The notes under the pieces are model-generated. The model was given only the letters and a program-made list of their open reading frames with translations. It had not been told where the DNA came from and did no database searches. The position numbers and the translations under genes are program-made. Below, piece by piece: positions 1 through 64,000 of a DNA stretch of 64,000 nucleotides (positions are counted from its first letter, which is position 1; the number at the start of each line of letters is the position of its first letter). Origin of the DNA: Negativicutes bacterium (GTDB lineage Bacteria; Bacillota_C; Negativicutes; Sporomusales_B; JARLHX01); the NCBI GenBank assembly GCA_031292035.1, contig JARLHX010000274.1:1-64000 (forward strand), written 5' to 3'.

Positions 1-1797
1 AACAAGGTTGTCAAGCCATTCCGGGTGCTCAACATCAGCCGGGATCAGGATATGCGACGCAAAATTTCCTGTCTCGAATATATCGAGGAAATCTACACTG
101 AAGCTACGGATATTCCCGATGTCAATTATAGCGAGCTGGAGATAACAACCGAAGTCAGCAGCATAAGCGTATCTGAAGAAACCTACCGGCAAAAAGACGG
201 CACGATGATTTCCAACCTGAATGTGGCTTGGAGCGTTCCGCGCGACACACTAGTTAGCGGCTATAAAGTTTTGTATAGTAGCGACATTGGGCAAACCTGG
301 AGCGAATGGAGTAGCGGAACGGCATTAAATACTTCTATTATTGGTGTTAGAACCCAAACTAACTATTTAGTCAAGGTTTGTACCATTAGTTATGTTGGCA
401 TTGTATCAAACGGCGTTGTATCCTCCGCGGTATATGTTACAGGTAAAGATGTTCCGCCCTCAGATGTTGCAAGCTTGTCGGCTGCGCTTGATCCTGCAGA
501 TATGACGAAAATCAACCTGTCATGGTCGCCGGTAGATGATGTCGATTTAGCCGGGTACCGAATCAAAACAACTATTAAGACCGGCACAGAGATTGTCGAG
601 AACCTGGCCCAGATTACCACTTATACCTATATCGCAACCAAAGGCGACCCACACACTTTTTCGGTTACGGCTGTCGATAATTCCGGCAATGAGTCGGCGA
701 ACCCGAAATCGGTGGAAATCACGCCGGTAATATATCCGGCCGCACCAAAAGGGTTTACAGCGGTACAAAACGGCGAATACGTTTATCTTTACTGGAACAA
801 GAACAGCGAAACCGACGTCTCCGGCTACGAAATCCGGCAGGGCCCCACTTTTGACAGTGGTTCGCTTGTTCAGACCGGCATAACCGGTACCGATCTGTCA
901 GTCCCGGTTAATTCGGAAACAAAATACAGTTTTCATATCAAGGCCATCAATAACTCCGGCAACTACAGCGAGGATGCGACTGCCACGGTGGCAATCTATG
1001 GATTGCCGCCGAAAAATATGTATTTGACTTTCGATGAACTGGCATTGCAGAGCGGGACTCACTCCGACACCCAGTTTGGCGTATCGGAGTATAACTGCCT
1101 CACTTTGCCGGGCCAGTGCGACGATGACCGTTACGAAGGGTGGCAATGCAACCAGGTTGGCGGAGCCGTGGTTTTAAAACTGCAAGGCCCGCTGGACTAT
1201 ATAGAGGATATCGACTCTTTGCCAAGTTTTGACGATTTGACTGCTACGACGCCGTCGTATGGAGTGTATACTACGACGATAATAGACCTTGGGCAAGTAA
1301 TGAAGGTAAATTTAGCCGTTGATTTTATCTCCACTGCTTTATTGAGCGTTGGAAATTCATCGACATTGCGGTTTTGCTACGGGCAGGACAAGGATCATCT
1401 CGAGGAGTGGAAAGACTTTGCGCCAGTCACGCTGACGACGCAGTGTATTCAATGCCAAGTGATTTTGAGCTCGACTGACCAAGTCCCGATTGAGGTCGGC
1501 ACCTTCACTGTAAACATCGATGTCGACGATATTGAAACGACCGGTAGCACGACTGTTGCAACCGGCGGAAGCGCAATAGCCTATGGCTATACCTTCTTAG
1601 GCGGGCCGGGGCCGGATGGACTGGACGAGCCAAATGGGACGCCGATCTTTACGCCGACAGCGATCGGCGAAGGACTCAGGGCCGAGGTCATTTCCGTCGG
1701 GGTGTCGAGTGCACGTGTCAAGGTGGTAAACGCGATTAACGGCACTGACGTCGGCGGCACTATCACTTATCGAGTAAAAGGATATGGAGGTTTATAA
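1..1797 (+). CDS. Phage tail tip / host-specificity protein (3' part)
   Basis: The reading frame is open to the first base of the window, so this is the C-terminal part of a larger gene; the first GTG at 25 is internal. The opening residues (KPFRVLNISRDQ) resemble the end of the conserved core of lambda gpJ/TipJ-type tail tip proteins. Three fibronectin type III-like repeats follow (roughly residues 45-135, 140-235 and 238-330 counted from the GTG), then a beta-rich C-terminal region. Family members sit at the tail tip and contact the host surface. A tail collar gene follows 3 bases after the stop, consistent with a tail operon. The tail assignment is from family resemblance. Confidence 0.75.
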   Translation, partial: NKVVKPFRVLNISRDQDMRRKISCLEYIEEIYTEATDIPDVNYSELEITTEVSSISVSEETYRQKDGTMISNLNVAWSVPRDTLVSGYKVLYSSDIGQTWSEWSSGTALNTSIIGVRTQTNYLVKVCTISYVGIVSNGVVSSAVYVTGKDVPPSDVASLSAALDPADMTKINLSWSPVDDVDLAGYRIKTTIKTGTEIVENLAQITTYTYIATKGDPHTFSVTAVDNSGNESANPKSVEITPVIYPAAPKGFTAVQNGEYVYLYWNKNSETDVSGYEIRQGPTFDSGSLVQTGITGTDLSVPVNSETKYSFHIKAINNSGNYSEDATATVAIYGLPPKNMYLTFDELALQSGTHSDTQFGVSEYNCLTLPGQCDDDRYEGWQCNQVGGAVVLKLQGPLDYIEDIDSLPSFDDLTATTPSYGVYTTTIIDLGQVMKVNLAVDFISTALLSVGNSSTLRFCYGQDKDHLEEWKDFAPVTLTTQCIQCQVILSSTDQVPIEVGTFTVNIDVDDIETTGSTTVATGGSAIAYGYTFLGGPGPDGLDEPNGTPIFTPTAIGEGLRAEVISVGVSSARVKVVNAINGTDVGGTITYRVKGYGGL

Positions 1798-1800
1798 ATT

Positions 1801-2562
1801 ATGGCAAATACAACGATGCCACTAGATAACGAAGCCATCGCCAATCTGCCGGGTGATATCCGGATGGTAACAAATCTGATTACCAGTCATACCGATCCCA
1901 ATGACCCCCACGCGGTCTCAGTAGCGCATGCGGCCAACGTAATCAGCTACGGTTCCGGAACGGTTCAAACAGCCCTAAAGAGTGTTGAAGCAGACCTACA
2001 AACAGCCGCCGATCATGAGGCCGACAAAAATAATCCGCATGGTGTAACGCCTGGCCAGATCAATGCGGTTGCCCAGGATGACGCTGTGGCGACAATCACG
2101 CCTAATGCGGTTATCAGGCGTGATGCTAGTGGCAAGATCGCCGGTGACATAACCGGTAATGCTGCTACGGCTACTCTAGCAACGAATGTTATAAATGGTA
2201 TCCCGTCCGGGGGCATTATCATGTGGGCTGGTGCAAGCTCCAATATTCCCTCGGGATGGCATATTTGCGATGGCAGCAACGGCACCCCAAACCTGTACGA
2301 CAGGTTTATTATTGGCGCTGGTCATAACTATGCTCCCGGGGCTGTCGGCGGCGAAGCTACACATGTGCTAACTATCCCTGAAATGCCTGTCCACCATCAT
2401 ATGGCATATCAGCCAACGCCATATTCTTCATGGTACAACGGTAGTGGCCCTAGTGAAGGCCAAGGCGACCAAGTCCAAGACCCAACAAGCGATACTGGCG
2501 GTGGAGCAGCCCACAACAATATGCCTCCGTACTATGCGCTTTGCTATATTATGAAAGTGTAA
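1801..2562 (+). CDS. Tail fibre protein with phage tail collar domain
   Basis: 253 residues. The stretch GGIIMWAGASSNIPSGWHIC, followed by DG..GTPNLYDRFIIGAG (about residues 137-180), is the signature of the phage tail collar domain, and the ending with a His-rich turn (MPVHHH) and NNMPPYYALCYIMKV is the usual C-terminus of such short fibres. The N-terminal half has repeated H-x-x-D/N-NPHGVT motifs (DPNDPHAV, DKNNPHGVT), typical of fibre shafts. It presumably forms a receptor-binding fibre, co-transcribed with the tail tip gene. The frame stays open for 30 codons after the stop (2563-2652), perhaps a decayed extension. Confidence 0.85.
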   Translation: MANTTMPLDNEAIANLPGDIRMVTNLITSHTDPNDPHAVSVAHAANVISYGSGTVQTALKSVEADLQTAADHEADKNNPHGVTPGQINAVAQDDAVATITPNAVIRRDASGKIAGDITGNAATATLATNVINGIPSGGIIMWAGASSNIPSGWHICDGSNGTPNLYDRFIIGAGHNYAPGAVGGEATHVLTIPEMPVHHHMAYQPTPYSSWYNGSGPSEGQGDQVQDPTSDTGGGAAHNNMPPYYALCYIMKV

Positions 2563-2689
2563 GAGTGTTGTAATATTTGCCTATTTGCCTCGCCGTTCTT
2601 TGACCAGCCACATTATAACGTCAAACTGGAAGAATGGGCGGACCAGCCGTGGTAGAGGCAAACAAGCGTAAGCGTATTGAGGCGGTGGC

Positions 2690-2869
2690 ATGATCCTGAT
2701 CGAAAAGATAAAGGCCTACATGCGCCAAACGCCTACCTTGCTCACCGTGGAGCAGATAGCCCAGGTTGTCTTAAGCAAGCACATCCATGCGACCAAGGGA
2801 AAAACAATGCTTCCATATTACCGACAGTTGGAAGAGAAGGCAAAAAGAGAAATTTATCAACGCTGCTGA
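2690..2869 (+). CDS. Small hypothetical protein, 59 aa
   Basis: ATG at 2690 follows GAGGCGGTGG. The predicted peptide starts MILIEKIKAYMRQTP and ends YRQLEEKAKREIYQRC; it is charged and probably helical. Its ATG overlaps the TGA of a very short upstream frame (2634-2693), which could indicate translational coupling. The coding-like composition of this frame contrasts with the overlapping longer frame at 2677-2880, which has a Pro/Gly/His-rich composition and looks spurious. Its position between two tail fibre genes suggests a phage accessory or tail assembly role, but no family is recognised. Confidence 0.5.
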   Translation: MILIEKIKAYMRQTPTLLTVEQIAQVVLSKHIHATKGKTMLPYYRQLEEKAKREIYQRC

Positions 2870-2899
2870 TTCGTCCGTGAGGCGCGATTAGCAGCTACT

Positions 2900-2923
2900 A
2901 AGAGCTAACAGCTCTATTTTTTT
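2900..2923 (+). terminator. Intrinsic terminator-like hairpin before the tail-Hint cassette
   Basis: AGAGCT-AAC-AGCTCT followed by seven T after one A. It sits just upstream of the ribosome binding site AAGGAGG (2925-2931) of the next gene and would separate the conserved tail genes from the AT-rich cassette. Confidence 0.55.
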
Positions 2924-2938
2924 CAAGGAGGTCTATTT

Positions 2939-3496
2939 ATGAGCCAGTCAAACCTTTCCATTGCCAATAGTGATGGCAGAATATTCCGGTTGAATGTCAG
3001 CGCCGCTTTACAAGCCCTGGGATCTATGTTTTACGGACCGAATGATCCGGCGACTCTTGGCTATACCGTGGCCGGGGCGTTTTGGGCGGACTCCGGCAAT
3101 CACCTTTTCAAACAACGCAATACGGACAATACGGCGTGGATAAAAAAAGGCAACCTGCTTAGTGACGGAACCATTCAGATTGCCGCCGATGTGATTGGCT
3201 TTACGCCGGCCGGCAATCTTTCCAGTACCAATGTGCAGTCTGCCCTAGCCGAGCTTGCCAATAAATTCAACTCCGGCAATGCCTTTCCTACCACGAATTT
3301 GGTGCAAGGTATGCTTTTTTTCAGGACAGACCTTAATCAATTATTCGAGCTAAAGGATTTGATACCGTCCTGGGTCCTGGTCTTTGACCTTAATAAGACG
3401 ACAACAAGCAAAGAATATGTCGACGCGCAAATCGCTACAGTTACTGCCTACAACATTCCGACCTCCGATGGTGGTGGGAATATTTGGATAGGGTAA
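2939..3496 (+). CDS. Putative phage tail fibre-associated protein
   Basis: 185 residues with an ideal AAGGAGG ribosome binding site 7 bases before ATG. The sequence contains short repeated features of phage fibre shafts, such as FTPAGNLSSTNVQSALAELANKF, a motif family common in tail fibres (SSTNVQxAIxEL). Its stop overlaps the open frame of the following Cys-rich tail protein, so the two are probably translated together. It could be a fibre base or adapter for the larger protein. The tail role is inferred from these motifs and from position. Confidence 0.6.
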   Translation: MSQSNLSIANSDGRIFRLNVSAALQALGSMFYGPNDPATLGYTVAGAFWADSGNHLFKQRNTDNTAWIKKGNLLSDGTIQIAADVIGFTPAGNLSSTNVQSALAELANKFNSGNAFPTTNLVQGMLFFRTDLNQLFELKDLIPSWVLVFDLNKTTTSKEYVDAQIATVTAYNIPTSDGGGNIWIG

Positions 3497-3507
3497 GGGG
3501 GAGCCAA

Positions 3508-5946
3508 ATGGGTAAAATCACTAAACAACTCCATTATAGAAAATCCGGGTCGGCAAATGCGATTAACCTGTATGGAGCTAGCGCGGATGTAGGCGGCAAC
3601 AGAATATCAGTAAGAGATGCCGGAAATACGGCTTACGCGCCGCTCGGGTTACCAGGTGATATAGGCTCAACTAATCTTCATATTCGGAAATATCCGACAG
3701 CTCCTGTTAACGCTACCTGGGCATCAGCTACTGCCGGGATTTTAACCACGGTTGCCGGCAGTATTTCTAAAACAGGGGGAGCAGCCAATACTTGGGATAA
3801 CGTTGCTGTTTCGAATGAGACTATAGGCGCCAATCAATATGTCTCTGCAGTTGCCGGAACAGGATATGCAATGATTGGTTTGGGGCCAGTTAGCCCGACA
3901 GTTGGCTATACTGGTATCAACTTTGCTGCATATAATCAGAATGGTAATCTACAAGTATATGAATCTGGTGTCAATAAAGGCAGTTTTGGTGCTGTAGTAG
4001 CTACAGACGTTTTGACCGTTGCTTTCGAAGGAAAATATGTTAATTATTATAAGAATGGAGCCAAATTCTACACAAGCGCTTCAACACCAAGCGGGATTTA
4101 CCGAGCCAACATAGCCATATATACATCTTCGATGGCTATTACAAGTATCAAAGCTGGCGGAGACTGGGTAGCTTTATCGTCTGTCCAAGACCCGACTATG
4201 CTCAGCAACGGTGGCGTAACCAACAGCGGCTGTACAGTCAATCCGCCGACACCCATAAGTACACTCGGCAGTCAGCCAATTACACCAACCCTTCTACGAA
4301 ATGTAACATATTCTGGAAACCTTTGCGTTAAAGTAGCTGGTACTAATGGAGGGTGGGACGGAGGATTCTCTTCTGTAGATACATTCCCTCCTGGATCAGA
4401 AGTCGCAGTGACGGTAGAAACTCCCAACATGAATTGGATGATTGGATTTAGCTATACTGATCCCGACGCTAACTACACCTCTATCAGATGGGCATTTTAT
4501 GTCGCTGGTGGATATCTACAGGTATATGAAATGGGTGCGTGTACTTATGCTGACCCAACAAATAACCAGTTAATGACGTGTGGAATAGGCGATATTTTAA
4601 GAGTACGGTATGATGTCAACGGCATGATCTCGTTCATTAAGAACGCAACCGTTTTATATACTAGCGCAAATCTTGCATCTGGGAACTTAATCTTTGATTG
4701 TACTGTAGATCAATACTGCACCCCCTTCGGTTATGTCACCAAAACAGTGTACCCGGGAGGTTCTTTCTACGGTTGGGGAAACAATGTTGCAGTTGGATAC
4801 TATGGTGTAGTAAACTTCGTAGAACCTACCAATGCTTCAATCAATAACCAGTATACAATTAACCTGAGGAAAACCATCTCCCTGTCTGATGTGGATCATT
4901 TTCAGCTATTCTATGGAGATACTACAGCATGTAGCTCTGCAGGACCAACTTGTGCTCCTTCCGGAACGACCATCACGGTCATGCTGAATTCAATCACCGC
5001 CAAGTATTTCTATGTGGCAGCGATCAATTCAACCGGTACGAAACTGTACACTACACCGGTATACGGGCCTGTCAATCCAGCGTATACTTCCGTGGCTTCA
5101 CAACTTGCCAGTGTGCAAATCTTTGCTGCTAACTCGGCGGGCACAATCCAGTCTACTGTATATTCCGGGGCACCTACCATCACCAACGGAACATGGTATA
5201 TCGGTGGTACAGGGACATTACCCAATCGTTATTATTATGTGAGAAGCACTTACAATAATGCCCCTTCCGGAGATCCTGGTTATCTTCAAAGTGCGTTGGC
5301 CTGTGCCGACACCTGTTCCTGCAACTGCAACTATTGCACCTGCAACTGCAACTATTGCACCTGCAATTGTAACTATTGCACCTGCAATTGTGACTATGCT
5401 CCATGCAACTGTGGCGGGTGTGGATGCTTTAGAGCAGGAACAAAAATTCTTATGGCTGACGGAACAAAGAAAAATATCGAAGACGTTGTTGTCGGTGAAC
5501 TAGTAATCGGCATGGACGGCAAACCATCTAAAGTGTTCAATGTTAAAGTTGTTCCTCTTGAAGAACAAGTTTGGATGACAATGGAAGATGGTAGCATTTA
5601 TAGCACTGGCGCACATTTCTACTGGGGCAGACTATCAGACAAAGAAGGTTGGGGATGCAGCGCATCCGAAGAGCACGATGAAAAAATTCGTGCAGGTCTT
5701 AAACCGAATCTTAAAGAAGGTTACCTCGACTTCGAAGATGCCGAAGTAGAATATGCTACGATAGACGGCTGGAAAAGGAATCGGTCAATTATTATTTCAG
5801 GTGATCCAGAAGAAATGATCTATCAACTTGAAGTTGAAGGGAGCCATTCTTACATTGCCAATGGTTATGTCGTCGGCGGCAAAGTAACAGACGAAGATTT
5901 TGATTATCAAACTATTCAATGGGAAGGCTTAAAATTGAATGCTTAA
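3508..5946 (+). CDS. Tail-like protein with Cys-rich heptad repeats and C-terminal Hint domain
   Basis: 812 residues from ATG 3508, chosen because GGGGGAG lies just before it; an open frame extends upstream to 3484. The N-terminal ~450 residues hold two similar beta-sandwich segments (SPRY/LamG-like; both contain NGNLQVYESG/GGYLQVYEMG). A beta-rich linker follows. Residues 599-640 contain 17 cysteines, including three CNCNYCT heptads and a degenerate CNCDYAP. At Cys640 a Hint domain begins (CFRAGTKILMADG) with a block-B TGAH (Thr700, His703) and a block-F-like GSHSYIANGYVVGG (from residue 778). There is no terminal His-Asn, so only hedgehog-type N-terminal acyl shift is expected. The following transporter gene overlaps by 8 bases, and five radical SAM genes lie downstream. 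Function unknown; I infer that the Cys tract is modified and released or attached through the Hint thioester. Confidence 0.8.
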   Translation: MGKITKQLHYRKSGSANAINLYGASADVGGNRISVRDAGNTAYAPLGLPGDIGSTNLHIRKYPTAPVNATWASATAGILTTVAGSISKTGGAANTWDNVAVSNETIGANQYVSAVAGTGYAMIGLGPVSPTVGYTGINFAAYNQNGNLQVYESGVNKGSFGAVVATDVLTVAFEGKYVNYYKNGAKFYTSASTPSGIYRANIAIYTSSMAITSIKAGGDWVALSSVQDPTMLSNGGVTNSGCTVNPPTPISTLGSQPITPTLLRNVTYSGNLCVKVAGTNGGWDGGFSSVDTFPPGSEVAVTVETPNMNWMIGFSYTDPDANYTSIRWAFYVAGGYLQVYEMGACTYADPTNNQLMTCGIGDILRVRYDVNGMISFIKNATVLYTSANLASGNLIFDCTVDQYCTPFGYVTKTVYPGGSFYGWGNNVAVGYYGVVNFVEPTNASINNQYTINLRKTISLSDVDHFQLFYGDTTACSSAGPTCAPSGTTITVMLNSITAKYFYVAAINSTGTKLYTTPVYGPVNPAYTSVASQLASVQIFAANSAGTIQSTVYSGAPTITNGTWYIGGTGTLPNRYYYVRSTYNNAPSGDPGYLQSALACADTCSCNCNYCTCNCNYCTCNCNYCTCNCDYAPCNCGGCGCFRAGTKILMADGTKKNIEDVVVGELVIGMDGKPSKVFNVKVVPLEEQVWMTMEDGSIYSTGAHFYWGRLSDKEGWGCSASEEHDEKIRAGLKPNLKEGYLDFEDAEVEYATIDGWKRNRSIIISGDPEEMIYQLEVEGSHSYIANGYVVGGKVTDEDFDYQTIQWEGLKLNA
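5320..5403 (+). repeat. Coding tandem repeat, four 21-bp units (CNCNYCT)
   Basis: Four in-frame 21-bp units at 5320, 5341, 5362 and 5383 encode CNCNYCT three times and then CNCDYAP. The copies differ at wobble positions (TGC/TGT, AAC/AAT), so selection on the peptide rather than a very recent duplication is plausible. Confidence 0.9.
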
Positions 5947-7195
5947 AAAAGTAATCGTTTCCAGTATGATCGGTTCTATAGTTGAAAGATATGATCTATC
6001 TTTATACGTCGCTATGGCAGGGATAGTGTTTAACAAACACTATTTTCCTGCCAATGACGCAACTTTGGCACTTATAATGGCATTTATGACAGTAGCTATA
6101 GGACATATAGCTAGACCGTTTGGTGGGTTACTATTTGGTCATTTTGGAGATAAAATTGGCCGGAAAACAATGCTGCTCTTTTCGCTCATACTTACAGGAG
6201 GGGCAACCGTCGCTATAGGACTTTTGCCGGTATACGACAGCATTGGGATAATTGCTCCAATACTGCTATGTATGTTTAGATTTTTACAAGGATTTGGACT
6301 AGGCGGCGAATGGGGCGGAGCAGCTTTAATGGTATTTGAGCATGCTCCAGAACATAAAGGACTTTATGGAAGTATCCTTCAAACGTCACTACCAATTGGC
6401 TTATGTCTGGCGTCAGGAGTGATAACCATAATAATAGGATTAACCTCACAAGAAGCCTTCGTGGCCTGGGGATGGAGGATTAGCTTTTTATTAAGTGCTG
6501 TGCTGGTTTTCATTGGTATTTGGATTCGGCTTAGCATTAAAGAAACTCCAGCTTTCGAAAAAATCCGCAAATCTCAGAAAACAGTAAAAACGCCAGTTAT
6601 AGAGTTGATTGAAAATAATATAAAACAAGTCATACTCGGTATAATGGCTCGTCAAATTGAAGGAGTAATGTATTCCATTTTTGGCATCTGGATTATTAGT
6701 TTTCTAGCGAAAAATCTGGCTGTTTCGCTCAACGATACTCTAATCGGAATTACAATTTGCGCTCTAACAATGTGTGCTTGTCAGCCTTTCTTTGGATGGT
6801 TATCTGATAAGATAGGCAGAAAACAAGTATATATGTGGGGCAGCCTTGCATGTGGTATTCTAACTTGCATTTCGTTGCTTTTCATACAATCAAACCCAAC
6901 AAATATTGTATTGCTATGGATTGCAATGGCAATTCCTTTTGGAGTCGCTTATTCAGCGATATTTGGTATAGAATCCACACTATTATGTGAGATGTATCCT
7001 ACTAAAGTTAGGTTTACCGGAATATCAATCGTTTATCATTTTTCAACCTATTTTTGTTCGGCGCCTACACCAATAATTGCAGTATTGCTGTATTCGCAAT
7101 TCAACAGTCTTTTACCTGTAGGTCTTTTCGTCCTACTTTGCGGCTTTATTAGTGCATTAGCGATTAAACTCATGAAAAATGAACAGGAGGAATGA
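5939..7195 (+). CDS. MFS transporter, metabolite:H+ symporter-like
   Basis: 418 residues with about 12 hydrophobic segments. Motifs of the metabolite:H+ symporter (ProP/ShiA-type) branch of the major facilitator superfamily are visible: GSIVERYDLSLY at the start (family norm is GxxxEWYDFxxY), RPFGGLLFGHFGDKIGRK for the loop 2-3 motif, and FLQGFGLGGEWGGA. It starts inside the end of the Cys-rich Hint gene (8-base overlap), so the two are probably translationally coupled, although this family normally carries small organic solutes. The substrate is unknown. It could move a precursor or a released product of the modification system, or be an unrelated passenger. Confidence 0.85.
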   Translation: MLKKVIVSSMIGSIVERYDLSLYVAMAGIVFNKHYFPANDATLALIMAFMTVAIGHIARPFGGLLFGHFGDKIGRKTMLLFSLILTGGATVAIGLLPVYDSIGIIAPILLCMFRFLQGFGLGGEWGGAALMVFEHAPEHKGLYGSILQTSLPIGLCLASGVITIIIGLTSQEAFVAWGWRISFLLSAVLVFIGIWIRLSIKETPAFEKIRKSQKTVKTPVIELIENNIKQVILGIMARQIEGVMYSIFGIWIISFLAKNLAVSLNDTLIGITICALTMCACQPFFGWLSDKIGRKQVYMWGSLACGILTCISLLFIQSNPTNIVLLWIAMAIPFGVAYSAIFGIESTLLCEMYPTKVRFTGISIVYHFSTYFCSAPTPIIAVLLYSQFNSLLPVGLFVLLCGFISALAIKLMKNEQEE

Positions 7196-7386
7196 TGCCA
7201 ATGACTGGTACAGTACAACTAATTATGCCAACCTATTGTATTGTAACAGGTGATAACAACCAACAATATTGGTGTTATCTACAACCTGATACAGAAGAAT
7301 TCGTTACGGGAGAAGCCGTTTCTTTTGATGTAGTGGCCAATGCCAGGTTTTCACAAGGCATCAACCTAAAGAAAGCGGGTGAATAA
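7192..7386 (+). CDS. Small OB-fold / cold-shock-like protein, 64 aa
   Basis: ATG at 7192 (ATGATG) overlaps the transporter stop by 4 bases and has AGGAGG just before it; the second ATG at 7195 or the one at 7201 could be used instead. The pattern GTVQLIMPTYCIVTGDNNQQYWCYL...FVTGEAVSFDVVANARFSQGINLKK follows the beta-strand layout of a cold-shock domain (GTVKWFN...GFI..D....V.FH...L..G..V.F.V.......A.NV), but the RNA-binding aromatic motif (KGFGFI, VFVH) is not conserved. It may be an RNA- or peptide-binding accessory protein. The fold assignment is inference only. Confidence 0.6.
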   Translation: MMPMTGTVQLIMPTYCIVTGDNNQQYWCYLQPDTEEFVTGEAVSFDVVANARFSQGINLKKAGE

Positions 7387-7387
7387 A

Positions 7388-8950
7388 ATGAGCATAGGCA
7401 TACCAGTACAACTGCCAAATGATCTTGTGGCAACTCAAGAAACAATTCGTCAGACATTATATCAAAAACGACTTGCTGGAGACGATACAAAGATATATAA
7501 CGATGACTTTATGAACAATACCCTTCTTCCTCAGGTTAATGCATTGGAGTCGTTTTTGCGGCAAACTTGCCTTACAGATGGTAACTATATAGTGGACCCC
7601 ACAGGTGTCTTTCCCGGTATGAGCTGTACAGGGCAGTATATTTCATGGCTATTGATGAATGTAAAACTGTTCATGTACTGGACTATTGGACAAGATGCTT
7701 ATACTTCGTGGGGAGAAAAATTAGTTCAGATTATTACCGATTTTCAACAGTACGTTGAAGATATGGCATCAAAAGACGGTATGTGTGCCGTATTAGTAAT
7801 TGATGCATCGAAGACCCTTGCATTTACAGGCAATGAAGAAGAGTCATGGGAGAAACTGAACAGTGCTGCCACACTTCTTAGGGGAATTGACCCCTCCACT
7901 CTGAATTGGGTTTCGTATTCATATGTTTTAACTGACATGGGAGCGCAAATACCTAATGCAGTAAATAAAGCCTCGATATACTTCTGGAAAGCATTGATAG
8001 ACTATGCGTTTATTCGGTATGACGACGATAAATTAACTTCGGCCGGTATTGATCGCATTGTTTTGTTCTCTAGTTGGATCGATACGTTTTTCGAAGCAAA
8101 AGAAACCGGTATTAACCCACGTTTTGCTGCGTATATCCCCTGTATATATCCTGCACAATGGAGTGCGTTTAACAGAGTTATAGGGGATATTTGGGACAGC
8201 ACTACGATGTCTTCAGAACAAAAGATTCTTTCGCTTACAAAGTTTTCTGTTGTGAAAGATTATATTGACACATTTCATCTTCACCAGGGCAATGTAACGG
8301 CAGATAATAAATACGACACTGGCAATGGGGTAAGCCCAACAAATTCTCCCACGACAATCCCATTTACAGGAATTGAAAGTTGGTTGTCAGGGGAATTTGT
8401 CAATCTTATATCATCTCCTAAAGGAGCTAGTATAACAACTGATATGTTATCTGCTATGAAAAATGTTGACGGGGTGTTTGAAAAATTCTGTGATTTATTA
8501 CAGAATTTTTTTACTGCAACCGAAAACGCAGTAACGATCATTGGAGATAATTTCCCAGTATTTTATCAAAACATACTTCAGTTGGAAGACGACACATTGA
8601 CCAGCATGGTTGCTGATAGCATAGCAAAGGTTAGATTGTATGCTTTGGCGACTGAATTATCAAACACAATATCAGATATTAATCAGCGTAAAGAATACTC
8701 CCCAATAATAAACGAAATGGAAGCTAAATATATTCTCACTACAAATCTTCCAGCAGAAAACAATAAAACAATCAATATCGTATTTGACCGTAAAGAAGGA
8801 TTTGATCTTCTGACATTGACTGATTTGGGCGGAAAAAGTACTGAGTTGCCAGTAACGATCGACAATTATTTTGCCCAGATGCAGCCTTCAGTCAGCGGAA
8901 GCACAATTGCATCAATAGGATTAGACACCGTATTTATTACTGTCAAATAA
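7388..8950 (+). CDS. Unrecognised 520-residue protein of the radical SAM cassette
   Basis: ATG at 7388 is chosen; the frame also permits GTG at 7379 overlapping the previous stop. The protein is largely helical by composition, has only four cysteines, no signal peptide and no obvious membrane segment, and ends in a beta-rich segment (TINIVFDRKEGFDLLTLTDLGGK). I recognise no family. Its place between the transporter and the first radical SAM gene, with only 18 bases to the latter, suggests a dedicated role in the system, such as a scaffold, immunity or recognition protein, or a structural virion component. Confidence 0.6.
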   Translation: MSIGIPVQLPNDLVATQETIRQTLYQKRLAGDDTKIYNDDFMNNTLLPQVNALESFLRQTCLTDGNYIVDPTGVFPGMSCTGQYISWLLMNVKLFMYWTIGQDAYTSWGEKLVQIITDFQQYVEDMASKDGMCAVLVIDASKTLAFTGNEEESWEKLNSAATLLRGIDPSTLNWVSYSYVLTDMGAQIPNAVNKASIYFWKALIDYAFIRYDDDKLTSAGIDRIVLFSSWIDTFFEAKETGINPRFAAYIPCIYPAQWSAFNRVIGDIWDSTTMSSEQKILSLTKFSVVKDYIDTFHLHQGNVTADNKYDTGNGVSPTNSPTTIPFTGIESWLSGEFVNLISSPKGASITTDMLSAMKNVDGVFEKFCDLLQNFFTATENAVTIIGDNFPVFYQNILQLEDDTLTSMVADSIAKVRLYALATELSNTISDINQRKEYSPIINEMEAKYILTTNLPAENNKTINIVFDRKEGFDLLTLTDLGGKSTELPVTIDNYFAQMQPSVSGSTIASIGLDTVFITVK

Positions 8951-8968
8951 GGAGAAGAGGGAACCTGT

Positions 8969-9814
8969 ATGAAACGTATACAATTAATGATCACAAGCAG
9001 TTGTAACTCAACTTGTTCATATTGTATGTCTAAAGACATAACGGGAGACGAAACCCAAATTGACCCTAGCTTCTTAGACAAAATAGATTTTACGCGTCTT
9101 CTATTATTTGGTGGCGAACCGCTTCTTTATAAAGATCTATGTGATAAATTCAGGGACTATGCCCTTTCTAGAAACCTAGAAATAGTACTACCTACTAATG
9201 GTTTGTTGCTTACAGAAGAGATAATAGAACAATATCCTCGTATCCTGATAAGTTCCAATGGCACTAAAGAGTCAAGCGAACTAACTAGACAGCCCTATAT
9301 CCCTAAACTATTGTCTTTCGAACACAAAGAGAAATGTTGTATTGGGCTGCGTATAATACCAGAAACTGCCGATAGGTTATATATCGACTTTAGATATTTC
9401 TGGGATGCCGGCTATAGATTATTTAATATTGCCCCGATAGCAGAAAATGATTGGGATGATTCAGCGCTTAATTCTTATCGAGACAATATTATCAAAATCC
9501 TACAAGACACAGAACAAGGACAAGTGTGGAACTGGCGATGTGGTGGAATATGTGTACCATACAATAAAACTTATTGTATCGATCAGTTCGGAGAAGAATG
9601 GGCATGCGCTCGGTATTATAGCGAAAAAATTCGAATTAAAAGAATTCCTGAAAAATATTTTCAGAAATGCCTGAAATGCGATAACAGAGATTACTGTTAT
9701 TTTAATTGCCACTACTTAAACCTGATTAAAACAGGAACTATGGTTATGCCCTATCCCACAGTATGCAAATTTGCCCAGATTCATCGGGAGGCAACAGAAT
9801 GTACGAAAACTTAG
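8969..9814 (+). CDS. Radical SAM/SPASM-type maturase 1
   Basis: 281 residues. The radical SAM CxxxCxxC motif is at Cys12, Cys16 and Cys19 (SSCNSTCSYC), and the GGEP SAM-binding motif follows (LLLFGGEPLLY). The C-terminus holds a Cys cluster (CGGICVPYNKTYC, WACARYY, CLKCDNRDYC, FNCH, TVCK) consistent with auxiliary iron-sulfur clusters of a SPASM domain. Such enzymes often act on ribosomal peptides by forming thioether or carbon-carbon links. It is first of five adjacent radical SAM genes and overlaps the second by 16 bases. Its substrate is inferred to be the Cys-rich tract at 5302-5427. Confidence 0.85.
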   Translation: MKRIQLMITSSCNSTCSYCMSKDITGDETQIDPSFLDKIDFTRLLLFGGEPLLYKDLCDKFRDYALSRNLEIVLPTNGLLLTEEIIEQYPRILISSNGTKESSELTRQPYIPKLLSFEHKEKCCIGLRIIPETADRLYIDFRYFWDAGYRLFNIAPIAENDWDDSALNSYRDNIIKILQDTEQGQVWNWRCGGICVPYNKTYCIDQFGEEWACARYYSEKIRIKRIPEKYFQKCLKCDNRDYCYFNCHYLNLIKTGTMVMPYPTVCKFAQIHREATECTKT

Positions 9815-10731
9815 ATATCGCGAGATTAAAGTACATTATGACAATGGATTGTAACTTTAGATGTGATTATTGTTTTGAAGGTGGAAAATCGAATAAAAAT
9901 CTTAACGTCAATGAAGCAATTGTCATTGGGAAACAAGTTCTAGATGAAATGACCCAGAATAAACTGACCATATTGTATTTTGGCGGAGAACCACTGCTCC
10001 GCTTCTTCGACGTTCAGGCTATAACAAGCGCTTTAACTGTTCATGCCAAAAAAATTGATAAAGATATTCAATTTACAATAATTACGAACGGGAGCATCCT
10101 GACACCTTTAATGACAAATCACTTTAAACGATACAAATACTTCGTATCAGTAAGTTGTGACGGCATTGCTGCGGCCCAAGATGAGCACCGAGGATATAAG
10201 GGATATAAGAAGTCATTTGATAGGGTATTAAGCACCATAAAAATATTAAACAGTGAAACGAAAGATTTATGTATCTCTATGGTAGCAACAAAACATAATG
10301 TCAAATATTTGGTTGAAAGTTTTAAATTCTTTCTAGAAGAAGTTAAGATCAATAACTTTGCCATTTCTCCAGTTCTGGATAAACAACAATATACTCCTGA
10401 TCCAGAAGAATATAAAGAACAACTTATGAGGTTGGCCGATTTGGCGGCAAATTGTGGTAGAAAAATAGTCTTAAACCCGCCATTAGACAAGCCTTGGGAG
10501 GAAGACAATGTCGCCCGCAAAATGGCCATGACGAGTAAATCAGTCAACATAGAGATAACACCTTTGGAAGTTAAAATAGTAAAAGAAGTCGATGATAAAC
10601 TGACGATTGATTATGGTACTCATGCAAAACTACAAAATAACCCTGCCTCCAAAGAACTTCGCTTAGCCATTATTGGTGCTGAAAAAGAAGCTCAAAAATA
10701 CTATATAGAATTACAGAAGGAGCGAATATAG
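9799..10731 (+). CDS. Radical SAM protein 2, lacking a SPASM cysteine cluster
   Basis: 310 residues from ATG 9799, which has GGGAGG 7 bases upstream; the frame extends back to 9763. CxxxCxxC is at Cys18, Cys22 and Cys25 (DCNFRCDYCFEGG) and YFGGEPLLR follows. Unlike its four neighbours, the C-terminal third contains no Cys cluster, only a helical and charged tail (LAIIGAEKEAQKYYIELQKERI). It may be a partner subunit, or an enzyme that has lost its auxiliary clusters. The stop TAG shares its last base with the next gene's GTG start. Confidence 0.85.
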   Translation: MYENLDIARLKYIMTMDCNFRCDYCFEGGKSNKNLNVNEAIVIGKQVLDEMTQNKLTILYFGGEPLLRFFDVQAITSALTVHAKKIDKDIQFTIITNGSILTPLMTNHFKRYKYFVSVSCDGIAAAQDEHRGYKGYKKSFDRVLSTIKILNSETKDLCISMVATKHNVKYLVESFKFFLEEVKINNFAISPVLDKQQYTPDPEEYKEQLMRLADLAANCGRKIVLNPPLDKPWEEDNVARKMAMTSKSVNIEITPLEVKIVKEVDDKLTIDYGTHAKLQNNPASKELRLAIIGAEKEAQKYYIELQKERI

Positions 10732-11780
10732 TGCCACATCTTAATCTAGGCATAGAAACAACCTCAACTTGCCAGCTGGGGTGTAAGTTCTGCTATAATC
10801 AACACCAAATGGATTGTCATCAGAAAATCCCTATGGAAACATTAAGGGAGCTTCTCAGACAAATTACCAGCAATTCTATCCACTTCAGAAGAATAACATT
10901 GACCGGCGGAGAACCATTCACAAGTATGGATACTTTGATGTTTATCTTATCTGAATACAAAGACGTAACTGATGATATAAGAATAAATACCAATATGCAA
11001 AAAATGACAGAAGACATTGCTGACGAGATAATTAAAGCCAATCGCAATGCATTTTGTTTCTCTTCTTTGATAGCAACAAATAAAGAGGCATTTGATGACA
11101 TAACAGGAGTAACAGGGTCTTTCAACACTCTGAAAAAGTCTATTAAAACAGCAACAAGCAGAGGATTACACTGTGCTTTATCGTTGATAATAAACAAAGA
11201 GACTTTTGATCACAAAAGTATACTGCAATTCGTTGACTTGTGTCGCGAATATAACATTCAACATGCAGGAGTTAAGAAAATGCGCTTACCATTATCAGGT
11301 TCTGCAGAGAACTTTAGCTATGTAAGCAAAATCTTACCTTCTGTAGAAGAATATATTAAGGGAATAGATTATTTGCTAGAAGAATGCAATAAGTACAATA
11401 TCTTAGTTAGTTGCGGAGAACCTGTGGCTATGTGTCACTACCCTGACGATGCTAAATACAGTAGATTAGTACATCAGTGCGGCGTTTCTAACCTGGCATC
11501 TGCGGTCGTATCGACACATGGAGGAGTAAGACCATGCCCATTTTTACCTCTCAGTTATGAAATGGGCAATATCTTTACTGATGGATTTGTAGCAGCCATA
11601 AATAATCTTGAAACGTACTTCCAGAACATACTTGATAACCATGAATGTAATGGAGTCTGTGAACACTTTAATACCAGCAAATGTGCTGGTGGGTGCTATG
11701 TAGACACTTTGGCGCATGGTTTAAAAATTACAGACAAAGCACCATTTTCTTTTGGTGTTACAAAATATGTGAATTTATAA
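10731..11780 (+). CDS. Radical SAM/SPASM-type maturase 3
   Basis: 349 residues from GTG 10731, with AAGGAG about 8 bases upstream. CxxxCxxC at Cys14, Cys18 and Cys21 (STCQLGCKFC), GGEP motif (LTGGEPFTS). The C-terminus has the SPASM pattern: HQCGVSNLASAVVSTHGGVRPCPFLP, then HECNGVCEHFNTSKCAGGCYVD. This layout (C..GG.RPC......C..GGC) is close to the PqqE/NirJ style of SPASM proteins. It is likely a peptide-modifying enzyme acting with its neighbours; 15 bases separate it from the next gene. Confidence 0.87.
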   Translation: MPHLNLGIETTSTCQLGCKFCYNQHQMDCHQKIPMETLRELLRQITSNSIHFRRITLTGGEPFTSMDTLMFILSEYKDVTDDIRINTNMQKMTEDIADEIIKANRNAFCFSSLIATNKEAFDDITGVTGSFNTLKKSIKTATSRGLHCALSLIINKETFDHKSILQFVDLCREYNIQHAGVKKMRLPLSGSAENFSYVSKILPSVEEYIKGIDYLLEECNKYNILVSCGEPVAMCHYPDDAKYSRLVHQCGVSNLASAVVSTHGGVRPCPFLPLSYEMGNIFTDGFVAAINNLETYFQNILDNHECNGVCEHFNTSKCAGGCYVDTLAHGLKITDKAPFSFGVTKYVNL

Positions 11781-11795
11781 TCGGGAGGAATAACT

Positions 11796-13034
11796 ATGAA
11801 AGAAATTCACGGAGCGTCAATTATCCTAACAGAAGGATGTAACCTTAGTTGCTCTTATTGTTACGAAAAGAAAAAGTCACCTAGTAATATGGATTCAAAT
11901 ACTGTTACGAAAGCAGTTGATTTCGTTTTCGACCATTCGAACGATACAAAAAAACTTTCTTTCATCTGGTTCGGAGGCGAACCATTGACGCAGTTCAACA
12001 ATCTTACCCATGGATATACATATGCAAAAAAGAAAGCAGAAACAGTAGGAAAAACTCTTGACAACCTGATCATTACAAACGGCACCATCTGGAACGAAAT
12101 GATCGAAGAATTTTTCCGGAAACATCCAGATATTCGCCTACAGCTCTCATGGGACGGTATGCCGGAATTCCAGGATAAAGAGCGTGGAATGTCTGATGTC
12201 GTAGAGGAAACCCTGGCACGAATGGTAACGTTGCCGAATAGTCTTCATGCCCACCTACAGATTACTCCGAATATGGTGCCAAAACTGGCTGAAAATATCG
12301 ATTATATTATTGCTAAGATGGGCAACAAAGCAAATGTAGTGCTGCGGCCTATCGCGGAAATTGAAGATTGGGACAACGAAGCCCTGCTTTCAACTTTTCG
12401 GGAGCAGCTCTTTATCGCTTTCAGTAAACATGAAAACAAGATTGATAAGATTGCAACTTGCGATCAACAGGTAGCTTCCTTAGGAACATGCGGCGCCGGC
12501 AAGAACTTTGCAACTATTACTCCAGACGGCGATCTCTATGCTTGTCATCGGTTCTATTTTAATAAAAACCGAGACTTTAAAGTCGGTACATTAGACGATG
12601 GATTTATCACTACGGCAAAAACAGATCTTCTGGAAGAATATACGAAAGACAATATTATTGGTTGTATCGAATGTAATGCCTATGAAATGTGTGATCGCTG
12701 TATCGCAGCCAACTTTAGCGAAAGCTTTGACGCACTGATGCCAACAGATTCTAACTGCAAAGTTTATTTGTCACAGTTCTATGCCGTTTTTAACTATATG
12801 AAAGTCAAACGGCCTTGGACAACAACTTATCAACCAAAGCCGATTCTAAGGATCGCAGCTATACCAAAGGAAGCAGATCTGAATGAATTCATAGTTGATA
12901 ATATTCTCCCAATGATTTATGAACTCCAAAGCAAAACCGATTGGCTAGAAGATCAAAATCAAAAACTTTCAGCTAAGGTGGAATACTATGAGAACTCTCG
13001 CCGGACTCAAAAACGTCCTTCTGTTCATAACTAA
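11796..13034 (+). CDS. Radical SAM/SPASM-type maturase 4 with C-terminal coiled-coil tail
   Basis: 412 residues; ribosome binding site GGGAGG before ATG 11796. CxxxCxxC at Cys15, Cys19 and Cys22 (GCNLSCSYCYEKK), WFGGEPLTQ motif, and a SPASM region TCGAGKNFATITPDGDLYACHRFY...CIECNAYEMCDRCIAANF...DSNCK, the arrangement seen in anSME/QhpD-like peptide maturases. It has about 100 residues after the SPASM cysteines, including a likely helical segment LQSKTDWLEDQNQKLSAKVEYY that could mediate complex formation. The last 47 bases overlap the next gene. Codon usage here looks less AT-rich than in maturases 1-3. Confidence 0.88.
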   Translation: MKEIHGASIILTEGCNLSCSYCYEKKKSPSNMDSNTVTKAVDFVFDHSNDTKKLSFIWFGGEPLTQFNNLTHGYTYAKKKAETVGKTLDNLIITNGTIWNEMIEEFFRKHPDIRLQLSWDGMPEFQDKERGMSDVVEETLARMVTLPNSLHAHLQITPNMVPKLAENIDYIIAKMGNKANVVLRPIAEIEDWDNEALLSTFREQLFIAFSKHENKIDKIATCDQQVASLGTCGAGKNFATITPDGDLYACHRFYFNKNRDFKVGTLDDGFITTAKTDLLEEYTKDNIIGCIECNAYEMCDRCIAANFSESFDALMPTDSNCKVYLSQFYAVFNYMKVKRPWTTTYQPKPILRIAAIPKEADLNEFIVDNILPMIYELQSKTDWLEDQNQKLSAKVEYYENSRRTQKRPSVHN

Positions 13035-14001
13035 TCAATGTAACTTAAAATGTGAATATTGCTATGTACAGCAGGATTCTCAGGTCATGGACTTAAGCCT
13101 AGCGCTAAAGGTAATAGACAATATTGATGATGGTACTGTCATCGATTTCTTCGGCGGCGAACCAACCTTAGAAATTGATATGCTTCAGAGTATTGTAGAC
13201 TATGCCAAAGACAATGGTCGCCAAATCGTTTTCCAGCTATTCACCAACGGTACTCGTTTTGACGACAAGGTTAAGAAATTGATCGAGTCGGGGGTAAACC
13301 CCGGAGTATCTTTCGATGGTCTGGGATCTGATCTTCGCAACCATAATGAACATACAACCTTCAAGATTCTTGAAAACATCAAAAAGCTGCAGAAGATCTC
13401 CCCTAATATCGGAGTCAAATGCGCGATCACACCGCAAACTGTCCATTATCTATCCGATAACGTCAGATATTGCGTGAATCTGGGCCTAAAAAAGATAAGT
13501 CATTTTGTCTTGCGTGAAGATGTTTGGGATGATACATCACTGAAAGTTTTTCAAGAACAACTGCAGCAACTTATCCCATATTACATCAATAATTTTGATG
13601 TAGTTAACCTTGGTTATTTCAACGGCCTAATCATTGAAAATAAGAGGGAGGCATCCTGCTGGGCCGGCCGGGAAGGTGTGGCTATAAACTTTAACGGTCA
13701 CCTCTATCCTTGCCAGCGATTTCTCACAAATGGATCTCCATTTATTATCGGCAATGTCGACCATGGAATTACCAATACCATTTTTAAACGGTACAAGATT
13801 GCCAACCTTGTCGGTTGCCCGAATTGTGAGATTGTGAATCGGTGCAATAATATGTGCATCGCCTGTCAATGGGAGCACGGAACCATGCTTAAGCCGATTG
13901 ATAGTGTCTGCAAATTGACTAAAATCCTTTTCAAGGAGATTGAGCCGCTTCAGGCCATCAAAGATAAAATCGAAGAAAGAATAAATAATTACAAGAGGTA
14001 A
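12988..14001 (+). CDS. Radical SAM/SPASM-type maturase 5
   Basis: 337 residues from ATG 12988 with AAGGTGG upstream, starting inside maturase 4 (47-base overlap). CxxxCxxC at Cys18, Cys22 and Cys25 (QCNLKCEYCYVQQ), FFGGEPTLE, and SPASM cysteines SCWAGREGVAINFNGHLYPCQRF...CPNCEIVNRCNNMCIACQWE...SVCK. Maturases 4 and 5 share the same overall SPASM layout and may derive from duplication. It closes the cassette: the next gene is a phage-type membrane protein. Confidence 0.88.
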   Translation: MRTLAGLKNVLLFITNQCNLKCEYCYVQQDSQVMDLSLALKVIDNIDDGTVIDFFGGEPTLEIDMLQSIVDYAKDNGRQIVFQLFTNGTRFDDKVKKLIESGVNPGVSFDGLGSDLRNHNEHTTFKILENIKKLQKISPNIGVKCAITPQTVHYLSDNVRYCVNLGLKKISHFVLREDVWDDTSLKVFQEQLQQLIPYYINNFDVVNLGYFNGLIIENKREASCWAGREGVAINFNGHLYPCQRFLTNGSPFIIGNVDHGITNTIFKRYKIANLVGCPNCEIVNRCNNMCIACQWEHGTMLKPIDSVCKLTKILFKEIEPLQAIKDKIEERINNYKR

Positions 14002-14069
14002 GGATATTATCCCCGCTTTCGACGGACGAACCGTAAATGAAAACAACTGGTGACAATAAGGGGGACGAT

Positions 14070-14504
14070 GTGGCTGAGTTTATATTGAATTGGCCGATTG
14101 TAAAAGAGGTAATTAATTTAGGGGTTGCTGTTGTCGTTGCTCTGGTATTTGTAGCTTTTGCAATTTGGCTACTAATTTGGTCTGCCAAAAAGGTTCACCC
14201 TATACTCGTAGTCCAAAATCAATTGATAGCTAATAACACCAACGCAACCGAGGCTGTCAGCCAATCGGTAACAATTCTGGGTGATATTTTAAAAGAGGTT
14301 ACGTTAAGGTTTGCAGTCCATGATGAAAAAACCGCTGAAATCAAACAGGATATTGATTCCTTACAAAAAGATATATCCATTCTTAAAGTGTCTTCCGTGA
14401 CCAAAGATGAATTGGGACGTATTCATGGTCGCATTGATGATGTAAGCAGGGATATTGCAGTAATGGGTAAGGATATTGCGGTTATCAGGGAGAAGGTAAA
14501 CTAG
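14070..14504 (+). CDS. Membrane protein with coiled coil, holin-like
   Basis: 144 residues from GTG 14070, preferred because AAGGGGG lies 6 bases upstream; ATG 14037 is possible but has no ribosome binding site. One strong membrane segment (VINLGVAVVVALVFVAFAIWLLIWSA) is followed by a long helical region with heptad character (LGRIHGRIDDVSRDIAVMGKDIAVIREKV). The size and layout are like phage XhlA/BhlA-type holin accessory proteins at the start of a lysis module. Function inferred from topology and the muramidase-like gene about 0.6 kb downstream. Confidence 0.6.
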   Translation: MAEFILNWPIVKEVINLGVAVVVALVFVAFAIWLLIWSAKKVHPILVVQNQLIANNTNATEAVSQSVTILGDILKEVTLRFAVHDEKTAEIKQDIDSLQKDISILKVSSVTKDELGRIHGRIDDVSRDIAVMGKDIAVIREKVN

Positions 14505-14669
14505 GTGTTGCAAAAACTCAAAGCCTTTATTGTGAAAATCGCTCACGACGAGGACTTTTATTGGCGCGAGTTGTCTTGTCGGGATAACGCGGAAAAGACA
14601 GCCAAGCTTGATATCGATAAACACATTGCTTCCTATGGCGTGACGCATGCTTATATATTAAGCGGATGA
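14505..14669 (+). CDS. Small hypothetical protein, 54 aa
   Basis: GTG at 14505 directly follows the previous stop, and AGAAGG lies 8 bases before it. The peptide starts MLQKLKAFIVKIAHDEDFYWRELSC (split here into recognisable pieces: LQKLKAFIVK, DEDFYWREL) and ends ASYGVTHAYILSG. Coding-like composition and tight spacing support it, but no family is recognised. The next 174 bases (14670-14843) show no feature. Confidence 0.55.
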   Translation: MLQKLKAFIVKIAHDEDFYWRELSCRDNAEKTAKLDIDKHIASYGVTHAYILSG

Positions 14670-14843
14670 GTTGTCAATTCGATCTGGAATAGTCCACCGT
14701 CAGAGCAACCGCCAAAATAATGCGCGATATTTTGTGAATAGCTACTTCCCTAATTTAGAGCAAATGTTAGCGTTTATTGTTAGGGACTAAATCCGTTACT
14801 ATGTTTTGGCAGTGAAGATACAAAAACTGCTGCGATTTGGGGG

Positions 14844-15137
14844 ATGAGAACAATATTAGAAAAATGGTTTAACTACATTGAGGATCATTGGACTGGGATA
14901 ATTCTTACCCAGTCCTTTCTTCTTGTTGCTTCCGCTTTTGCGGGATACTGGATTCAAGGGGTTAAGTATGGGCATTGGGACATAGTGTCAATGTGGACTG
15001 GCGTGGGGGCCGTAGCGACTGCTGCGGCCGCAGCCTACGGCAAATGGTTTGTGATTGGAAAGTACAATTCGCCGCCTGGGCAACCCGGCAGCATGACCAA
15101 CCAAGGAGGCGATCAAACATGTTCGACAAAACGCTGA
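14844..15137 (+). CDS. Small membrane protein, putative holin
   Basis: 97 residues with two hydrophobic segments (GIILTQSFLLVASAFAGYWI and MWTGVGAVATAAAAAYGKWF) and a polar tail (NSPPGQPGSMTNQGGDQTCS). It precedes and overlaps by 19 bases a muramidase-like gene, which is the usual holin-endolysin order. The GGGGG immediately before ATG is too close to be an ideal ribosome binding site, so the start is uncertain. Holin function is inferred from topology and neighbour. Confidence 0.6.
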   Translation: MRTILEKWFNYIEDHWTGIILTQSFLLVASAFAGYWIQGVKYGHWDIVSMWTGVGAVATAAAAAYGKWFVIGKYNSPPGQPGSMTNQGGDQTCSTKR

Positions 15138-15760
15138 TGGGTTATCTCAGCATCATAGGTGAAGTCGGCCTTGATGCCGATCCCGGCACAGTGAGCCAGG
15201 ATTCAAATGACTCAGGTGGCTGGAGTTATGGTCTTTATCAGTTGGCCAGTGCTCCGAGGAGCGTGCAGGCGTTTATTACTGCTCTGCAACAGCCTAGTTG
15301 GCCCGAAGGAAACGGCTATGGCGCTAAGTTAGCGGCTGCCGGCGATCCGAATTGCGATCAAACTTTTGTTAATACGTGGCAACAGATAGCGGCAGATGAT
15401 CCATCGGGCTTTGGTAAACTGCAGGACGATTATGTCGCCAACCAATACTATGTGCCGGCCGCGACAATTCTTGAGAGTAGTTACGGCTTTGATATTTCTG
15501 GACATTCGCTACCGCTTAAACAGGTGCTATTCGCCAATGCGGTGCAACACGGTCCCAAATACGGCGCTGAGGCTTTTCAGGACGGCGCTGACAGTATTGG
15601 TCAGCAGCTGAATGCCCTGCAGGACGCCGATATTATCGCAGCCCTTTATAACAACAAAATCAACGACCCATATTGGTCCAATGGTGCGCAGGCAAACAGG
15701 CCTGGATTAATCGCCCGGTGGGCAAACGAGCGAGACATGGCTCTGGCATTGCTGGGATAA
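15119..15760 (+). CDS. Muramidase/chitosanase-like endolysin
   Basis: 213 residues from ATG 15119 with AAGGAGG at 15103. The sequence MGYLSIIGEVGLDADPGTVS..SGGWSYGLYQLAS, then DDYVANQYYVPAA and LFANAVQHGPKYGA, matches the peptidoglycan-cleaving domain found in VgrG-related and phage proteins that is distantly like GH46 chitosanases. The early Glu (in IGEVG) is a candidate catalytic acid. No signal peptide, so it would depend on a holin. Co-translated with the preceding membrane protein and followed 18 bases later by a cysteine protease gene. Confidence 0.75.
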   Translation: MFDKTLMGYLSIIGEVGLDADPGTVSQDSNDSGGWSYGLYQLASAPRSVQAFITALQQPSWPEGNGYGAKLAAAGDPNCDQTFVNTWQQIAADDPSGFGKLQDDYVANQYYVPAATILESSYGFDISGHSLPLKQVLFANAVQHGPKYGAEAFQDGADSIGQQLNALQDADIIAALYNNKINDPYWSNGAQANRPGLIARWANERDMALALLG

Positions 15761-15778
15761 AAACTAGGAGGATTCATC

Positions 15779-16519
15779 TTGCGAAAATATCTTTTAAAAC
15801 CTGACCGCGAGGATATGCGATATAAGCTATTTACTCCGCAATTTTATCGGGCATCTAACTATCTGCCTAGTAAGGTCGATTTGCGCTTCGCTATGGGCCC
15901 GGTGTTTGACCAGGGCGCGCTTGGAAGTTGCTCTGCCAATGCACTTGCCTCGCTGCTAGCCTATACGCATTTAAAAAATCGGGCTACCTCCGCTTGGGAG
16001 GTGTTCTCCCGGCTGTTTATCTATTATGAAGAACGGCAAATAGAAGGTACAGTTGACGCGGACAGCGGCGCGATGCTTTGCGACGGCATCAAAGTGCTTG
16101 AAACTTTCGGAGCATTTCCGGAATCAGAAGATCAATATAAAATTATTGATTTCACGCAGCCTCCCACGGCGCAAATGATCCGCGATGCAGCGCCGTACCG
16201 TATAAAGGCTGCTCACAGAATTATAAACCCACATTTTTTAAAGGCGGCACTAGCTGAGAAACAATGCGTAGCAATTGGCATGAGCGTCTTTCAGTCGATG
16301 GAATCTGAAGAAGTAGCAAATACGGGTATCGTCCCGATGCCGTGTGTCGGGGAAAAGTTGATGGGCGGGCATGCTGTCCTGGTAGTCGGCTACGACGATG
16401 CCAAAGGAATGTTCATCGTGCGTAATTCGTGGGGCGCCGCGTGGGGCGACCAGGGGTATTTCTATCTGCCTTATGGGTATTGGGAATATATCTCTGATGC
16501 GTGGACAACCAACGGTTAA
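15779..16519 (+). CDS. C1A-family (papain-like) cysteine protease
   Basis: 246 residues from TTG 15779 with AGGAGG upstream. The catalytic Cys is in DQGALGSCSANALASLLAY, the His in GGHAVLVVGYDD and the Asn in VRNSWGAAWGDQGYF, giving a complete papain triad; the Gln of the oxyanion hole is in FDQGALGSC. No signal peptide or long pro-region is seen. In a lysis-type module it could help degrade host envelope proteins, process virion proteins, or mature the Cys-rich tail protein upstream; the last is speculation. The fold assignment is secure. Confidence 0.88.
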   Translation: MRKYLLKPDREDMRYKLFTPQFYRASNYLPSKVDLRFAMGPVFDQGALGSCSANALASLLAYTHLKNRATSAWEVFSRLFIYYEERQIEGTVDADSGAMLCDGIKVLETFGAFPESEDQYKIIDFTQPPTAQMIRDAAPYRIKAAHRIINPHFLKAALAEKQCVAIGMSVFQSMESEEVANTGIVPMPCVGEKLMGGHAVLVVGYDDAKGMFIVRNSWGAAWGDQGYFYLPYGYWEYISDAWTTNG

Positions 16520-16544
16520 CTGAAATAAAGGGGGAATGGCTACT

Positions 16545-16886
16545 ATGGAAATTCTAGTAAACAACGCCACTTTAGGCACCGATCCGATGGGTCCGACCGT
16601 CGATCAGGTCTCCACTAATTCAGTTCAAAATGATATTGTCAAAATTGAAGCTGCACTTGACCAATTGAATGGTGAAGACGAGGAACTATTTATCGAAGAA
16701 ATTGCCGCTTTGAAACGAAAGCTCAACACGCTTGCTGTCAAGGTTGAAGCAGAAGCAAAGGCTGCTATGGGCGAAGCAGAAGCTGTAGGGCAGAGCTTTA
16801 TTGCCAAGTATGGCGCCGGTGCGGCACACACCATCGAGCTTGCGCTGCTGATCGCTATATTGGGCAAGCTGTTCGGGGTAATTTAA
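16545..16886 (+). CDS. Hypothetical phage-associated protein with C-terminal membrane segment
   Basis: 113 residues. ATG 16545 is preferred since GGGGG lies at usable distance; ATG 16536 is nearly on top of that site. The middle is acidic and helical (EDEELFIEEIAALKRKLNTLAVKVEAEAKAA) and the end is hydrophobic (AHTIELALLIAILGKLFGVI), suggesting a coiled coil anchored at the membrane. Unknown function. It is adjacent to another membrane-anchored protein (1 base to the next start), so the two may act together in the lysis or envelope stage. Confidence 0.55.
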   Translation: MEILVNNATLGTDPMGPTVDQVSTNSVQNDIVKIEAALDQLNGEDEELFIEEIAALKRKLNTLAVKVEAEAKAAMGEAEAVGQSFIAKYGAGAAHTIELALLIAILGKLFGVI

Positions 16887-16887
16887 A

Positions 16888-17514
16888 ATGGTTGTCATGC
16901 AGTGGATTGTCGCACACGAGAAGGGTGTCCTGCGACTTTTTGTGGTTATTCTGGTTGTCGTACTCGCATATGTGGTGTGGGCTCATTTCCACTCTCCACG
17001 TACAGTCACGTTTGAATGCCAGGAGCAAGCAGCTACTGCGACCGGAGTGAAACAGGCGGCGGACAATGCCCAAGTACCACTTTCGTCATTCCAGACTAAA
17101 GAGGTGGCACAATATATCCAATCATCGGTCAATATACCGCCGACAAATATTGTGCCGACCACGGGAGCGAACCTAAAGCAGACAATAGCGCAGGAACAAA
17201 ATAAATTTAAAGCGGATTTTACCATTGTGACTGATCCGAAAAATCCCAGTATAACAATTAATCCAGCAACAATTCCACCATATATACCAGTCACATTAAA
17301 TCAGTACAATATTAAAGCCTACCCGGCTCATCTAATCCAAATTGGCGGTAGCTACCAGGAAATAATGATAGCCTATAGCTGGAAAGTCAATGTCCCTAAA
17401 ATACCGATTATCGCCCCGAATGGCGATATCGGGTACTTGGGGGTTTACAGCCATGCTAACTTTAATCATCCCGATATGTCGAGAATCGGGATGATGCTAA
17501 CGATACCAAAATAG
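16888..17514 (+). CDS. Membrane-anchored hypothetical protein
   Basis: 208 residues with one N-terminal membrane segment (LRLFVVILVVVLAYVVWAHF) and a soluble remainder rich in Pro, Thr and Ile (VNIPPTNIVPTTGANLK; ITINPATIPPYIPVT). It would be exported with a single anchor. It is the last gene of the phage-like + strand unit, followed 40 bases later by a strong terminator. No family recognised; a spanin-like or envelope role is possible from position only. Confidence 0.6.
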   Translation: MVVMQWIVAHEKGVLRLFVVILVVVLAYVVWAHFHSPRTVTFECQEQAATATGVKQAADNAQVPLSSFQTKEVAQYIQSSVNIPPTNIVPTTGANLKQTIAQEQNKFKADFTIVTDPKNPSITINPATIPPYIPVTLNQYNIKAYPAHLIQIGGSYQEIMIAYSWKVNVPKIPIIAPNGDIGYLGVYSHANFNHPDMSRIGMMLTIPK

Positions 17515-17554
17515 AAAATATCCAATTTCCTTACTTGATGCGAAGTACGAGACT

Positions 17555-17604
17555 AAACCATAAAAGCCGCAAAGGGTTTTCACCCCTTGCGGCTTTTATG
17601 GTTT
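17555..17604. terminator. Strong bidirectional terminator
   Basis: A near-perfect inverted repeat of about 20 bases: AAACCATAAAAGCCGCAA ... TTGCGGCTTTTATGGTTT with a short loop. It ends both the phage-like unit (+) and the small - strand gene at 17609-17827. Confidence 0.9.
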
Positions 17605-17608
17605 AACG

Positions 17609-17827
17609 TTAAGTTGTCTTTTTTACAGGAGTTTTATTCCCTGTATGTAAATGTTGATATTCAGGTATTAAATCGGCATCTAGATTATTATCTCCAATTA
17701 CTGCGTCGTCGCCGTTTTCGTGCATCCGCTTAAATGCGTCGGCCCATCCTTCACGAGGTTTTTGTGACACATGACTTTTATTTTTATGTTCATCTTTATT
17801 TGGGGTTGTTTTATTCTCAGACACCAT
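17609..17827 (-). CDS. Small protein with AbrB/MazE-antitoxin-like tail
   Basis: 72 residues; ATG at 17827 with a perfect AGGAGGTG. The segment REGWADAFKRMHENGDDAVIGD resembles the C-terminal tail common in AbrB/MazE-type antitoxins (GWxEAFKxMxxxGDDxLL). The N-terminal part is a short Lys/Asn-rich region, so the DNA-binding swapped-hairpin domain is missing. No toxin gene is adjacent. It could be a truncated antitoxin, an anti-toxin decoy, or an unrelated conserved small protein. Confidence 0.6.
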   Translation of the reverse strand: MVSENKTTPNKDEHKNKSHVSQKPREGWADAFKRMHENGDDAVIGDNNLDADLIPEYQHLHTGNKTPVKKTT

Positions 17828-17959
17828 TTCACCTCCTGGCTAATATTAAACATTATTTGATCGATAACAATATATCTCCAAATTTGTTGATTAATACGTT
17901 CGAAAGAAAGATGTTCGACAAGTATATTTTGATGAAATATGGATAGTATTTGTGCAGTA

Positions 17960-18077
17960 ACACCATCTCATAAAGTATACTTTGTGAGATGGTGTAGGTT
18001 AGTGGTTTCGTGGCGTCTCTAAAAGTTATATCTGGGGTTGTGAGATGTCTCAAAAACAGTGTATACATTTTGAGATA
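17960..18077. promoter_or_regulatory. Res-like site of the adjacent resolvase
   Basis: Two palindromes share the pattern CTCA-AAA-GTATAC-TTT-TGAG: a 36-bp near-perfect one at 17960-17995 centred on GTATAC, and a weaker 32-bp one at 18046-18077 also centred on GTATAC; 18015-18044 has a related TCTCTAAAAG...GTGAGA. Serine resolvases bind imperfect palindromes with a central dinucleotide, with several copies just upstream of their own gene, so this is a likely res site and autoregulatory region. Confidence 0.6.
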
Positions 18078-18124
18078 AACGAGATATACTGGCGACAAAG
18101 GAAAGAACTACTGGGAGGCGCACA

Positions 18125-18697
18125 ATGCCAGACAAGGTCGGCTATGTACGGGTATCGACGCAAGAGCAGAATACAGACAGGCAACTGGCGGCTATGAAGG
18201 AACACGGCGTACAAAAATTATTCGCTGAAAAAATCAGCGGTAAGAATGCAAACAGGCCACAGCTTCAGGAAATGCTCCGATATGTCCGCGAAGGTGATAC
18301 GGTTTACATAGAGAGCATCAGCCGCTTAGCCCGGAATACAGCTGACTTCTTGCACATAGTTGACCAGTTGCAGAAGGAGAAAGTCAGACTGGTGAGCCTT
18401 AAAGAGAATATCGACACCTCAACGCCGCAGGGGAAGTTCATGCTGACAGTATTCGGTGCGTTGGCCGAGCTTGAAAAAGAAACAACGAGGCAACGACAGC
18501 GCGAAGGTATCGACATCGCACTGGCACAGGGGCGGGCTTACGGTAGGCCAAAGATTGAGGTGGATGGTAGATTCATGTCGCTTTACCGCCAATGGAAGGC
18601 TGATAAGGTCACTGCAGTTGACGCAATGAAGCAATTGGGCATGACCAGAAGTACATTCTACAGGCGTGTGAGTGAGATCGAAGGGATGGCCAAATAG
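18125..18697 (+). CDS. Serine resolvase/invertase (Tn3-type)
   Basis: 190 residues. Catalytic Ser11 in GYVRVSTQEQNTDRQ, the resolvase core LVSLKENIDTSTPQGKF, GALAELEKETTRQRQREGI in the E helix, and a C-terminal helix-turn-helix (VTAVDAMKQLGMTRSTFYRRV). Length fits the small resolvase family (about 180-200). GGGAGG precedes ATG. Upstream lies a palindromic res-like region. No transposase is adjacent, so it may resolve dimers, be a relic of a Tn3-like element, or drive inversion. Confidence 0.92.
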   Translation: MPDKVGYVRVSTQEQNTDRQLAAMKEHGVQKLFAEKISGKNANRPQLQEMLRYVREGDTVYIESISRLARNTADFLHIVDQLQKEKVRLVSLKENIDTSTPQGKFMLTVFGALAELEKETTRQRQREGIDIALAQGRAYGRPKIEVDGRFMSLYRQWKADKVTAVDAMKQLGMTRSTFYRRVSEIEGMAK

Positions 18698-18996
18698 GCC
18701 GTCTCTATTGGCAGGGGTAGGGGTCAGCCAATGCTTTTCGCGGTTTGTGGGTCCTCCTGGAGCGTCTGGAGTGGATATAAGCAATACCGGGAGGGCAAGA
18801 TTTCCTGTGCCTTTCCGGCTTTCCTGAGGAGCCGGGTTGGGGTAAGAGGTTGGCACATCTTCGGGAGAGAATTTTGAAGATAATTATTGAAAGGTAAGGC
18901 TCAAAATTCAATCTGATTCGCAAAGAAGAGAGTGTTGTTATATATTACTAATTGTTATAAACTGGATACAGAGGTAAATGTACTGGAGGGAATGTT
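18698..18996. other. Non-coding gap
   Basis: About 300 bases between the resolvase and the DUF2971 gene. No convincing reading frame; the only long frames run antisense across the resolvase end and lack ribosome binding sites. An AT-rich stretch (18936-18960) could hold the promoter of the next gene but is not a good consensus match. Confidence 0.4.
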
Positions 18997-19830
18997 TTGA
19001 TAGTCCCACATCCTGATATTTTAAGCCCATCGGATGATACACCGCTGTGGCGTTATATGGATTTTACAAAGTTTGTCGCATTATTAGATAAACAGGCGTT
19101 GTATTTTTGTCGAGGTGACATTCTAAAAGACTTGGATCCATATGAAGGATCCTATACGAAAGGTGAGATAGAATTTCTGGATGCCCAAGCTCAAATGTTA
19201 TTTAAGGGCAAACCGGAAGTGCAATATCAGGTATTTAGTGAGCTAAATCGCCGCAACTCCATGACTATGCTAGGGATGGTTTTTGTAAACTGCTGGCATG
19301 CCAATTATTATGAGAGTATTGCGATGTGGCGTGTTTTTACAGCCGCCAACACAGGAATCGCAATAAAAACTGACTATAATTCCTTAAATAATAGTCTCTC
19401 TGGGGTTTCTAAAGATATTTTTGCCGGAGTTGTTCAATATATCGATCATTATGGAAATATCGTCCAAAATGCGGCGGGCCAGGGCTTCATACCGATAACA
19501 CGGAAGAACTTGGCTTATCAATACGAACAAGAAGTACGATTAATGATTATGCATGTTGATGAAAAACCGAGATACGAAGACCTAGTCATCAAAGGAGTTC
19601 AAGTAACGCAGGCGTTGCCGTCTTCAATTCCGGGCATGAACTTACCAGTAAATCTAAATGAGCTGATTCATGACATTTATGTTGATCCAAAAGCAGACCC
19701 GTGGTTTGTTGAGTTGGTGGGAGAGGTGTTTAATACATACAAGAATAAACACAGCTTACATATTGCTCCTAGAATCATCAAGTCTAAACTTTCCGCTAAC
19801 GATTTGGAATTGACTAGCGCTTCAAACTAA
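18997..19830 (+). CDS. DUF2971-family protein
   Basis: 277 residues from TTG 18997 with GGAGGG upstream. The pattern LWRYMDFTKFVALLDKQALYFCRGD...DPYEG, then FVNCWHANYYESIAMWRVFTAANTGIAIKT and VQYIDH is characteristic of DUF2971, a family of unknown function often found in defence islands and mobile DNA. Its flanks (resolvase on one side, Tn7-like genes on the other) fit that setting. A terminator follows directly. Confidence 0.85.
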   Translation: MIVPHPDILSPSDDTPLWRYMDFTKFVALLDKQALYFCRGDILKDLDPYEGSYTKGEIEFLDAQAQMLFKGKPEVQYQVFSELNRRNSMTMLGMVFVNCWHANYYESIAMWRVFTAANTGIAIKTDYNSLNNSLSGVSKDIFAGVVQYIDHYGNIVQNAAGQGFIPITRKNLAYQYEQEVRLMIMHVDEKPRYEDLVIKGVQVTQALPSSIPGMNLPVNLNELIHDIYVDPKADPWFVELVGEVFNTYKNKHSLHIAPRIIKSKLSANDLELTSASN

Positions 19831-19845
19831 ATGACAGTCAGAATG

Positions 19846-19873
19846 AAACCTCCCTGGAACCGGGAGGTTTTTG
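19846..19873 (+). terminator. Intrinsic terminator of the DUF2971 gene
   Basis: AAACCTCCC-TGGAAC-CGGGAGGTTTTT hairpin with T run, 15 bases after the stop. Confidence 0.85.
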
Positions 19874-19982
19874 ACACCACTTTGACTCCATACGCCTTCA
19901 ATTCTTGATTTTTTTAGCGATTCTGAGTGGTTCAAAATGTGGATCATTGAGATTGGGTGTTCATCAATTTCTTCTCATGCTC

Positions 19983-20065
19983 GGTCGGGTGGAATCGGCT
20001 TGTCTCTCGGCCTCAGGGCTAGTGGGGGCAACATCGTGGTGGTTTAAATCCACTCGACCGCACCA
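19983..20065 (+). pseudogene. Degenerate selC (tRNA-Sec)-like remnant
   Basis: An 8-bp acceptor-like pair, GGTCGGGT (19983-19990) with ACTCGACC (20052-20059), one extra pair outside it, a long D-arm-like GGAATC-GGCTT-GTCTCT, a TCGGC...GCTAG anticodon-like arm holding CTCAGG in place of CTTCAAA, a T arm with loop TTTAAAT, and a GCACCA end. The 8-bp acceptor and long D arm are hallmarks of bacterial tRNA-Sec. The anticodon loop is one base short, pairs are broken, and two bases are inserted before CCA, so it is unlikely to be functional. A remnant left by integration into selC is possible. The identification is my reading without a covariance search. Confidence 0.35.
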
Positions 20066-20315
20066 TTTATCTTTACAGCCCTCCAAATGCGGTAGTGGCT
20101 GAACGGCAGACGCACCAGCTTGAGGGGCTAGTGCGTGAAGATAATTTACAAAAAATCTTCGAACGAGCTCAGAGGTCAAGTGATGGCTTCCAAAACTGTA
20201 AGACCAGACATACACCCTAAGTGGGATGATCTTTATTAATGCGGCAACTGGGAGCGTTATAAGTTGCTAAGACTGTGTAGCTCATAATAGTTAATTTATA
20301 CTGAAATATCTATTT

Positions 20316-20357
20316 ATAGGCATTATAAACTTCTACAAGAGAGTTTATAATGCCTAT
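20316..20357. terminator. Terminator-like hairpin
   Basis: ATAGGCATTATAAAC ... GTTTATAATGCCTAT, a perfect 15-bp stem with a 12-base loop, followed by TTTT. It lies in the 730-base gene-free stretch 19831-20559 that also holds the tRNA-like remnant; nothing else is seen there. Confidence 0.6.
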
Positions 20358-20559
20358 TTTCTATTTATTAGCTAGAATCGTCATTGTTATCTGAAGATAA
20401 TATTAACTTAAGATAATGCAAAAGAAAATTAATTTAATAGTATTTTTTATCTACCCGTGGAGAAACTAAGTATGAAATTTTCAGGAAGATAATAACGACT
20501 ATTGGTTTGAGTGATAAAACAACAATAAAATACAGTTTAAAAGAGGATGAGTATTAAAA

Positions 20560-21204
20560 GTGTATGTACCAATACTGAATGGTTCCAAGCGATATGGTAA
20601 TAATCGATGGCTAACATATAGTCCCAAATTAAAGAGAAGTGTGTGGCTGTATAGTGATCTTGAATATGACCACTGGATATTAGTCGAAACTAATCCCAGA
20701 GTTAAATCTTTTTGTGAGCAACCATTACGAATTAGAAGAACCGTAGATGGATATATAGTAGAAACAATATTTGATATGTGGATATTGTTTATAGATGAGG
20801 AAGAGAAATATATTGAAGTCAAATATTCAAATCAAATTGGAGTCTTGCGTACTACAAGACAAATCCGAGCACAACAATATTGGTGCAGTGAAAATGGACA
20901 CGAGCATTTAGTTCAAACCGAGATTGAAATACGAAATAACATCATCTACTTGGAAAACATGAAGAAGATACTATATTACTCGAAACAGTATGATACTCCT
21001 TCGGAATATAATAAAGGTTTGATTCTTGCTGAAATGGATACCTCACGCAAAGTGCAACTTAATCAGATTATTAAAGCGGTATCCACACTGACTCAAAATC
21101 AGATTATAGGCATATTAAGTGCGTTATGTGTAGAGGGATCTATTAATGCAAATTTAAATGAGGAGAAGTTTGGTTTTACAACGGAGGTATGGTTAAATGG
21201 CTAA
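20560..21204 (+). CDS. tnsA: TnsA-like transposon endonuclease
   Basis: 214 residues from GTG 20560. The motifs SDLEYDHWILVETNPRV (catalytic Glu region), IFDMWILF (Asp) and EEKYIEVKYS (ExK) match the TnsA endonuclease core, which cuts the 5' ends of Tn7-like elements. A C-terminal helical part would contact TnsC in canonical Tn7. It overlaps tnsB by 8 bases, so the pair is co-translated. Region is AT-rich, as usual for transposons. Confidence 0.82.
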   Translation: MYVPILNGSKRYGNNRWLTYSPKLKRSVWLYSDLEYDHWILVETNPRVKSFCEQPLRIRRTVDGYIVETIFDMWILFIDEEEKYIEVKYSNQIGVLRTTRQIRAQQYWCSENGHEHLVQTEIEIRNNIIYLENMKKILYYSKQYDTPSEYNKGLILAEMDTSRKVQLNQIIKAVSTLTQNQIIGILSALCVEGSINANLNEEKFGFTTEVWLNG

Positions 21205-22633
21205 TAAAAAAATACTTGAAAATGCTAAATTTGCTCCGGAATATTTGGATTATAACAAGTGGCCTACCGTTAACGAAGTTGACTTCAACAATAAAGACCA
21301 TGAAAGGTTCTTGGCCCGTAAAAAAGCAGTGGAACTATATTTGGACGGCAACCTCACAAACGGTGAAATAGAGAAATTGACTAAAATTTGTACCAGAGAA
21401 ATCAACCGATATATACATCGTTGCCTGGAAACAGACGAGAATGGCCTAATATGGGGATACCGGGCCTTAATACCCAGTAAAAGAACACACGCTTACATCA
21501 GGAAGGCCGATACTTCAGCATCTTGTTCTGCGCTCACCGGGGCATTTGAAAAATTACTTGATAGTCACCCCAAAATACGTGATTTGATCCATGACCTATA
21601 TTTAGGACGGAAAAGCAGGAAGAATGCTATGATAGAACTTAGAATTAAACCCAAAATGATATGGAGGAGATTCATAGAAGCATGTCGGCGTGAAGGCATT
21701 GATGAGACGATGTATCCTTTAAATACGATCGGCTTAGCGAAGCGTTCGTTAGAGCGTTATTTGAAAAAAATAAATTGCCGATTCTTCCATGAAGCCGCAA
21801 GTAGATATGGGGCGGAGGCCGAACGTAAAGTCCGCTCATTTGGACAGAATGCGAATCACCTTCCGATTTTATGTCCGTTTCAAACTGTAGAATTTGATGG
21901 TCACCGTATTGATGCACTCTTCGCAATTGAATTTCAGACCCCATTAGGGGATAAGTTCACCAAGATTATGGACAGATTTTGGATACTCGTAATCATAGAT
22001 GTAGCAACTAGAGCAATACTAGGTTATTATCTAAGCCTAAGTAAAGAATATTCTTCAATTGATGTTCTAGCATGTATACGTAATGCAGTTATTCCATGGC
22101 AACCAAAACAATTCACTATCCCAGGGTTGAATTATCCGAAGAATGGAGGGTTCCCATCAGGTGTATTGGCTAATGCTCAATGGGCAATTTGGCAAGAATT
22201 CAAGGTTGATAATGGGAAAGCAAACTTATCTAATATAGTTACGGAAAGATTAACGCGTCTTATCGGTTGTTCGATTAACCCGGGCCCGGTTAGTCATCCG
22301 GAATACCGTGGGTTTGTTGAACGATGGTTTTTATGGATTGAAGAAAATGGATACCATCGGTTGCCAAGTACAACAGGTAGTGATGTCAAAGATTCGCGTA
22401 GAAAAGATCCGGAAAAACAAGCTGAAAAATACCATATTTCATTGCAACATTTAGAGGAATTAACCGAAGTTTTTATTGCCCGGTACAATGGGACCGCACA
22501 TGGAGGACTTTGCAACCTCAGCCCATTAGAGGTAATGCGACAAAGATTAGAGCGTGAAACAATCAATGTAATTCCTGAAGAATTGAGAGATAAAATATCA
22601 TTTATGACATTTCAAGCAGAGCGCCGCCAATAG
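21197..22633 (+). CDS. tnsB: TnsB-like DDE transposase
   Basis: 478 residues. The integrase-core catalytic residues can be placed at VEFDGHRIDALF (Asp), FKVDNGKANL (Asp) and GFVERWF (Glu). N-terminal helix-turn-helix segments precede (NGEIEKLTKICTREINRYIHR) and a C-terminal region of the Mu-C type follows (NGTAHGGLCNLSPLEVMRQR). TnsB binds end repeats and does 3'-end strand transfer. It is complete, but no tnsC ATPase follows, unlike most Tn7-like operons. Confidence 0.85.
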   Translation: MANKKILENAKFAPEYLDYNKWPTVNEVDFNNKDHERFLARKKAVELYLDGNLTNGEIEKLTKICTREINRYIHRCLETDENGLIWGYRALIPSKRTHAYIRKADTSASCSALTGAFEKLLDSHPKIRDLIHDLYLGRKSRKNAMIELRIKPKMIWRRFIEACRREGIDETMYPLNTIGLAKRSLERYLKKINCRFFHEAASRYGAEAERKVRSFGQNANHLPILCPFQTVEFDGHRIDALFAIEFQTPLGDKFTKIMDRFWILVIIDVATRAILGYYLSLSKEYSSIDVLACIRNAVIPWQPKQFTIPGLNYPKNGGFPSGVLANAQWAIWQEFKVDNGKANLSNIVTERLTRLIGCSINPGPVSHPEYRGFVERWFLWIEENGYHRLPSTTGSDVKDSRRKDPEKQAEKYHISLQHLEELTEVFIARYNGTAHGGLCNLSPLEVMRQRLERETINVIPEELRDKISFMTFQAERRQ

Positions 22634-22644
22634 TCACTTGGATT

Positions 22645-22965
22645 ATGAGTCGATTATTTGGTGAACAAGTACTAAAATCGTTTAGAGCATGGGTAAAACT
22701 AGCTGTTAATAATAACGGAACCTCTAAAATGAATTGGCGTGTTTCAAAAAAACAAGATCTGTTATATTTTATAGAAATCTTTGAAAATAAGCGTAAGAAA
22801 CAAATTCAAATATCGTGGCATCCTCAGGAACAACTCCATGGGGTCATAAATGAGCCACATTTATATCCTTGTAGCAAGATTAATCGCAAAAAAGCACGAA
22901 TGCGACCCAATATTAGGTCGCGCATTATTAATGGATATGTTTTATACATGCCGGAACGAAAATAG
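22645..22965 (+). CDS. Small Tn7-like element protein of unknown function
   Basis: 106 basic residues starting 9 bases after tnsB (MSRLFGEQVLKSFRAWVKLA...ISWHPQEQLHGVI...PNIRSRIINGYVLYMPERK). No helicase or TniQ motif is visible. It occupies the place of tnsC and could be an intact small accessory DNA-binding protein, or the fused remnant of a deletion that removed tnsC and tniQ. A terminator follows 13 bases downstream. Confidence 0.6.
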   Translation: MSRLFGEQVLKSFRAWVKLAVNNNGTSKMNWRVSKKQDLLYFIEIFENKRKKQIQISWHPQEQLHGVINEPHLYPCSKINRKKARMRPNIRSRIINGYVLYMPERK

Positions 22966-22977
22966 TGCAATGTTGAT

Positions 22978-23008
22978 ATAAAGCTTGATCAATTAGATCA
23001 AGCTTTAT
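22978..23008. terminator. Terminator after the Tn7-like operon
   Basis: ATAAAGCTTGATC-AATTA-GATCAAGCTTTAT, a 13-bp perfect stem followed by TATG. Confidence 0.75.
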
Positions 23009-23059
23009 TATGTTGTGAAAAACGATAAATGATTAGTTAAGGAGTATCTGTACGGCGAT

Positions 23060-23225
23060 CAGTAGAGTATTATTGTGTCGCTAGAATGCATATTGTCTAG
23101 CGACAGATTAGTTTAGTGACGCAAAAATAGAGTAGATTTTTGTCGCAGATAAATAAATCTTCTGGGGAAATTATAAATGGAGTAGTTTTGTGTCGCCAAA
23201 TGGAATAGTTTTGTGTCGCTGGACA
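23060..23225. repeat. Tn7-like right end: TnsB-type repeats
   Basis: Four direct copies of a ~22-bp motif, consensus ATRGARTAGTTTTGTGTCGC, at about 23060, 23126, 23176 and 23198, the last two back to back, ending TGTCGCTGGACA at 23225 (Tn7-like elements end in ACA). A 10-bp inverted repeat TGTCGCTAGA/TCTAGCGACA (about 23076-23104) lies inside. No matching left end was found between 19831 and 20560. The rest of the gene-free stretch 22966-23443 shows only flanking terminators. Confidence 0.7.
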
Positions 23226-23385
23226 GCTTCAATCAAGGCACATGAAAATGTGGTCTCTTTACGGTCTAGTTAACATAATAGATATTATCGGACGTTGGAA
23301 AACATGAAAATTCAAGTAATGTATACTAAGCATTATAAGTAAGAATATATTTTTGTCATCTGTATTCTATCCTGCTGAAAATAGC

Positions 23386-23423
23386 AAAACTAAAACCAGG
23401 ATATTCAACCTGGTTTTAGTTTT
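23386..23423. terminator. Bidirectional terminator downstream of yneA
   Basis: AAAACTAAAACCAGG ATATTCAA CCTGGTTTTAGTTTT: 15-bp stem with A and T tracts on both sides. Confidence 0.85.
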
Positions 23424-23443
23424 ATATCATGTAGCTACTTATA

Positions 23444-23761
23444 TTATTGGTTTATTGCAACAGCCTTGCGTGGGATTTTTAGTGATTGGCCTGGGTGGAT
23501 TGTTACGTCGTTATTCAATCCATTGATTTGCTTTATCGCCAATATCAGTGTCCGGACGTCGTCTTTGTTATTTACATGCTTTGCGGCGATCGACCATAGT
23601 GAATCACCCTGATTGACATATATCGTTTGGCACGCCGTACCAGCGTCATAGGCTTTTGAACTTGCGCTTAGATTATCGCAGGCAGACCATAAAAAAAGTA
23701 ATAATATCATTACTGTGCATATTTTCAGTAAGTAGTCGCTATAAATCAATTTTTTAGCCAT
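23444..23761 (-). CDS. yneA: LysM-domain SOS cell-division inhibitor
   Basis: 105 residues. An N-terminal membrane segment (LLKICTVMILLLFLWSA) and an extracellular LysM domain (YVNQGDSLWSIAAKHVN...INGLNNDVTIHPGQSLKIP) match YneA, which blocks septation during the SOS response in Bacillus. It is divergent from lexA and shares its LexA-box-containing intergenic region, which strongly supports the assignment. Ribosome binding site GGGAGG precedes ATG. Confidence 0.85.
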   Translation of the reverse strand: MAKKLIYSDYLLKICTVMILLLFLWSACDNLSASSKAYDAGTACQTIYVNQGDSLWSIAAKHVNNKDDVRTLILAIKQINGLNNDVTIHPGQSLKIPRKAVAINQ

Positions 23762-23774
23762 TTGTTATTCCTCC

Positions 23775-23857
23775 CGAATGTATGTTCGCACCTTTATCCT
23801 ATCACAGTACATACGTTCGGTCAAGGGCTTAAAAGATGAAAAACGAACAAACGTTTG
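23775..23857. promoter_or_regulatory. Three LexA boxes between yneA and lexA
   Basis: Bacillus-type LexA box consensus CGAACN4GTTCG: CGAATGTATGTTCG at 23775-23788, GTACATACGTTCG at 23807-23819 (reverse orientation, one mismatch), and CGAACAAACGTTTG at 23844-23857. They would coordinate SOS repression of both divergent genes. Confidence 0.8.
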
Positions 23858-23929
23858 CATATTTTTAATCATACTGTTATAATTAGGATAGTTTACAGAT
23901 AAATAGGCGTTAGGAGGACATACCTGCTA

Positions 23930-24547
23930 ATGAAAGATGATTTTTTGAGTTCACGCCAACAACAGATACTCGACTATATCAGAGAGACCTCTAGAGCCAA
24001 AGGTTATCCACCGTCTGTGCGAGAAATCGGCGAAGCCGTTGGTTTGAGTTCTAGCTCCACCGTTCATAGTCATCTTGCTAGACTGGAAGAACTGGGGTTT
24101 ATTCGTCGCGACCCCACTAAACCCAGGGCAATTGAAGTTCTTGACGAGACCTCTTGGCGCCAAAAGTCGATTACCCCTGTTCCCTTGATTGGACGGGTGA
24201 CAGCCGGTCAACCTATCTTGGCAATAGAAAATATCGAAGAAACCTATCCTATACCGACCGATCTGATTGGGGATGAGAATATATTTATGCTGGCTGTACA
24301 AGGCGACAGCATGATAAATGCCGGTATATTAGACGGGGATTATGTTTTTGTCAGAGACCAGGATACCGCCCGCAATGGTGAAATTGTTGTGGCCCTCATA
24401 GATGATGAGGAAGCTACTGTTAAACGTTTTTTTCGCGAGAAAGACACGGTTCGCCTGCAACCGGAGAATAGCTGTATGGATCCTATTTATTCACGTAATG
24501 TGTCGATTTTAGGTAAAGTCGTCGGTGTTTTCCGTCGTATATCTTGA
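23930..24547 (+). CDS. lexA: SOS repressor LexA
   Basis: 205 residues. N-terminal winged helix ([33 protein letters not shown]), cleavage site Ala92-Gly93 (RVTAGQP), catalytic Ser127 (QGDSMINAG) and Lys165 (EEATVKRFF), as in all autocleaving LexA proteins. It represses DNA-repair genes; here the boxes upstream of yneA/lexA and of recA (58479) are visible targets. AGGAGG lies about 12 bases before ATG, a slightly long spacing. Confidence 0.96.
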
Positions 24548-24560
24548 TTTTGCTATAAAT

Positions 24561-24592
24561 AAAAAAAGAGGGCTAATTGCCCTCTTTTTTTA
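24561..24592. terminator. Bidirectional terminator between lexA and the MinD-like gene
   Basis: AAAAAAAGAGGGC-TAATT-GCCCTCTTTTTTT; serves the convergent genes on both strands. Confidence 0.9.
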
Positions 24593-25738
24593 TTGTCCTA
24601 ATGATGGCTGAACGGCCTTTTTCCCGGATTGGATCAAAGAAAACATTTTATTGAGAAAACCGGACATCCCGGCTGGTTTTATGTCCGGGATATTTAACAA
24701 CTTGGCAGCGATGGCGTTGATATTCTTCGCCGGCGGCGACTGAGGCTGGGATAACATGAACGGATATTGTTGCTTCAGACTCTTGCTGACTAAGCGATCA
24801 TCTAAAATATAACCGATATATTCGATATTTCGTTGAAGATACTGTCGTATGACGGCGCTGAGTTTATGGGCAACAAAGTCGCCTTCTTCCTGATTTTCAG
24901 CCCGGTTGACGACAAGCATTTGTTTTCCCTGACAATTGAGATTGTGCATTACTTTATTAATGGCATAGGCATCAGTGATGGCGTGCGGTTCTGGTGTTGT
25001 GACTACGATAATTTCATCAGCTGCCAATAAAAAGTTAGAAACATCTTTCGAAATTCCTGCACCTGTATCCAACAATATAATATCGGCGAGACCGTCCAAA
25101 TGATTCAAACTATTGATTAATCGGGAAAATTGGGATTCTTTTAGTTGGGTCATGGTCTGCAGTCCAGAACCGCCGGGAATGACGGTGATATTACCTGGGC
25201 CGGGAATGGCGATATCGACCAGACTTTTGTCACCAGAAAGAAGGTGGGTAATGTTGTACTTTGCTGTCAGGTGGAGTAGAACATCAACATTAGCAGTACC
25301 CAAGTCGGCGTCGATGATGTAGGTCCGTTGTCCGAGCGCAGCCAAGGAGACAGCAAGGTTGATGGTAAAGGTTGTTTTACCGACTCCCCCCTTCCCACTG
25401 GTTACGGCGATCACCCGGGACATTCCTTTGGCCAATACTCTGGGGGCCACCTTGGAAATGGTATTAGGCCGCATTACGGTGTAAGATTTGATTTCACCAA
25501 GATCGCGGTCGATAATCTCAGTTTGGTAGGAATAAACTTCAGTATCAAGCGTCAGGCTGATTTCCAAGCGGCAGCCGATGGGCCACAGCAGCATCAATCC
25601 TGCATCATAAGGAAGACTAAAGGTAAGAGCATGCGGCATGACCGCCAGAATTCGGGAGACGCACATGGGGGCGTTATTCTTGTCGAGCAGCTTGATTTGG
25701 ATGGTTTGCCCGACGGCAAAGGTGATTTCGCTGGCCAT
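24590..25738 (-). CDS. MinD/FlhG-like ATPase with N-terminal PilZ/YcgR-like domain
   Basis: 382 residues from ATG 25738 (GAGGAG upstream); a longer frame to 25837 lacks a ribosome binding site. Residues ~1-95 form a beta-rich domain (FAVGQTIQIKLLD..., LEISLTLDTEVYSYQTEI) like the YcgR N-terminal/PilZ region. The rest is a MinD/ParA-type ATPase with deviant Walker A SGKGGVGKTT, IDADLGTANVDVLL and LLDTGAGIS, closest to FlhG/YlxH, which sets flagellar number and placement. No flagellar genes are adjacent, so the role could instead be another polar or envelope positioning task. Confidence 0.8.
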   Translation of the reverse strand: MASEITFAVGQTIQIKLLDKNNAPMCVSRILAVMPHALTFSLPYDAGLMLLWPIGCRLEISLTLDTEVYSYQTEIIDRDLGEIKSYTVMRPNTISKVAPRVLAKGMSRVIAVTSGKGGVGKTTFTINLAVSLAALGQRTYIIDADLGTANVDVLLHLTAKYNITHLLSGDKSLVDIAIPGPGNITVIPGGSGLQTMTQLKESQFSRLINSLNHLDGLADIILLDTGAGISKDVSNFLLAADEIIVVTTPEPHAITDAYAINKVMHNLNCQGKQMLVVNRAENQEEGDFVAHKLSAVIRQYLQRNIEYIGYILDDRLVSKSLKQQYPFMLSQPQSPPAKNINAIAAKLLNIPDIKPAGMSGFLNKMFSLIQSGKKAVQPSLGQ

Positions 25739-25819
25739 GGCGTGTCTCCTCTTTAATCGATCAGTCGATAAACTATTTCTCGTAGTTGAAGCCAATATCC
25801 TGCCCCAGGATATAAAGAA

Positions 25820-25843
25820 AAGGCGATGAAAAATCATCGCCTT
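25820..25843 (-). terminator. Terminator downstream of the VanW gene
   Basis: Minus strand reads AAGGCGATGATTTTTCATCGCCTTTTC; short stem with T tract. Confidence 0.8.
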
Positions 25844-25857
25844 GGATTACAATATTG

Positions 25858-27246
25858 CTACTTGGATGTCTGACGAGCTGGCAGTTTGGTTCCAACTCTA
25901 ACCTGCCGGTCTTCTGGCGGAAAATCATCGCTGGCAAGTAGTTCGCGGTTCACTTCCTTGCCCGCCATGTACTTGACGCGATAAGTAGTTACTTGGAATC
26001 CTTTTTGGCCCTCAACCTCCACTATTTCCTTACCAAGTTCGAGCTGAGGATCTTGTTTAACAATGGTATTGGGTTCCATAACTTTTTTATCAGCCGCAAC
26101 GACCTGGATTTCCTGGGGATTGGCACTTAGTTTACCGAATATCAAAACGGTAAGTTGATTGCCGATGATTTCGGAACTCACATAAATATTATGGGAAGAA
26201 GAATTTTTAAATCTAAAATCCAACTGATTGTCGGCGACTGTAGCATCTTGACCAAGCGGTACATAGCCCGGTGGTCTGTAATGCGACGTCCTCTCCTCTA
26301 TTGTCAAATCAGCTAACAATGCTGCGTTGTATAGAGTACTGCTGACCTGACACACTCCACCGCCCCAATCTGGCAGCAGTTTACCATTGATAAACACTGG
26401 AGCGATTTTATAACCGTATTGGGCTAGACGAGGACCCACATAGGTGTTAAACGAAAATACCTCACCGCGTTTTACCAATACCCCGTTTACATTTTTAGAG
26501 GCAAGAGCGACATTTTGGCTACGGTTTTGGTCAGAGGGGTCAAACTGGGTGCTGTAGGAAGAAACAATGCCATCGATTCCTTCGAGGTCGCGGGCCTGAA
26601 TATTAGGAATAATTTCATTAACCGTCAAAGGGATAGAAAAAGTAATATTTGTCTCAAGCTTTGCAGTGAAGTCAGCAATGGTTTTGGCGGTGTCGACTTT
26701 GTAGCCGCTAGCCTCAGGTTCTACGGTGACATTAGATTTAACGTAAGCAATACTGGCATTCTGCGGAGTCTTATCGATCTTGCTGGCAATATTCACCACC
26801 AAGGCTTGCAATTTCTGACTATTATACGAAGGAGTCAGCGGAATCTGATGACCTCGGTTGATTGCTAAATATTTCTCTTGAAGTTGGTTGAACGAGTTGC
26901 CTGATCGCCCTACGGCATAAGCCTGACGCGCCAATTCTGCAGCGTCGATTTCAAGATCGATGTCTTCGGCTGCTATCGTCCAAACCTCATTTTTATAAGT
27001 CAAAGTGATTGGTTGCTGTTGAGTTCGCTCGCGGAAAACGGCGGCAATTTTATTTTCAGCACCCGGAATGGTCAAACCACCAACGTCTATGTTGCCGACG
27101 CGAACACCATTATAAATTTCATCAGTTACAGAAAATGACGCATTAATTGATACCATGCTGATCAGACTGAAAAGCACAATTACACCTAAGAAAAAAATTA
27201 AATTGGTTGCTCTTTTGGTAGTTATCGGCTGCACTATAATTGCCAC
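25858..27246 (-). CDS. VanW-family protein with G5-like C-terminus
   Basis: 462 residues from GTG 27246. One N-terminal membrane anchor (LIFFLGVIVLFSLISMVSI), then a peptidoglycan-binding-4-like region (VGGLTIPGAENKI...), the VanW core (NVALASKNVNGVLVKRGEVFSFN...GGGVCQVSSTLYNAALLADLTIEERTSHY) and a C-terminal G5-like segment. The family is cell-wall associated and widespread in spore-formers; its biochemical role is not known. It faces outward from the cytoplasmic membrane. Confidence 0.9.
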   Translation of the reverse strand: MAIIVQPITTKRATNLIFFLGVIVLFSLISMVSINASFSVTDEIYNGVRVGNIDVGGLTIPGAENKIAAVFRERTQQQPITLTYKNEVWTIAAEDIDLEIDAAELARQAYAVGRSGNSFNQLQEKYLAINRGHQIPLTPSYNSQKLQALVVNIASKIDKTPQNASIAYVKSNVTVEPEASGYKVDTAKTIADFTAKLETNITFSIPLTVNEIIPNIQARDLEGIDGIVSSYSTQFDPSDQNRSQNVALASKNVNGVLVKRGEVFSFNTYVGPRLAQYGYKIAPVFINGKLLPDWGGGVCQVSSTLYNAALLADLTIEERTSHYRPPGYVPLGQDATVADNQLDFRFKNSSSHNIYVSSEIIGNQLTVLIFGKLSANPQEIQVVAADKKVMEPNTIVKQDPQLELGKEIVEVEGQKGFQVTTYRVKYMAGKEVNRELLASDDFPPEDRQVRVGTKLPARQTSK

Positions 27247-27281
27247 TTCCCATCGTACTATGGAATGTAAAGATTAGATTA

Positions 27282-27309
27282 GGAAGCCCCCGCCCAGGCG
27301 GGGACTTCC
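27282..27309 (-). terminator. GC-rich terminator-like hairpin after the PRC-barrel gene
   Basis: GGAAG-CCCCCGCC-CA-GGCGGGG-ACTTCC on +; strong stem but a poor T tract on the minus strand. Confidence 0.6.
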
Positions 27310-27319
27310 ATTTATTCCT

Positions 27320-28108
27320 CTAGATGCTCATTGAAAGTTCGACGAATTTCCCAGCCAGTTTGGCTTTCTGGATGACCTCTTCGGTAATTTCACCGCCATT
27401 GTCGACAATCACAACCCCATTGTCGGTCTCAATGCGTCGGTTGGCTTTCTTGCCAAGGAGGTATTTACGCTGCTTATCATCAAATTTTTTGGCAGAATCA
27501 TCTGTGACATCCTCAGCAGCTGCGGGAGCAGCTTTTGCGGGGACAGGATCCGGCGATTCAACAATCGGAGCAACGGTTACAGACGGGGTCACGACAGGAG
27601 CTGCAACAGTAACAGGTTTGGGGGCGGGAACAGTCGTAGTAGACGCATCGGTGTCGGTAACAATAACGACGTCTTTACCAAAGGTAATGACTTTAGCTCC
27701 TGACATATTTACGATTTCGCCACCTGGTTCCTCGACTTCGCAACTGACGATTTTGCCGGTGTCATCAATAACAATTTCACTGATTTTGCCCTGAAAACGG
27801 CCGCTTTTAGTTAATACTTTAGCTCCGATAACTTTAACGTCTGCAGCAAGCAGTTTCTCCATCTCAGGTGCATTTGCAAGAGCTAAAATATCATTGCTGC
27901 TTTCAACGGTTATTGCATTTTCGCCAATACCGGCTACGCCTGTGAACAGAAGTAGTTTAGCGCCAAGATACCATTTGCCGTCTTCGACTGCAATCGCGGC
28001 CACAGAACCTTGTACAGGATCAATAACCAAAACTTTCGCTGTTCCCATTTCGAAGCCTTCATTGATGCTGATAACCGGGAGACCCAGAATGTCGACACTT
28101 TTTTTCAT
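27320..28108 (-). CDS. PRC-barrel domain protein
   Basis: 262 residues; AGGAGGG before ATG 28108. Two PRC-barrel-like segments at residues 1-80 (ILGLPVISINEGFEMGTAKVLVID) and 85-155 (VIGAKVLTKSGRFQGKISEIVIDD), followed by a Pro/Val/Thr-rich linker and a C-terminal domain (RRIETDNGVVIVDNGGEITEEVIQKAKLAGKF) resembling the end of spore/photosystem PRC proteins. Probable scaffold or regulatory role in the cytoplasm. Followed by a hairpin. Confidence 0.82.
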   Translation of the reverse strand: MKKSVDILGLPVISINEGFEMGTAKVLVIDPVQGSVAAIAVEDGKWYLGAKLLLFTGVAGIGENAITVESSNDILALANAPEMEKLLAADVKVIGAKVLTKSGRFQGKISEIVIDDTGKIVSCEVEEPGGEIVNMSGAKVITFGKDVVIVTDTDASTTTVPAPKPVTVAAPVVTPSVTVAPIVESPDPVPAKAAPAAAEDVTDDSAKKFDDKQRKYLLGKKANRRIETDNGVVIVDNGGEITEEVIQKAKLAGKFVELSMSI

Positions 28109-28136
28109 CGAAATACCCTCCTAATAATTGTGGATA

Positions 28137-29720
28137 CTAAGCTAAATTACGCCATTCGCGGAATTCACCATCAATTTCTTGCGCGATTTCCGCAGGAATG
28201 TTCTGAAACGGGATATAGCCCATTCGCTTGTGAAGCAGGGTGTTCTTTACGATGCGAAGATAGGCGATGGTAGTAATGAATTCCTGATCGAGTACCACGT
28301 TCTGTCGAAGCCCAGATAAACTACGACTTTCAGTCAGTAACATAATTGCTTCATCATATGCACCTTTTCCCTTCAACAAGGAAGCAATTTCAATGGCGAT
28401 AAACGGAGCGGCTTCACTATCCTGGTACAACTTTAACCCTTTACGGAAGGTATCCAGGGCCAGAACGTAATTGTGGTTTTCTTTCTGGGTGAAGGCGAAG
28501 TCTAATAAGTCGTCCAATGAATCGGAAGCAGGATTGAGGTCAGTGGAAATGGGAATGGAGATCTCCTCCTGATTCTGCAGCAAATTTTCACTTGTAGCCG
28601 CAATAGCCATATTTGAAGCTGCGATAGACTCAGCGGTATCGAATGATGGCCCATTTTCTGTGCTCAGGTCATCAGGAGTTGAGGTCACTACGGTGAACTC
28701 ATCGGAATCAGCTTCTGACAACATCGCTGTCATCGGTACAAATTCGGGTTCGGTAATGGATTCAGGCTCATCAGGTATTTCCGGATTAGCGCTCAGTAGT
28801 TCTGGCAAGACCGCCAAATCAGGAGCTGACTGAGAAATTTCTGGGGTGGGCTCCGAAATGATCAGTGGATGAATCTCGGAAAGAGAGTCATACGAAGAAT
28901 CGACGTCGGGAGCTTGGTCTGCCAGTAATGAGGCTTCAAGGTCGGTCATGGCTTCAGGTGACGGATAAGAGTTGAAAGGATCAATGGTATCCATTTCAAT
29001 CGCATCCTGCTGCAGTTCGTCCACCACTAAGGGTTCTTCGGAAGCAAGGCTTGCAGTATCGTCATCGCCAGCAGTCAATAACAACACAGGCTCTTCTGTG
29101 GTGGCGGAACTGATGGTGAAAGGAGACTCGATTTGTTGAGTTGGGTCTGGTATGGGTTCTGATGAATCAATGGTAATTTCCGGTTCAGGTGTCGAGTCCA
29201 GCTGTATGTCGAGATATGTATCAGTGAAGGGCTCTTGTTCAAGCAGCAGAGTAATTTCCTGCCGTGAAGCCAGCTCTTCCTCTGGCTCGATAGCGAACAT
29301 TTTGTCCTCAAGATGCACCTGAGGCATATCGGCAGTCGTTATTTCGGCAGAAACGGGATAACTGACTTCTTGCTGTTCTGCAGTTATTGGTAAGGATACG
29401 ATTGGAGCAAGTGTTTCTTTTGCTTGGAATGCCGGCTCAGATGCGGCGTCAGGAGCGGGCTGCAGTTCGCCAGTATCGTCGTAATAGGCAACAAAATAAG
29501 CAAATATAACGGCAAATACGGCCAGGAAGCCAACAGTGCCTGCCAGGCCTGCAAAACTGACTACGATTCGAGGTAAAACAACACTAATAAAGAGTGCACA
29601 AGCGGCACAAAGAATTAATGACTTTAGGCGAAGGAAAACACCAAACACTTTGTTCGCCAGGATATAAATGATAAATGTCGTGGCTGAGATAGCCATTAAC
29701 GTAATAATTATATATTCCAC
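28137..29720 (-). CDS. Membrane protein with long acidic linker and TPR-like C-terminus
   Basis: 527 residues from GTG 29720 with GGTGGGA upstream. About three membrane segments in the first 95 residues, then ~300 residues of low-complexity Glu/Pro/Ser/Thr-rich sequence, then a helical C-terminal region (ALDTFRKGLKLYQDSEAAPFIAIEIASLLKGKGAYDEAIMLLTESR) with the pattern of tetratricopeptide repeats. Likely a membrane-tethered protein-interaction platform. Downstream PRC-barrel gene is 28 bases away, so they may be an operon. Function unknown. Confidence 0.7.
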   Translation of the reverse strand: MEYIIITLMAISATTFIIYILANKVFGVFLRLKSLILCAACALFISVVLPRIVVSFAGLAGTVGFLAVFAVIFAYFVAYYDDTGELQPAPDAASEPAFQAKETLAPIVSLPITAEQQEVSYPVSAEITTADMPQVHLEDKMFAIEPEEELASRQEITLLLEQEPFTDTYLDIQLDSTPEPEITIDSSEPIPDPTQQIESPFTISSATTEEPVLLLTAGDDDTASLASEEPLVVDELQQDAIEMDTIDPFNSYPSPEAMTDLEASLLADQAPDVDSSYDSLSEIHPLIISEPTPEISQSAPDLAVLPELLSANPEIPDEPESITEPEFVPMTAMLSEADSDEFTVVTSTPDDLSTENGPSFDTAESIAASNMAIAATSENLLQNQEEISIPISTDLNPASDSLDDLLDFAFTQKENHNYVLALDTFRKGLKLYQDSEAAPFIAIEIASLLKGKGAYDEAIMLLTESRSLSGLRQNVVLDQEFITTIAYLRIVKNTLLHKRMGYIPFQNIPAEIAQEIDGEFREWRNLA

Positions 29721-29841
29721 ACAATCCCACCGAACGCTTTGAGATTTTAAGCGGTTTCACTTAACCTATTGTTCGACGCCGTTTGGCATTTTCCTGTCTA
29801 ATTTAATTGTTTTAGGGAAATATGTGCATATGATGTCGATT

Positions 29842-31092
29842 TTATGAATTTAACATGTCCCTGAGCGCTCCGGTGATGCCGATCGCAGCATGCTCAAAGG
29901 TCAATCCACCTTGCAGATAGACGATAAATGGCGGACGCAATGGGCCATCGGCGCTCAATTCTATCGAAGATCCCTGGATAAACGCTCCGGCTGCCATGAT
30001 GACCGCATCAGCATAACCGGGCATGCCGCTGGGTTCAGGAGTAACATGAGAGTCAACCGGAGAATGGCGCTGGAGACCGCGACAAAAAGCGATCATTTTC
30101 TCTGGCGATCCCAGTTCAACAGCTTGAATGATATCACTGCGGGGTTCGTCATAGCTAGGTAGGGTATGATAGCCCAGTTCGGCAAAAAGGCCAGCGGCAA
30201 ATACTGCCCCTTTCAGTGCTTGAGCCACCACATGAGGGGCTAGGAACAAGCCTTGAAAGAGCAACCGGTTGTCGATAAGGGAAGCTCCGAGCTCACTGCC
30301 GATGCCGGGCGCAGTAAGGCGGCAGGCGGCTGCTTCGACAAGGTCGGTGCGACCGGCGACATAACCGCCGCACGGGGCGATGCCGCCTCCTGGATTTTTG
30401 ATTAGCGATCCGGCCATAATGTCGGCACCTACAGCCGTAGGCGCCAGGGTTTCAACAAATTCGCCATAGCAGTTGTCGACAAAGCAGATACATTCAGGCT
30501 GAAGCTCTTTTATCTTACAACAAACTTCAGAAATGTCGGCTATTGACAAAGGTTTGCGCAGACTATAGCCGCGGGAGCGTTGAATGAGAGCGACCCTGGT
30601 CTTGGAGCTCAGGGCGGCGGCGAGTCCTTGGTAGTCCACTCCCCCCTCTTTCCCCATGGGCAATTCTTTGTAGGTGATGCCAAATTCGGTTAACGAACCC
30701 GGCGTTGGTTTTGGATGACCGATGACAGTCTGCATGGTGTCATAGGGGGCTCCGGTAACCGAAAGCAACTCATCCCCCGGGCGGAGAAGTCCAAACAGGA
30801 CGGTTGCCAGAGCATGAGTTCCAGAGACAAAATGTGTTCGCACCAGGGCTTTTTCGGTTCCGCAGATTTCGGCCCAAATGGCATCCAGCTTGTCCCGGCC
30901 AGCGTCACCATAGCCGTAGCCTGTGGAACCGCGAAAGTGATAATCCGAGACTTGATGGCGGCGGAATATATCGAGAACGCGGGCGGTATTGCTGCGCGAA
31001 ACTCCATCAATGCGGGAAAAGACAGGCGCTAGGCGGGGCAGCAAGCTTTGTTCTAATTTCATAAGTGAGTCATTATCATTGAGGTTATTCAT
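29842..31092 (-). CDS. ynbB: PLP-dependent lyase-like protein (aluminium resistance/YnbB family)
   Basis: 416 residues. Cystathionine gamma-lyase-like PLP enzyme of the YnbB group: [24 protein letters not shown], then [10 protein letters not shown] and the Lys-containing [21 protein letters not shown], where Schiff-base formation is expected. Exact reaction unknown. It overlaps the 3' end of hflX by 8 bases, and the hflX-ynbB pairing (ynbA-ynbB in Bacillus) is a well conserved gene order that supports the call. Confidence 0.9.
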
Positions 31093-32893
31093 GAGTGATT
31101 TCTCCTGCTATATATTGATGATAGGGTTTCATCTCGGTTTGAGGGATGGAAACGCTGACCCGTATCCCCTCTTCCACATAGTCGACAGTTGATACTGTTC
31201 CGATATCATATAAACGGGCCAGAACACCGCTGTCGGCATAAGGTATCAGCAAAGCCAGATCAACCCGTTGTCGCTGTACCGTTTTCCGGAGGAGAGCGAG
31301 CAATACGTCGATACCGATATTGTTTAAAGCGGAAATAGCGACACTATCCGGGAGACGCAGCAAGCGTTCCAGTTCGTGAGGGTTGTCGATCTTGTCACTT
31401 TTATTGAAAATCGTAATAAGCGGCTTGTCAGCAGCTTTGAGTTCGTTTAGCACCGAAAAAACGGCGTCACTTTGCTCTTGATGGCGCGGATGACTGGCGT
31501 CGACGACATGGAGCAGCAGATCAGCATGGACAACTTCCTCTAAGGTAGCGCGAAAGGCTGCCACCAACTGGTGGGGCAGTTTTTGGATGAAGCCGACGGT
31601 GTCGGTGACCAAGGCCTCCTGCCCGCCCGGCAAAATAATTTTGCGGGTAGTCGGATCAAGGGTGGCAAACAGCTTGTCCTCGGTAAGGACATCGGCAGCG
31701 GTCAGCGTATTGAGCAACGTCGATTTCCCGGCGTTGGTGTAGCCTACCAGGGCTATGCTGGGGATGCTGGCCTCTTGGCGGCGTTTCCGGTGCAGGGTAC
31801 GTTGTTTTTTGATTTGCTCGATCTGCTGTTCTATCTCGCCGATTCTGCTCCGAATGCGGCGCCTGTCGACTTCCAGCTTGGTTTCGCCGGGTCCCCGCGT
31901 ACCAATGCCGCCTCCCAACCGGGAAAGAACCAGACCTTGCCCACCCAGACGAGGCAAGTTGTACCGCAATTGGGCCAGCTCTACCTGCAATTTCCCCTCA
32001 TGGGTGCGGGCCCTCTGGGCAAAAATATCGAGAATGAGTGCAGTGCGGTCAAGGACCTTCGTACCAAGGGCCTGTTCCAGGTTGCGCTGCTGGGCCGGCG
32101 AAAGTTCGTCGTCGAAGATCACTAAATTAGCGCCCTTCTCCTGCCTGAGCTGCGCGATTTCCTGAACCTTGCCTTTTCCAATGAAAAAGGTGCTGTCCGG
32201 ACGGTCGCGTTTCTGGGATAATGCTCCGATCACTTCAGCTCCGGCAGTTTCGGCCAACTGGGCCAGTTCATGCAAAGAATCGGCAATATCCCAGCCGCTT
32301 GAGCGCTGAATTCCGGCCAGCAAAGCACGTTCAGTTTCCGCAAGAGTGGTGGTTTTGCCGCCAGATTCGAGGATACGGTCAATTTGATTGACAAGATACT
32401 GGAGATCGATCGCGATAAACTCTTCTAGTGATAGTGGGCCGACAGTTTGAGAGTGTACGGTTTCGGCGGCGGTAAGACCGTCGATGAATCCAAAACTGAC
32501 TTGAACGACTTCGTCGTTTTCAACCCCGAGAGCAGCCATCAGGTCAAAGCGCATGTCCTGCAGAGAAGTCATATCCAGGCTACTGAGCTGACTGTCGCCG
32601 CGCGGATGGGTATGGATGCAGCGAATGCCGCTAAGTCGCCACGCTGAGCGACGCCCAACGGTTTCCGGCAGGTCGACGGTTCGGGTGTCGCCGATGGCAA
32701 TGTTGACGACTTGTCCGCGGCGGTTGAGATAAACGGCGATCTCGCGATTGAGCTGGGTGGTCAGCCGGGCCAGCATTTGTGCCAGATCTAATGTTATTGT
32801 CTGTCCGGTTGGGACGGTTATATCATAGAGGCCTTCCAGTATATCAATAGTAGTTTGACGAATACCGCTTACATTTCCTTGCACAGTTGGCAA
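31085..32893 (-). CDS. hflX: Ribosome-associated GTPase HflX
   Basis: 602 residues from TTG 32893 with AGGAGGTGG. G1 [13 protein letters not shown]3 [11 protein letters not shown]4 NKSDKID, preceded by the HflX-specific glycine-rich region [25 protein letters not shown]. The ~180-residue N-terminal extension ([23 protein letters not shown]...[13 protein letters not shown]) is typical of long Clostridia/Negativicutes HflX. HflX splits stalled 70S ribosomes. Last conserved gene of the strand segment downstream of spoVK. Confidence 0.95.
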
Positions 32894-32949
32894 TTAGGCC
32901 ACCTCCTCTCTTCTCAGTATTTGGTGGAGTAGGGATAAACTCCTGCTAA

Positions 32950-32971
32950 TAAAAAAAGGCTATTCGCCTTT
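32950..32971 (-). terminator. Terminator between the spoVK-downstream genes and hflX
   Basis: Minus strand AAAGGC-GAATA-GCCTTTTTTT; ends the unit that terminates with the small gene at 32985. Confidence 0.85.
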
Positions 32972-32984
32972 GGGGGGTTCGCCG

Positions 32985-33230
32985 TCATGAAGTTCCCCGC
33001 TTTTTTTGCCGTACATAGTATGACTTTAGTGGAGCGGCTTTATGCGGACTCGTCTTAATCTGCTGTTGGGACTCCTGACATAAGGCACAGTACCCCTGGT
33101 TGAGGGATTTTTGTCGCAGCAGCAAGGGTGCAAGGGCCTGACCTTCTGCAAATCCGGTTTCACTACCGAGACGCTTACCGACAAAATAGCCGAATAGAAA
33201 ACCGATTAGACAGATGATGGTGGCCATCAT
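32985..33230 (-). CDS. Small membrane-anchored hypothetical protein
   Basis: 81 residues from ATG 33230, which overlaps the upstream stop as ATGA; a GTG at 33257 would add nine residues. One N-terminal membrane segment (MMATIICLIGFLFGYFVGKRLG) and a CxxC (YCALCQES) that could bind metal. Last gene of the group spoVK-GTPase-UbiA-like-this gene, so possibly sporulation related by context only. Confidence 0.65.
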   Translation of the reverse strand: MMATIICLIGFLFGYFVGKRLGSETGFAEGQALAPLLLRQKSLNQGYCALCQESQQQIKTSPHKAAPLKSYYVRQKKRGTS

Positions 33231-33817
33231 AAGGACCGCCGCCTTTCCCCAAACCACTGTATGCTATAAAAAATAACTGTCCCCATCACGACAGGATTGA
33301 ATAATTCTTCATCGAGGATAAAAGCCACTGACAAGAACAACAGGCAAAGGGTCAGGCACTCGACAGAACCAAAGCGGCAGGCCATATTGCGCTGCCCGCA
33401 GAGACGGTCTGTGCGCATATCGATGTAATCGTCAAATAATTGGACGGCGGCGATAAATAGCAAGGAAAATAGCAGCAAGTGCCAGCCTATAAACAGGAAT
33501 CCCAGCAACAGCACCAATAAAGACTCTTGCCACCCGCGCATGCCGCTTGGTAGCAGAGTGCCAAGATCATTGAACATACCGATGATATAACAGGCAATAA
33601 AGAGGGATGCACTGATCTGAGGATTAAGTGTGACAGCCAGACACAGGATAATCATCGCGTAGACCATGGAGCACGGTCCAAGGCGAGTCGCCCAATTGCT
33701 GCGACCGGCACGGCGGTCCATGTCTTTATCCAGATAATCGTCAGTCAGTTTTACGGCAATACAGCAGAGAAATACTGCCAAAACAGCGGCAACAGTGTCA
33801 AACATTCCGGACAACAT
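33227..33817 (-). CDS. UbiA-like integral membrane protein
   Basis: 196 residues with about six hydrophobic segments. Two aspartate-rich motifs, KLTDDYLDKDMDRRAGR and QLFDDYIDMRTDRLCGQ, match the NDxxDxxxD-type prenyl-diphosphate-binding motifs of UbiA prenyltransferases in spacing, although the protein is shorter than the usual 280-300 residues. A lipid or quinone modification role is possible. It overlaps the upstream GTPase by 20 bases and belongs to the operon separated from its promoter by the spoVK element. Confidence 0.65.
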   Translation of the reverse strand: MLSGMFDTVAAVLAVFLCCIAVKLTDDYLDKDMDRRAGRSNWATRLGPCSMVYAMIILCLAVTLNPQISASLFIACYIIGMFNDLGTLLPSGMRGWQESLLVLLLGFLFIGWHLLLFSLLFIAAVQLFDDYIDMRTDRLCGQRNMACRFGSVECLTLCLLFLSVAFILDEELFNPVVMGTVIFYSIQWFGERRRSL

Positions 33818-34403
33818 AACTTTTCACCGCCTGAAAACCTTCGTTCGTAAGGGCGGAAACCGGCAGAACTGTTGCCTGATTAAATTCGGTGTTCAATTGC
33901 GTGAGATGGATTTTGGCGGCAGGTAAATCAATTTTATTGGCAACCAGAACGTAACGGCTGCGGGCAATACCGTAGCGATAAATTTCGCGGTCAATGCTGT
34001 TTTGATTTTGCCAGTGTCCTTCATTTACTGTTGACAGATCAATGATATGAATAATAAAATCAACGCTTCGCAACAGTCCGAGAGTCTGAGCCATCCCTTG
34101 GCGCACCATTTGGTCGTTATGAATGTTCTCCGAAACTCCACAGGTATCACTCAGGGTAAACTGGACGCCAGTCTTCCCAACCGGAACAGAAAGAACCAGC
34201 GACTGAATCACTCGGGTTTTATGAACGACCGAACTACAGAGTTCTCGTTTTGCTTCACTCAAGCCATAATGGCGGCGATACAGCTGACCGTCTGAGGAAC
34301 GGAATGTGATATCAGTCGCTTTACAACCAAGGAAGCCGGCGAAATTTAATACAAAAAGCGTTTTGCCGGAATTAGGCCTGCCAATTACCGCAAATTCTTT
34401 CAT
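33798..34403 (-). CDS. Era-like small GTPase downstream of spoVK
   Basis: 201 residues. G1 GRPNSGKT, G3 SDTCGVSE, G4 VANKIDLPA and G5 SALTNEG are all present, so it should bind and hydrolyse GTP. Its ATG overlaps the spoVK stop (ATGA), with GGAGG upstream. In the present arrangement the spoVK promoter lies on the far side of the 5.7-kb element, so full co-expression with spoVK requires excision or an internal promoter. Role unknown; sporulation link is inference. Confidence 0.85.
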   Translation of the reverse strand: MKEFAVIGRPNSGKTLFVLNFAGFLGCKATDITFRSSDGQLYRRHYGLSEAKRELCSSVVHKTRVIQSLVLSVPVGKTGVQFTLSDTCGVSENIHNDQMVRQGMAQTLGLLRSVDFIIHIIDLSTVNEGHWQNQNSIDREIYRYGIARSRYVLVANKIDLPAAKIHLTQLNTEFNQATVLPVSALTNEGFQAVKSYVVRNV

Positions 34404-34801
34404 TCCTCCACCTCCGGCAGATCGGTTGGTTCGATGATAATTAATTCTTCTCTGGTAATCGATGTTTTCGCCATTAACCGAACCGCTTGACGTCTGAGAG
34501 CCTTTTCAATGATATTTCGGACAGTCCTGGCGTTCCCAAATATGTCCGTGGTTCTCAGGCTGGAATGGGTCAGCATTTTCAGCAAGGTCTGCTGGGCAGG
34601 CGGCGATAATTGATATTGCCTCCTGGCGCATAACTGTTCGGCGATCTGCAATAACTCTTGCTGTGTGTAGTCAGGAAAGTCAATATGGATGGGAAAGCGA
34701 GACTTTAGTCCAGGATTGGTTTGGAGGAAATCCACCATTTCACGTTGATAACCAGCTAAAATCAAGACAAGTTCATCTTTATGGTCTTCCATTGCTTTGA
34801 C
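34400..34801 (-). CDS. spoVK: SpoVK, C-terminal segment (gene split by mobile element)
   Basis: Reads FVKAMEDHKDELVLILAGYQREMVDFL...GLKSRFP, the C-terminal half of the AAA+ ATPase SpoVK, including the arginine finger region and the small AAA lid (IFGNARTVRNIIEKALRRQ). In the present configuration it has no start of its own other than an internal ATG (34792) without a ribosome binding site. Joined at the GT dinucleotide (34800-34801) to the N-terminal segment ending at 40482, the frame is continuous (...IDCM-V-KAMEDH...) and gives 336 residues, close to the usual length of about 320. SpoVK acts in spore maturation in the mother cell. Confidence 0.9.
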   Translation of the reverse strand, partial: VKAMEDHKDELVLILAGYQREMVDFLQTNPGLKSRFPIHIDFPDYTQQELLQIAEQLCARRQYQLSPPAQQTLLKMLTHSSLRTTDIFGNARTVRNIIEKALRRQAVRLMAKTSITREELIIIEPTDLPEVEE

Positions 34802-34825
34802 AAAACTATCATTATAAAAAGCAGG
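34780..34825. other. Attachment site, left junction (element / spoVK 3' part)
   Basis: Plus strand: CCATTGCTTTG-AC-AAAACTATCATTATAAAAA. Left of AC is spoVK coding sequence (KAM codons); right of it is the element half-site. Symmetric to the right junction around AC/GT. Confidence 0.8.
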
Positions 34826-34855
34826 CCCAGCGGTAAGCCGCAGAGCCTGCTTTTC
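34816..34855. terminator. Terminator at the left end of the spoVK element
   Basis: AAAAAGCAGGC ... GCCTGCTTTT with an inner CGG/CCG stem. It ends the aminotransferase transcript (minus) and its T tract runs into the att half-site. Confidence 0.85.
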
Positions 34856-34914
34856 GTTATTAATATAATATTAAAACAAAATTGGTATTTATTTCCAGGA
34901 AATTGGATTTTGTG

Positions 34915-36087
34915 TTATGCTTTAAGCTTGTTTAACCGTTCAACAGCAGCCTGCAAGGTGGAAAACTCTTTGCAGAAGCAGAATCGAATCAGCTTCTTGC
35001 CGTCCGGACTGCCGTCGCAGTAAAAGCTGGATCCAGGAACTACCGCGACTCCGATCTCCTTGGTGAGATGCAGGGCAAATTCAACGTCATCTTTCCAGCC
35101 AAATGGAGTGATGTCAGCCATTATATAGTAGGCTCCACTTGGTTTAAAACATTTGAAGCCAACAGAGACCAATGCGTCGTACAGGAAATCGCGGCGTTCT
35201 CCGTAAAAGGCAGAAAGCTCATCATAGTATTCAGGATTGAAGCGGAGTGCTTTAGCAGCTGCTTCTTGCAGGGGCGCCGCAGCTCCTACGGTAAGAAAAT
35301 CATGGACTTTACGAATGGAGTGCGAGAGTTCTGGTGAGGCAATAACATAACCGATCCGCCAACCGGTCACGCTATATGTTTTAGAAATCCCGTTGATGAT
35401 TATGCTTCTGGCTTCCATGCCCGGAAGTTTCCAGATCGGGATGTGTTTTGCGTCGTCGTAAAGAATGTGTTCATATATTTCGTCAGTGATCGCCAGAACG
35501 TCATATTTAATGCACAACTCAGCAATAAAAGTGAGTTCTTCAAGGGAAAACACCTTGCCGGTAGGATTATGAGGGGTGTTGATGATAATGGCCCGCGTCC
35601 GATCATTAAAAGCGGCAGCCAGTTCAGTACGATCAAGACTAAAATCAGGGGCGTGCAGTTTGACGTATTTGGGGGTGGCGCCGCAAAGAATGGTATCAGC
35701 CCCGTAGTTTTCGTAAAACGGTTCGAAAACAATCACTTCTTCTCCTGGATTTATCGTAGCCAGAAGTGTGGCGATCATGGCTTCCGTCGCGCCGCAGCAG
35801 ACTGTCAGATTCAGCTCAGGGTCAAAAGTTACGCCGTAATCGCGCTCGAATTTCCAGACGATCGAATCCCGCAGTGATTTAGCGCCCCAGGTTATGGCGT
35901 ACTGATTGTGATCCTGCATAATGGCGTCAACGGCCGCCTGTTTAATCGCATCCGGCGCAGGGAAATCGGGAAATCCCTGAGCCAGGTTAATGGCTTTATG
36001 GGCGTCTGCCACTCTGCTCATCTCGCGAATGACCGATTCTGTGAAGCGGCGGGCTTTTTGTGATGCGTAGTTTCTAATGTTGTCCAT
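34915..36087 (-). CDS. Class I PLP aminotransferase under SAM riboswitch control
   Basis: 390 residues from ATG 36087, with GAAGGGG upstream; an in-frame ATG at 36102 is also possible. Fold-type I features: NLAQGFPDFPAP, NTPHNPTGKVFS, TDEIYEHILYDD, Schiff-base Lys in NGISKTYSVTGWRIGYV, and RFCFCK near the end. Closest in style to kynurenine/methionine aminotransferases (YbdL/KAT type). The upstream S-box riboswitch points to methionine metabolism, perhaps 2-oxo-4-methylthiobutyrate transamination in methionine salvage; that assignment is inference. It lies inside the element, so it would be lost from any cell lineage in which the element is excised. Confidence 0.9.
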   Translation of the reverse strand: MDNIRNYASQKARRFTESVIREMSRVADAHKAINLAQGFPDFPAPDAIKQAAVDAIMQDHNQYAITWGAKSLRDSIVWKFERDYGVTFDPELNLTVCCGATEAMIATLLATINPGEEVIVFEPFYENYGADTILCGATPKYVKLHAPDFSLDRTELAAAFNDRTRAIIINTPHNPTGKVFSLEELTFIAELCIKYDVLAITDEIYEHILYDDAKHIPIWKLPGMEARSIIINGISKTYSVTGWRIGYVIASPELSHSIRKVHDFLTVGAAAPLQEAAAKALRFNPEYYDELSAFYGERRDFLYDALVSVGFKCFKPSGAYYIMADITPFGWKDDVEFALHLTKEIGVAVVPGSSFYCDGSPDGKKLIRFCFCKEFSTLQAAVERLNKLKA

Positions 36088-36156
36088 ATGGCACCCCTTC
36101 ATTAATTGTGTTCAGATAAACATGGCGATTAATCCTCTCAGGTCTTGGCCCCCAAA

Positions 36157-36304
36157 AGAAAAATAAACCCCTTTGAGGAAAGGGGTTATGCTTCCTTCCT
36201 CTCATCTATCAGGGCAAAGCCCTGCTGGATTTGGCACCTCGCGTACGGTGGGTTGCCGGGCGTCATCGGGCCAGATCCCTCGGCCGCTCTCGATAAGAGA
36301 TGTC
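36157..36304 (-). ncRNA. SAM-I (S-box) riboswitch with terminator
   Basis: Minus strand from 36304 shows the S-box core: CTCTTATCGAGAGCGGCCGAGGG, then CCCGATGACGCCCGGCAACC, GGTGCCAAATCC and GATAGATGAGAGG; the conserved GAGGGA, GGCAACC and GGTGCCAA elements are all present. It is followed by an intrinsic terminator AACCCCTTT-CCTC-AAAGGGGTT (36166-36187) and a T-rich tract. High SAM is expected to shut off the aminotransferase about 70 bases downstream. Confidence 0.95.
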
Positions 36305-36319
36305 TGTTAAATTGTTTTG

Positions 36320-36349
36320 ATCGTATCATGTCATCACAAAACCTGTCAA
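36320..36349 (-). promoter_or_regulatory. Sigma-A-type promoter of the S-box transcript
   Basis: Minus strand TTGACA-N18-TACGAT, ending about 16 bases before the riboswitch aptamer begins. Spacing is one base longer than ideal. Confidence 0.6.
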
Positions 36350-36392
36350 TACTTTAGAGAAAAATTGACTTAAAGCACTATAGCAAGAGCAA

Positions 36393-36572
36393 TCAACCAT
36401 CATCTGGCGGTGATTTGGGGCACGGCAGGCGACTGAGTAATCCTTCGATCAACGGTTTTAAAAAAACGATTGGATGCCGTTCCGGGTTCCAGTCATTTAG
36501 ATGAGATATTGTGATTTTGCCGGGATCAATTCCGTCTGTTGCCATGTTAGGGGAGTGTTGTATGATTCGCAT
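36393..36572 (-). CDS. 59-residue protein divergent from the recombinase; candidate directionality factor
   Basis: ATG 36572 is chosen over ATG 36635 because a near-perfect AAGGAGGTG lies 6-7 bases upstream. The peptide starts MRIIQHSPNMATDGIDPGK and ends SRLPCPKSPPDDG, with a central VFLKPLIEGLL segment. No family recognised. It is transcribed away from the serine recombinase, and a sequence fitting a mother-cell (sigma-K-like) promoter lies just upstream. Its size and position recall SprB, the small directionality factor of SPbeta/spsM excision in Bacillus, but there is no sequence evidence for homology. Confidence 0.6.
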   Translation of the reverse strand: MRIIQHSPNMATDGIDPGKITISHLNDWNPERHPIVFLKPLIEGLLSRLPCPKSPPDDG

Positions 36573-36590
36573 GCCCCCACCTCCTTGTGC

Positions 36591-36618
36591 AATCATATGC
36601 GGCAGGGTCCTGTCCAGT
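36591..36618 (-). promoter_or_regulatory. Sigma-K-like promoter candidate for the 59-residue gene
   Basis: Minus strand reads AC-N17-CATATGATT, close to the Bacillus sigma-K consensus AC-N16/17-CATANNNTA (last base differs). It directly precedes the ribosome binding site, leaving a very short leader. Chance matches to this loose consensus are common. Confidence 0.3.
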
Positions 36619-36733
36619 TTCATGTTGTTAAGCAATCATTATTACATGTTTTATTATTGTTAATACTGGCAGGAGATACTTTCTTTTTATGGAACTATTG
36701 CTACTAATGACACCATTGATCGGGAGGACCACA

Positions 36734-38266
36734 ATGAGTAAAGCCGCTATTTATGCCCGGGTGAGCACAACAGAACAGGCCGAAAAGGGCTATTCTCTGG
36801 ATACGCAGTTGGAGGCCTGCCGGCTAAAAGCCGGGGAACTTGGCGTCGGCGATATCCAAGATTTTATTGATGACGGCTATAGCGGGGAGTTTATCGACAG
36901 GCCGGCTTTGGCTCACCTGCGCGATTCAGTCGCCAATAAAGAATTTGATATGGTCATTGTTTATGACCCAGACCGCCTGGCGCGCAATCTCGCCCATCAG
37001 TTGCTTGTTACCGAGGAGATTGAACAATCTGGAGCCCGCCTGTTATTTGTTTCTGTTACATTTGAGCAATCACCAGAGGGAAAACTTTTTTACTCGATCC
37101 GTGGGGCGATTTCGGCTTATGAGAAGGAGAAAATCAAGGAGCGCTCATTGCGCGGTAAGCGTGGCAAAGCAGCCAAAGGCAAAATTATTGCCGACGCTAA
37201 GCCTTTTGGCTATACGTTTGACAAGCAAATCAGCAATTATACAGTAAATGAACCGGAAGCAAAGATCGTAAGGCAAATGTACCAGTGGCTGAACCAGGAC
37301 CGCGTTGGTACAGCAATTATCTGTAAGCGCCTCAATGAACAAGGGATTCCCTCCCCCCGCCTCAAAAAGCCGTGGATTGTGTCTTCGGTATATCGCTTGC
37401 TGACCAATCCCATTTATAAAGGAACCCATGTCGCCATGCGTTACCGATACGAAAAAGTCGGCCAAAATAAACGCGTGAAAACCCGTCGGCCGGAATCGGA
37501 TTGGATTGAGATCCCCGTACCATCGATTGTGGACGAGGATACCTGGCAAGCGGCTCAGCAGCAGTTGAAGGACAACAAGTCATTGGCGAAAAGGAATCTG
37601 AAACATGAGCAACTTTTGAGCGGACTGGTGTATTGTGCCAAGTGTGGGCGAAAAATGACCATTGCTTATGCCGGTAAGACAACCAATCCGAAAAGCTATT
37701 ATGTTTGTATGAGTCAGCGCAGCAATTCCTATATCTATTCTGACCGAGAGCGGTGTGATGCCAGGCGGGTTCCGAGCGAAATCCTAGATGAGGCGGTCTA
37801 TGAACATCTAAATCGTCTTAGCCAGAATCCGCGGTCGATCAAGCAGTACTTTACCAACTGGCCCAACCCCACAACCATTCAAAATCTGCAAACCGCATTG
37901 GATCGTTTTAAAGATCACGAGGCCCGGTTGACCAAACAACGCGAAACAGTGCTCAGGTGGTATCGTCAGCAGATGATCGACGACGAGGAAAGCAGCCGGC
38001 AATTAGATGATATTCGCACCCGCCTGAAGGATATCGAGCAAAATAAAAAAAAGCTGCGGGCCGAATTGCAGGCCGTCTCCCCTGCCCTCTCCCCGGCGGA
38101 AATTGTAGCTACCATCCAGCAGCATTTTACTGCTGAAGACCCCTTATATGAAGAACGTCGCAGTGCGGTAAGACAAGTGCTGGAAAAAGTCGTGGTGGAA
38201 AGAAAGGATGAAACCAAAGCGCGCGGCAGCAAGCCGGACATTGCAATTGATCTGAAATTTCTTTAA
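36734..38266 (+). CDS. Large serine recombinase of the spoVK element
   Basis: 510 residues from ATG 36734 (GGGAGG upstream; frame extends to 36689). N-terminal catalytic domain with Ser11 in IYARVSTTEQAEKG, then SPEGKLFYSIRGAISAYEKEKIKER; a recombinase domain (GYTFDKQISNYTVNEPEAKIVRQMYQW, GIPSPRLKKPWIVSSVYRLLTNPIYKG); a zinc ribbon starting YCAKCGRK (Cys301, Cys304) and ending near RERCDARRV; and a C-terminal coiled coil. All parts of an active SpoIVCA/CisA-type enzyme are present. It is transcribed opposite to spoVK and would catalyse excision at the GT core. Confidence 0.95.
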   Translation: MSKAAIYARVSTTEQAEKGYSLDTQLEACRLKAGELGVGDIQDFIDDGYSGEFIDRPALAHLRDSVANKEFDMVIVYDPDRLARNLAHQLLVTEEIEQSGARLLFVSVTFEQSPEGKLFYSIRGAISAYEKEKIKERSLRGKRGKAAKGKIIADAKPFGYTFDKQISNYTVNEPEAKIVRQMYQWLNQDRVGTAIICKRLNEQGIPSPRLKKPWIVSSVYRLLTNPIYKGTHVAMRYRYEKVGQNKRVKTRRPESDWIEIPVPSIVDEDTWQAAQQQLKDNKSLAKRNLKHEQLLSGLVYCAKCGRKMTIAYAGKTTNPKSYYVCMSQRSNSYIYSDRERCDARRVPSEILDEAVYEHLNRLSQNPRSIKQYFTNWPNPTTIQNLQTALDRFKDHEARLTKQRETVLRWYRQQMIDDEESSRQLDDIRTRLKDIEQNKKKLRAELQAVSPALSPAEIVATIQQHFTAEDPLYEERRSAVRQVLEKVVVERKDETKARGSKPDIAIDLKFL

Positions 38267-38382
38267 TATGGGTGCGAATCATTTCCAAAAATAATTCTGG
38301 AAAAGTGACAGGGCTTTTTTTCTTTGCAGCGAATTGGGTAACTATAAACAACTAGATTGCACCTGGATACGGAGGTATTATT

Positions 38383-38529
38383 ATGAAATTCAATTGTCCT
38401 AACTGCGGAATCAAGGTTAAATTGACGGTGGAAGAAATCCAAAAACCCCAGTTGTCTACAATCTGTCCCGGTTGTAAAAAAGAGATTATACTAAAAAATA
38501 ATTTACCGGTTAGCGGGACGAAGAGCTAA
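38383..38529 (+). CDS. Small zinc-ribbon protein, 48 aa
   Basis: ATG 38383 with GGAGG 7 bases upstream. Two CxxC knuckles, FNCPNCGIK and TICPGCKKE, form a complete zinc ribbon of the MJ0042 type. It is 117 bases downstream of the recombinase in the same direction, and could be an accessory or regulatory protein for it. Function otherwise unknown. Confidence 0.72.
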   Translation: MKFNCPNCGIKVKLTVEEIQKPQLSTICPGCKKEIILKNNLPVSGTKS

Positions 38530-38590
38530 TCGCACAGAAGTTTACTTAGTTGGTCAGTCTAATCATGTCAAACAGGTGCAAAATCAGTAA

Positions 38591-38620
38591 AAAGGCAGCC
38601 GGATCGCGGCTGCTTTTTTA
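38591..38620 (+). terminator. Terminator after the zinc-ribbon gene
   Basis: AAAAGGCAGCC-GGATC-GCGGCTGCTTTTTT; separates the recombinase/zinc-ribbon genes from the two genes at 38767-40432. Confidence 0.8.
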
Positions 38621-38766
38621 CTGTATTCCGGCCATGTTGGCTGACAGGCAAAAGACAGGGAATTTGGCACTTTTGTCGAATAGAACTAATGAAAAAGAGA
38701 TTGGAATAGATGACTCTGGTGTAGCAGTGTAACGCGTATTACATTTAGAGGTTAACGGAGGACAGA

Positions 38767-39534
38767 ATGAGACTTTTTTTGAGGATACTGATTATCGGCT
38801 TATTGGCACTGAGTCAGCTTCCTTCACTGCCAGTTGCTGCAGCTGACACGCCGCCTCAGGTGATTCGCGTCAAGGGAACTGTCTGGTATGTGGCATCGAT
38901 GGATCTTTACGCCATTATGGGTCTGGACGGAAAAAAATATCATCCTACGAAAAAACTGCCGCGCGAGTATCAAAAAGAGGGAACAGAGCTTGTTGTTGAG
39001 GGAAAGATTCGTGACGACTTGACGGCAACAAAGCTGTGGGGTCAACCGTTTGAAATTGTCAAAATCACAAAGGCTGACCAGTACACCGCCCCGGAAGATC
39101 GGGAGACCCTTCGGCTGCTGCTGCTCAGAATGGATGCGTTTAATACGAAAAACCTGGATAAACTGCAAGCGATCGATGTGATGGCCAGCGGTCTGACTGC
39201 TGAACAGTTTAATTCCTGGATCGGCAGCTATGACCGATTTACTCTTCAATATTTTGAGACTACCGCCACGACTCACCCGGTGATCATGGGGTCTCCAATT
39301 ACCGGAATGTGTCTTTATGCCCGCGAACGACTCAATAGCATCGCTCTGTCCGGTAATATCCAATACACACTTATGAGCTTTACTCTCACGAAAAATCCCG
39401 ACGGCTGGAAATTTACCAGTATTGGTCCTTATACCCCTGAAGGTGACGTAGACATGGACAAGTTTGTCGATGAATTGTTAAAAAAGACCAAAGATAAATA
39501 CGGTACCACTAACTTGGCGGCCTGGAAAGGTTGA
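38767..39534 (+). CDS. Secreted hypothetical protein
   Basis: 255 residues; GGAGG before ATG. A clear Sec signal peptide (FLRILIIGLLALSQLPSLPVAAADT, cleavage likely after AAA). The mature part begins with an OB-like beta segment (VIRVKGTVWYVASMDLYAIMGLDGKKYHP...TELVVEGKIRDDLTATKLWGQPFEIVKI) and continues with a helical/NTF2-like region (FNTKNLDKLQAI...FTLTKNPDGWKFTSIGPYTPEGD). No family recognised. It overlaps no gene but is 4 bases from the exonuclease start, so the two are an operon within the element. Confidence 0.75.
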   Translation: MRLFLRILIIGLLALSQLPSLPVAAADTPPQVIRVKGTVWYVASMDLYAIMGLDGKKYHPTKKLPREYQKEGTELVVEGKIRDDLTATKLWGQPFEIVKITKADQYTAPEDRETLRLLLLRMDAFNTKNLDKLQAIDVMASGLTAEQFNSWIGSYDRFTLQYFETTATTHPVIMGSPITGMCLYARERLNSIALSGNIQYTLMSFTLTKNPDGWKFTSIGPYTPEGDVDMDKFVDELLKKTKDKYGTTNLAAWKG

Positions 39535-39538
39535 TCTG

Positions 39539-40432
39539 ATGGAAACACGCAGCAACGCCGAAGTAAACAAGATGGCAACACCCGATATTGTGCTGCCGTC
39601 ATCGACAGATTTTATCGCGCTGGATTTTGAAACAGCCAATCGTGACCCGGCCAGCGCCTGCGCCATCGGTTTGGCCTTCGTCGAAAACGGACAAATTGTC
39701 GCCAACCCGGGCTGGCTCATTCGGCCACCCCGCCTCTATTTTGATCCTGAATTTATCAAAATTCACGGCATTGACGCCGAACAAGTGCGGGCTGTTCCCG
39801 ACTTCCATGAGTTGTGGCAATCCCTTGAACCGCATCTCAGAGGCCGAATCGTTATCGCGCACAACGCATCTTTTGACATCAATGTATTGTTAAATATGCT
39901 GGACCATTACAAGCTTCCCTACCCTGCCTTCCGCTATTCATGCACTAAAGTCATTGCCCAAAAGACTTGGCCGACCTGGAAACGCTACAGTTTAGCCGAA
40001 CTAGCCATTCGTCACAATATTGTTTTTCATCATCATGATGCCGCAGAAGATGCCAGGGCATGCGCGACCATTGCGCTAGCGGCCTTTGAGCAAAAAGCAG
40101 TCAGTTGCTTTGATGATCTGCACAGGCAAATTCGTCTCAACTATGGCGGGGTCTCGTCCGCCGGCCATGTTCCGCTTAGTACGACCATTCTGCTGCCTGA
40201 CCTAGAAGCCTTTGGCGGCTGGGATACTCCTATCCACCGCAAGGATGAGCAGGTGAAACGGCGGCAACGAGCCGAAGGTCTATCCGACAGCAGTGTTGAC
40301 CATGATGCCAAATCAGGAGTCATCAACGGTTATGACGTTACCCTGGAGAAATGCAGCTGCGTCGATTTTCGGGAACGCCGATTGCCCTGTAAGCATATTT
40401 ATTACTTAGAGTCGAAATTAAGAAAAAAGTAA
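39539..40432 (+). CDS. DnaQ-like 3'-5' exonuclease with SWIM-like zinc tail
   Basis: 297 residues. DEDDh exonuclease motifs: [10 protein letters not shown] (exo I), [11 protein letters not shown] (exo II) and [12 protein letters not shown] (exo III). After a linker of about 90 residues, the C-terminus has [20 protein letters not shown], the CxC...CxH signature of a SWIM zinc finger. This combination suggests a repair or RNA/DNA end-processing enzyme with added nucleic-acid-binding. Its stop codon lies inside the terminator hairpin that forms the right end of the element. Confidence 0.88.
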
Positions 40433-40468
40433 GCAGCCAGTCAGTTATATGGCTGCTTACTTTTTTAT
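40423..40468. terminator. Terminator at the right end of the spoVK element
   Basis: AAAAAAGTAAGCAGCC ... GGCTGCTTACTTTTTT: 15-bp stem with T tract running into the att half-site. It works on + for the exonuclease and, on the minus strand, would also stop transcription coming from the spoVK 5' part. Confidence 0.85.
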
Positions 40469-40495
40469 ATGATAGTTTCACCATACAATCAATCG
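40455..40495. other. Attachment site, right junction (element / spoVK 5' part)
   Basis: Minus strand: GATTGTATG-GT-GAAACTATCATATAAAAAAG. Left of GT is spoVK (DCM codons); right is the element half-site, which matches the left junction half-site in inverted orientation (10 of 10 bases ATGATAGTTT/AAACTATCAT plus an A/T-rich tail). Confidence 0.8.
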
Positions 40496-41090
40496 CTTCT
40501 TTGCCAAAATCCTTTTCTCCCCCCCGGGCCAGTGAATAAGCTTCATCAATAAAGAGTATCCCGCCATAGGCTTTCTTTAGCTGTTCACGCGTTTTCTGGG
40601 CAGTGTGACCGATGTATTCCCCCACCAGATCGGCTCGTTCCACTTCGATCAAATGACCTCGGCTGAGTACTCCCATCTCACGAAAAACTTTGCCCATGAT
40701 CCTGGCAACCGTCGTTTTTCCTGTACCGGGATTGCCTTTAAAAATCATATGCAGCACCAGGGGGTCGGTGATGAGCTGTTCCTTTTGCCGGTATTTCTGG
40801 ATTTCTATAAAGGCATAGATCTCCCGTACCAGTTTTTTCACTTCACCCAGGCCAATCAAGTTATCAAGATCGCGCAGGATATCCTCCGCCCTTTGCCGGG
40901 ATTTTGCCGGCTCGGGTCGCGAGGTATTTCCGCTGTGACCATATTCCATTTCACGAAGAAGCTTAAATGCCTCCACAGGAGTGATCTGACCGTTTTCCAC
41001 AGCCGTCAGTACATCATTTGGCCAAAGATATGCCACTTTTCTCGTCACCTCAGCAGGGTTTGGGTGATATCCAATATATGCGGCAGCCAA
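40480..41090 (-). CDS. spoVK: SpoVK, N-terminal segment (gene split by mobile element)
   Basis: About 203 residues from TTG 41090 (start tentative, no good ribosome binding site). Contains the SpoVK N-terminal region, [20 protein letters not shown], Walker [21 protein letters not shown], Walker [17 protein letters not shown] and [11 protein letters not shown]. Homology stops at the GT in ATG-GTG; the frame then reads element sequence ([13 protein letters not shown]...) to a stop at 40338. Without excision the product lacks the sensor and lid parts of the AAA+ module and should be inactive. Confidence 0.9.
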
Positions 41091-41130
41091 GCGAGAGGTT
41101 CATGCCAGATGAGGTTTCGTTCCTGGCAGC

Positions 41131-41163
41131 AAAAAAATTACCCCGGACATTAGTCCGGGGTGT
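41131..41163 (-). terminator. Terminator after hfq
   Basis: Minus strand ACCCCGGAC-TAAT-GTCCGGGGT followed by AATTTTTTT, between hfq and the spoVK 5' part. Confidence 0.88.
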
Positions 41164-41169
41164 TGGCTT

Positions 41170-41430
41170 TTATTTATCGATTTTGACTTCTTCCTTCTTC
41201 TCATGCATATTCGAAGTCAGTGGCCGGAAGGGCGTAATGGTAGAGATGGCGTGCTTGTAAACCAATTGCTGCTTACCATCGTTTTCCATAATTACTGTGA
41301 AGTTATCAAACCCCTTAACCGAGCCGCGCAGTTGGAAGCCGTTAACCAAATAGATGATAACCGGAACGTTTTCCTTGCGGACTTGATTAAGAAAGCTATC
41401 CTGTAAATTTATCACTTTCGTTGTCGTCAT
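41170..41430 (-). CDS. hfq: RNA chaperone Hfq
   Basis: 86 residues with the Sm1 motif ([27 protein letters not shown]) and Sm2 motif (VYKHAISTI) of Hfq; a short charged tail ([12 protein letters not shown]) follows. It forms hexamers that bind small RNAs. Position after miaA is the standard miaA-hfq order. Confidence 0.97.
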
Positions 41431-41483
41431 GACACATACCCCTCCGATATTTATTCTCTCTACTCTGTTTTAGTTAGTTACTT

Positions 41484-42419
41484 CTACTTTAGGGCGAACT
41501 TTCCTGCAACCAGGCTGTAAATATATGCCATCATTTCATCATGGTCTTGGAAAGCTTCGACGTCTACCCAGTGAATATAAGGCATTTTCCGGAACCAGGT
41601 CATCTGGCGTTTGGCGAAATTGCGTGTCGCCTGTTTAATCTGTTCTATCGCCGTCTCAAGGGAAATTTGCCTGTCGAGGAATGCTACTATTTCTTTGTAG
41701 CCAATTCCTTGGAGGGCCTGAGAGTCTGCCGGAATTTCTGCTGCCAGCAGCTTTGATACTTCGGCGACCAAACCCGCAGCGAGCATGGCGTCAACCCGTT
41801 GATTGATGCGTTGATAAAGATGTTCTCTGCTCATTGTCAATCCTAAGACCATGGTGTTATATAGTAGCTCGGTCGGCGCCTGACGCCGGGTGGAGACAGT
41901 CTCGCCGCTTAATTGATGCACTTCCAGCGCCCGGATGACGCGACGAAGATCGTTGGGATGAAGGCGAGCCGCCGTATCCGGCGAGACCTCTGTCAAAAGA
42001 GCATGAAGATGCTCTTTACCGTGAAGGTCGGCTAATTTGGCGAGGTCGGAGCGAACTTCTTCGCTACCGGTCACGGTGGTAAAGTGGTAGCCTTCCAGCA
42101 AGGATTTTATGTATAACCCGGTTCCGCCGGCAAGGATAGGAATCTTGTCCTGGCTGTTGAGTGTCGCGATCAGCCGGCTGGCTTGTGTCTGGAAATCAAC
42201 TACACTATAGGCTGCGTCAGGATCGAGGATATCGACAAGCTGATGCATGATGCCGTCGCGTTCGACGGGGCTTGGTTTGGCGGTCCCGATATCCAGACCG
42301 CGATAAATCAGCATGGAATCACCGGAAATAATCTCTGTCTGAAGTATTTTGGCCAGGTCGATGCTGACACGAGTTTTGCCGACAGCAGTCGGTCCGAGGA
42401 TAACAATAAGGCGATCCAT
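41484..42419 (-). CDS. miaA: tRNA dimethylallyltransferase MiaA
   Basis: 311 residues. P-loop GPTAVGKTRVSIDLAK, DSMLIYRGLDIGTAKPS, and GGTGLYIKSLLEGY identify MiaA, which prenylates A37 of tRNAs reading UNN codons. GGGAGGG before ATG. MiaB, which methylthiolates the same base, is encoded upstream in the same cluster. Confidence 0.97.
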   Translation of the reverse strand: MDRLIVILGPTAVGKTRVSIDLAKILQTEIISGDSMLIYRGLDIGTAKPSPVERDGIMHQLVDILDPDAAYSVVDFQTQASRLIATLNSQDKIPILAGGTGLYIKSLLEGYHFTTVTGSEEVRSDLAKLADLHGKEHLHALLTEVSPDTAARLHPNDLRRVIRALEVHQLSGETVSTRRQAPTELLYNTMVLGLTMSREHLYQRINQRVDAMLAAGLVAEVSKLLAAEIPADSQALQGIGYKEIVAFLDRQISLETAIEQIKQATRNFAKRQMTWFRKMPYIHWVDVEAFQDHDEMMAYIYSLVAGKFALK

Positions 42420-42421
42420 GG

Positions 42422-43207
42422 CTACCCTCCCATTTCGATGGCGCCATAGTGGACGCTGCTGTATTTTCCGCCATGGGTCACCGAAATACCCAATCGGGCA
42501 AATTCATGGCTTCCGCTCGCTTCCTTCACAACCACCGTATAGCGGGCGATCCGGCGAGCTTCCTTAATAGCCAGAGCGTCGATGGGGCGATCGTCGGCAA
42601 GAAAGCGAATGGGTCGCAAGTTGGAACTGTCGATGATCGGTACGCGAAACATGGGATCAAAAAAAACCACATCGAAAGACTTATCCGGCACCGTAGATAA
42701 AAAAAGGTTGTAATCGGCCTCTTTCACCTGAATCCGACGCAAGGCACTGGTTATATCGGCGTCGTCGCAGGAAAATGTTTGAAGACCAAGACCGGTAATG
42801 GCGGCAATGATGGGAGAAGATTCCAGACCAAGCACTGCACCACCTTCACCGGCAACAAAGCTCGCAACAATAGCGTCAGTAGCCAAACCAAGTGTACAAT
42901 CCAAAACGGTCATACCTGGTTTCAGACCCATCGCCGAAATCATATGGTCAGGTTTTCCATTTCTGAGATTATTTATACGCAGTTCGGCCATATTTAAGTG
43001 AAAAAAATACTCTCCACCCGGAGTATATACCACCGGACCCTTTTTGGTGACTACCAAAAGGGTGTCGATACCATATTCGCCGCGCATGGCGTCCAGCGAA
43101 TATTTTGCTCGTAGCTTCAACGGAGCGGACAAAAGACTGGCCAGCAACGCGGCGTCCTTGAGCATATTTGTTGACGGATTATGGGCGGTAGTGACAACGA
43201 AATCCAT
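42422..43207 (-). CDS. Class I SAM-dependent methyltransferase, RsmJ-like
   Basis: 261 residues from ATG 43207 (AGGGGGAG upstream); the longer frame to 43294 overlaps mutL and is not supported. Motif I VLDCTLGLATDAIVASF, FDVVFFDPMFRVP (motif IV-like DPMF) and an N-terminal PSTNMLKDAALLASLL region resemble RsmJ (16S rRNA m2G1516 methyltransferase). It could be that or a related nucleic-acid base methyltransferase. Embedded between mutL and miaA. Confidence 0.8.
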   Translation of the reverse strand: MDFVVTTAHNPSTNMLKDAALLASLLSAPLKLRAKYSLDAMRGEYGIDTLLVVTKKGPVVYTPGGEYFFHLNMAELRINNLRNGKPDHMISAMGLKPGMTVLDCTLGLATDAIVASFVAGEGGAVLGLESSPIIAAITGLGLQTFSCDDADITSALRRIQVKEADYNLFLSTVPDKSFDVVFFDPMFRVPIIDSSNLRPIRFLADDRPIDALAIKEARRIARYTVVVKEASGSHEFARLGISVTHGGKYSSVHYGAIEMGG

Positions 43208-43221
43208 GGCTCCCCCTGTCG

Positions 43222-45018
43222 TCAGGTGCGCTTGAACATTTTTGCCAGATCGGCGGAACTGAATTTGATGATGGTTGGTCGTCCGTGTGGACAAGTATAT
43301 GGCATGCTGGTGGCGTTTAGCTCAGTAACTAATGCTTGCAGTTGGCGCATGTTTAGGTGATCCCCTGCTTTTACCGCCGCCCGGCAGGCGGCCGTCTGTA
43401 AATAAGCGTGGCGAAGGGTAGCAGCTGATGGTTCCTGGCTCTTTTGCACCAAGGTCAAAATGTCCTGAAGAACCCCACGGCCATCGGCAGGTGAAAAATC
43501 GGCCGGCATTTCAGTGAGGCGCATGGCATTGGGACCGACTGTTTCCAGGGTGAACCCCAGCTCGTAAAATAGCGCCAGATTGTCATCAATGATGGCCATT
43601 TCCCGCGAGTCGAAATCAAGCAGCAAGGGTATGAGCAGCTGTTGCACCGGAATACGCCCGCTAGAGCGGCTCAGGCGGTCGTAATAGACCCGTTCATGGG
43701 CAGCGTGCTGATCTATGATATAAAGGCCGTCAGGGCCGCTGGCGACAATGTAGCAGTTTTCGATTTGTCCAATGGGAACTAACCCATTTTCCTCATCTGA
43801 CTGATTATCGGCGAAGGAAACTTCTTGCCTTCCGGTTAACGGTTCTTCCTGCCGCAGCGATTCCCGGACCGTGGTCAGGGACGGCGGATCCTCTCGCCAC
43901 AGACGAACCGGTGTGACCGATTCGTTTGAAACGGGGTATGCTTGCGTCACTGACTGCTCTGGGAGGGGCTGTCGCCAAACGGGGGCCTGCCATACCGGAG
44001 CTGGAGTGGCGGCTTGGGCTGCTTCAGGGGTGGAGAGGGCCTGATTAATGGCGTGATAGACCGCTTTGAAGATCCTGCCTTCATCCCGGAATTTGATTTC
44101 GCTCTTTTGCGGGTGAACATTGACATCGATTGTGTCCGGCGGCAGGGAAATGTTCAACACGACCAGCGGGTAGCCTGATTTGGGAAGAAGTGAGTGATAT
44201 GCATTGTCCACCGCCTTGGCGATCATGCGGCTGTGGATCACCCGGGTATTAACGATAAAGGTTTGCCACTGGCGGCTGCTTTTGACTAATGAGGGTTTTG
44301 CCACATAGCCGCCGATGGTCAAACCATCTTCTTCATACCGCAGGGGAAAAACCTCTTCGCTGACTTTCGGACCATAGAGGCTGGCCATGGTATCCAGCAG
44401 GTTGTTGCCGCCTGGGGTGGATAGTACCAGTCGTTGGTTGTTGAGCAGCTTGAAGGCAACCTCAGGGTGCGATAGGGCTAATTTGGCTATGATGTCATTG
44501 ATATAAGAACTTTCGGTGCTCGGAGTCTTGAGAAATTTCCGCCGGGCCGGAGTATTATAAAATAGATCGCTGACAGATATTGTGGTTCCGACACCCCCTC
44601 CCGCCTCGCGGGTATCAGTAACCATCCCGCCGGTCACCTCGACATAGGTGGCAAGTTGAGCATCATGAAGCCGGGTGGTGAGGGTGAAGCGAGAAACTGA
44701 AGCAATACTGGGCAGCGCTTCTCCCCGAAAGCCAAGGGAGTGTACGCTGTATAAATCATCCACTGCATCTATTTTACTGGTAGCGTGCCGGAGAACCGAC
44801 AGTTCGGCATCTTCAGGACTCATCCCCACTCCGTCGTCCACCACCCGAATAATAGAAGTGCCTCCGTCGGCCACAGTAACTTCAATATTGCGGCTGTAGG
44901 CGTCCAGGGCATTTTCCACCAGTTCTTTAACAACCGAAGCTGGACGTTCCACCACTTCGCCGGCGGCAATCTGATTGGCGGTATTTTGATCAAGAACGCG
45001 GATGATGGATGTAGTCAT
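43222..45018 (-). CDS. mutL: DNA mismatch repair protein MutL
   Basis: 598 residues. GHKL ATPase motifs NQIAAGEVVERPASVVKELVENALDA and DDGVGMSPEDAEL, plus GFRGEALPSIASV. The C-terminal domain retains the nickase metal site: DQHAAHERVYYD, ACRAAVKAGD and CPHGRPTI, so it should be an endonuclease-type MutL as in organisms lacking MutH. Its ATG overlaps the mutS stop. Confidence 0.97.
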   Translation of the reverse strand: MTTSIIRVLDQNTANQIAAGEVVERPASVVKELVENALDAYSRNIEVTVADGGTSIIRVVDDGVGMSPEDAELSVLRHATSKIDAVDDLYSVHSLGFRGEALPSIASVSRFTLTTRLHDAQLATYVEVTGGMVTDTREAGGGVGTTISVSDLFYNTPARRKFLKTPSTESSYINDIIAKLALSHPEVAFKLLNNQRLVLSTPGGNNLLDTMASLYGPKVSEEVFPLRYEEDGLTIGGYVAKPSLVKSSRQWQTFIVNTRVIHSRMIAKAVDNAYHSLLPKSGYPLVVLNISLPPDTIDVNVHPQKSEIKFRDEGRIFKAVYHAINQALSTPEAAQAATPAPVWQAPVWRQPLPEQSVTQAYPVSNESVTPVRLWREDPPSLTTVRESLRQEEPLTGRQEVSFADNQSDEENGLVPIGQIENCYIVASGPDGLYIIDQHAAHERVYYDRLSRSSGRIPVQQLLIPLLLDFDSREMAIIDDNLALFYELGFTLETVGPNAMRLTEMPADFSPADGRGVLQDILTLVQKSQEPSAATLRHAYLQTAACRAAVKAGDHLNMRQLQALVTELNATSMPYTCPHGRPTIIKFSSADLAKMFKRT

Positions 45019-47615
45019 AGTTTGCCGGCCTCCTGCTTGGCCTGATTCTGCAGCTTATAGAGGATGTTGAGAGCCTCCAGCGGGGTAATGGTCATAATAT
45101 CAAGAGTCAGCACTTCATCGGTCAAACTGCTTGCGAAAAGCGATACTGGGGCTGAAGACGGGGTAGCCGTGGCCGCCGCCTCTCTCCCAGCCTGGCTATG
45201 CAGATGATTTTGTTCTAGTTCGCCTAATATTTCTTGGGCCCGTTCAACGATCCGTTTCGGCAGACCGGCCAGCTGAGCGACATGGATACCATAGCTTTTA
45301 TCAGCGCCGCCCGGCACAATCCGGCGCAGGAAGACAACGTCGTTGCCGCGTTCTTTGACTGCCACTGAACAGTTTTTGATTCTCTTGTTATACTGTTCCA
45401 ATTCAGTAAGTTCGTGATAATGGGTTGCAAACAGGGTTTTGGCTTTGATTTTTTCCTTGATATACTCGATCACCGCCCGGGCGATGCTCATACCGTCGAA
45501 GGTGCTTGTCCCCCGGCCGATTTCGTCGAGAATAATCAGGCTGTCGGCTGTGGCGTGGCGGAGAATCTGAGAGACCTCATTCATTTCGACCATGAAGGTA
45601 CTCTGGCCGGTAGCCAGGTCATCACTCGCGCCAACCCGGGTAAAAATACGATCAACTGGGCAAATCGAAGCCTCGCGCGCCGGAATGAAGCTGCCCACTT
45701 GGGCCATCAGCACCAAGAGCGCCACCTGACGCATATAGGTAGATTTACCGGCCATATTGGGACCGGTGATAATCAAAATTTCACTGTCACGGTGATTAAG
45801 CTCGGTGTCGTTAGGGACAAACATTTCTTGTTTTAAAAGCCGTTCCACAACCGGATGACGGCCATCCTTGATATTGATTTCGTGGTTGCCATTCAGTTTC
45901 GGCCTGATGTAATTGTGTCGAGCGGCCGCTTCGCTGAGAGCGACGAGGACGTCGAGGCAGGCGATTAGCCGCGCGGTTTGCTGAATAGCCGGAATCCGTT
46001 CCTTGATGTAGTCGCGGATTTTGATCAGCAGCTGGTATTCGATGGCGACAATTTTTTCCTGTGCGCCAAGTATCTTGATTTCAAATTCTTTTAATTCGGG
46101 AGTAATATAGCGCTCGGCGTTTGCCAGCGTCTGTTTCCGGGTGTAGGTAAGCGGGACAGCGGCTGTATTCGAGTTGGTCACTTCAAGATAGTAGCCAAAA
46201 ACTTTGTTATAACCAACTTTCAGGGATTTGATACCGGTGACTTCCTTCTCCCTTGTCTCAAGATCCTGCACCCATTGTTTGCTGTCTCTGGCCAGGCTGC
46301 GCAGTTCGTCCAGCTCAAGATCATAACCGGATCGGATCATGTCCCCGTCCCGCACGCTGAAGGGTGGATTATCGACAATAGCGGTGGCAATCAAGTTAGT
46401 AATATCAGAGTGAGTTTGGATAGTCATCTCGGTATTCGATAATAATTTTGCATTGCAAGAAGACAGGCGCTCTTTAATGGAGGGCAGCGTGGCCAAAGAC
46501 GCTTTCAGGCTGACCAGATCACGGGCGTTGGCGGTGCCAACTTCGACTCGGGTCAAAATGCGTTCAAAGTCATAAATTTCGTTTAGTTCTTTTACTAAAT
46601 GGGCCCGGATGATCGGCTTTTGGAGGAATTCATCTAAGGCGTCGTAGCGGTCGTTTATGACCATAGGATTGACCTGGGGATACTCCAGCCACTGTTTCAG
46701 CAGACGGCCACCCATGGCTGTCTTGGTGTAATCCAGGACGGCGAGCAAGGTATCACGCTTACTGTTGTCACGCATGTTGGTGGTGATTTCCAGGTTGCGC
46801 AGGGTTGAGGCATCAAGAGTCAAAGACTCGCGGGCGTCATATTGAGTCAGTCTGTTGAGATGTGACAGATCGCTTTTCACTGTTTGGTAGAGGTAAAAAA
46901 GTAGAAATCCGACAGCGGCGCAGGCTCCCGAAGCTGTTGGCAGGTCGCTGGCACCAAAATGGCGCCCCGGTAGAGCGTTAATCGTTGTGTAGTCATCAGC
47001 CACCAGATTAGAATAGGTGCAGCGGGAAATCCGGTTGGCTACAAATGTTTTGATTTCTTCCAAGCTGGTAATTTTACCGGCCAAAATCAGTTCAGCCGGC
47101 GCCAGGCGAAATAAATGGTCACAGACTTCGTTGACCCGGTGGGGACCGGAAAATTGGGCCCAGACACATTCAGCGGTGGAAATGTCGGCCGCAGCCAGGA
47201 AAAACGTATTGTCTTCATCATAAAGAAGAGCAAGGAAATTGTTGCTCTTTTCGCTTAGCAACGTATCTGCCAAAACAGTGCCGGGGGTGATAATTTTGAC
47301 CACTTCCCGCCGCACGATGCCTTTAACCTGCTTCGGGTCTTCCACCTGTTCGCAGATGGCCACTTTATAGCCGCGATTGATCAGTCGGGCAATATATGTG
47401 TCGGCGGCATGATAGGGTATGCCGCACATCGGCACCCGCGTTTTTGCGCCGGCTTCTCTACCGGTCAGGATGATTTCCAGTTCGCGGGAGGCCAGTTCGG
47501 CGTCCTCGAAGAACATCTCGTAAAAATCCCCTAGACGAAAAAAGAGGATGCTGTCAGCATGGTTGCGTTTGATTTCGCGGTATTGTTCCATCATGGGGGT
47601 ATAGCTAACCGTCAT
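45015..47615 (-). CDS. mutS: DNA mismatch recognition protein MutS
   Basis: 866 residues. Mismatch-binding FYEMFFEDAE near the N-terminus, Walker A ITGPNMAGKSTYMRQ, Walker B LIILDEIGRGTSTFDGMSIA and the C-terminal helix region. GAGGAG before ATG 47615. In operon with mutL. Confidence 0.97.
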   Translation of the reverse strand: MTVSYTPMMEQYREIKRNHADSILFFRLGDFYEMFFEDAELASRELEIILTGREAGAKTRVPMCGIPYHAADTYIARLINRGYKVAICEQVEDPKQVKGIVRREVVKIITPGTVLADTLLSEKSNNFLALLYDEDNTFFLAAADISTAECVWAQFSGPHRVNEVCDHLFRLAPAELILAGKITSLEEIKTFVANRISRCTYSNLVADDYTTINALPGRHFGASDLPTASGACAAVGFLLFYLYQTVKSDLSHLNRLTQYDARESLTLDASTLRNLEITTNMRDNSKRDTLLAVLDYTKTAMGGRLLKQWLEYPQVNPMVINDRYDALDEFLQKPIIRAHLVKELNEIYDFERILTRVEVGTANARDLVSLKASLATLPSIKERLSSCNAKLLSNTEMTIQTHSDITNLIATAIVDNPPFSVRDGDMIRSGYDLELDELRSLARDSKQWVQDLETREKEVTGIKSLKVGYNKVFGYYLEVTNSNTAAVPLTYTRKQTLANAERYITPELKEFEIKILGAQEKIVAIEYQLLIKIRDYIKERIPAIQQTARLIACLDVLVALSEAAARHNYIRPKLNGNHEINIKDGRHPVVERLLKQEMFVPNDTELNHRDSEILIITGPNMAGKSTYMRQVALLVLMAQVGSFIPAREASICPVDRIFTRVGASDDLATGQSTFMVEMNEVSQILRHATADSLIILDEIGRGTSTFDGMSIARAVIEYIKEKIKAKTLFATHYHELTELEQYNKRIKNCSVAVKERGNDVVFLRRIVPGGADKSYGIHVAQLAGLPKRIVERAQEILGELEQNHLHSQAGREAAATATPSSAPVSLFASSLTDEVLTLDIMTITPLEALNILYKLQNQAKQEAGKL

Positions 47616-47646
47616 CTTTTTTCTCCTCTGACGGGGATAATTGAGC

Positions 47647-48981
47647 CTATAGCAGGCGCAGCAACCGGCCTTTCAGTACCCAGGTCTGGGCTGTGTCAAC
47701 CTGAATATCAGCCAACTGACCCAGCTGTTCGCTGCCAGTCTTATCCCAAATAATAATTTTATTTGTCCGGGTTCGTCCCATCATTTTATTCGCGTCATTT
47801 TTGCTTTCCCCTTCAACCAGCACTTCGAGAGTCTGGCCAATGAGGCGTTGATTGATCGCCAGGCTGTTTTCGTTTTGCGCCTCCATCAGACGGTTGAGGC
47901 GTTCCTTTTTTACAGCCAGGGGAATTTGCTCGGCCATGGTCGCAGCTGGTGTTCCGGAGCGCTGGGAGTATAAAAAGGTATAGGCAGCGTCAAAGCCGAT
48001 TGAGTTGACGAAATCTAGAGTTTCTTCAAACAGATCTTCGGTTTCGCCGGGAAACCCCACAATGATATCAGTAGTCAGACTGGCATGGGGGATAGCAGCG
48101 CGGATTTTGCCGACGAGCTGGCGATAGTATGCAGTGGTATACCCGCGGTTCATCTGGGTCAATATGGTATCACTGCCTGATTGAACCGGCAGATGAAAGT
48201 GTTCGCAAATTTTTTGAGCGCGCTGGACAGTGGCAATGATTCGATCATTCATGTCCCTGGGATGGGAGGTCATATAGCGAACTCTAGCGATGCTGTCGAT
48301 CCGGTCGACGGTGCGCAGGAGTTCAGCAAAATCAGGGTATGGGTCGCAGTCACTGCCATAGGAATTCACGTTTTGACCGAGCAGCGTGATCTCCTTAAAG
48401 CCGGCTTTACCCAAATCGAGGATTTCGGCGAAGATATCGTTAGGAGGTCTGCTCCTCTCCCGCCCTCGCACATACGGGACAATACAATAACTGCAAAAAT
48501 TATTGCAACCGTACATAATCGGCACCCAAGCGGAAATTTTGTTCTTGCGGATGGTCGGTACGTCAGCAGTCATCTGCTGAGCTTGGTCCCAAACCGCCAG
48601 CACTTTTCCGCGGGAGGTTTCGACTTCAGTCAATAGATCGGTTAATTCATGAATATTGTGGGTTCCCATAACGAGATCGATGTGTGGAGCCTTTTTAAAC
48701 AGTTTATCACGGTCTTTTTGGGCCATGCAGCCCGCAATGCCAATGATTAAATTGGGATTGGCGGCTTTCAGCCGTTTCAGCTCACCAATTTTTCCATAAA
48801 TCTTCTTTTCAGCGCTTTCCCGAACGCAGCAGGTGTTAATTAAAATGACGTCTGCCCCATCCAGCAGGTCAGCTTCTACATATCCCAGATTCTTGAGCTG
48901 ACCTGTCAGACGCTCGCTGTCGTTTTCATTCATCTGACATCCATAGGTAATAATATGGTATTTTTTTTGCGGCGTACTCAC
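47647..48981 (-). CDS. miaB: tRNA-2-methylthio-N6-isopentenyladenosine synthase MiaB
   Basis: 444 residues from GTG 48981 with GAGGAG. N-terminal UPF0004 cysteines (TYGCQMNENDSERL, INTCCVRESAEKK, GIAGCMAQ), radical SAM motif NNFCSYCIVPYVRGRERSR and C-terminal TRAM domain. Completes the ms2i6A pathway with MiaA in the same cluster. Confidence 0.97.
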   Translation of the reverse strand: MSTPQKKYHIITYGCQMNENDSERLTGQLKNLGYVEADLLDGADVILINTCCVRESAEKKIYGKIGELKRLKAANPNLIIGIAGCMAQKDRDKLFKKAPHIDLVMGTHNIHELTDLLTEVETSRGKVLAVWDQAQQMTADVPTIRKNKISAWVPIMYGCNNFCSYCIVPYVRGRERSRPPNDIFAEILDLGKAGFKEITLLGQNVNSYGSDCDPYPDFAELLRTVDRIDSIARVRYMTSHPRDMNDRIIATVQRAQKICEHFHLPVQSGSDTILTQMNRGYTTAYYRQLVGKIRAAIPHASLTTDIIVGFPGETEDLFEETLDFVNSIGFDAAYTFLYSQRSGTPAATMAEQIPLAVKKERLNRLMEAQNENSLAINQRLIGQTLEVLVEGESKNDANKMMGRTRTNKIIIWDKTGSEQLGQLADIQVDTAQTWVLKGRLLRLL

Positions 48982-49073
48982 ATGCTTCAGCTCCTCTTTC
49001 TTAATTATGCCCCCATTGTCTGACGATCAAAACTTGATTCGCCATAACACGGAGTATAGATAATCGAGATGGT

Positions 49074-49433
49074 TTATGTCAGCCGCTCGATCGCTCTCTC
49101 AAGAACGAAGACAAGGTCTTGGCGGGCAGTATATTTGATTTTCAGTTTGTTTAGCTGCCTGAGGACCGACTCTTTGGCACGGTCGCGGGAGGGAAGATTG
49201 ATGACCTCTTCGGGAGCCTTTTCTCCTAGTTTGGCCAATAGGTCTATTTTGGTCCGAGCAGCAAGCGGCGTTGGCAAATTGACCAGTGTTTTCTCCAGAT
49301 TTTTCTGGGCGCTGGATAGGGAACTCCCCAGATAGGTAGCTGTTGTTCTTGGTGCTTTTTTTTCCTTATCCCAATAGGACGCGACTAGGTAAGCGTAGTA
49401 CCTGTTGTTTAGTTTGCGCCAGGTAATATACAT
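49074..49433 (-). CDS. Conserved hypothetical protein
   Basis: 119 residues from ATG 49433 (GGAGG upstream; frame extends to 49460). Begins YITWRKLNNRYYAYLVASYWDKEKKAPRTTATYLGS, a segment similar to the N-terminus of some IS1634-type transposases (RYYAYLVESYRDKGK..QRTVAYLG), followed by a helical basic region. It may be a domesticated transposase fragment or an independent DNA-binding protein. An inverted repeat lies in its promoter region. Confidence 0.6.
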   Translation of the reverse strand: MYITWRKLNNRYYAYLVASYWDKEKKAPRTTATYLGSSLSSAQKNLEKTLVNLPTPLAARTKIDLLAKLGEKAPEEVINLPSRDRAKESVLRQLNKLKIKYTARQDLVFVLERAIERLT

Positions 49434-49460
49434 AGTTACAATCCTCCAGTTACTTATCAT

Positions 49461-49500
49461 TATGATAGTTATAACATATTATTTTATTATAACTATGATA
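49461..49500. promoter_or_regulatory. Inverted repeat, operator candidate
   Basis: TATGATAGTTATAA (49461-49474) and TTATAACTATGATA (49487-49500), one mismatch over 14 bp, 12-base spacer, about 30 bases upstream of the - strand gene at 49433. Very AT-rich, so a repressor operator or a cruciform is possible. Confidence 0.45.
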
Positions 49501-49567
49501 CCATATCTTGCTAATGACACGCAACACGATATGCCTCGACAAATGCAGAAAAAGAAATTTTTTTATC

Positions 49568-49597
49568 AAAAAAAAGATCACCACAAGGTGACCTTTT
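49568..49597 (-). terminator. Terminator after the TauE/SafE pair
   Basis: Minus strand AAAAGGTCACC-TTGT-GGTGATCTTTTTTTT, overlapping the stop of the second TauE gene. Confidence 0.85.
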
Positions 49598-49976
49598 ATC
49601 GCGCTTTGACACTATTGGCGGATTTGGTCAAAAGCATTCTACTGCCGACAATAACGATGAATATACCGAATACGCGTCGAAGAATGTCTGCGGGAATCAG
49701 TTGAACGAAATTGGCGCTGATCAGAGCTCCTACTATTGCTCCTGATGCCATATAGGCAGCCATTCTGTAATTGACCAGATTGTCTTTATGAAAGTGCCAA
49801 ATGCCGACAAGAGCGGTTGGTATCATCATCAGCATCGATATCCCCTGGGCCAGGTGCTGGGGAATGCCAAGGGTGAGTACCATCATCGGGATTAGGACAA
49901 TGCCTCCACCGACGCCGAAAAGTCCGCTAAGGACGCCGGTAACCAGGCCCATGGCAAAAATGATGATAACCGTCAT
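49596..49976 (-). CDS. Half-size TauE/SafE-family transporter subunit B
   Basis: 126 residues, four predicted membrane segments. GLVTGVLSGLFGVGGGIVLIPMM is the TauE/SafE glycine-rich signature and FGIFIVIVGSRML the end of the repeat. Normal TauE/SafE proteins of about 250 residues contain two such repeats. It overlaps the upstream half (ATGA). The two probably assemble as a heterodimer exporting sulfite/sulfonate-like anions; substrate unknown. Confidence 0.85.
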   Translation of the reverse strand: MTVIIIFAMGLVTGVLSGLFGVGGGIVLIPMMVLTLGIPQHLAQGISMLMMIPTALVGIWHFHKDNLVNYRMAAYMASGAIVGALISANFVQLIPADILRRVFGIFIVIVGSRMLLTKSANSVKAR

Positions 49977-50329
49977 ATGAACACCATCCTTAATCCGACA
50001 ACCACCAACATCAGGCCGAATAACCTTTTTAGCTGGGCCGCCGGGATTTTTTTTGCAAGCCGCGCCCCGAAACTGGCGCCCAACATGCTGCCGATGATGA
50101 CATTTGTGGTTATACCTAGGTCGATATTGCCATGAAAACCGTAACTAATGGCGCTGATAATCGCCGTTGGAACGACTACCGCTAACGAAGTGGCGTGCGC
50201 GTTATGCTGGGCGACGGCGAAATAGGATACCATGACTGGGATTAAAAAAACCCCGCCGCCAAGACCGAGCAGTCCGCTAAGAATGCCAACAGTGAACCCG
50301 ACTGCAACGAATTTGAACGATTGATCCAT
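49973..50329 (-). CDS. Half-size TauE/SafE-family transporter subunit A
   Basis: 118 residues, four membrane segments, with FTVGILSGLLGLGGGVFLIPVMV and FGLMLVVVGLRM mirroring subunit B. GAGGAG precedes ATG. Each half carries its own glycine-rich motif, so this is a genuinely split pair and not a frameshifted gene: both have clean starts, and the stop of A overlaps the start of B. Confidence 0.85.
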   Translation of the reverse strand: MDQSFKFVAVGFTVGILSGLLGLGGGVFLIPVMVSYFAVAQHNAHATSLAVVVPTAIISAISYGFHGNIDLGITTNVIIGSMLGASFGARLAKKIPAAQLKRLFGLMLVVVGLRMVFI

Positions 50330-50415
50330 GAATAGTAGTGCTCCTCAAGTGTAGTTGTTGAAAATATATACTTTATTGTAAACAAGAAAAGGAAATGTGT
50401 CAATTGTCGAGAAAA

Positions 50416-50446
50416 GAAAAAACTTCTGAAAACCTCAGAAGTTTTT
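50416..50446 (-). terminator. Terminator after the DUF3870 gene
   Basis: Minus strand AAAAACTTCTGAG-GTTTT-CAGAAGTTTTTT. Confidence 0.88.
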
Positions 50447-50792
50447 AATCTACCATTGTGGGAAACGCGCCTTCTTTAAAACTCCGGAATTTGTCGTAAC
50501 TGATGCGAATCGCAGTAATGATGGCCTTTTTTGCACTGCCCTGATAGACTTGGTCGATAAGGCGCACCAGCGGTTCTGGACCGTTTTTCAAGGTTTGCCC
50601 CACGAGGGTATGGGTAACATGTTTACGGGCAACCTCAGTCGCCAGAGTACAATCCGCTTCAAGGATATTATCTGTTTCCATGTCCACCAGAATGACTAAT
50701 CCAACAACCCGGTACAACTCAGTGGCGGTAATCCCGGTTGGCAATTTAGCATAGCCGGAAAACAAAACATGCCTGCCGACATCTTTAACCAC
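50445..50792 (-). CDS. DUF3870-family protein
   Basis: 115 residues from GTG 50792, chosen because AGAGGAGG lies 7 bases upstream; the frame extends to 50813. The sequence VLFSGYAKLPTGITATELYRVVGLVILVDMETDNILEADCTLAT and SAKKAIITAIRISYDKF fits DUF3870, a small cytoplasmic family found next to amino-acid or signalling genes; function unknown. Immediately downstream of the P-loop/Asp23-like gene. Confidence 0.8.
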   Translation of the reverse strand: MVKDVGRHVLFSGYAKLPTGITATELYRVVGLVILVDMETDNILEADCTLATEVARKHVTHTLVGQTLKNGPEPLVRLIDQVYQGSAKKAIITAIRISYDKFRSFKEGAFPTMVD

Positions 50793-50805
50793 AAGCGTTC
50801 CTCCT

Positions 50806-51630
50806 CTAATCAATACTCAATCGTTTGACTTCAATGTTTACATCCTTCACTGTCATGCCTGTCATGTATTCAACCATATTTTTAACTTGCTGCTGGGTGT
50901 TCTGCATTACCTCTCTAAGGGTATGCCCATATCTTATAGTTACGTCTAAGGAGATGGAAATACCTTTTTCACGATCCTGAGAGTTTTTAATATTAATTTG
51001 ACTGGTGCGGGAAACCGCCAAATCGCTGGTGGCAACATAGTCAATAATCGATGCAATGGCCGCATCAGAAATGAGCAGTTTGCCATAATAGCTGAATGTA
51101 GGACGGATGATGGATTTTTCGCCTAGTTTACGGCGCTTTGCTTGTGGTTTACGGAAAAATATTTCGAGCGGGTCGATAAGATAGCCGGAAAAATGTGGCT
51201 TCAATTCGATGGTAGGCACAGGAATGATATGCTTGCCTTCCTTCATTCTGCTTTCCCGTGCTTTGGATATTTCTGCTTTGGTGGCAATATCTTCGATATT
51301 AACAATTTTGCTGATTGACGGCAACTCTAGGGTATCGACGATTTTCTGGACCATGTTGACTGAGGTGCCGAGAATCAGGAGTCGATTGGGTTGAATGGCT
51401 GTGATGGCTTGGCGAACTTCACTGGCATGGCTTGGCTCCATAAAAATGGCGCGTTTGACAGCCTGAATTTTATTTGGTTCTTTTTTGGCCGAGTGTCCGG
51501 CGATGATTTTACTGTCTTTGATTAGCAGTCCGTCATCGATTATACCGTCGACCCCGTGTTCGTGTGCCACAATCAAGGCGCGATGGCTTTTTCCTGTTCC
51601 ACTCGGGCCCACAAGGGCAATGACATCCAT
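50806..51630 (-). CDS. P-loop protein with Asp23-like C-terminal domain
   Basis: 274 residues; GGGAGG before ATG. Walker A ALVGPSGTGKSHRALIVA and a nucleotide-binding region of about 150 residues (NRLLILGTSVNMVQKIVDTLELPSI). The C-terminal third (TSQINIKNSQDREKGISISLDVTIRYGHTLREVMQNTQQQVKNMVEYMTGMTVKDVNIEV) follows the Asp23/alkaline-shock protein pattern, a domain often linked to envelope or spore proteins. An unusual fusion; function unknown. Confidence 0.75.
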   Translation of the reverse strand: MDVIALVGPSGTGKSHRALIVAHEHGVDGIIDDGLLIKDSKIIAGHSAKKEPNKIQAVKRAIFMEPSHASEVRQAITAIQPNRLLILGTSVNMVQKIVDTLELPSISKIVNIEDIATKAEISKARESRMKEGKHIIPVPTIELKPHFSGYLIDPLEIFFRKPQAKRRKLGEKSIIRPTFSYYGKLLISDAAIASIIDYVATSDLAVSRTSQINIKNSQDREKGISISLDVTIRYGHTLREVMQNTQQQVKNMVEYMTGMTVKDVNIEVKRLSID

Positions 51631-51680
51631 GACAGCCTCCCAATAAAAAACCGCTAAAATTAATATTGCTTTTCATACAT

Positions 51681-51705
51681 AAAAATAAACACCTTTGCAG
51701 GTGTT
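51681..51705 (-). terminator. Terminator after the PHP gene
   Basis: Minus strand ACACCTGC-AAAGGTGTTTATTTTT. Confidence 0.8.
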
Positions 51706-51706
51706 G

Positions 51707-52552
51707 TCAAGTAAAAGAATTTCTTGTTGAAGAAAGTGCCAGTGTTTTCAGGTGGTCGACAAGCTCTGCCGGAACGGTAAAATGACCGAGGCGCATAGGA
51801 AAACGACCAGCTATACCGTGGAAATCGGATCCGCCAGTGATTGCAAGCCCTAGTTCGTCGGCCAGCAACCGGTATTTTTCAGTTTGGGCAGGGTTGTGTT
51901 TGGGGTGATAAACTTCAATCCCCCGAATTCCCAAGCGAATGGTATCAAGTACGACGGAATCGTTGCCTACTAGGCCAGGATGGGCTAATACCGGAATCCC
52001 GCCAGCACAGACGATCAAATCAATGGTATCTTTACGAGATAGCTTGTAATGCGGAATATATGCCGGTCCATTTTTTTCGAGAAGACCAGTGAAAGCTTGA
52101 TTAAAGTTACTGAAATACCCTTTTTCTAATAATGCGGCAGCAAGATGAGGGCGGCCGACCGAGGAGCCCTCACCTGCAATTTCAAGAACGCGTCTGTAGG
52201 AAATGGGATATCCCAAGGTATTGAGCTTGTGAACGATTCTTTCCGCACGATCCCGACGGTCGTCGGCGATTAATTTGATCTGTCTGACCAGTTCAGGCTG
52301 ACGGATATCAATGAAATACCCTAAAATATGGACTTCGCTTGTTGCAAGGTCGGTTGAAAATTCAATACCTGGTATTACTTCGGGCTGCGAGGCCAACTGC
52401 GGCATGTCCTTTAACGCAAGCAGGCCGTCGACTGTATCATGGTCGGTGATCGCGATATGAGAAAGTCCGGCTGCGGTGGCTTGCTGCAAAATTTCATCCG
52501 GAGTAACCCGTCCATCTGATGCAGTGGTGTGAACATGTAAATCAGCGGTCAT
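51707..52552 (-). CDS. PHP-domain phosphoesterase
   Basis: 281 residues from ATG 52552, which overlaps the pepA stop (ATGA) and has GGGGG upstream. PHP motifs ADLHVHTTASDGRVTP, ITDHDTVDG, PGIEFSTD and HPG..., ending with ITGGSDFHG. Closest to the YciV/RNase AM-type group of 5'-3' phosphoesterases that hydrolyse 3',5'-bisphosphates or short RNAs; exact substrate inferred. Operon with pepA. Confidence 0.88.
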   Translation of the reverse strand: MTADLHVHTTASDGRVTPDEILQQATAAGLSHIAITDHDTVDGLLALKDMPQLASQPEVIPGIEFSTDLATSEVHILGYFIDIRQPELVRQIKLIADDRRDRAERIVHKLNTLGYPISYRRVLEIAGEGSSVGRPHLAAALLEKGYFSNFNQAFTGLLEKNGPAYIPHYKLSRKDTIDLIVCAGGIPVLAHPGLVGNDSVVLDTIRLGIRGIEVYHPKHNPAQTEKYRLLADELGLAITGGSDFHGIAGRFPMRLGHFTVPAELVDHLKTLALSSTRNSFT

Positions 52553-54051
52553 GCCATCCCCCAATTTTGTGCCAGTTGAATGAGGGTACGCACGCCGACA
52601 CCGGTTGCGCCTTTTACGTTATAGCCATATTCCTTGTCGCTCGAAACCGTTCCAGCAATATCGATATGGACCCACGGGGTTTTGTCAACAAAGCTGGCAA
52701 TGAATAGGCCGGCGGTAATCGCTCCAGCGGGTCTACCACCAGTGTTTTTGAGATCGGCAATTTCGCTTTTGATTTGCTCTTTATATTCTTCGAAAAGGGG
52801 CAGTTCCCACATTTTTTCGCCGGCTTGAGCTGACGCCTCGAGAACCTGGCGAGTTAAATCAATGTTATTGCCCATAACACCTGAGGTCACCTTACCCAGA
52901 GCAACGACGCAAGCTCCGGTCAGGGTGGCAAGGTCGACAATATGAGTGGCACCCAGTCGGCGCGCATAGGTAACCGCGTCAGCGAGAATTAAACGACCTT
53001 CAGCGTCAGTGCTGATAATTTCGATTGTTTTACCTTCCATGGAAGAAATGACGTCGCCGGGACGGAAAGCATAGCCGGATGGTAGATTTTCGGTACAGGG
53101 TACGATGGCTAATATATTGACCGGAAGTTTCAATCCGGCAATGGCCTGTATGGCTCCCAGCACTGCCGCCCCACCAGCCATGTCGTCTTTCATCTCATGC
53201 ATACCTTCACTAGGTTTGAGGGAGATGCCGCCGCTGTCAAAAGTAATTCCTTTACCAACAAGGGAAAGCAGCCGCACATCGTTTGGCGCCCCGTTGTATT
53301 TTAATACAATCAGGCGGGGGGGCTCGTGACTGCCTTGGGCCACTGCCAAAAAGGCGGGCATACCCAGCTCTTCAATTTGAGTTTTGTCTAAAATTGAGAT
53401 TTCAAGTCCGGTTTTTGCAGCAATTTCCCCGGCGTGAAACGCCATTTTTGATGGCGTCATATGATTGGCGGGATGATTGACCAGGTCACGAGCCAATGCA
53501 ACTGCATCGGCGATCGTGACGCCATGTTGAATCAGCGGCTCTAGCTTGGCGGCTTTTTGGGCATCGCCTTCTACAATATACATTTTTTCGAGAACCAATT
53601 CTTTTTTGGGATCAGTTTTATAATGACGGAAATGATAGTTGCCAAGCAGCGTTCCTTCAACCAGCGATTGGGCTGATTGCTGAAATGACATTGTTTCACA
53701 GGCTGATCCATGAATGACTGAGGCCACAGTTTTGGACTCGAGTTTATTGGCCGCCCGAATCGCACTGCCAGCTGCAGCGCGCAGCCTGTCGGCGTTAAGG
53801 TCCTCAATCTTGCCTAGACCGAGCAGAACAACTCTTTGGGCATTGATCCCTGCGCAAACATGAAGTACGGTCGTAGCGGCAAATTTGGCGACGTCACGTT
53901 GATCGTGAATCAGATTACTGACCAATCCTCCCAGAGCCTCATCCAATTCTTTGGCAGGGCCTAACGGTAAAGTAACCCCCTCTGTCAAACTGATGATAAG
54001 GGTATCACATATGATATCGGCTACCGAACCGGCAAATACTTCAATTTTCAT
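52549..54051 (-). CDS. pepA: Leucyl aminopeptidase
   Basis: 500 residues. M17 family: GKGITFDSGGISLKP (metal and catalytic Lys region), DMAGGAAVLGA and ISTDAEGRLILADA (signature is normally NTDAEGRL; the first residue is Ser here). Removes N-terminal residues from peptides and, in some bacteria, binds DNA. AGAGGTG before ATG. Confidence 0.96.
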   Translation of the reverse strand: MKIEVFAGSVADIICDTLIISLTEGVTLPLGPAKELDEALGGLVSNLIHDQRDVAKFAATTVLHVCAGINAQRVVLLGLGKIEDLNADRLRAAAGSAIRAANKLESKTVASVIHGSACETMSFQQSAQSLVEGTLLGNYHFRHYKTDPKKELVLEKMYIVEGDAQKAAKLEPLIQHGVTIADAVALARDLVNHPANHMTPSKMAFHAGEIAAKTGLEISILDKTQIEELGMPAFLAVAQGSHEPPRLIVLKYNGAPNDVRLLSLVGKGITFDSGGISLKPSEGMHEMKDDMAGGAAVLGAIQAIAGLKLPVNILAIVPCTENLPSGYAFRPGDVISSMEGKTIEIISTDAEGRLILADAVTYARRLGATHIVDLATLTGACVVALGKVTSGVMGNNIDLTRQVLEASAQAGEKMWELPLFEEYKEQIKSEIADLKNTGGRPAGAITAGLFIASFVDKTPWVHIDIAGTVSSDKEYGYNVKGATGVGVRTLIQLAQNWGMA

Positions 54052-54109
54052 GTTATCACCTCTTGTATTTTATTAGACTATAGTATGCCATGTTTTTGAC
54101 GCCGGAAAC

Positions 54110-54140
54110 AAAAAAACCTGTTCTAAAAGAACAGGTTTTT
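54110..54140 (-). terminator. Terminator after spoVS
   Basis: Minus strand AAAAACCTGTTC-TTTTA-GAACAGGTTTTTT. Confidence 0.9.
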
Positions 54141-54146
54141 AAATGT

Positions 54147-54407
54147 TTATCGGGGTTGCACCAACAGTTTAATCGCCGTACGTTCTTCACCATCAATAAT
54201 AATGTCCGTAAAGGCAGGAATGCAAATCAGATCGACACCATGGGGGGCAACGAAACCTCTTGCAATGGCAACTGCTTTTACTGCCTGATTTAGAGCCCCG
54301 GCGCCAATGGCCTGCATTTCGGCAGCGCCGCGTTCCCTGAGCACCCCGGCTAAAGCTCCGGCAACAGAATTGGGGTTGGATTTTGCTGATACCTTCAAGA
54401 CATCCAT
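54147..54407 (-). CDS. spoVS: Stage V sporulation protein S
   Basis: 86 residues, the highly conserved SpoVS: MDVLKVSAKSNPNSVAGALAG, RGFVAPHGVDLICIPAF. Alba-like fold, affects asymmetric septation and spore coat steps. Supports a spore-forming host. GGGAGGG before ATG. Follows rny as in other Firmicutes, with one gene between. Confidence 0.97.
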   Translation of the reverse strand: MDVLKVSAKSNPNSVAGALAGVLRERGAAEMQAIGAGALNQAVKAVAIARGFVAPHGVDLICIPAFTDIIIDGEERTAIKLLVQPR

Positions 54408-54562
54408 GCTTTGAGTACCCTCCCTAATTTAACATGTATAAATAATGCCGCTAGAAGTTCTATTGGTATCAGGTATTCGGTATTCTGCAAAAAATTCCTT
54501 TATTCTCCTGGGAAATGAAGCAAATTATTTAAATATTTCTGATAATAGCAAATATTTACCGA

Positions 54563-55153
54563 TTACTTATTAAAAACAAGCACCCTGCCATCTTCCCGAA
54601 TCCCAATCAAGCCGCTTCCAGTCTGCTGGGTCTTGATGTTTTCCAGCATATTTCCGATTAATTCTTCCTGCACCAATAAGTCTTCTTCCAACATGGCGTC
54701 ATTTTCATCAGCAATCAATCTATCTTTCAGATTATCACGTAAAAGCACGATAAGTAAGGCGATTTCGCCTTTAGAAAGAGTAGCGACATCACGTAGGATG
54801 GTCAGCATGGCGACCTGTTCACATGAACTCAACTCAACATCCGAGGTTACAGGATTACTCCCTTCCAGGATGTGATAAGCAGCAATGCTGTTAAGAAGCA
54901 ACGTTCTAAGTTTGTTAAATTCGGGGGCATCTGGGATGCTGGATAGCATGAAAGTAAGCTTGATGGTGCTGTTGTGAGCGTCAAAATTGATAGTACCAAT
55001 CTCAGGGTAGCGAACTAGGATTGATATCAATAAATTGACACCGTGGGAAACGCGCTGGTCATCTTGCTGCAGTTTAGCCATTACTAATTCACCGTCCGTC
55101 AGATCAAAAATATTGAATACAGTAGAAAACTTAATTAAATATTCTCTAACCAC
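54563..55153 (-). CDS. Conserved-looking hypothetical protein
   Basis: 196 residues from GTG 55153 (a weak AGGA upstream; ATG at 55081 is an alternative). A beta-rich N-terminal half (GTINFDAHNSTIKLTFMLSSI) and a helical C-terminal half (LSKGEIALLIVLLRDNLKDRL; LLVQEELIGNMLENIKTQQTGSGLIGIREDGRVLVFNK). No family recognised. Lies between rny and spoVS in the same direction. Confidence 0.65.
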   Translation of the reverse strand: MVREYLIKFSTVFNIFDLTDGELVMAKLQQDDQRVSHGVNLLISILVRYPEIGTINFDAHNSTIKLTFMLSSIPDAPEFNKLRTLLLNSIAAYHILEGSNPVTSDVELSSCEQVAMLTILRDVATLSKGEIALLIVLLRDNLKDRLIADENDAMLEEDLLVQEELIGNMLENIKTQQTGSGLIGIREDGRVLVFNK

Positions 55154-55188
55154 CGCTAGATTCCTGCCTGTTGTCGAATGGTAGAAAT

Positions 55189-55216
55189 TAAAAACGGCCT
55201 GGCATCAGGCCGTTTT
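55189..55216 (-). terminator. Terminator after rny
   Basis: Minus strand AAAACGGCCTG-ATG-CCAGGCCGTTTTTAA. Confidence 0.9.
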
Positions 55217-55229
55217 ACGGTTAGTCAAA

Positions 55230-56777
55230 TTATTTTGCGTAATCTACAGCACGTGTTTCCCGAATCACAGTCACTTTGATTTGTCCCGGATATTCGAGTT
55301 CGGTCTCAATCCGTTTCACAATGTCGCGAACCAGACGAACCGAGGCTAAATCATCGATTTTATCGGGTTTGACCATAATGCGGACTTCCCGACCAGCTTG
55401 GATAGCGAAGGATTTTTCAACACCTTCGAAGGAATCAGCGATTTCTTCCAATCGTGTCAATCGCTTCAAATAACTCTCCAAGGTCTCACGGCGCGCACCA
55501 GGACGGGCAGCTGAAACTGCGTCTGCTGCTGCAACCAAGACTGCTTGGATGGTTTTAGGTTCTTCGTCGCCGTGGTGAGCAGCGATGGCATTGATTACCT
55601 CAGGTGACTCGCGGTATTTCTTCGCAATATCGGCTCCGATGGTGACATGTGGTCCTTCAACCTCATGATCGACTGCTTTGCCAAGATCGTGGAGCAAGCC
55701 GGCCCGTTTGGCCAGCATGATGTCCACACCGAGTTCGGCTGCCATAACGCCAGCAAGATGAGCTACTTCAATCGAATGCTTAAGAACATTTTGTCCGTAA
55801 CTGGTACGATATTTCAAACGTCCTAGCAATTTAATCACTTCAGGATGCAGACCGTGCACTCCTGTTTCGAATGTAGCTTGTTCACCAGCTTCTTTGATTT
55901 TTTGCTCTACTTCTTTCTGAGCTTTCTCGACCATTTCTTCGATACGCGCCGGATGGATTCTGCCGTCGACAATGAGCTTTTCCAAGGCCAGACGGGCAAC
56001 TTCACGCCGCACAGGATCAAATCCTGACAGAATTACAGCTTCAGGGGTATCGTCAATGATCAGGTCGATGCCGGTAAGGGTTTCAAGTGTACGGATATTG
56101 CGTCCCTCGCGTCCAATAATTCGACCTTTCATCTCGTCATTGGGCAAAGCAACCACCGATACGGTAGTTTCAGCAACATGATCTGCGGCGCAACGCTGGA
56201 TGGCGAGCGAAATGATTTCTCGAGCATTTTTATCTGCTTCTTCTTTCGCTTGCTGCTGCAGATCCTTAATCATAATTGCCGTTTCATGCTTGATTTCTTC
56301 CTGGACATTGGCCAGAAGTAAATGACGTGCGTCATCTGAGGACAAGCCGGACAATCGCTCAAGTTCCGCCAATTGCTTGGAGTAGAGGTCGTTGATTCGC
56401 TCTTGACCTTTATCTAAGTCCGCCTCTTTACGGCTCAAGACTTCTTCTTTCTTCTCAAGTGAATCAATCTTGCGATCAAGGTTTTCCTCTTTTTGGACAA
56501 GGCGACGTTCTAACCGCTGCAATTCGGCACGACGTTCTTTAATTTCGCGGTCAACTTCATTTCTGAGTTTATGGATTTCCTCGCGGGCCTCAACCAGCGC
56601 CTCTTTTTTCTTCGACTCGCTGGCTTTTTGTGCATCTTCAAGGACTTTTTTTGCAGCATTTTCAGCCACTGACACTTTGGACTCGGCATTATTGCGGAGA
56701 ATAAAATAGGTGACGCCGGCTCCTATTATGCTGAAAATAATTGCACTTAGGATAAGTTCTATAGCGATACATTTCAC
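55230..56777 (-). CDS. rny: Ribonuclease Y
   Basis: 515 residues. N-terminal membrane anchor ([20 protein letters not shown]), long coiled coil, KH domain ([24 protein letters not shown]) and HD domain ([31 protein letters not shown]). It initiates mRNA decay at the membrane. The GTG used here for the start lies within the ribosome binding site GGGAGGTG; no other ATG, GTG or TTG is in frame nearby, and an ATC codon at 56768 sits at ideal spacing, so the true start is unclear. Confidence 0.95.
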
Positions 56778-56811
56778 CTCCCTATTTAGTTTACATTTTG
56801 CTGAATAAGGG

Positions 56812-56840
56812 TAAAGCCGAGTATTAACTCGGCTTTAAAG
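56812..56840 (-). terminator. Hairpin between recX and rny
   Basis: Minus strand TAAAGCCGAG-TTAATA-CTCGGCTTTA. It could end the recA-recX transcript or form part of a structured rny leader; 56846-56900 beside it is GC-rich and may be structured, but I recognise no RNA family. Confidence 0.6.
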
Positions 56841-56957
56841 CATTATCACCGATGCTCCCCTACGTTCTTCAGTCTGCTGCGATTACACGATTGGTCAATA
56901 TAATTGTAAATGTTTTTGAAAGTAGTGTCAAGTTGACAAAAAACATTGTGGATATTT

Positions 56958-57440
56958 TTACATGGAATCGATAAACGACTGATCGAATTGTGCTAAAACC
57001 TTGGTGATAATGTCAGTCGTAAAACCTCTGGACACAAGAAAGCGCGCAATTTTCGCCGTGTCGGTTGGACTTGGGGTACGAAAACGGCGTTTTACAAGTT
57101 CCAAAGCCGTTTGACAGCCTTGGAGACGGTCGTATTCCCGAACAGTTTCTTGAATGACCTGACGGGGCAGGCGGCGCTGCTGAAGGCGCGCGACAATCGC
57201 ATTGACACCGTATTTGCCGCTCGCAGCATACTTTTTGAATAGTCTTTGGCAAAGTGCCTCATCGTCAAGATAGCCACGGCGGCGAAGTTCAGTCATGACT
57301 TGCTCGACAATCTGCGGCTCCTGGCCCTTGGCGACAAGACGATTGGCTAATTCATCTTCGCTATAGGCCCGCCCGGCCAGTAACGTCACCGCTGCCGCTA
57401 GGCATTCCCGTTCACTCGGCGACGACATCATCGGACGCAC
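56958..57440 (-). CDS. recX: Regulatory protein RecX
   Basis: 160 residues, overlapping the 3' end of recA by 29 bases. RecX-type three-helix repeats are visible ([78 protein letters not shown]). It modulates RecA filaments. The GTG start at 57440 is tentative; ATG codons at 57431/57428 are alternatives. Confidence 0.9.
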
Positions 57441-58443
57441 TAGCAGTAGATCTGATCGCCCCGGCCAGTGCGGAGTTACGGATCAAGGTTTCAATTTCCT
57501 CGGCGATCTTCGGATTGGCTTTGAAGAATTCCTTGACATTATCCCGCCCTTGGCCCAGGCGATGATCACCATAGGAATACCAGGCACCGCTCTTGGCGAT
57601 GATTTCGAGTTCAGTGCCGATATCGACAATGCAGCCTTCGCGGGAGATGCCTTCGCCGTACATAATGTCGAATTCCGCTTGCCTGAAGGGGGGCGCCACT
57701 TTATTTTTGACGACTTTCACCCTGGTGCGGGTGCCGATCACATCATTGCCATTTTTTAGACTTTCGGATTTGCGGACTTCGAGACGGACCGAAGCATAAA
57801 ATTTGAGGGCGCGTCCACCAGTAGTCACTTCAGGATTGCCGAACATTACGCCGACCTTTTCCCGGATTTGATTGATAAAAATAGTGCTGGTGTGTGATTT
57901 ACTGATAATGCCGGTCAGCTTTCGTAGTGCCTGGGACATAAGACGGGCATGCAGGCCGACATGCGAGTCGCCCATCTCGCCCTCGATTTCCGCTTTTGGA
58001 ACCAGGGCGGCTACCGAGTCGATGACAATCACGTCAATAGCGCCGCTTCGAACCAGCGCATCGGCGATTTCCAGCGCCTGCTCACCGTTGTCCGGCTGAG
58101 AAATCAGCAGGTTATCGATATCAACGCCCACTTTTTTTGCGTACAGGGGATCTAAGGCATGTTCTGCGTCGATAAACGCAGCAATCCCTCCTGCTTTTTG
58201 GGCCTGGGCAATAATGTGGAGGGCTACCGTGGTTTTACCTGAAGACTCGGGTCCATATATTTCGACAACTCTTCCCCGGGGAACCCCGCCAACGCCAAGG
58301 GCTATATCCAAAGTTAACGCACCTGTGGGGATGACTTCGATGTTTAGTTTGGCTGCCGCTTCCCCCATTTTCATAATGGAGCCTTTGCCAAAGTCTTTCT
58401 CAATCTGGCGCATTGCATTTTCCAGAGCTTTTATTTTATCCAT
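57412..58443 (-). CDS. recA: Recombinase RecA
   Basis: 343 residues. Walker [15 protein letters not shown]1/L2 region ([51 protein letters not shown]). Drives strand exchange and LexA cleavage. A LexA box lies just upstream. Confidence 0.98.
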
Positions 58444-58478
58444 ACTTGTCCTCCCTAGCTATTCTAGTATTATTTTAC

Positions 58479-58492
58479 CAAACGCTTGTTCG
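58479..58492. promoter_or_regulatory. LexA box upstream of recA
   Basis: Minus strand CGAACAAGCGTTTG, matching CGAACN4GTTYG, about 35 bases before the recA start. Confidence 0.85.
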
Positions 58493-58534
58493 GTATGTCA
58501 ACAATTAAATATTCAGAAAAATGTTAGTTGCTGG

Positions 58535-58572
58535 AAAAAATAACAGGAGGGCGTCGCCCTCCTGTTATTTTA
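58535..58572 (-). terminator. Terminator after the DEAD-box helicase gene
   Basis: Minus strand AAAATAACAGGAGGGC-GAC-GCCCTCCTGTTATTTTTT: long stem with T tract. Confidence 0.92.
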
Positions 58573-58577
58573 GCTGT

Positions 58578-60158
58578 TTAGCTGCGGCCTTTGGCCGGCT
58601 CTACGTTGATTTTATAGCCCTTGAGGGAATTTTTATGCATGGATGCCTGCACTCTTTCTGCCACATCTTCGGGAACTTCCACAAAGGTGAATTTCTCGAA
58701 GATATTGATGGCCCCGATCTGATTGCCGGTGATGCCTGACTCTTCGGCGAAAGTGCGAACGATATCCTCCGGACGAATTTTTTGGGCTTTGCCGATATTG
58801 ACAAATAACCGCACCATGCCTTTTTCGCCACCGGTGTTTGTGAATCCGGTCTTTTCCTCCGGCTTGTCCTTATACCCCTCTTGAAAGAGTTTTAGGGCAG
58901 CGGCAGCGATATCTAGTGGGTCGTAGTCGGTAGCCAGGTCGGCCACAATGGTATGATAGTCGGTAAAGTTGCCCTGGTCAATGGTGTGGGCCAGGCGGGT
59001 TTTTAAGACTTCGCGCTGCCGTTCGAGAATGTCGGCTGACGAAGGCAGCTGATTGCGGATAATCCGGCATTTGATCTGCTTTTCTATCAATTTGAGCTGG
59101 CGGAATTCGCGCGGCTCGATAAAGGTGATGGCGATCCCCTTGCGTCCGGCCCGCCCAGTGCGGCCGATCCGGTGTACATACGATTCAGGGTCTTGGGGAA
59201 TATCGTAGTTGATAACATGGGTGACACTCTCGATATCCAGGCCGCGGGCCGCTACGTCGGTAGCCACCAGTATTTCAAGCTGTCCTTCACGGAATTTTTT
59301 CATCACTCTGTCGCGTTGAGATTGGCTTAAGTCGCCGTGCAGTCCTTCGGCGGCAAACCCTCTGGGCTGCAGTGAGGCAACCAGGTCGTCTACCCCTCTT
59401 TTTGTGCGGCAGAAAATGATGGCTTTATCATTGGTTTCCGCGTCCAGCACCCGGCAAAGACCATCGAGCTTGTCTCTGGTTTCATAGTAATATTGGTCGG
59501 TGAGCGGGACAGTGACCTGTTCTTTGCTGATCGTTACTTCAACCGGGGATTTCATGTAGCGGTTGGCCAGACTGCGGATCTGCATCGGCATAGTAGCGGA
59601 AAACAGCATGGTCTGACGCTCGTTGGGGACGTTTTGGAGGATGGTTTCGATGTCGTCGATGAAGCCCATGTCCAGCATTTCGTCAGCTTCATCCAGAACC
59701 AGGGTTTTCACATTGTTGAGGCGAATGGTTCCACGGCGGATATGATCAAGTAGACGCCCTGGAGTACCGATCGCCACTTGAACGCCAAAATGCAGCGCCC
59801 GGATCTGACGGTCGATTGACTGGCCGCCATAGACTGGTAATGTTTTTATCCGCTTGAATTTGCCGATTTTAGCCAGTTCTTCAGAGACCTGAATTGCCAG
59901 CTCGCGGGTCGGTGTCAGCACCAGTGCCTGGATGTGGCGGGCTTCGGTGATGTTTTCCATGATGGGAATGCCGAAAGCGGCGGTTTTCCCCGTACCGGTC
60001 TGGGCCTGTCCGATGACGTCATGGCCTTCCATTACGATGGGGATGGTTTGGGCTTGAATCGGTGATGGTTCTTCAAAGCCCATTTCGGCGATAGCCGATA
60101 GAATTTTTTTACTCAGTTGGAGTTCCCCGAAAAAGCCGGGAACAGTGTTGGTTTTCAA
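58578..60158 (-). CDS. DEAD-box RNA helicase (CshA/DeaD type)
   Basis: 526 residues from TTG 60158 (AGGGAGG upstream). Motifs AQTGTGKTAAFGIP, PTRELAIQ, TPGRLLDHI, LDEADEMLDMGF, SATMP, RGLDIESV and HRIGRTGRAGRKG, then a DbpA-like RNA-binding C-terminal domain (VRLFVNIGKAQKIRPEDIVRTFAEESGI). Likely in cold adaptation, ribosome assembly or RNA decay with RNase Y. Confidence 0.95.
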   Translation of the reverse strand: MKTNTVPGFFGELQLSKKILSAIAEMGFEEPSPIQAQTIPIVMEGHDVIGQAQTGTGKTAAFGIPIMENITEARHIQALVLTPTRELAIQVSEELAKIGKFKRIKTLPVYGGQSIDRQIRALHFGVQVAIGTPGRLLDHIRRGTIRLNNVKTLVLDEADEMLDMGFIDDIETILQNVPNERQTMLFSATMPMQIRSLANRYMKSPVEVTISKEQVTVPLTDQYYYETRDKLDGLCRVLDAETNDKAIIFCRTKRGVDDLVASLQPRGFAAEGLHGDLSQSQRDRVMKKFREGQLEILVATDVAARGLDIESVTHVINYDIPQDPESYVHRIGRTGRAGRKGIAITFIEPREFRQLKLIEKQIKCRIIRNQLPSSADILERQREVLKTRLAHTIDQGNFTDYHTIVADLATDYDPLDIAAAALKLFQEGYKDKPEEKTGFTNTGGEKGMVRLFVNIGKAQKIRPEDIVRTFAEESGITGNQIGAINIFEKFTFVEVPEDVAERVQASMHKNSLKGYKINVEPAKGRS

Positions 60159-60170
60159 TGAATTTCCTCC

Positions 60171-61412
60171 CTATAATACAGATACATATTGACGAAGATG
60201 GTTTATTGCGGCGCTGGCTGTCCGCTGTTTGATGCTGCCGCGCTGCCCGGTGAAATGATGGACATGATACTCTACACCGTTCTTGCCGGCGACAGCGATG
60301 TGAACCAGACCGACCGGTTTATCAGCGGTGGCTCCGCCAGGTCCGGCAATTCCGGTAATTGCTACACCAATGTCACTGCCCAAACGGCTCCGTATGCCCT
60401 CGGCCATGGCGACTGCCGTTTCCATGCTGACAGCGCCATGCTTTTCAATGATGGCTGCAGATACGCCGACAGCGGTCGTTTTGGCTTCGTTACTGTAGCA
60501 AATGACTGAACCAACAAGATATGAGGAGCTGCCGGGAATATCGGTGATCCGATGGGATACCAGGCCACCGGTGCACGATTCGGCAAACGCTACAGTTAGA
60601 TTTTTAGCAGTCAGCTGTTGACCGACAACCAGTTCCAAAGTCTCATCATCAACACCGAAAACGAATTTTCCGATTCGTTCGCGAATCTTGTCTTCCAATC
60701 CGGCGAGGAGGGTGCGGGCAGCTTCTTTGGATGAGGCCTTAGCTGTCAATCGGACGTGGATTTCACCGCTCCGGGCCAAAAGGGCGATGGTGGGATTGCC
60801 TTGATTTTTAATAAAGTCTTTGATTTCTTCTTCCAGAGACGATTCCCCAAGCCCATATGTACGAAGCACACGCGAGAAAATAATTCCTTGGGTGCCAAAA
60901 CGCTTTTGAAAGTAAGGGGCAACAGACAGTTCAAACATGCCTTCCATCTCGGCCGGCGGTCCCGGCAGGTGGATTACCGTGTTCTTCTCGGTTTCGACAA
61001 TGACTCCCGGGGCAGTACCTCGATCGTTGTCAAGCACAATCGCGTCTTCAGGAATCATAGCCTGACGCCGATTGTTATCAGTCATGGGGAGCTTGCGAGC
61101 GGCAAAATAGCTCTCGATATGTTTCAGACTAGGCTGATGCAAATACAGGGAGCGGCCGAGAAGTTCGGCAGTTACATGTTTGGTAATATCCCCCTGCGTC
61201 GGACCAAGGCCGCCGGTGGTAATGATAATATCGGCCCGAGCCAGCCCTGTGGCCAAAACTTGCGCCATCCGGTCACGATTGTCGCCCACGGTTGACTGAA
61301 ATAAGACGTCAAAGCCAAGTTCGTTAAGTCTTCTAGCCAGATACGCGGCATTGGTATTGATGATTTGGCCGAGTAATATCTCGGTCCCGGTGCTTATAAT
61401 TTCAACAATCAT
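60171..61412 (-). CDS. cinA: CinA-family protein (nicotinamide mononucleotide deamidase)
   Basis: 413 residues from ATG 61412 (AGGGGGAG upstream). N-terminal MoCF-like domain (STGTEILLGQIINTNAAYLARRL, TTGGLGPTQGDITK) and C-terminal PncC amidase domain (VAFAESCTGGLVSHRITDIPGSSSYLVGSVICYSN, GIAGPGGATADKPVG). NMN deamidase and ADP-ribose pyrophosphatase activities are known for the family. Confidence 0.95.
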   Translation of the reverse strand: MIVEIISTGTEILLGQIINTNAAYLARRLNELGFDVLFQSTVGDNRDRMAQVLATGLARADIIITTGGLGPTQGDITKHVTAELLGRSLYLHQPSLKHIESYFAARKLPMTDNNRRQAMIPEDAIVLDNDRGTAPGVIVETEKNTVIHLPGPPAEMEGMFELSVAPYFQKRFGTQGIIFSRVLRTYGLGESSLEEEIKDFIKNQGNPTIALLARSGEIHVRLTAKASSKEAARTLLAGLEDKIRERIGKFVFGVDDETLELVVGQQLTAKNLTVAFAESCTGGLVSHRITDIPGSSSYLVGSVICYSNEAKTTAVGVSAAIIEKHGAVSMETAVAMAEGIRSRLGSDIGVAITGIAGPGGATADKPVGLVHIAVAGKNGVEYHVHHFTGQRGSIKQRTASAAINHLRQYVSVL

Positions 61413-61533
61413 CCGTACTCCCCCTAAAAAACCACTGTTGATTATAATACAAACTTCGCTGACCAAGCCAGCGAAGTCAAGATACATCTCTAGCTTTTCT
61501 CAACTGAAACAAAAGCAGCAAACGATTTGCCAG

Positions 61534-62862
61534 TTACAATTTTTCCGTTAACAAGTCATAGGTAAAACCTTGAACAACCTTGACTTTCAGTATATCGCCA
61601 CTTTCAGCGTCGGCTGCATTTTCAACAAAGACGCGTCCATCGACATCAGGCGCCTCGCGGTAAGACCGGCCATAGGCGATTTCTTCTTGCTCGCCGTCAC
61701 TACGGCCTTCAATCAATACCTCCAGCTTACTCCCTTCGACCGCAATATTGCGGTCTTCGGAAATCCGGGCCTGCAAAGCCATGAGAGCATGAAAACGTTC
61801 TTGTTTGATTTCTTCAGGCACTTGATTGGGGAGTGCCGCAGCAATCGTATCGTCTTCTTGCGAATAAGTAAAGACGCCGACATGGTCAAATTTTTGAGCA
61901 CTGAGAAAGTCTTGCAAGGCGGCGAAATGCTCCTCAGTTTCCCCTGGAAAACCAACGATGAATGATGTACGAATGGCAACATCGGGGATGGCATTCCGAA
62001 TTTTTGTCAGCAGCCTTTCAATATCGGCACGACTGTCATGGCGGTGCATTGCCTGCAATATTGTATCATGAGCATGCTGTAGTGGCAAGTCCACATAGTT
62101 GCAAATCTTGGGTTCACTGGCCATCAACTGAATGAGTTCATCGGTAAAATAGTTTGGATAACAATATAAGAGCCTGATCCAGACAACACCGTCAATGGTC
62201 ACCAATTGTTGCAATAGCTCAGTCAGGCGTGGGCTGCCGTAAAGATCTTTACCATAGCTGGTGGTGTCTTGCGCAATGAGATTGATTTCTTTTGTTCCCT
62301 GGCTGACCAGTAATTTGACTTCATTAACAACCGATTCAATAGGTCGGCTGCGAAATTGCCCGCGGACCAGGGGTATTACGCAGTAGGAACAGCAGTTGTT
62401 GCAGCCATCGGCAATTTTGACATAGCAGCTATGTCGCGGGGTTGTCGTGATTCGGGGCATTGTTTCATCATAGATAGTGTCTGTGGCACCGATAAAAAGC
62501 GCTCTCTCACCAGCAGTCACCGTCTCAATGGCCTCGATAATGCGGTGCCATGCGCCGGTGCCGATGACGGCGTCGATTTCCGGCAGCTCATCCAGTAATT
62601 GCTGCTGATAGCGCTGCGACAAACAGCCGGCGACAATAACGCCCCGACAGTTGCCGCTTTTTTTGTATTCCGCCATCTGCAAGATGGTTGAGATAGACTC
62701 GTCTTTCGCTGAATCAATAAAACTGCAGGTATTTACGATTAGGATATCGGCCACTGCGGGGTCGTCGGTTATGGTAATATCCGCCGCCGCCAGCATGCCG
62801 AGCATGATCTCGGTATCTACCAAATTTTTGGCGCATCCGAGACTGATGATTCCGGCTTTCAA
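61534..62862 (-). CDS. rimO: Ribosomal protein S12 methylthiotransferase RimO
   Basis: 442 residues from TTG 62862 with AAGGAAGG upstream; the frame extends to 62925 but that part overlaps the preceding gene. ISLGCAKNLVDTE, NTCSFIDSAKDES, VAGCLSQRY, radical SAM motif NNCCSYCVIPLVRGQFRSRP and a C-terminal TRAM domain (LEVLIEGRSDGE...GDILKVKVVQGFTYDL). It methylthiolates Asp of S12. Confidence 0.95.
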   Translation of the reverse strand: MKAGIISLGCAKNLVDTEIMLGMLAAADITITDDPAVADILIVNTCSFIDSAKDESISTILQMAEYKKSGNCRGVIVAGCLSQRYQQQLLDELPEIDAVIGTGAWHRIIEAIETVTAGERALFIGATDTIYDETMPRITTTPRHSCYVKIADGCNNCCSYCVIPLVRGQFRSRPIESVVNEVKLLVSQGTKEINLIAQDTTSYGKDLYGSPRLTELLQQLVTIDGVVWIRLLYCYPNYFTDELIQLMASEPKICNYVDLPLQHAHDTILQAMHRHDSRADIERLLTKIRNAIPDVAIRTSFIVGFPGETEEHFAALQDFLSAQKFDHVGVFTYSQEDDTIAAALPNQVPEEIKQERFHALMALQARISEDRNIAVEGSKLEVLIEGRSDGEQEEIAYGRSYREAPDVDGRVFVENAADAESGDILKVKVVQGFTYDLLTEKL

Positions 62863-62884
62863 TATGAGACCTTCCTTCCTGCCT

Positions 62885-63919
62885 TTAGCGTGGGCCAAGG
62901 CGCACGGTTTGCACCCACTTGTCAAGCAGTTTGGCTTTTTGTTCGGTCGTCAGCTCCTCATCAAATTCAAAAAGATTGATGTTTTTAGCGTTCGACTCTT
63001 TATAGCTTTTCGTTTCCGGGTTGGTTGGCACAAAATAAAAGCGGTTATTCTGAAGCGCTGCCTGAGCCGGGTCTTGCAGCAACCAGTCGATGAAACGCTG
63101 GGCTTCGACAGCGTGAGGCGCTCCGGCGGCTAGACCAATGCCGGTAAGAAGATAGGCGGTCCCATCCTCAGGGTAGATCACCTGTATCGGGAAACCGTCT
63201 TTGACATAGCGCAAGGTCTCACTTTGTACTGCTATGGCGATATCCGCTTCCCCCATCCCCACCATGCGGGGCGGAGTTACAAGGAATTTGGAGTATTGTA
63301 CCATCTTGGGATGGATTTTGGCAAGATAGGCTAATGTCTGATTTTCACCATTTACTGCTGCCAGCGAATAAAGCAGGTTGGCTGAAGCATCGGCAGCCAA
63401 GAAATCGGTGATAACCAATCGATTAGTATTTTTGGAAAGATCAGCCCAATTAGCAGGTGGCCGGGACTGTTCTTTAAGGAAATCTTTGTTAACGGCAAAG
63501 ACGATAGGATCATACCAGGTCCCAACCCAATAACTGTCATCATCTGAGAAGCGATCAGGAACAAGGTCTACTGTTTCCGAAGTGAAGGCTTCCAGTAACT
63601 TCTCTTTTTTCGCAGCCTGAAGAGTCGCCTGATTGGCTAAAATCAAGTCGGCGGCCCGGGGCGAATTTGACTCAGCACGGGTTTTTATGACTAACTCTGC
63701 AGGGGTAACCGGTATCAGCGTCACCCGGATGCCAGTCGATTTTTCATATTCCTGAGCCAGAACTGTCACTTGCTCCAGTGGCAGCGTAGTATAAACGATG
63801 ATCATTTTTTGCGTTTCGGGATTTTCTTTTCCGGCATAGCCGGCCAAAAAGGTTGTCCCTGTAATGATAAGAACAAGAATAAAGAAAGAGAGCAACAGCA
63901 GCGGAAGATAACGCCGCAT
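62885..63919 (-). CDS. ABC-type substrate-binding protein (iron/thiosulfate-like)
   Basis: 344 residues from ATG 63919 (GGGAGG upstream). An N-terminal membrane/signal segment without lipobox Cys (YLPLLLLSFFILVLIITGTTFLAG) is followed by a type II periplasmic-binding fold: MIIVYTTLPLEQVTVLAQEYEKSTGIRV, WYDPIVFAVNKDF, SRPPANWADLSK. Similar to FbpA/AfuA-type Fe(III) binding proteins. No transporter subunits are within the window (gene is near its end). Confidence 0.82.
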   Translation of the reverse strand: MRRYLPLLLLSFFILVLIITGTTFLAGYAGKENPETQKMIIVYTTLPLEQVTVLAQEYEKSTGIRVTLIPVTPAELVIKTRAESNSPRAADLILANQATLQAAKKEKLLEAFTSETVDLVPDRFSDDDSYWVGTWYDPIVFAVNKDFLKEQSRPPANWADLSKNTNRLVITDFLAADASANLLYSLAAVNGENQTLAYLAKIHPKMVQYSKFLVTPPRMVGMGEADIAIAVQSETLRYVKDGFPIQVIYPEDGTAYLLTGIGLAAGAPHAVEAQRFIDWLLQDPAQAALQNNRFYFVPTNPETKSYKESNAKNINLFEFDEELTTEQKAKLLDKWVQTVRLGPR

Positions 63920-64000
63920 AAATACCTCCCTAGGACAGAGCCGTCCACGCTGTTTTACAACCAATCGAGGTTGTGCGGGGTTATGGTTAACCCTTACTAC

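Follow-up and report, generated by a model that had tools for sequence, protein, structure and literature searches.

A cysteine heptad tract and a Hint domain on a phage fibre-like protein encoded upstream of five radical SAM genes

A fibre-like protein with a cysteine tract and a C-terminal Hint domain

The window (the whole stretch of 64,000 nucleotides analysed here, from contig JARLHX010000274.1 of a Negativicutes bacterium) likely contains a prophage, because phage tail genes lie at its start and host-like genes follow from ~23 kb (MutS, MutL, MiaA, Hfq, RecA, and SpoVS, as judged by eye). The ORF of interest encodes 812 amino acids and runs from an ATG at 3508, which is preceded by the Shine-Dalgarno-like sequence GGGGGAG, to a stop codon at 5946. 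Five radical SAM ORFs (r1 to r5) lie between positions 8969 and 14001 (Table 1). On the 3' side of this block, we observed a protein with a T6SS_VgrG3-like_C domain and then a papain-family peptidase.

Table 1. Positions of the features described at the locus
Feature	Position	Strand	Basis or match
FN3-domain protein, phage tail gene	25-1797		
Tail collar / tail fibre protein, 253 aa	1801..2562	+	phrog_8469, E 1.5e-23; phrog_1800 tail collar fiber, E 3e-19
185-aa ORF, C-terminal part matching the N-terminal module of other phage Hint fibres	2939..3496	+	
Fibre-like N-terminal and middle part, residues 1-598	3508..5301	+	42% identity to P0036 over residues 1-245
Cysteine heptad tract, residues 599-640, CxCNYCT repeats	5302..5427	+	17 Cys in 42 residues; motif in 42 viral contigs
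Hint domain at the C-terminus, Cys640 to the stop codon	5425..5946	+	Pfam, alignments, AF2, Foldseek, VIA-align
MFS metabolite:H+ symporter-like protein; start overlaps stop of Hint ORF	5939..7195	+	TIGR00883, E 4e-109, below family cut-off
64-aa ORF	7192..7386	+	no family above cut-off
523-aa ORF	7379..8950	+	no family above cut-off
Radical SAM r1, core CNSTCSYC, SPASM-like Cys at 234-247	8969..9814	+	Pfam, E 2e-7; phrog_1802, E 1e-17; motifs
Radical SAM r2, core CNFRCDYC, without SPASM-like Cys set	9763..10731	+	Pfam, E 1.8e-12; phrog_1802, E 4.5e-25
Radical SAM r3, core CQLGCKFC, SPASM-like Cys at 306-322	10731..11780	+	Pfam, E 9e-19; motifs
Radical SAM r4, SPASM-like C-terminus	11796..13034	+	Pfam, E 1e-10; PapB, E 5e-50, and QHNDH maturase, E 2.6e-33, both below cut-off
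Radical SAM r5, related over its full length to phage radical SAM-SPASM enzymes found with tracts	12988..14001	+	

Seventeen of the 26 cysteines in the window protein fall within the 42 residues from 599 to 640, and the chance of such a tract is ~3e-22 (binomial, given the protein's own background Cys frequency). These residues read CADTCS, three perfect copies of CNCNYCT, one degenerate heptad (CNCDYAP), CNCGGCG, and a final C, as the preliminary description had stated. That last cysteine, which had been proposed as the Hint nucleophile, does occupy the nucleophile position: the Pfam match to Hom_end_hint starts at residue 640 (E = 4.8e-12, above the cut-off). We rejected a frameshift artefact because the ORF is continuous and its relatives share either the N-terminus and tract or the Hint domain.

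The protein P0036, which is 42% identical to the window protein over residues 1 to 245, has no Hint domain and terminates at the tract (...CNCNYTPCSCSSGN), with a C-terminal end that reads ...CNCNYCTCNCNYTPCSCSSGN. Matches to P0017, P0015, P0022, P0024, and P0019 were weaker or shorter; these five proteins have at least the first 60 residues in common with the window protein, and all of them terminate at the tract. The 185-aa ORF matched residues 31 to 85 of P0002 at 49% over 55 aa (E = 1e-14) and the JWF fibre P0051 at 40% over 81 aa. Given this likeness to the N-terminal module of the P0002 and JWF Hint fibres, the window fibre may span two ORFs. A full-length AF2 model had a mean pLDDT of 48 and was poor outside the Hint domain. 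The virion-fibre look that the preliminary description saw in the N-terminus stands as an interpretation: from the tail collar gene nearby and the N-terminus common to tract-ending proteins, we infer that the window protein is a virion fibre.

Pfam searches of the window protein returned only Hint families, with no Peptidase_S74 domain at the C-terminus. The AF2 model of residues 637 to 812 (pLDDT 93, pTM 0.89) matches the Hint-fold structures BIL2, BIL, and hedgehog by Foldseek and VIA-align. Together with this fold, the protein has the Cys1 (C640) and TxxH (TGAH, residues 700 to 703) that characterize the Hint superfamily, the sequence SHSYIANGYVVGG at residues 779 to 791, and a conserved DY...W tail that closes the domain C-terminally. 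Across 25 aligned proteins, Cys1 is invariant and the His of TxxH is at least 90% conserved. The terminal His-Asn is absent; residues 788 to 791 are VVGG, and only a 21-aa tail follows. Cleavage, ligation, and lipid linkage via the Hint thioester had all been suggested for this domain. Thioester cleavage is plausible, given Cys1, TxxH, the fold, the missing C-terminal HN, and the sibling proteins that end at the tract. Intein splicing was ruled out, as both the C-terminal HN and a C-extein nucleophile are lacking, and neither ligation nor attachment of a lipid or sterol gained support from the data.

All five radical SAM ORFs carry the CxxxCxxC core motif. Pfam PF04055 scored over its cut-off in r1 to r4, and for r5, radical SAM models from NCBIfam and PHROGs gave matches. 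A SPASM auxiliary Cys motif is found in r1, r3, r4, and r5 and not in r2; among r1 to r4, which were scanned with Pfam, SPASM matched r4 below the cut-off. The NCBIfam matches of r5 were to the PapB model (E = 1.4e-45) and the CXXX-repeat maturase (E = 3e-31), both below cut-off, and among the best 25 models per protein no NCBIfam cut-off was reached by any of the five (best, PapB at 170.6 of 340 bits). r5 aligns over its full length with nine enzymes from tract loci (alignment A1), with invariant core and SPASM-type cysteines; one relative, L006:910-1962 (34%, E = 1e-45), is encoded next to a tract with 28 copies of the motif. Among solved structures, the r5 family is nearest to 5wgg (E = 4e-39), which we take to be CteB, a peptide maturase that forms thioethers. 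Because r2 lacks SPASM cysteines and none of r1 to r5 reached an NCBIfam cut-off among those models, the matches do not specify the chemistry. Thioether formation is our best guess, because the nearest models are PapB, QHNDH, and CXXX-repeat maturases and the nearest structure is presumably CteB.

Co-occurrence of cysteine tracts, Hint domains, and radical SAM genes

A degenerate pattern, CxCNYCxCxCNYC, was found in 42 contigs of IMG/VR and in one stretch among one genome each of 84,980 species; the MAG contig with that single stretch also carries a radical SAM-like ORF, identified by motif. Tract proteins are present in 15 Campylobacter phage records (four phages are entered twice), and that of CP220 is CPT_0180, which has six annotated 21-bp repeats. 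Tract length varies, because P0005 and P0007 are identical outside one tract that has nine heptads in one protein and four in the other. When searched against annotated phage records by tblastn, P0005 had no match, and the window protein matched four records through its Hint part only.

The Hint domain is one of several C-terminal domains that follow such tracts. Among 64 distinct tract-protein ends (near-duplicates included, ORFs running off locus ends excluded), the last repeat is followed by at most 16 residues in 17, by a short SDxxLK stub in 19, by an S74-like domain in 8, by a Hint domain in 6, and by another short end or tail in 7; in the other 7, the tract is internal. Pfam confirmed the S74 domain in both S74-type tract proteins scanned. 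According to endosialidase work, S74 reportedly cleaves itself at Ser-Asp, and such self-cleavage would likewise leave the tract as the C-terminus. A tract with a Hint-like domain also occurs in P0004 (no Pfam match; called by BLAST to the window Hint), P0008, P0009, P0021 (Pfam just below cut-off), and P0041 (by eye), and P0047 has a CSGxC-type tract ahead of its Hint domain. In the fibres inspected (window, P0002, JWF, 2-1, PSTNGR1, and P0004), the Hint domain is C-terminal and followed by a similar tail.

PF04055 scored over its cut-off in 38 of the 42 tract contigs, which fall into 16 clusters (one of 20 contigs) and are not independent, compared to 4 of 47 control contigs (303 matches in 3.77 Mb versus 17 in 1.95 Mb). 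Counted by lineage, radical SAM matches are present in 15 of the 16 clusters. Match density at E ≤ 0.001 was 8.0 per 100 kb in tract contigs and 0.9 in controls. Controls were found by arbitrary patterns, the first of which gave only 3 contigs and the second at least 119 stretches; the 47 contigs, from 122 loci, are those among 83 loci with a contig of at least 13,287 bases, the size of the smallest tract contig. Median contig size was 34 kb for controls versus 65 kb for tract contigs, and among contigs of 60 kb or less a radical SAM match was present in 15 of 18 tract versus 3 of 40 control contigs. The four tract contigs that have no match make up a single cluster, and their neighbours may be cut off, because the tract sits within ~1.8 kb of a contig end.

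In the reverse direction, a search of viral contigs with r5 as a single protein confirmed no relative. Alignment A1, representing the r5 family, found at least 389 relatives (at least 600 stretches), of which we used the best 80; this search is biased, since tract loci supplied 9 of the 10 A1 rows and the tract set already included 22 of the 80 contigs. A CxCNY tract was present at 35 of these best 80 loci (one of them, L226, probably spurious, being weak and on the opposite strand), and an ORF with at least 9 Cys in 40 residues was present at 60, versus 0 of 122 control loci. Among the 58 contigs of this search outside the tract set, 12 had a CxCNY tract, 24 another Cys-dense ORF, 11 an ORF with 8 Cys per 40 residues, and 11 none; all 47 Cys-rich ORFs lie on the radical SAM strand. 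The automatic choice of ORFs was imperfect, because four of the 11 loci scored as none (L185, L234, L249, and L251) had 11 to 12 Cys per 40 residues in another count. Other repeat types beside r5-family genes were CSGxC, CTCTCT, and CxxCxxC, which suggests one radical SAM enzyme group with several putative Cys-repeat substrates.

The Hint alignment search retained the best 80 of 108 viral relatives, and in six of these loci (L263 to L267 and L337) a CxC run with two or more Cys directly precedes Cys1. Radical SAM matches over the cut-off were present in all six contigs and in 13 of the other 74 (Fisher P = 9e-5, with related contigs included; L263 and L266 are alike, as are L264 and L265). Counted among the 74 are L331 and L340, in which the Hint start was not located, and L312, whose only CxC includes Cys1 and which has no radical SAM match. 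Of the six contigs, L267 has two radical SAM matches, and each of the other five has a single one, downstream of the Hint gene. L266 is the sequence of Achromobacter phage JWF, which encodes a gp36-like fibre, NCNCDCNCNCSC, and a Hint domain (PJWF_00028), with an enzyme annotated as anaerobic sulfatase-maturating (PJWF_00030) two genes past the Hint gene; the arrangement in phage 2-1 is like that in JWF. The radical SAM ORF starts 0 to 1.9 kb downstream of the Hint ORF in JWF, 2-1, and five further contigs of the set.

Hint does not need the tract, because Hint fibres that have no Cys run exist, namely, P0002, Providencia phage PSTNGR1, and 23 of 43 JWF-like Hint proteins from the protein database, in which the 40 residues ahead of Cys1 contain fewer than 3 Cys (at least 3 in the remaining 20). 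No radical SAM gene is annotated in the 10 kb around the PSTNGR1 Hint protein, where most genes are hypothetical; conversely, radical SAM matches occur in 13 of 74 Hint contigs that were not assigned a Cys run, such as L272, L274, and L280. These data ruled out the idea that radical SAM genes accompany all Hint fibres.

Collectively, the forward, reverse, and Hint co-occurrence tests strongly support the pairing of a Cys-repeat fibre and Hint domain with radical SAM genes that the preliminary description had pointed out. The refuting outcome named there, a Cys tract and Hint domain without radical SAM genes, was sought and not found among the contigs examined: all six with a CxC run ahead of the Hint domain have radical SAM genes, and L312, with its single CxC, has none. 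On the strength of this co-occurrence, we regard it as highly probable that the radical SAM enzymes are functionally linked to the Cys tract.

A candidate fibre maturation module and its alternatives

The reading that we favor, with modest confidence, is a fibre maturation module in which radical SAM-SPASM enzymes cross-link a C-terminal Cys repeat and the Hint domain then removes itself. The enzymes would act on the tract, most likely to form Cys thioethers as their relatives PapB, CteB, and QhpD do; the cross-linking suggested at the outset is predicted from the enzyme family only. The Hint domain would carry out an N-S acyl shift at Gly639-Cys640, and thioester cleavage, with water as the simplest nucleophile, would release the fibre. 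We propose thioester cleavage instead of splicing because the Hint domain has no terminal Asn. After cleavage at Gly639-Cys640, the window protein would have an end equivalent to the tract ends of the P0036 type, and the mature fibre tip would be rigid, cross-linked, and probably trimer stabilizing. The same tip would be expected for proteins whose natural end is the tract and for those with an S74-type domain after it.

The cysteines could instead form a metal-binding or disulfide-bonded tip that the Hint domain trims, with the radical SAM enzymes acting elsewhere or aiding metal insertion. Cys-x-Cys arrays are generally known to bind metals. A tail fibre with potential iron-binding domains has also been described for an Alteromonas phage (PMC11705849). 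However, among the best 80 of at least 389 relatives, a single radical SAM family lies beside CxCNYCT, CSGxC, CTCTCT, and CxxCxxC repeats; because these repeat types differ, a Cys-modifying enzyme fits better than a shared metal site. With the nearest models and structure (5wgg, presumably CteB) also being enzymes that modify peptide Cys, we consider such a tip unlikely. Very unlikely, in our view, is a role of the radical SAM genes in auxiliary metabolism or DNA modification, with their place near tail genes incidental, as was proposed for Campylobacter phages. Such genes were suggested to boost host metabolism (Timms 2010; PMC2853527) or to serve in enzyme activation or in methylation that protects DNA (Carvalho 2012; PMC3322345), and some tract phages have up to 16 of them, more than the tract seems to need. 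Mere proximity is at odds, however, with the exactly one radical SAM match behind the Hint gene in five of six CxC-run Hint contigs, with the difference between tract and control contigs (38 of 42 versus 4 of 47), and with the 47/47 co-orientation.

Doubt may also fall on the Hint domain alone, which could be a degenerate remnant of a selfish intein or an inert fold incapable of cleavage, with the tract and enzymes as proposed. The intein-type terminal His-Asn is missing (VVGG at 788 to 791), and phage Hint domains are widespread, many of them apparently inteins in enzymes (by eye). Against this alternative stand the conservation of Cys1 (invariant) and of the TxxH His (at least 90%) in the 25 proteins aligned and the C-terminal position, with a similar tail, in all six fibres inspected, and we judge it unlikely as well. 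That a tract thiol or some other nucleophile attacks the Hint thioester in place of water, so that a ring is closed or a cargo attached as in hedgehog, appears to us quite unlikely.

If fibre maturation by cross-linking and Hint self-removal is correct, it may represent an undescribed class of virion maturation, in which radical SAM enzymes weld fibre Cys tracts, exchangeable self-cleaving S74 or Hint ends expose the tips, and the Hint thioester is free for ring closure or cargo; we hold this wider proposal tentatively, as a serious possibility somewhat short of probable. It would explain the 11 to 12 radical SAM genes of Campylobacter phages and give a testable answer to the question, dating from 2010, of what purpose so many of these genes serve. 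Cofactors, small peptides, and a few enzymes are the established settings of radical SAM chemistry; it would then also build virus particles, and phages would make covalently armoured fibre tips. The enzymes would be candidate Cys modifiers with repetitive substrates, and a self-removing Hint cap could become a tool. The isolated phages JWF, 2-1, and CP220 already carry the parts, which makes direct testing possible.

Comparison with known systems

The phage system is apparently broad and undescribed. In full-text searches of open-access papers, none of those listed describes, as judged by title and abstract, either the repeat or a link between it and radical SAM enzymes, and four repeat strings were absent from the texts. 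In the portions consulted, Timms 2010 presents the 21-bp repeat of CPT_0180 and the 11 to 12 radical SAM genes as unconnected facts, and none of the 11 gel bands identified by MS was CPT_0180 (PMC2853527). Radical SAM was considered an unusual feature of IBB_35 (Carvalho 2012; PMC3322345), and five radical SAM proteins are listed for CC_R7 (PMC12398825) and one for FNU1 (PMC6591296). The Campylobacter Firehammervirus phages (CP220 and CPt10) have the same heptad tract as the window and 11 to 12 radical SAM genes; they differ in that their tract is internal and no Hint domain is present, and their published reading is host metabolism.

The maturases of ranthipeptides and sactipeptides (PapB and CteB; TIGR04115) resemble r1, r3, r4, and r5 in the CxxxCxxC core and a SPASM-type Cys motif. 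PapB and CXXX-repeat maturases are the best models for r5, and the putative window substrate is likewise rich in repeated Cys. Unlike the substrates in those clusters, it is an 812-aa fibre-like protein rather than a short leader-core peptide, and the window enzymes are phage borne, several per substrate, and below the family cut-offs. QhpD is a radical SAM-SPASM enzyme that forms Cys thioethers within a structural subunit of quinohemoprotein amine dehydrogenase. r4 matches its model (TIGR03906, E = 2.6e-33, below cut-off); the window has a repeat tract in place of a folded subunit, and no dehydrogenase was noticed. Peptidase_S74 is a self-cleaving intramolecular chaperone of fibres, with a fold and chemistry unrelated to Hint. 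In 8 of 64 tract-protein ends, it follows the tract at the position where the window protein has its Hint domain. Compared to the Hint domains of hedgehog and BIL proteins, that of the window is distinct in directly following a Cys tract, in belonging to a fibre-like protein of a phage, and in having its own conserved tail.

Variation in the cysteine heptad tract

The tract proteins P0005 and P0007, from other phages, are identical except in one tract, where one protein carries nine heptads and the other four. On comparison of the two sequences, this difference is a repeat expansion or contraction.

Neighboring genes in the window

The tail region of the prophage holds an MFS gene, which is unusual cargo. 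Further along, a gene with a T6SS_VgrG3-like_C domain is directly followed by a peptidase gene. The first of three possible transposition-related ORFs had no PHROG match. The large recombinase may be part of a second element.

Additional features of the window
Feature	Position	Basis or remark
MFS metabolite:H+ symporter-like gene	5939-7195	Start overlaps the Hint ORF stop codon
Papain-family (C1) peptidase	15779-16519	Pfam E 6e-14; phrog_16701
Three ORFs resembling Tn7-like TnsA and a transposase	20560-22965	By eye
Large recombinase	36689-38266	phrog_95 integrase, E 5e-104

Radical SAM genes and other cysteine repeats

Three tract-bearing viral contigs (L022, L031, and L048) also carry radical SAM-like ORFs of other types, which lie several kilobases from the tract and possibly serve a separate function. 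At other loci, radical SAM genes adjoin genes for proteins that contain a (Cys-Thr)n stretch, CECTCTCTCTC... (L202, L209, L217, L218, L229, L233, L241, and L244). Another type of cysteine repeat, CSGxCSGxC and similar, adjoins radical SAM genes of the r5 family, the relatives of the window enzyme r5 (L185, L187, L190, L235-L238, L249, L251, L256, and L257); these repeats perhaps represent a parallel class of substrate for that family.
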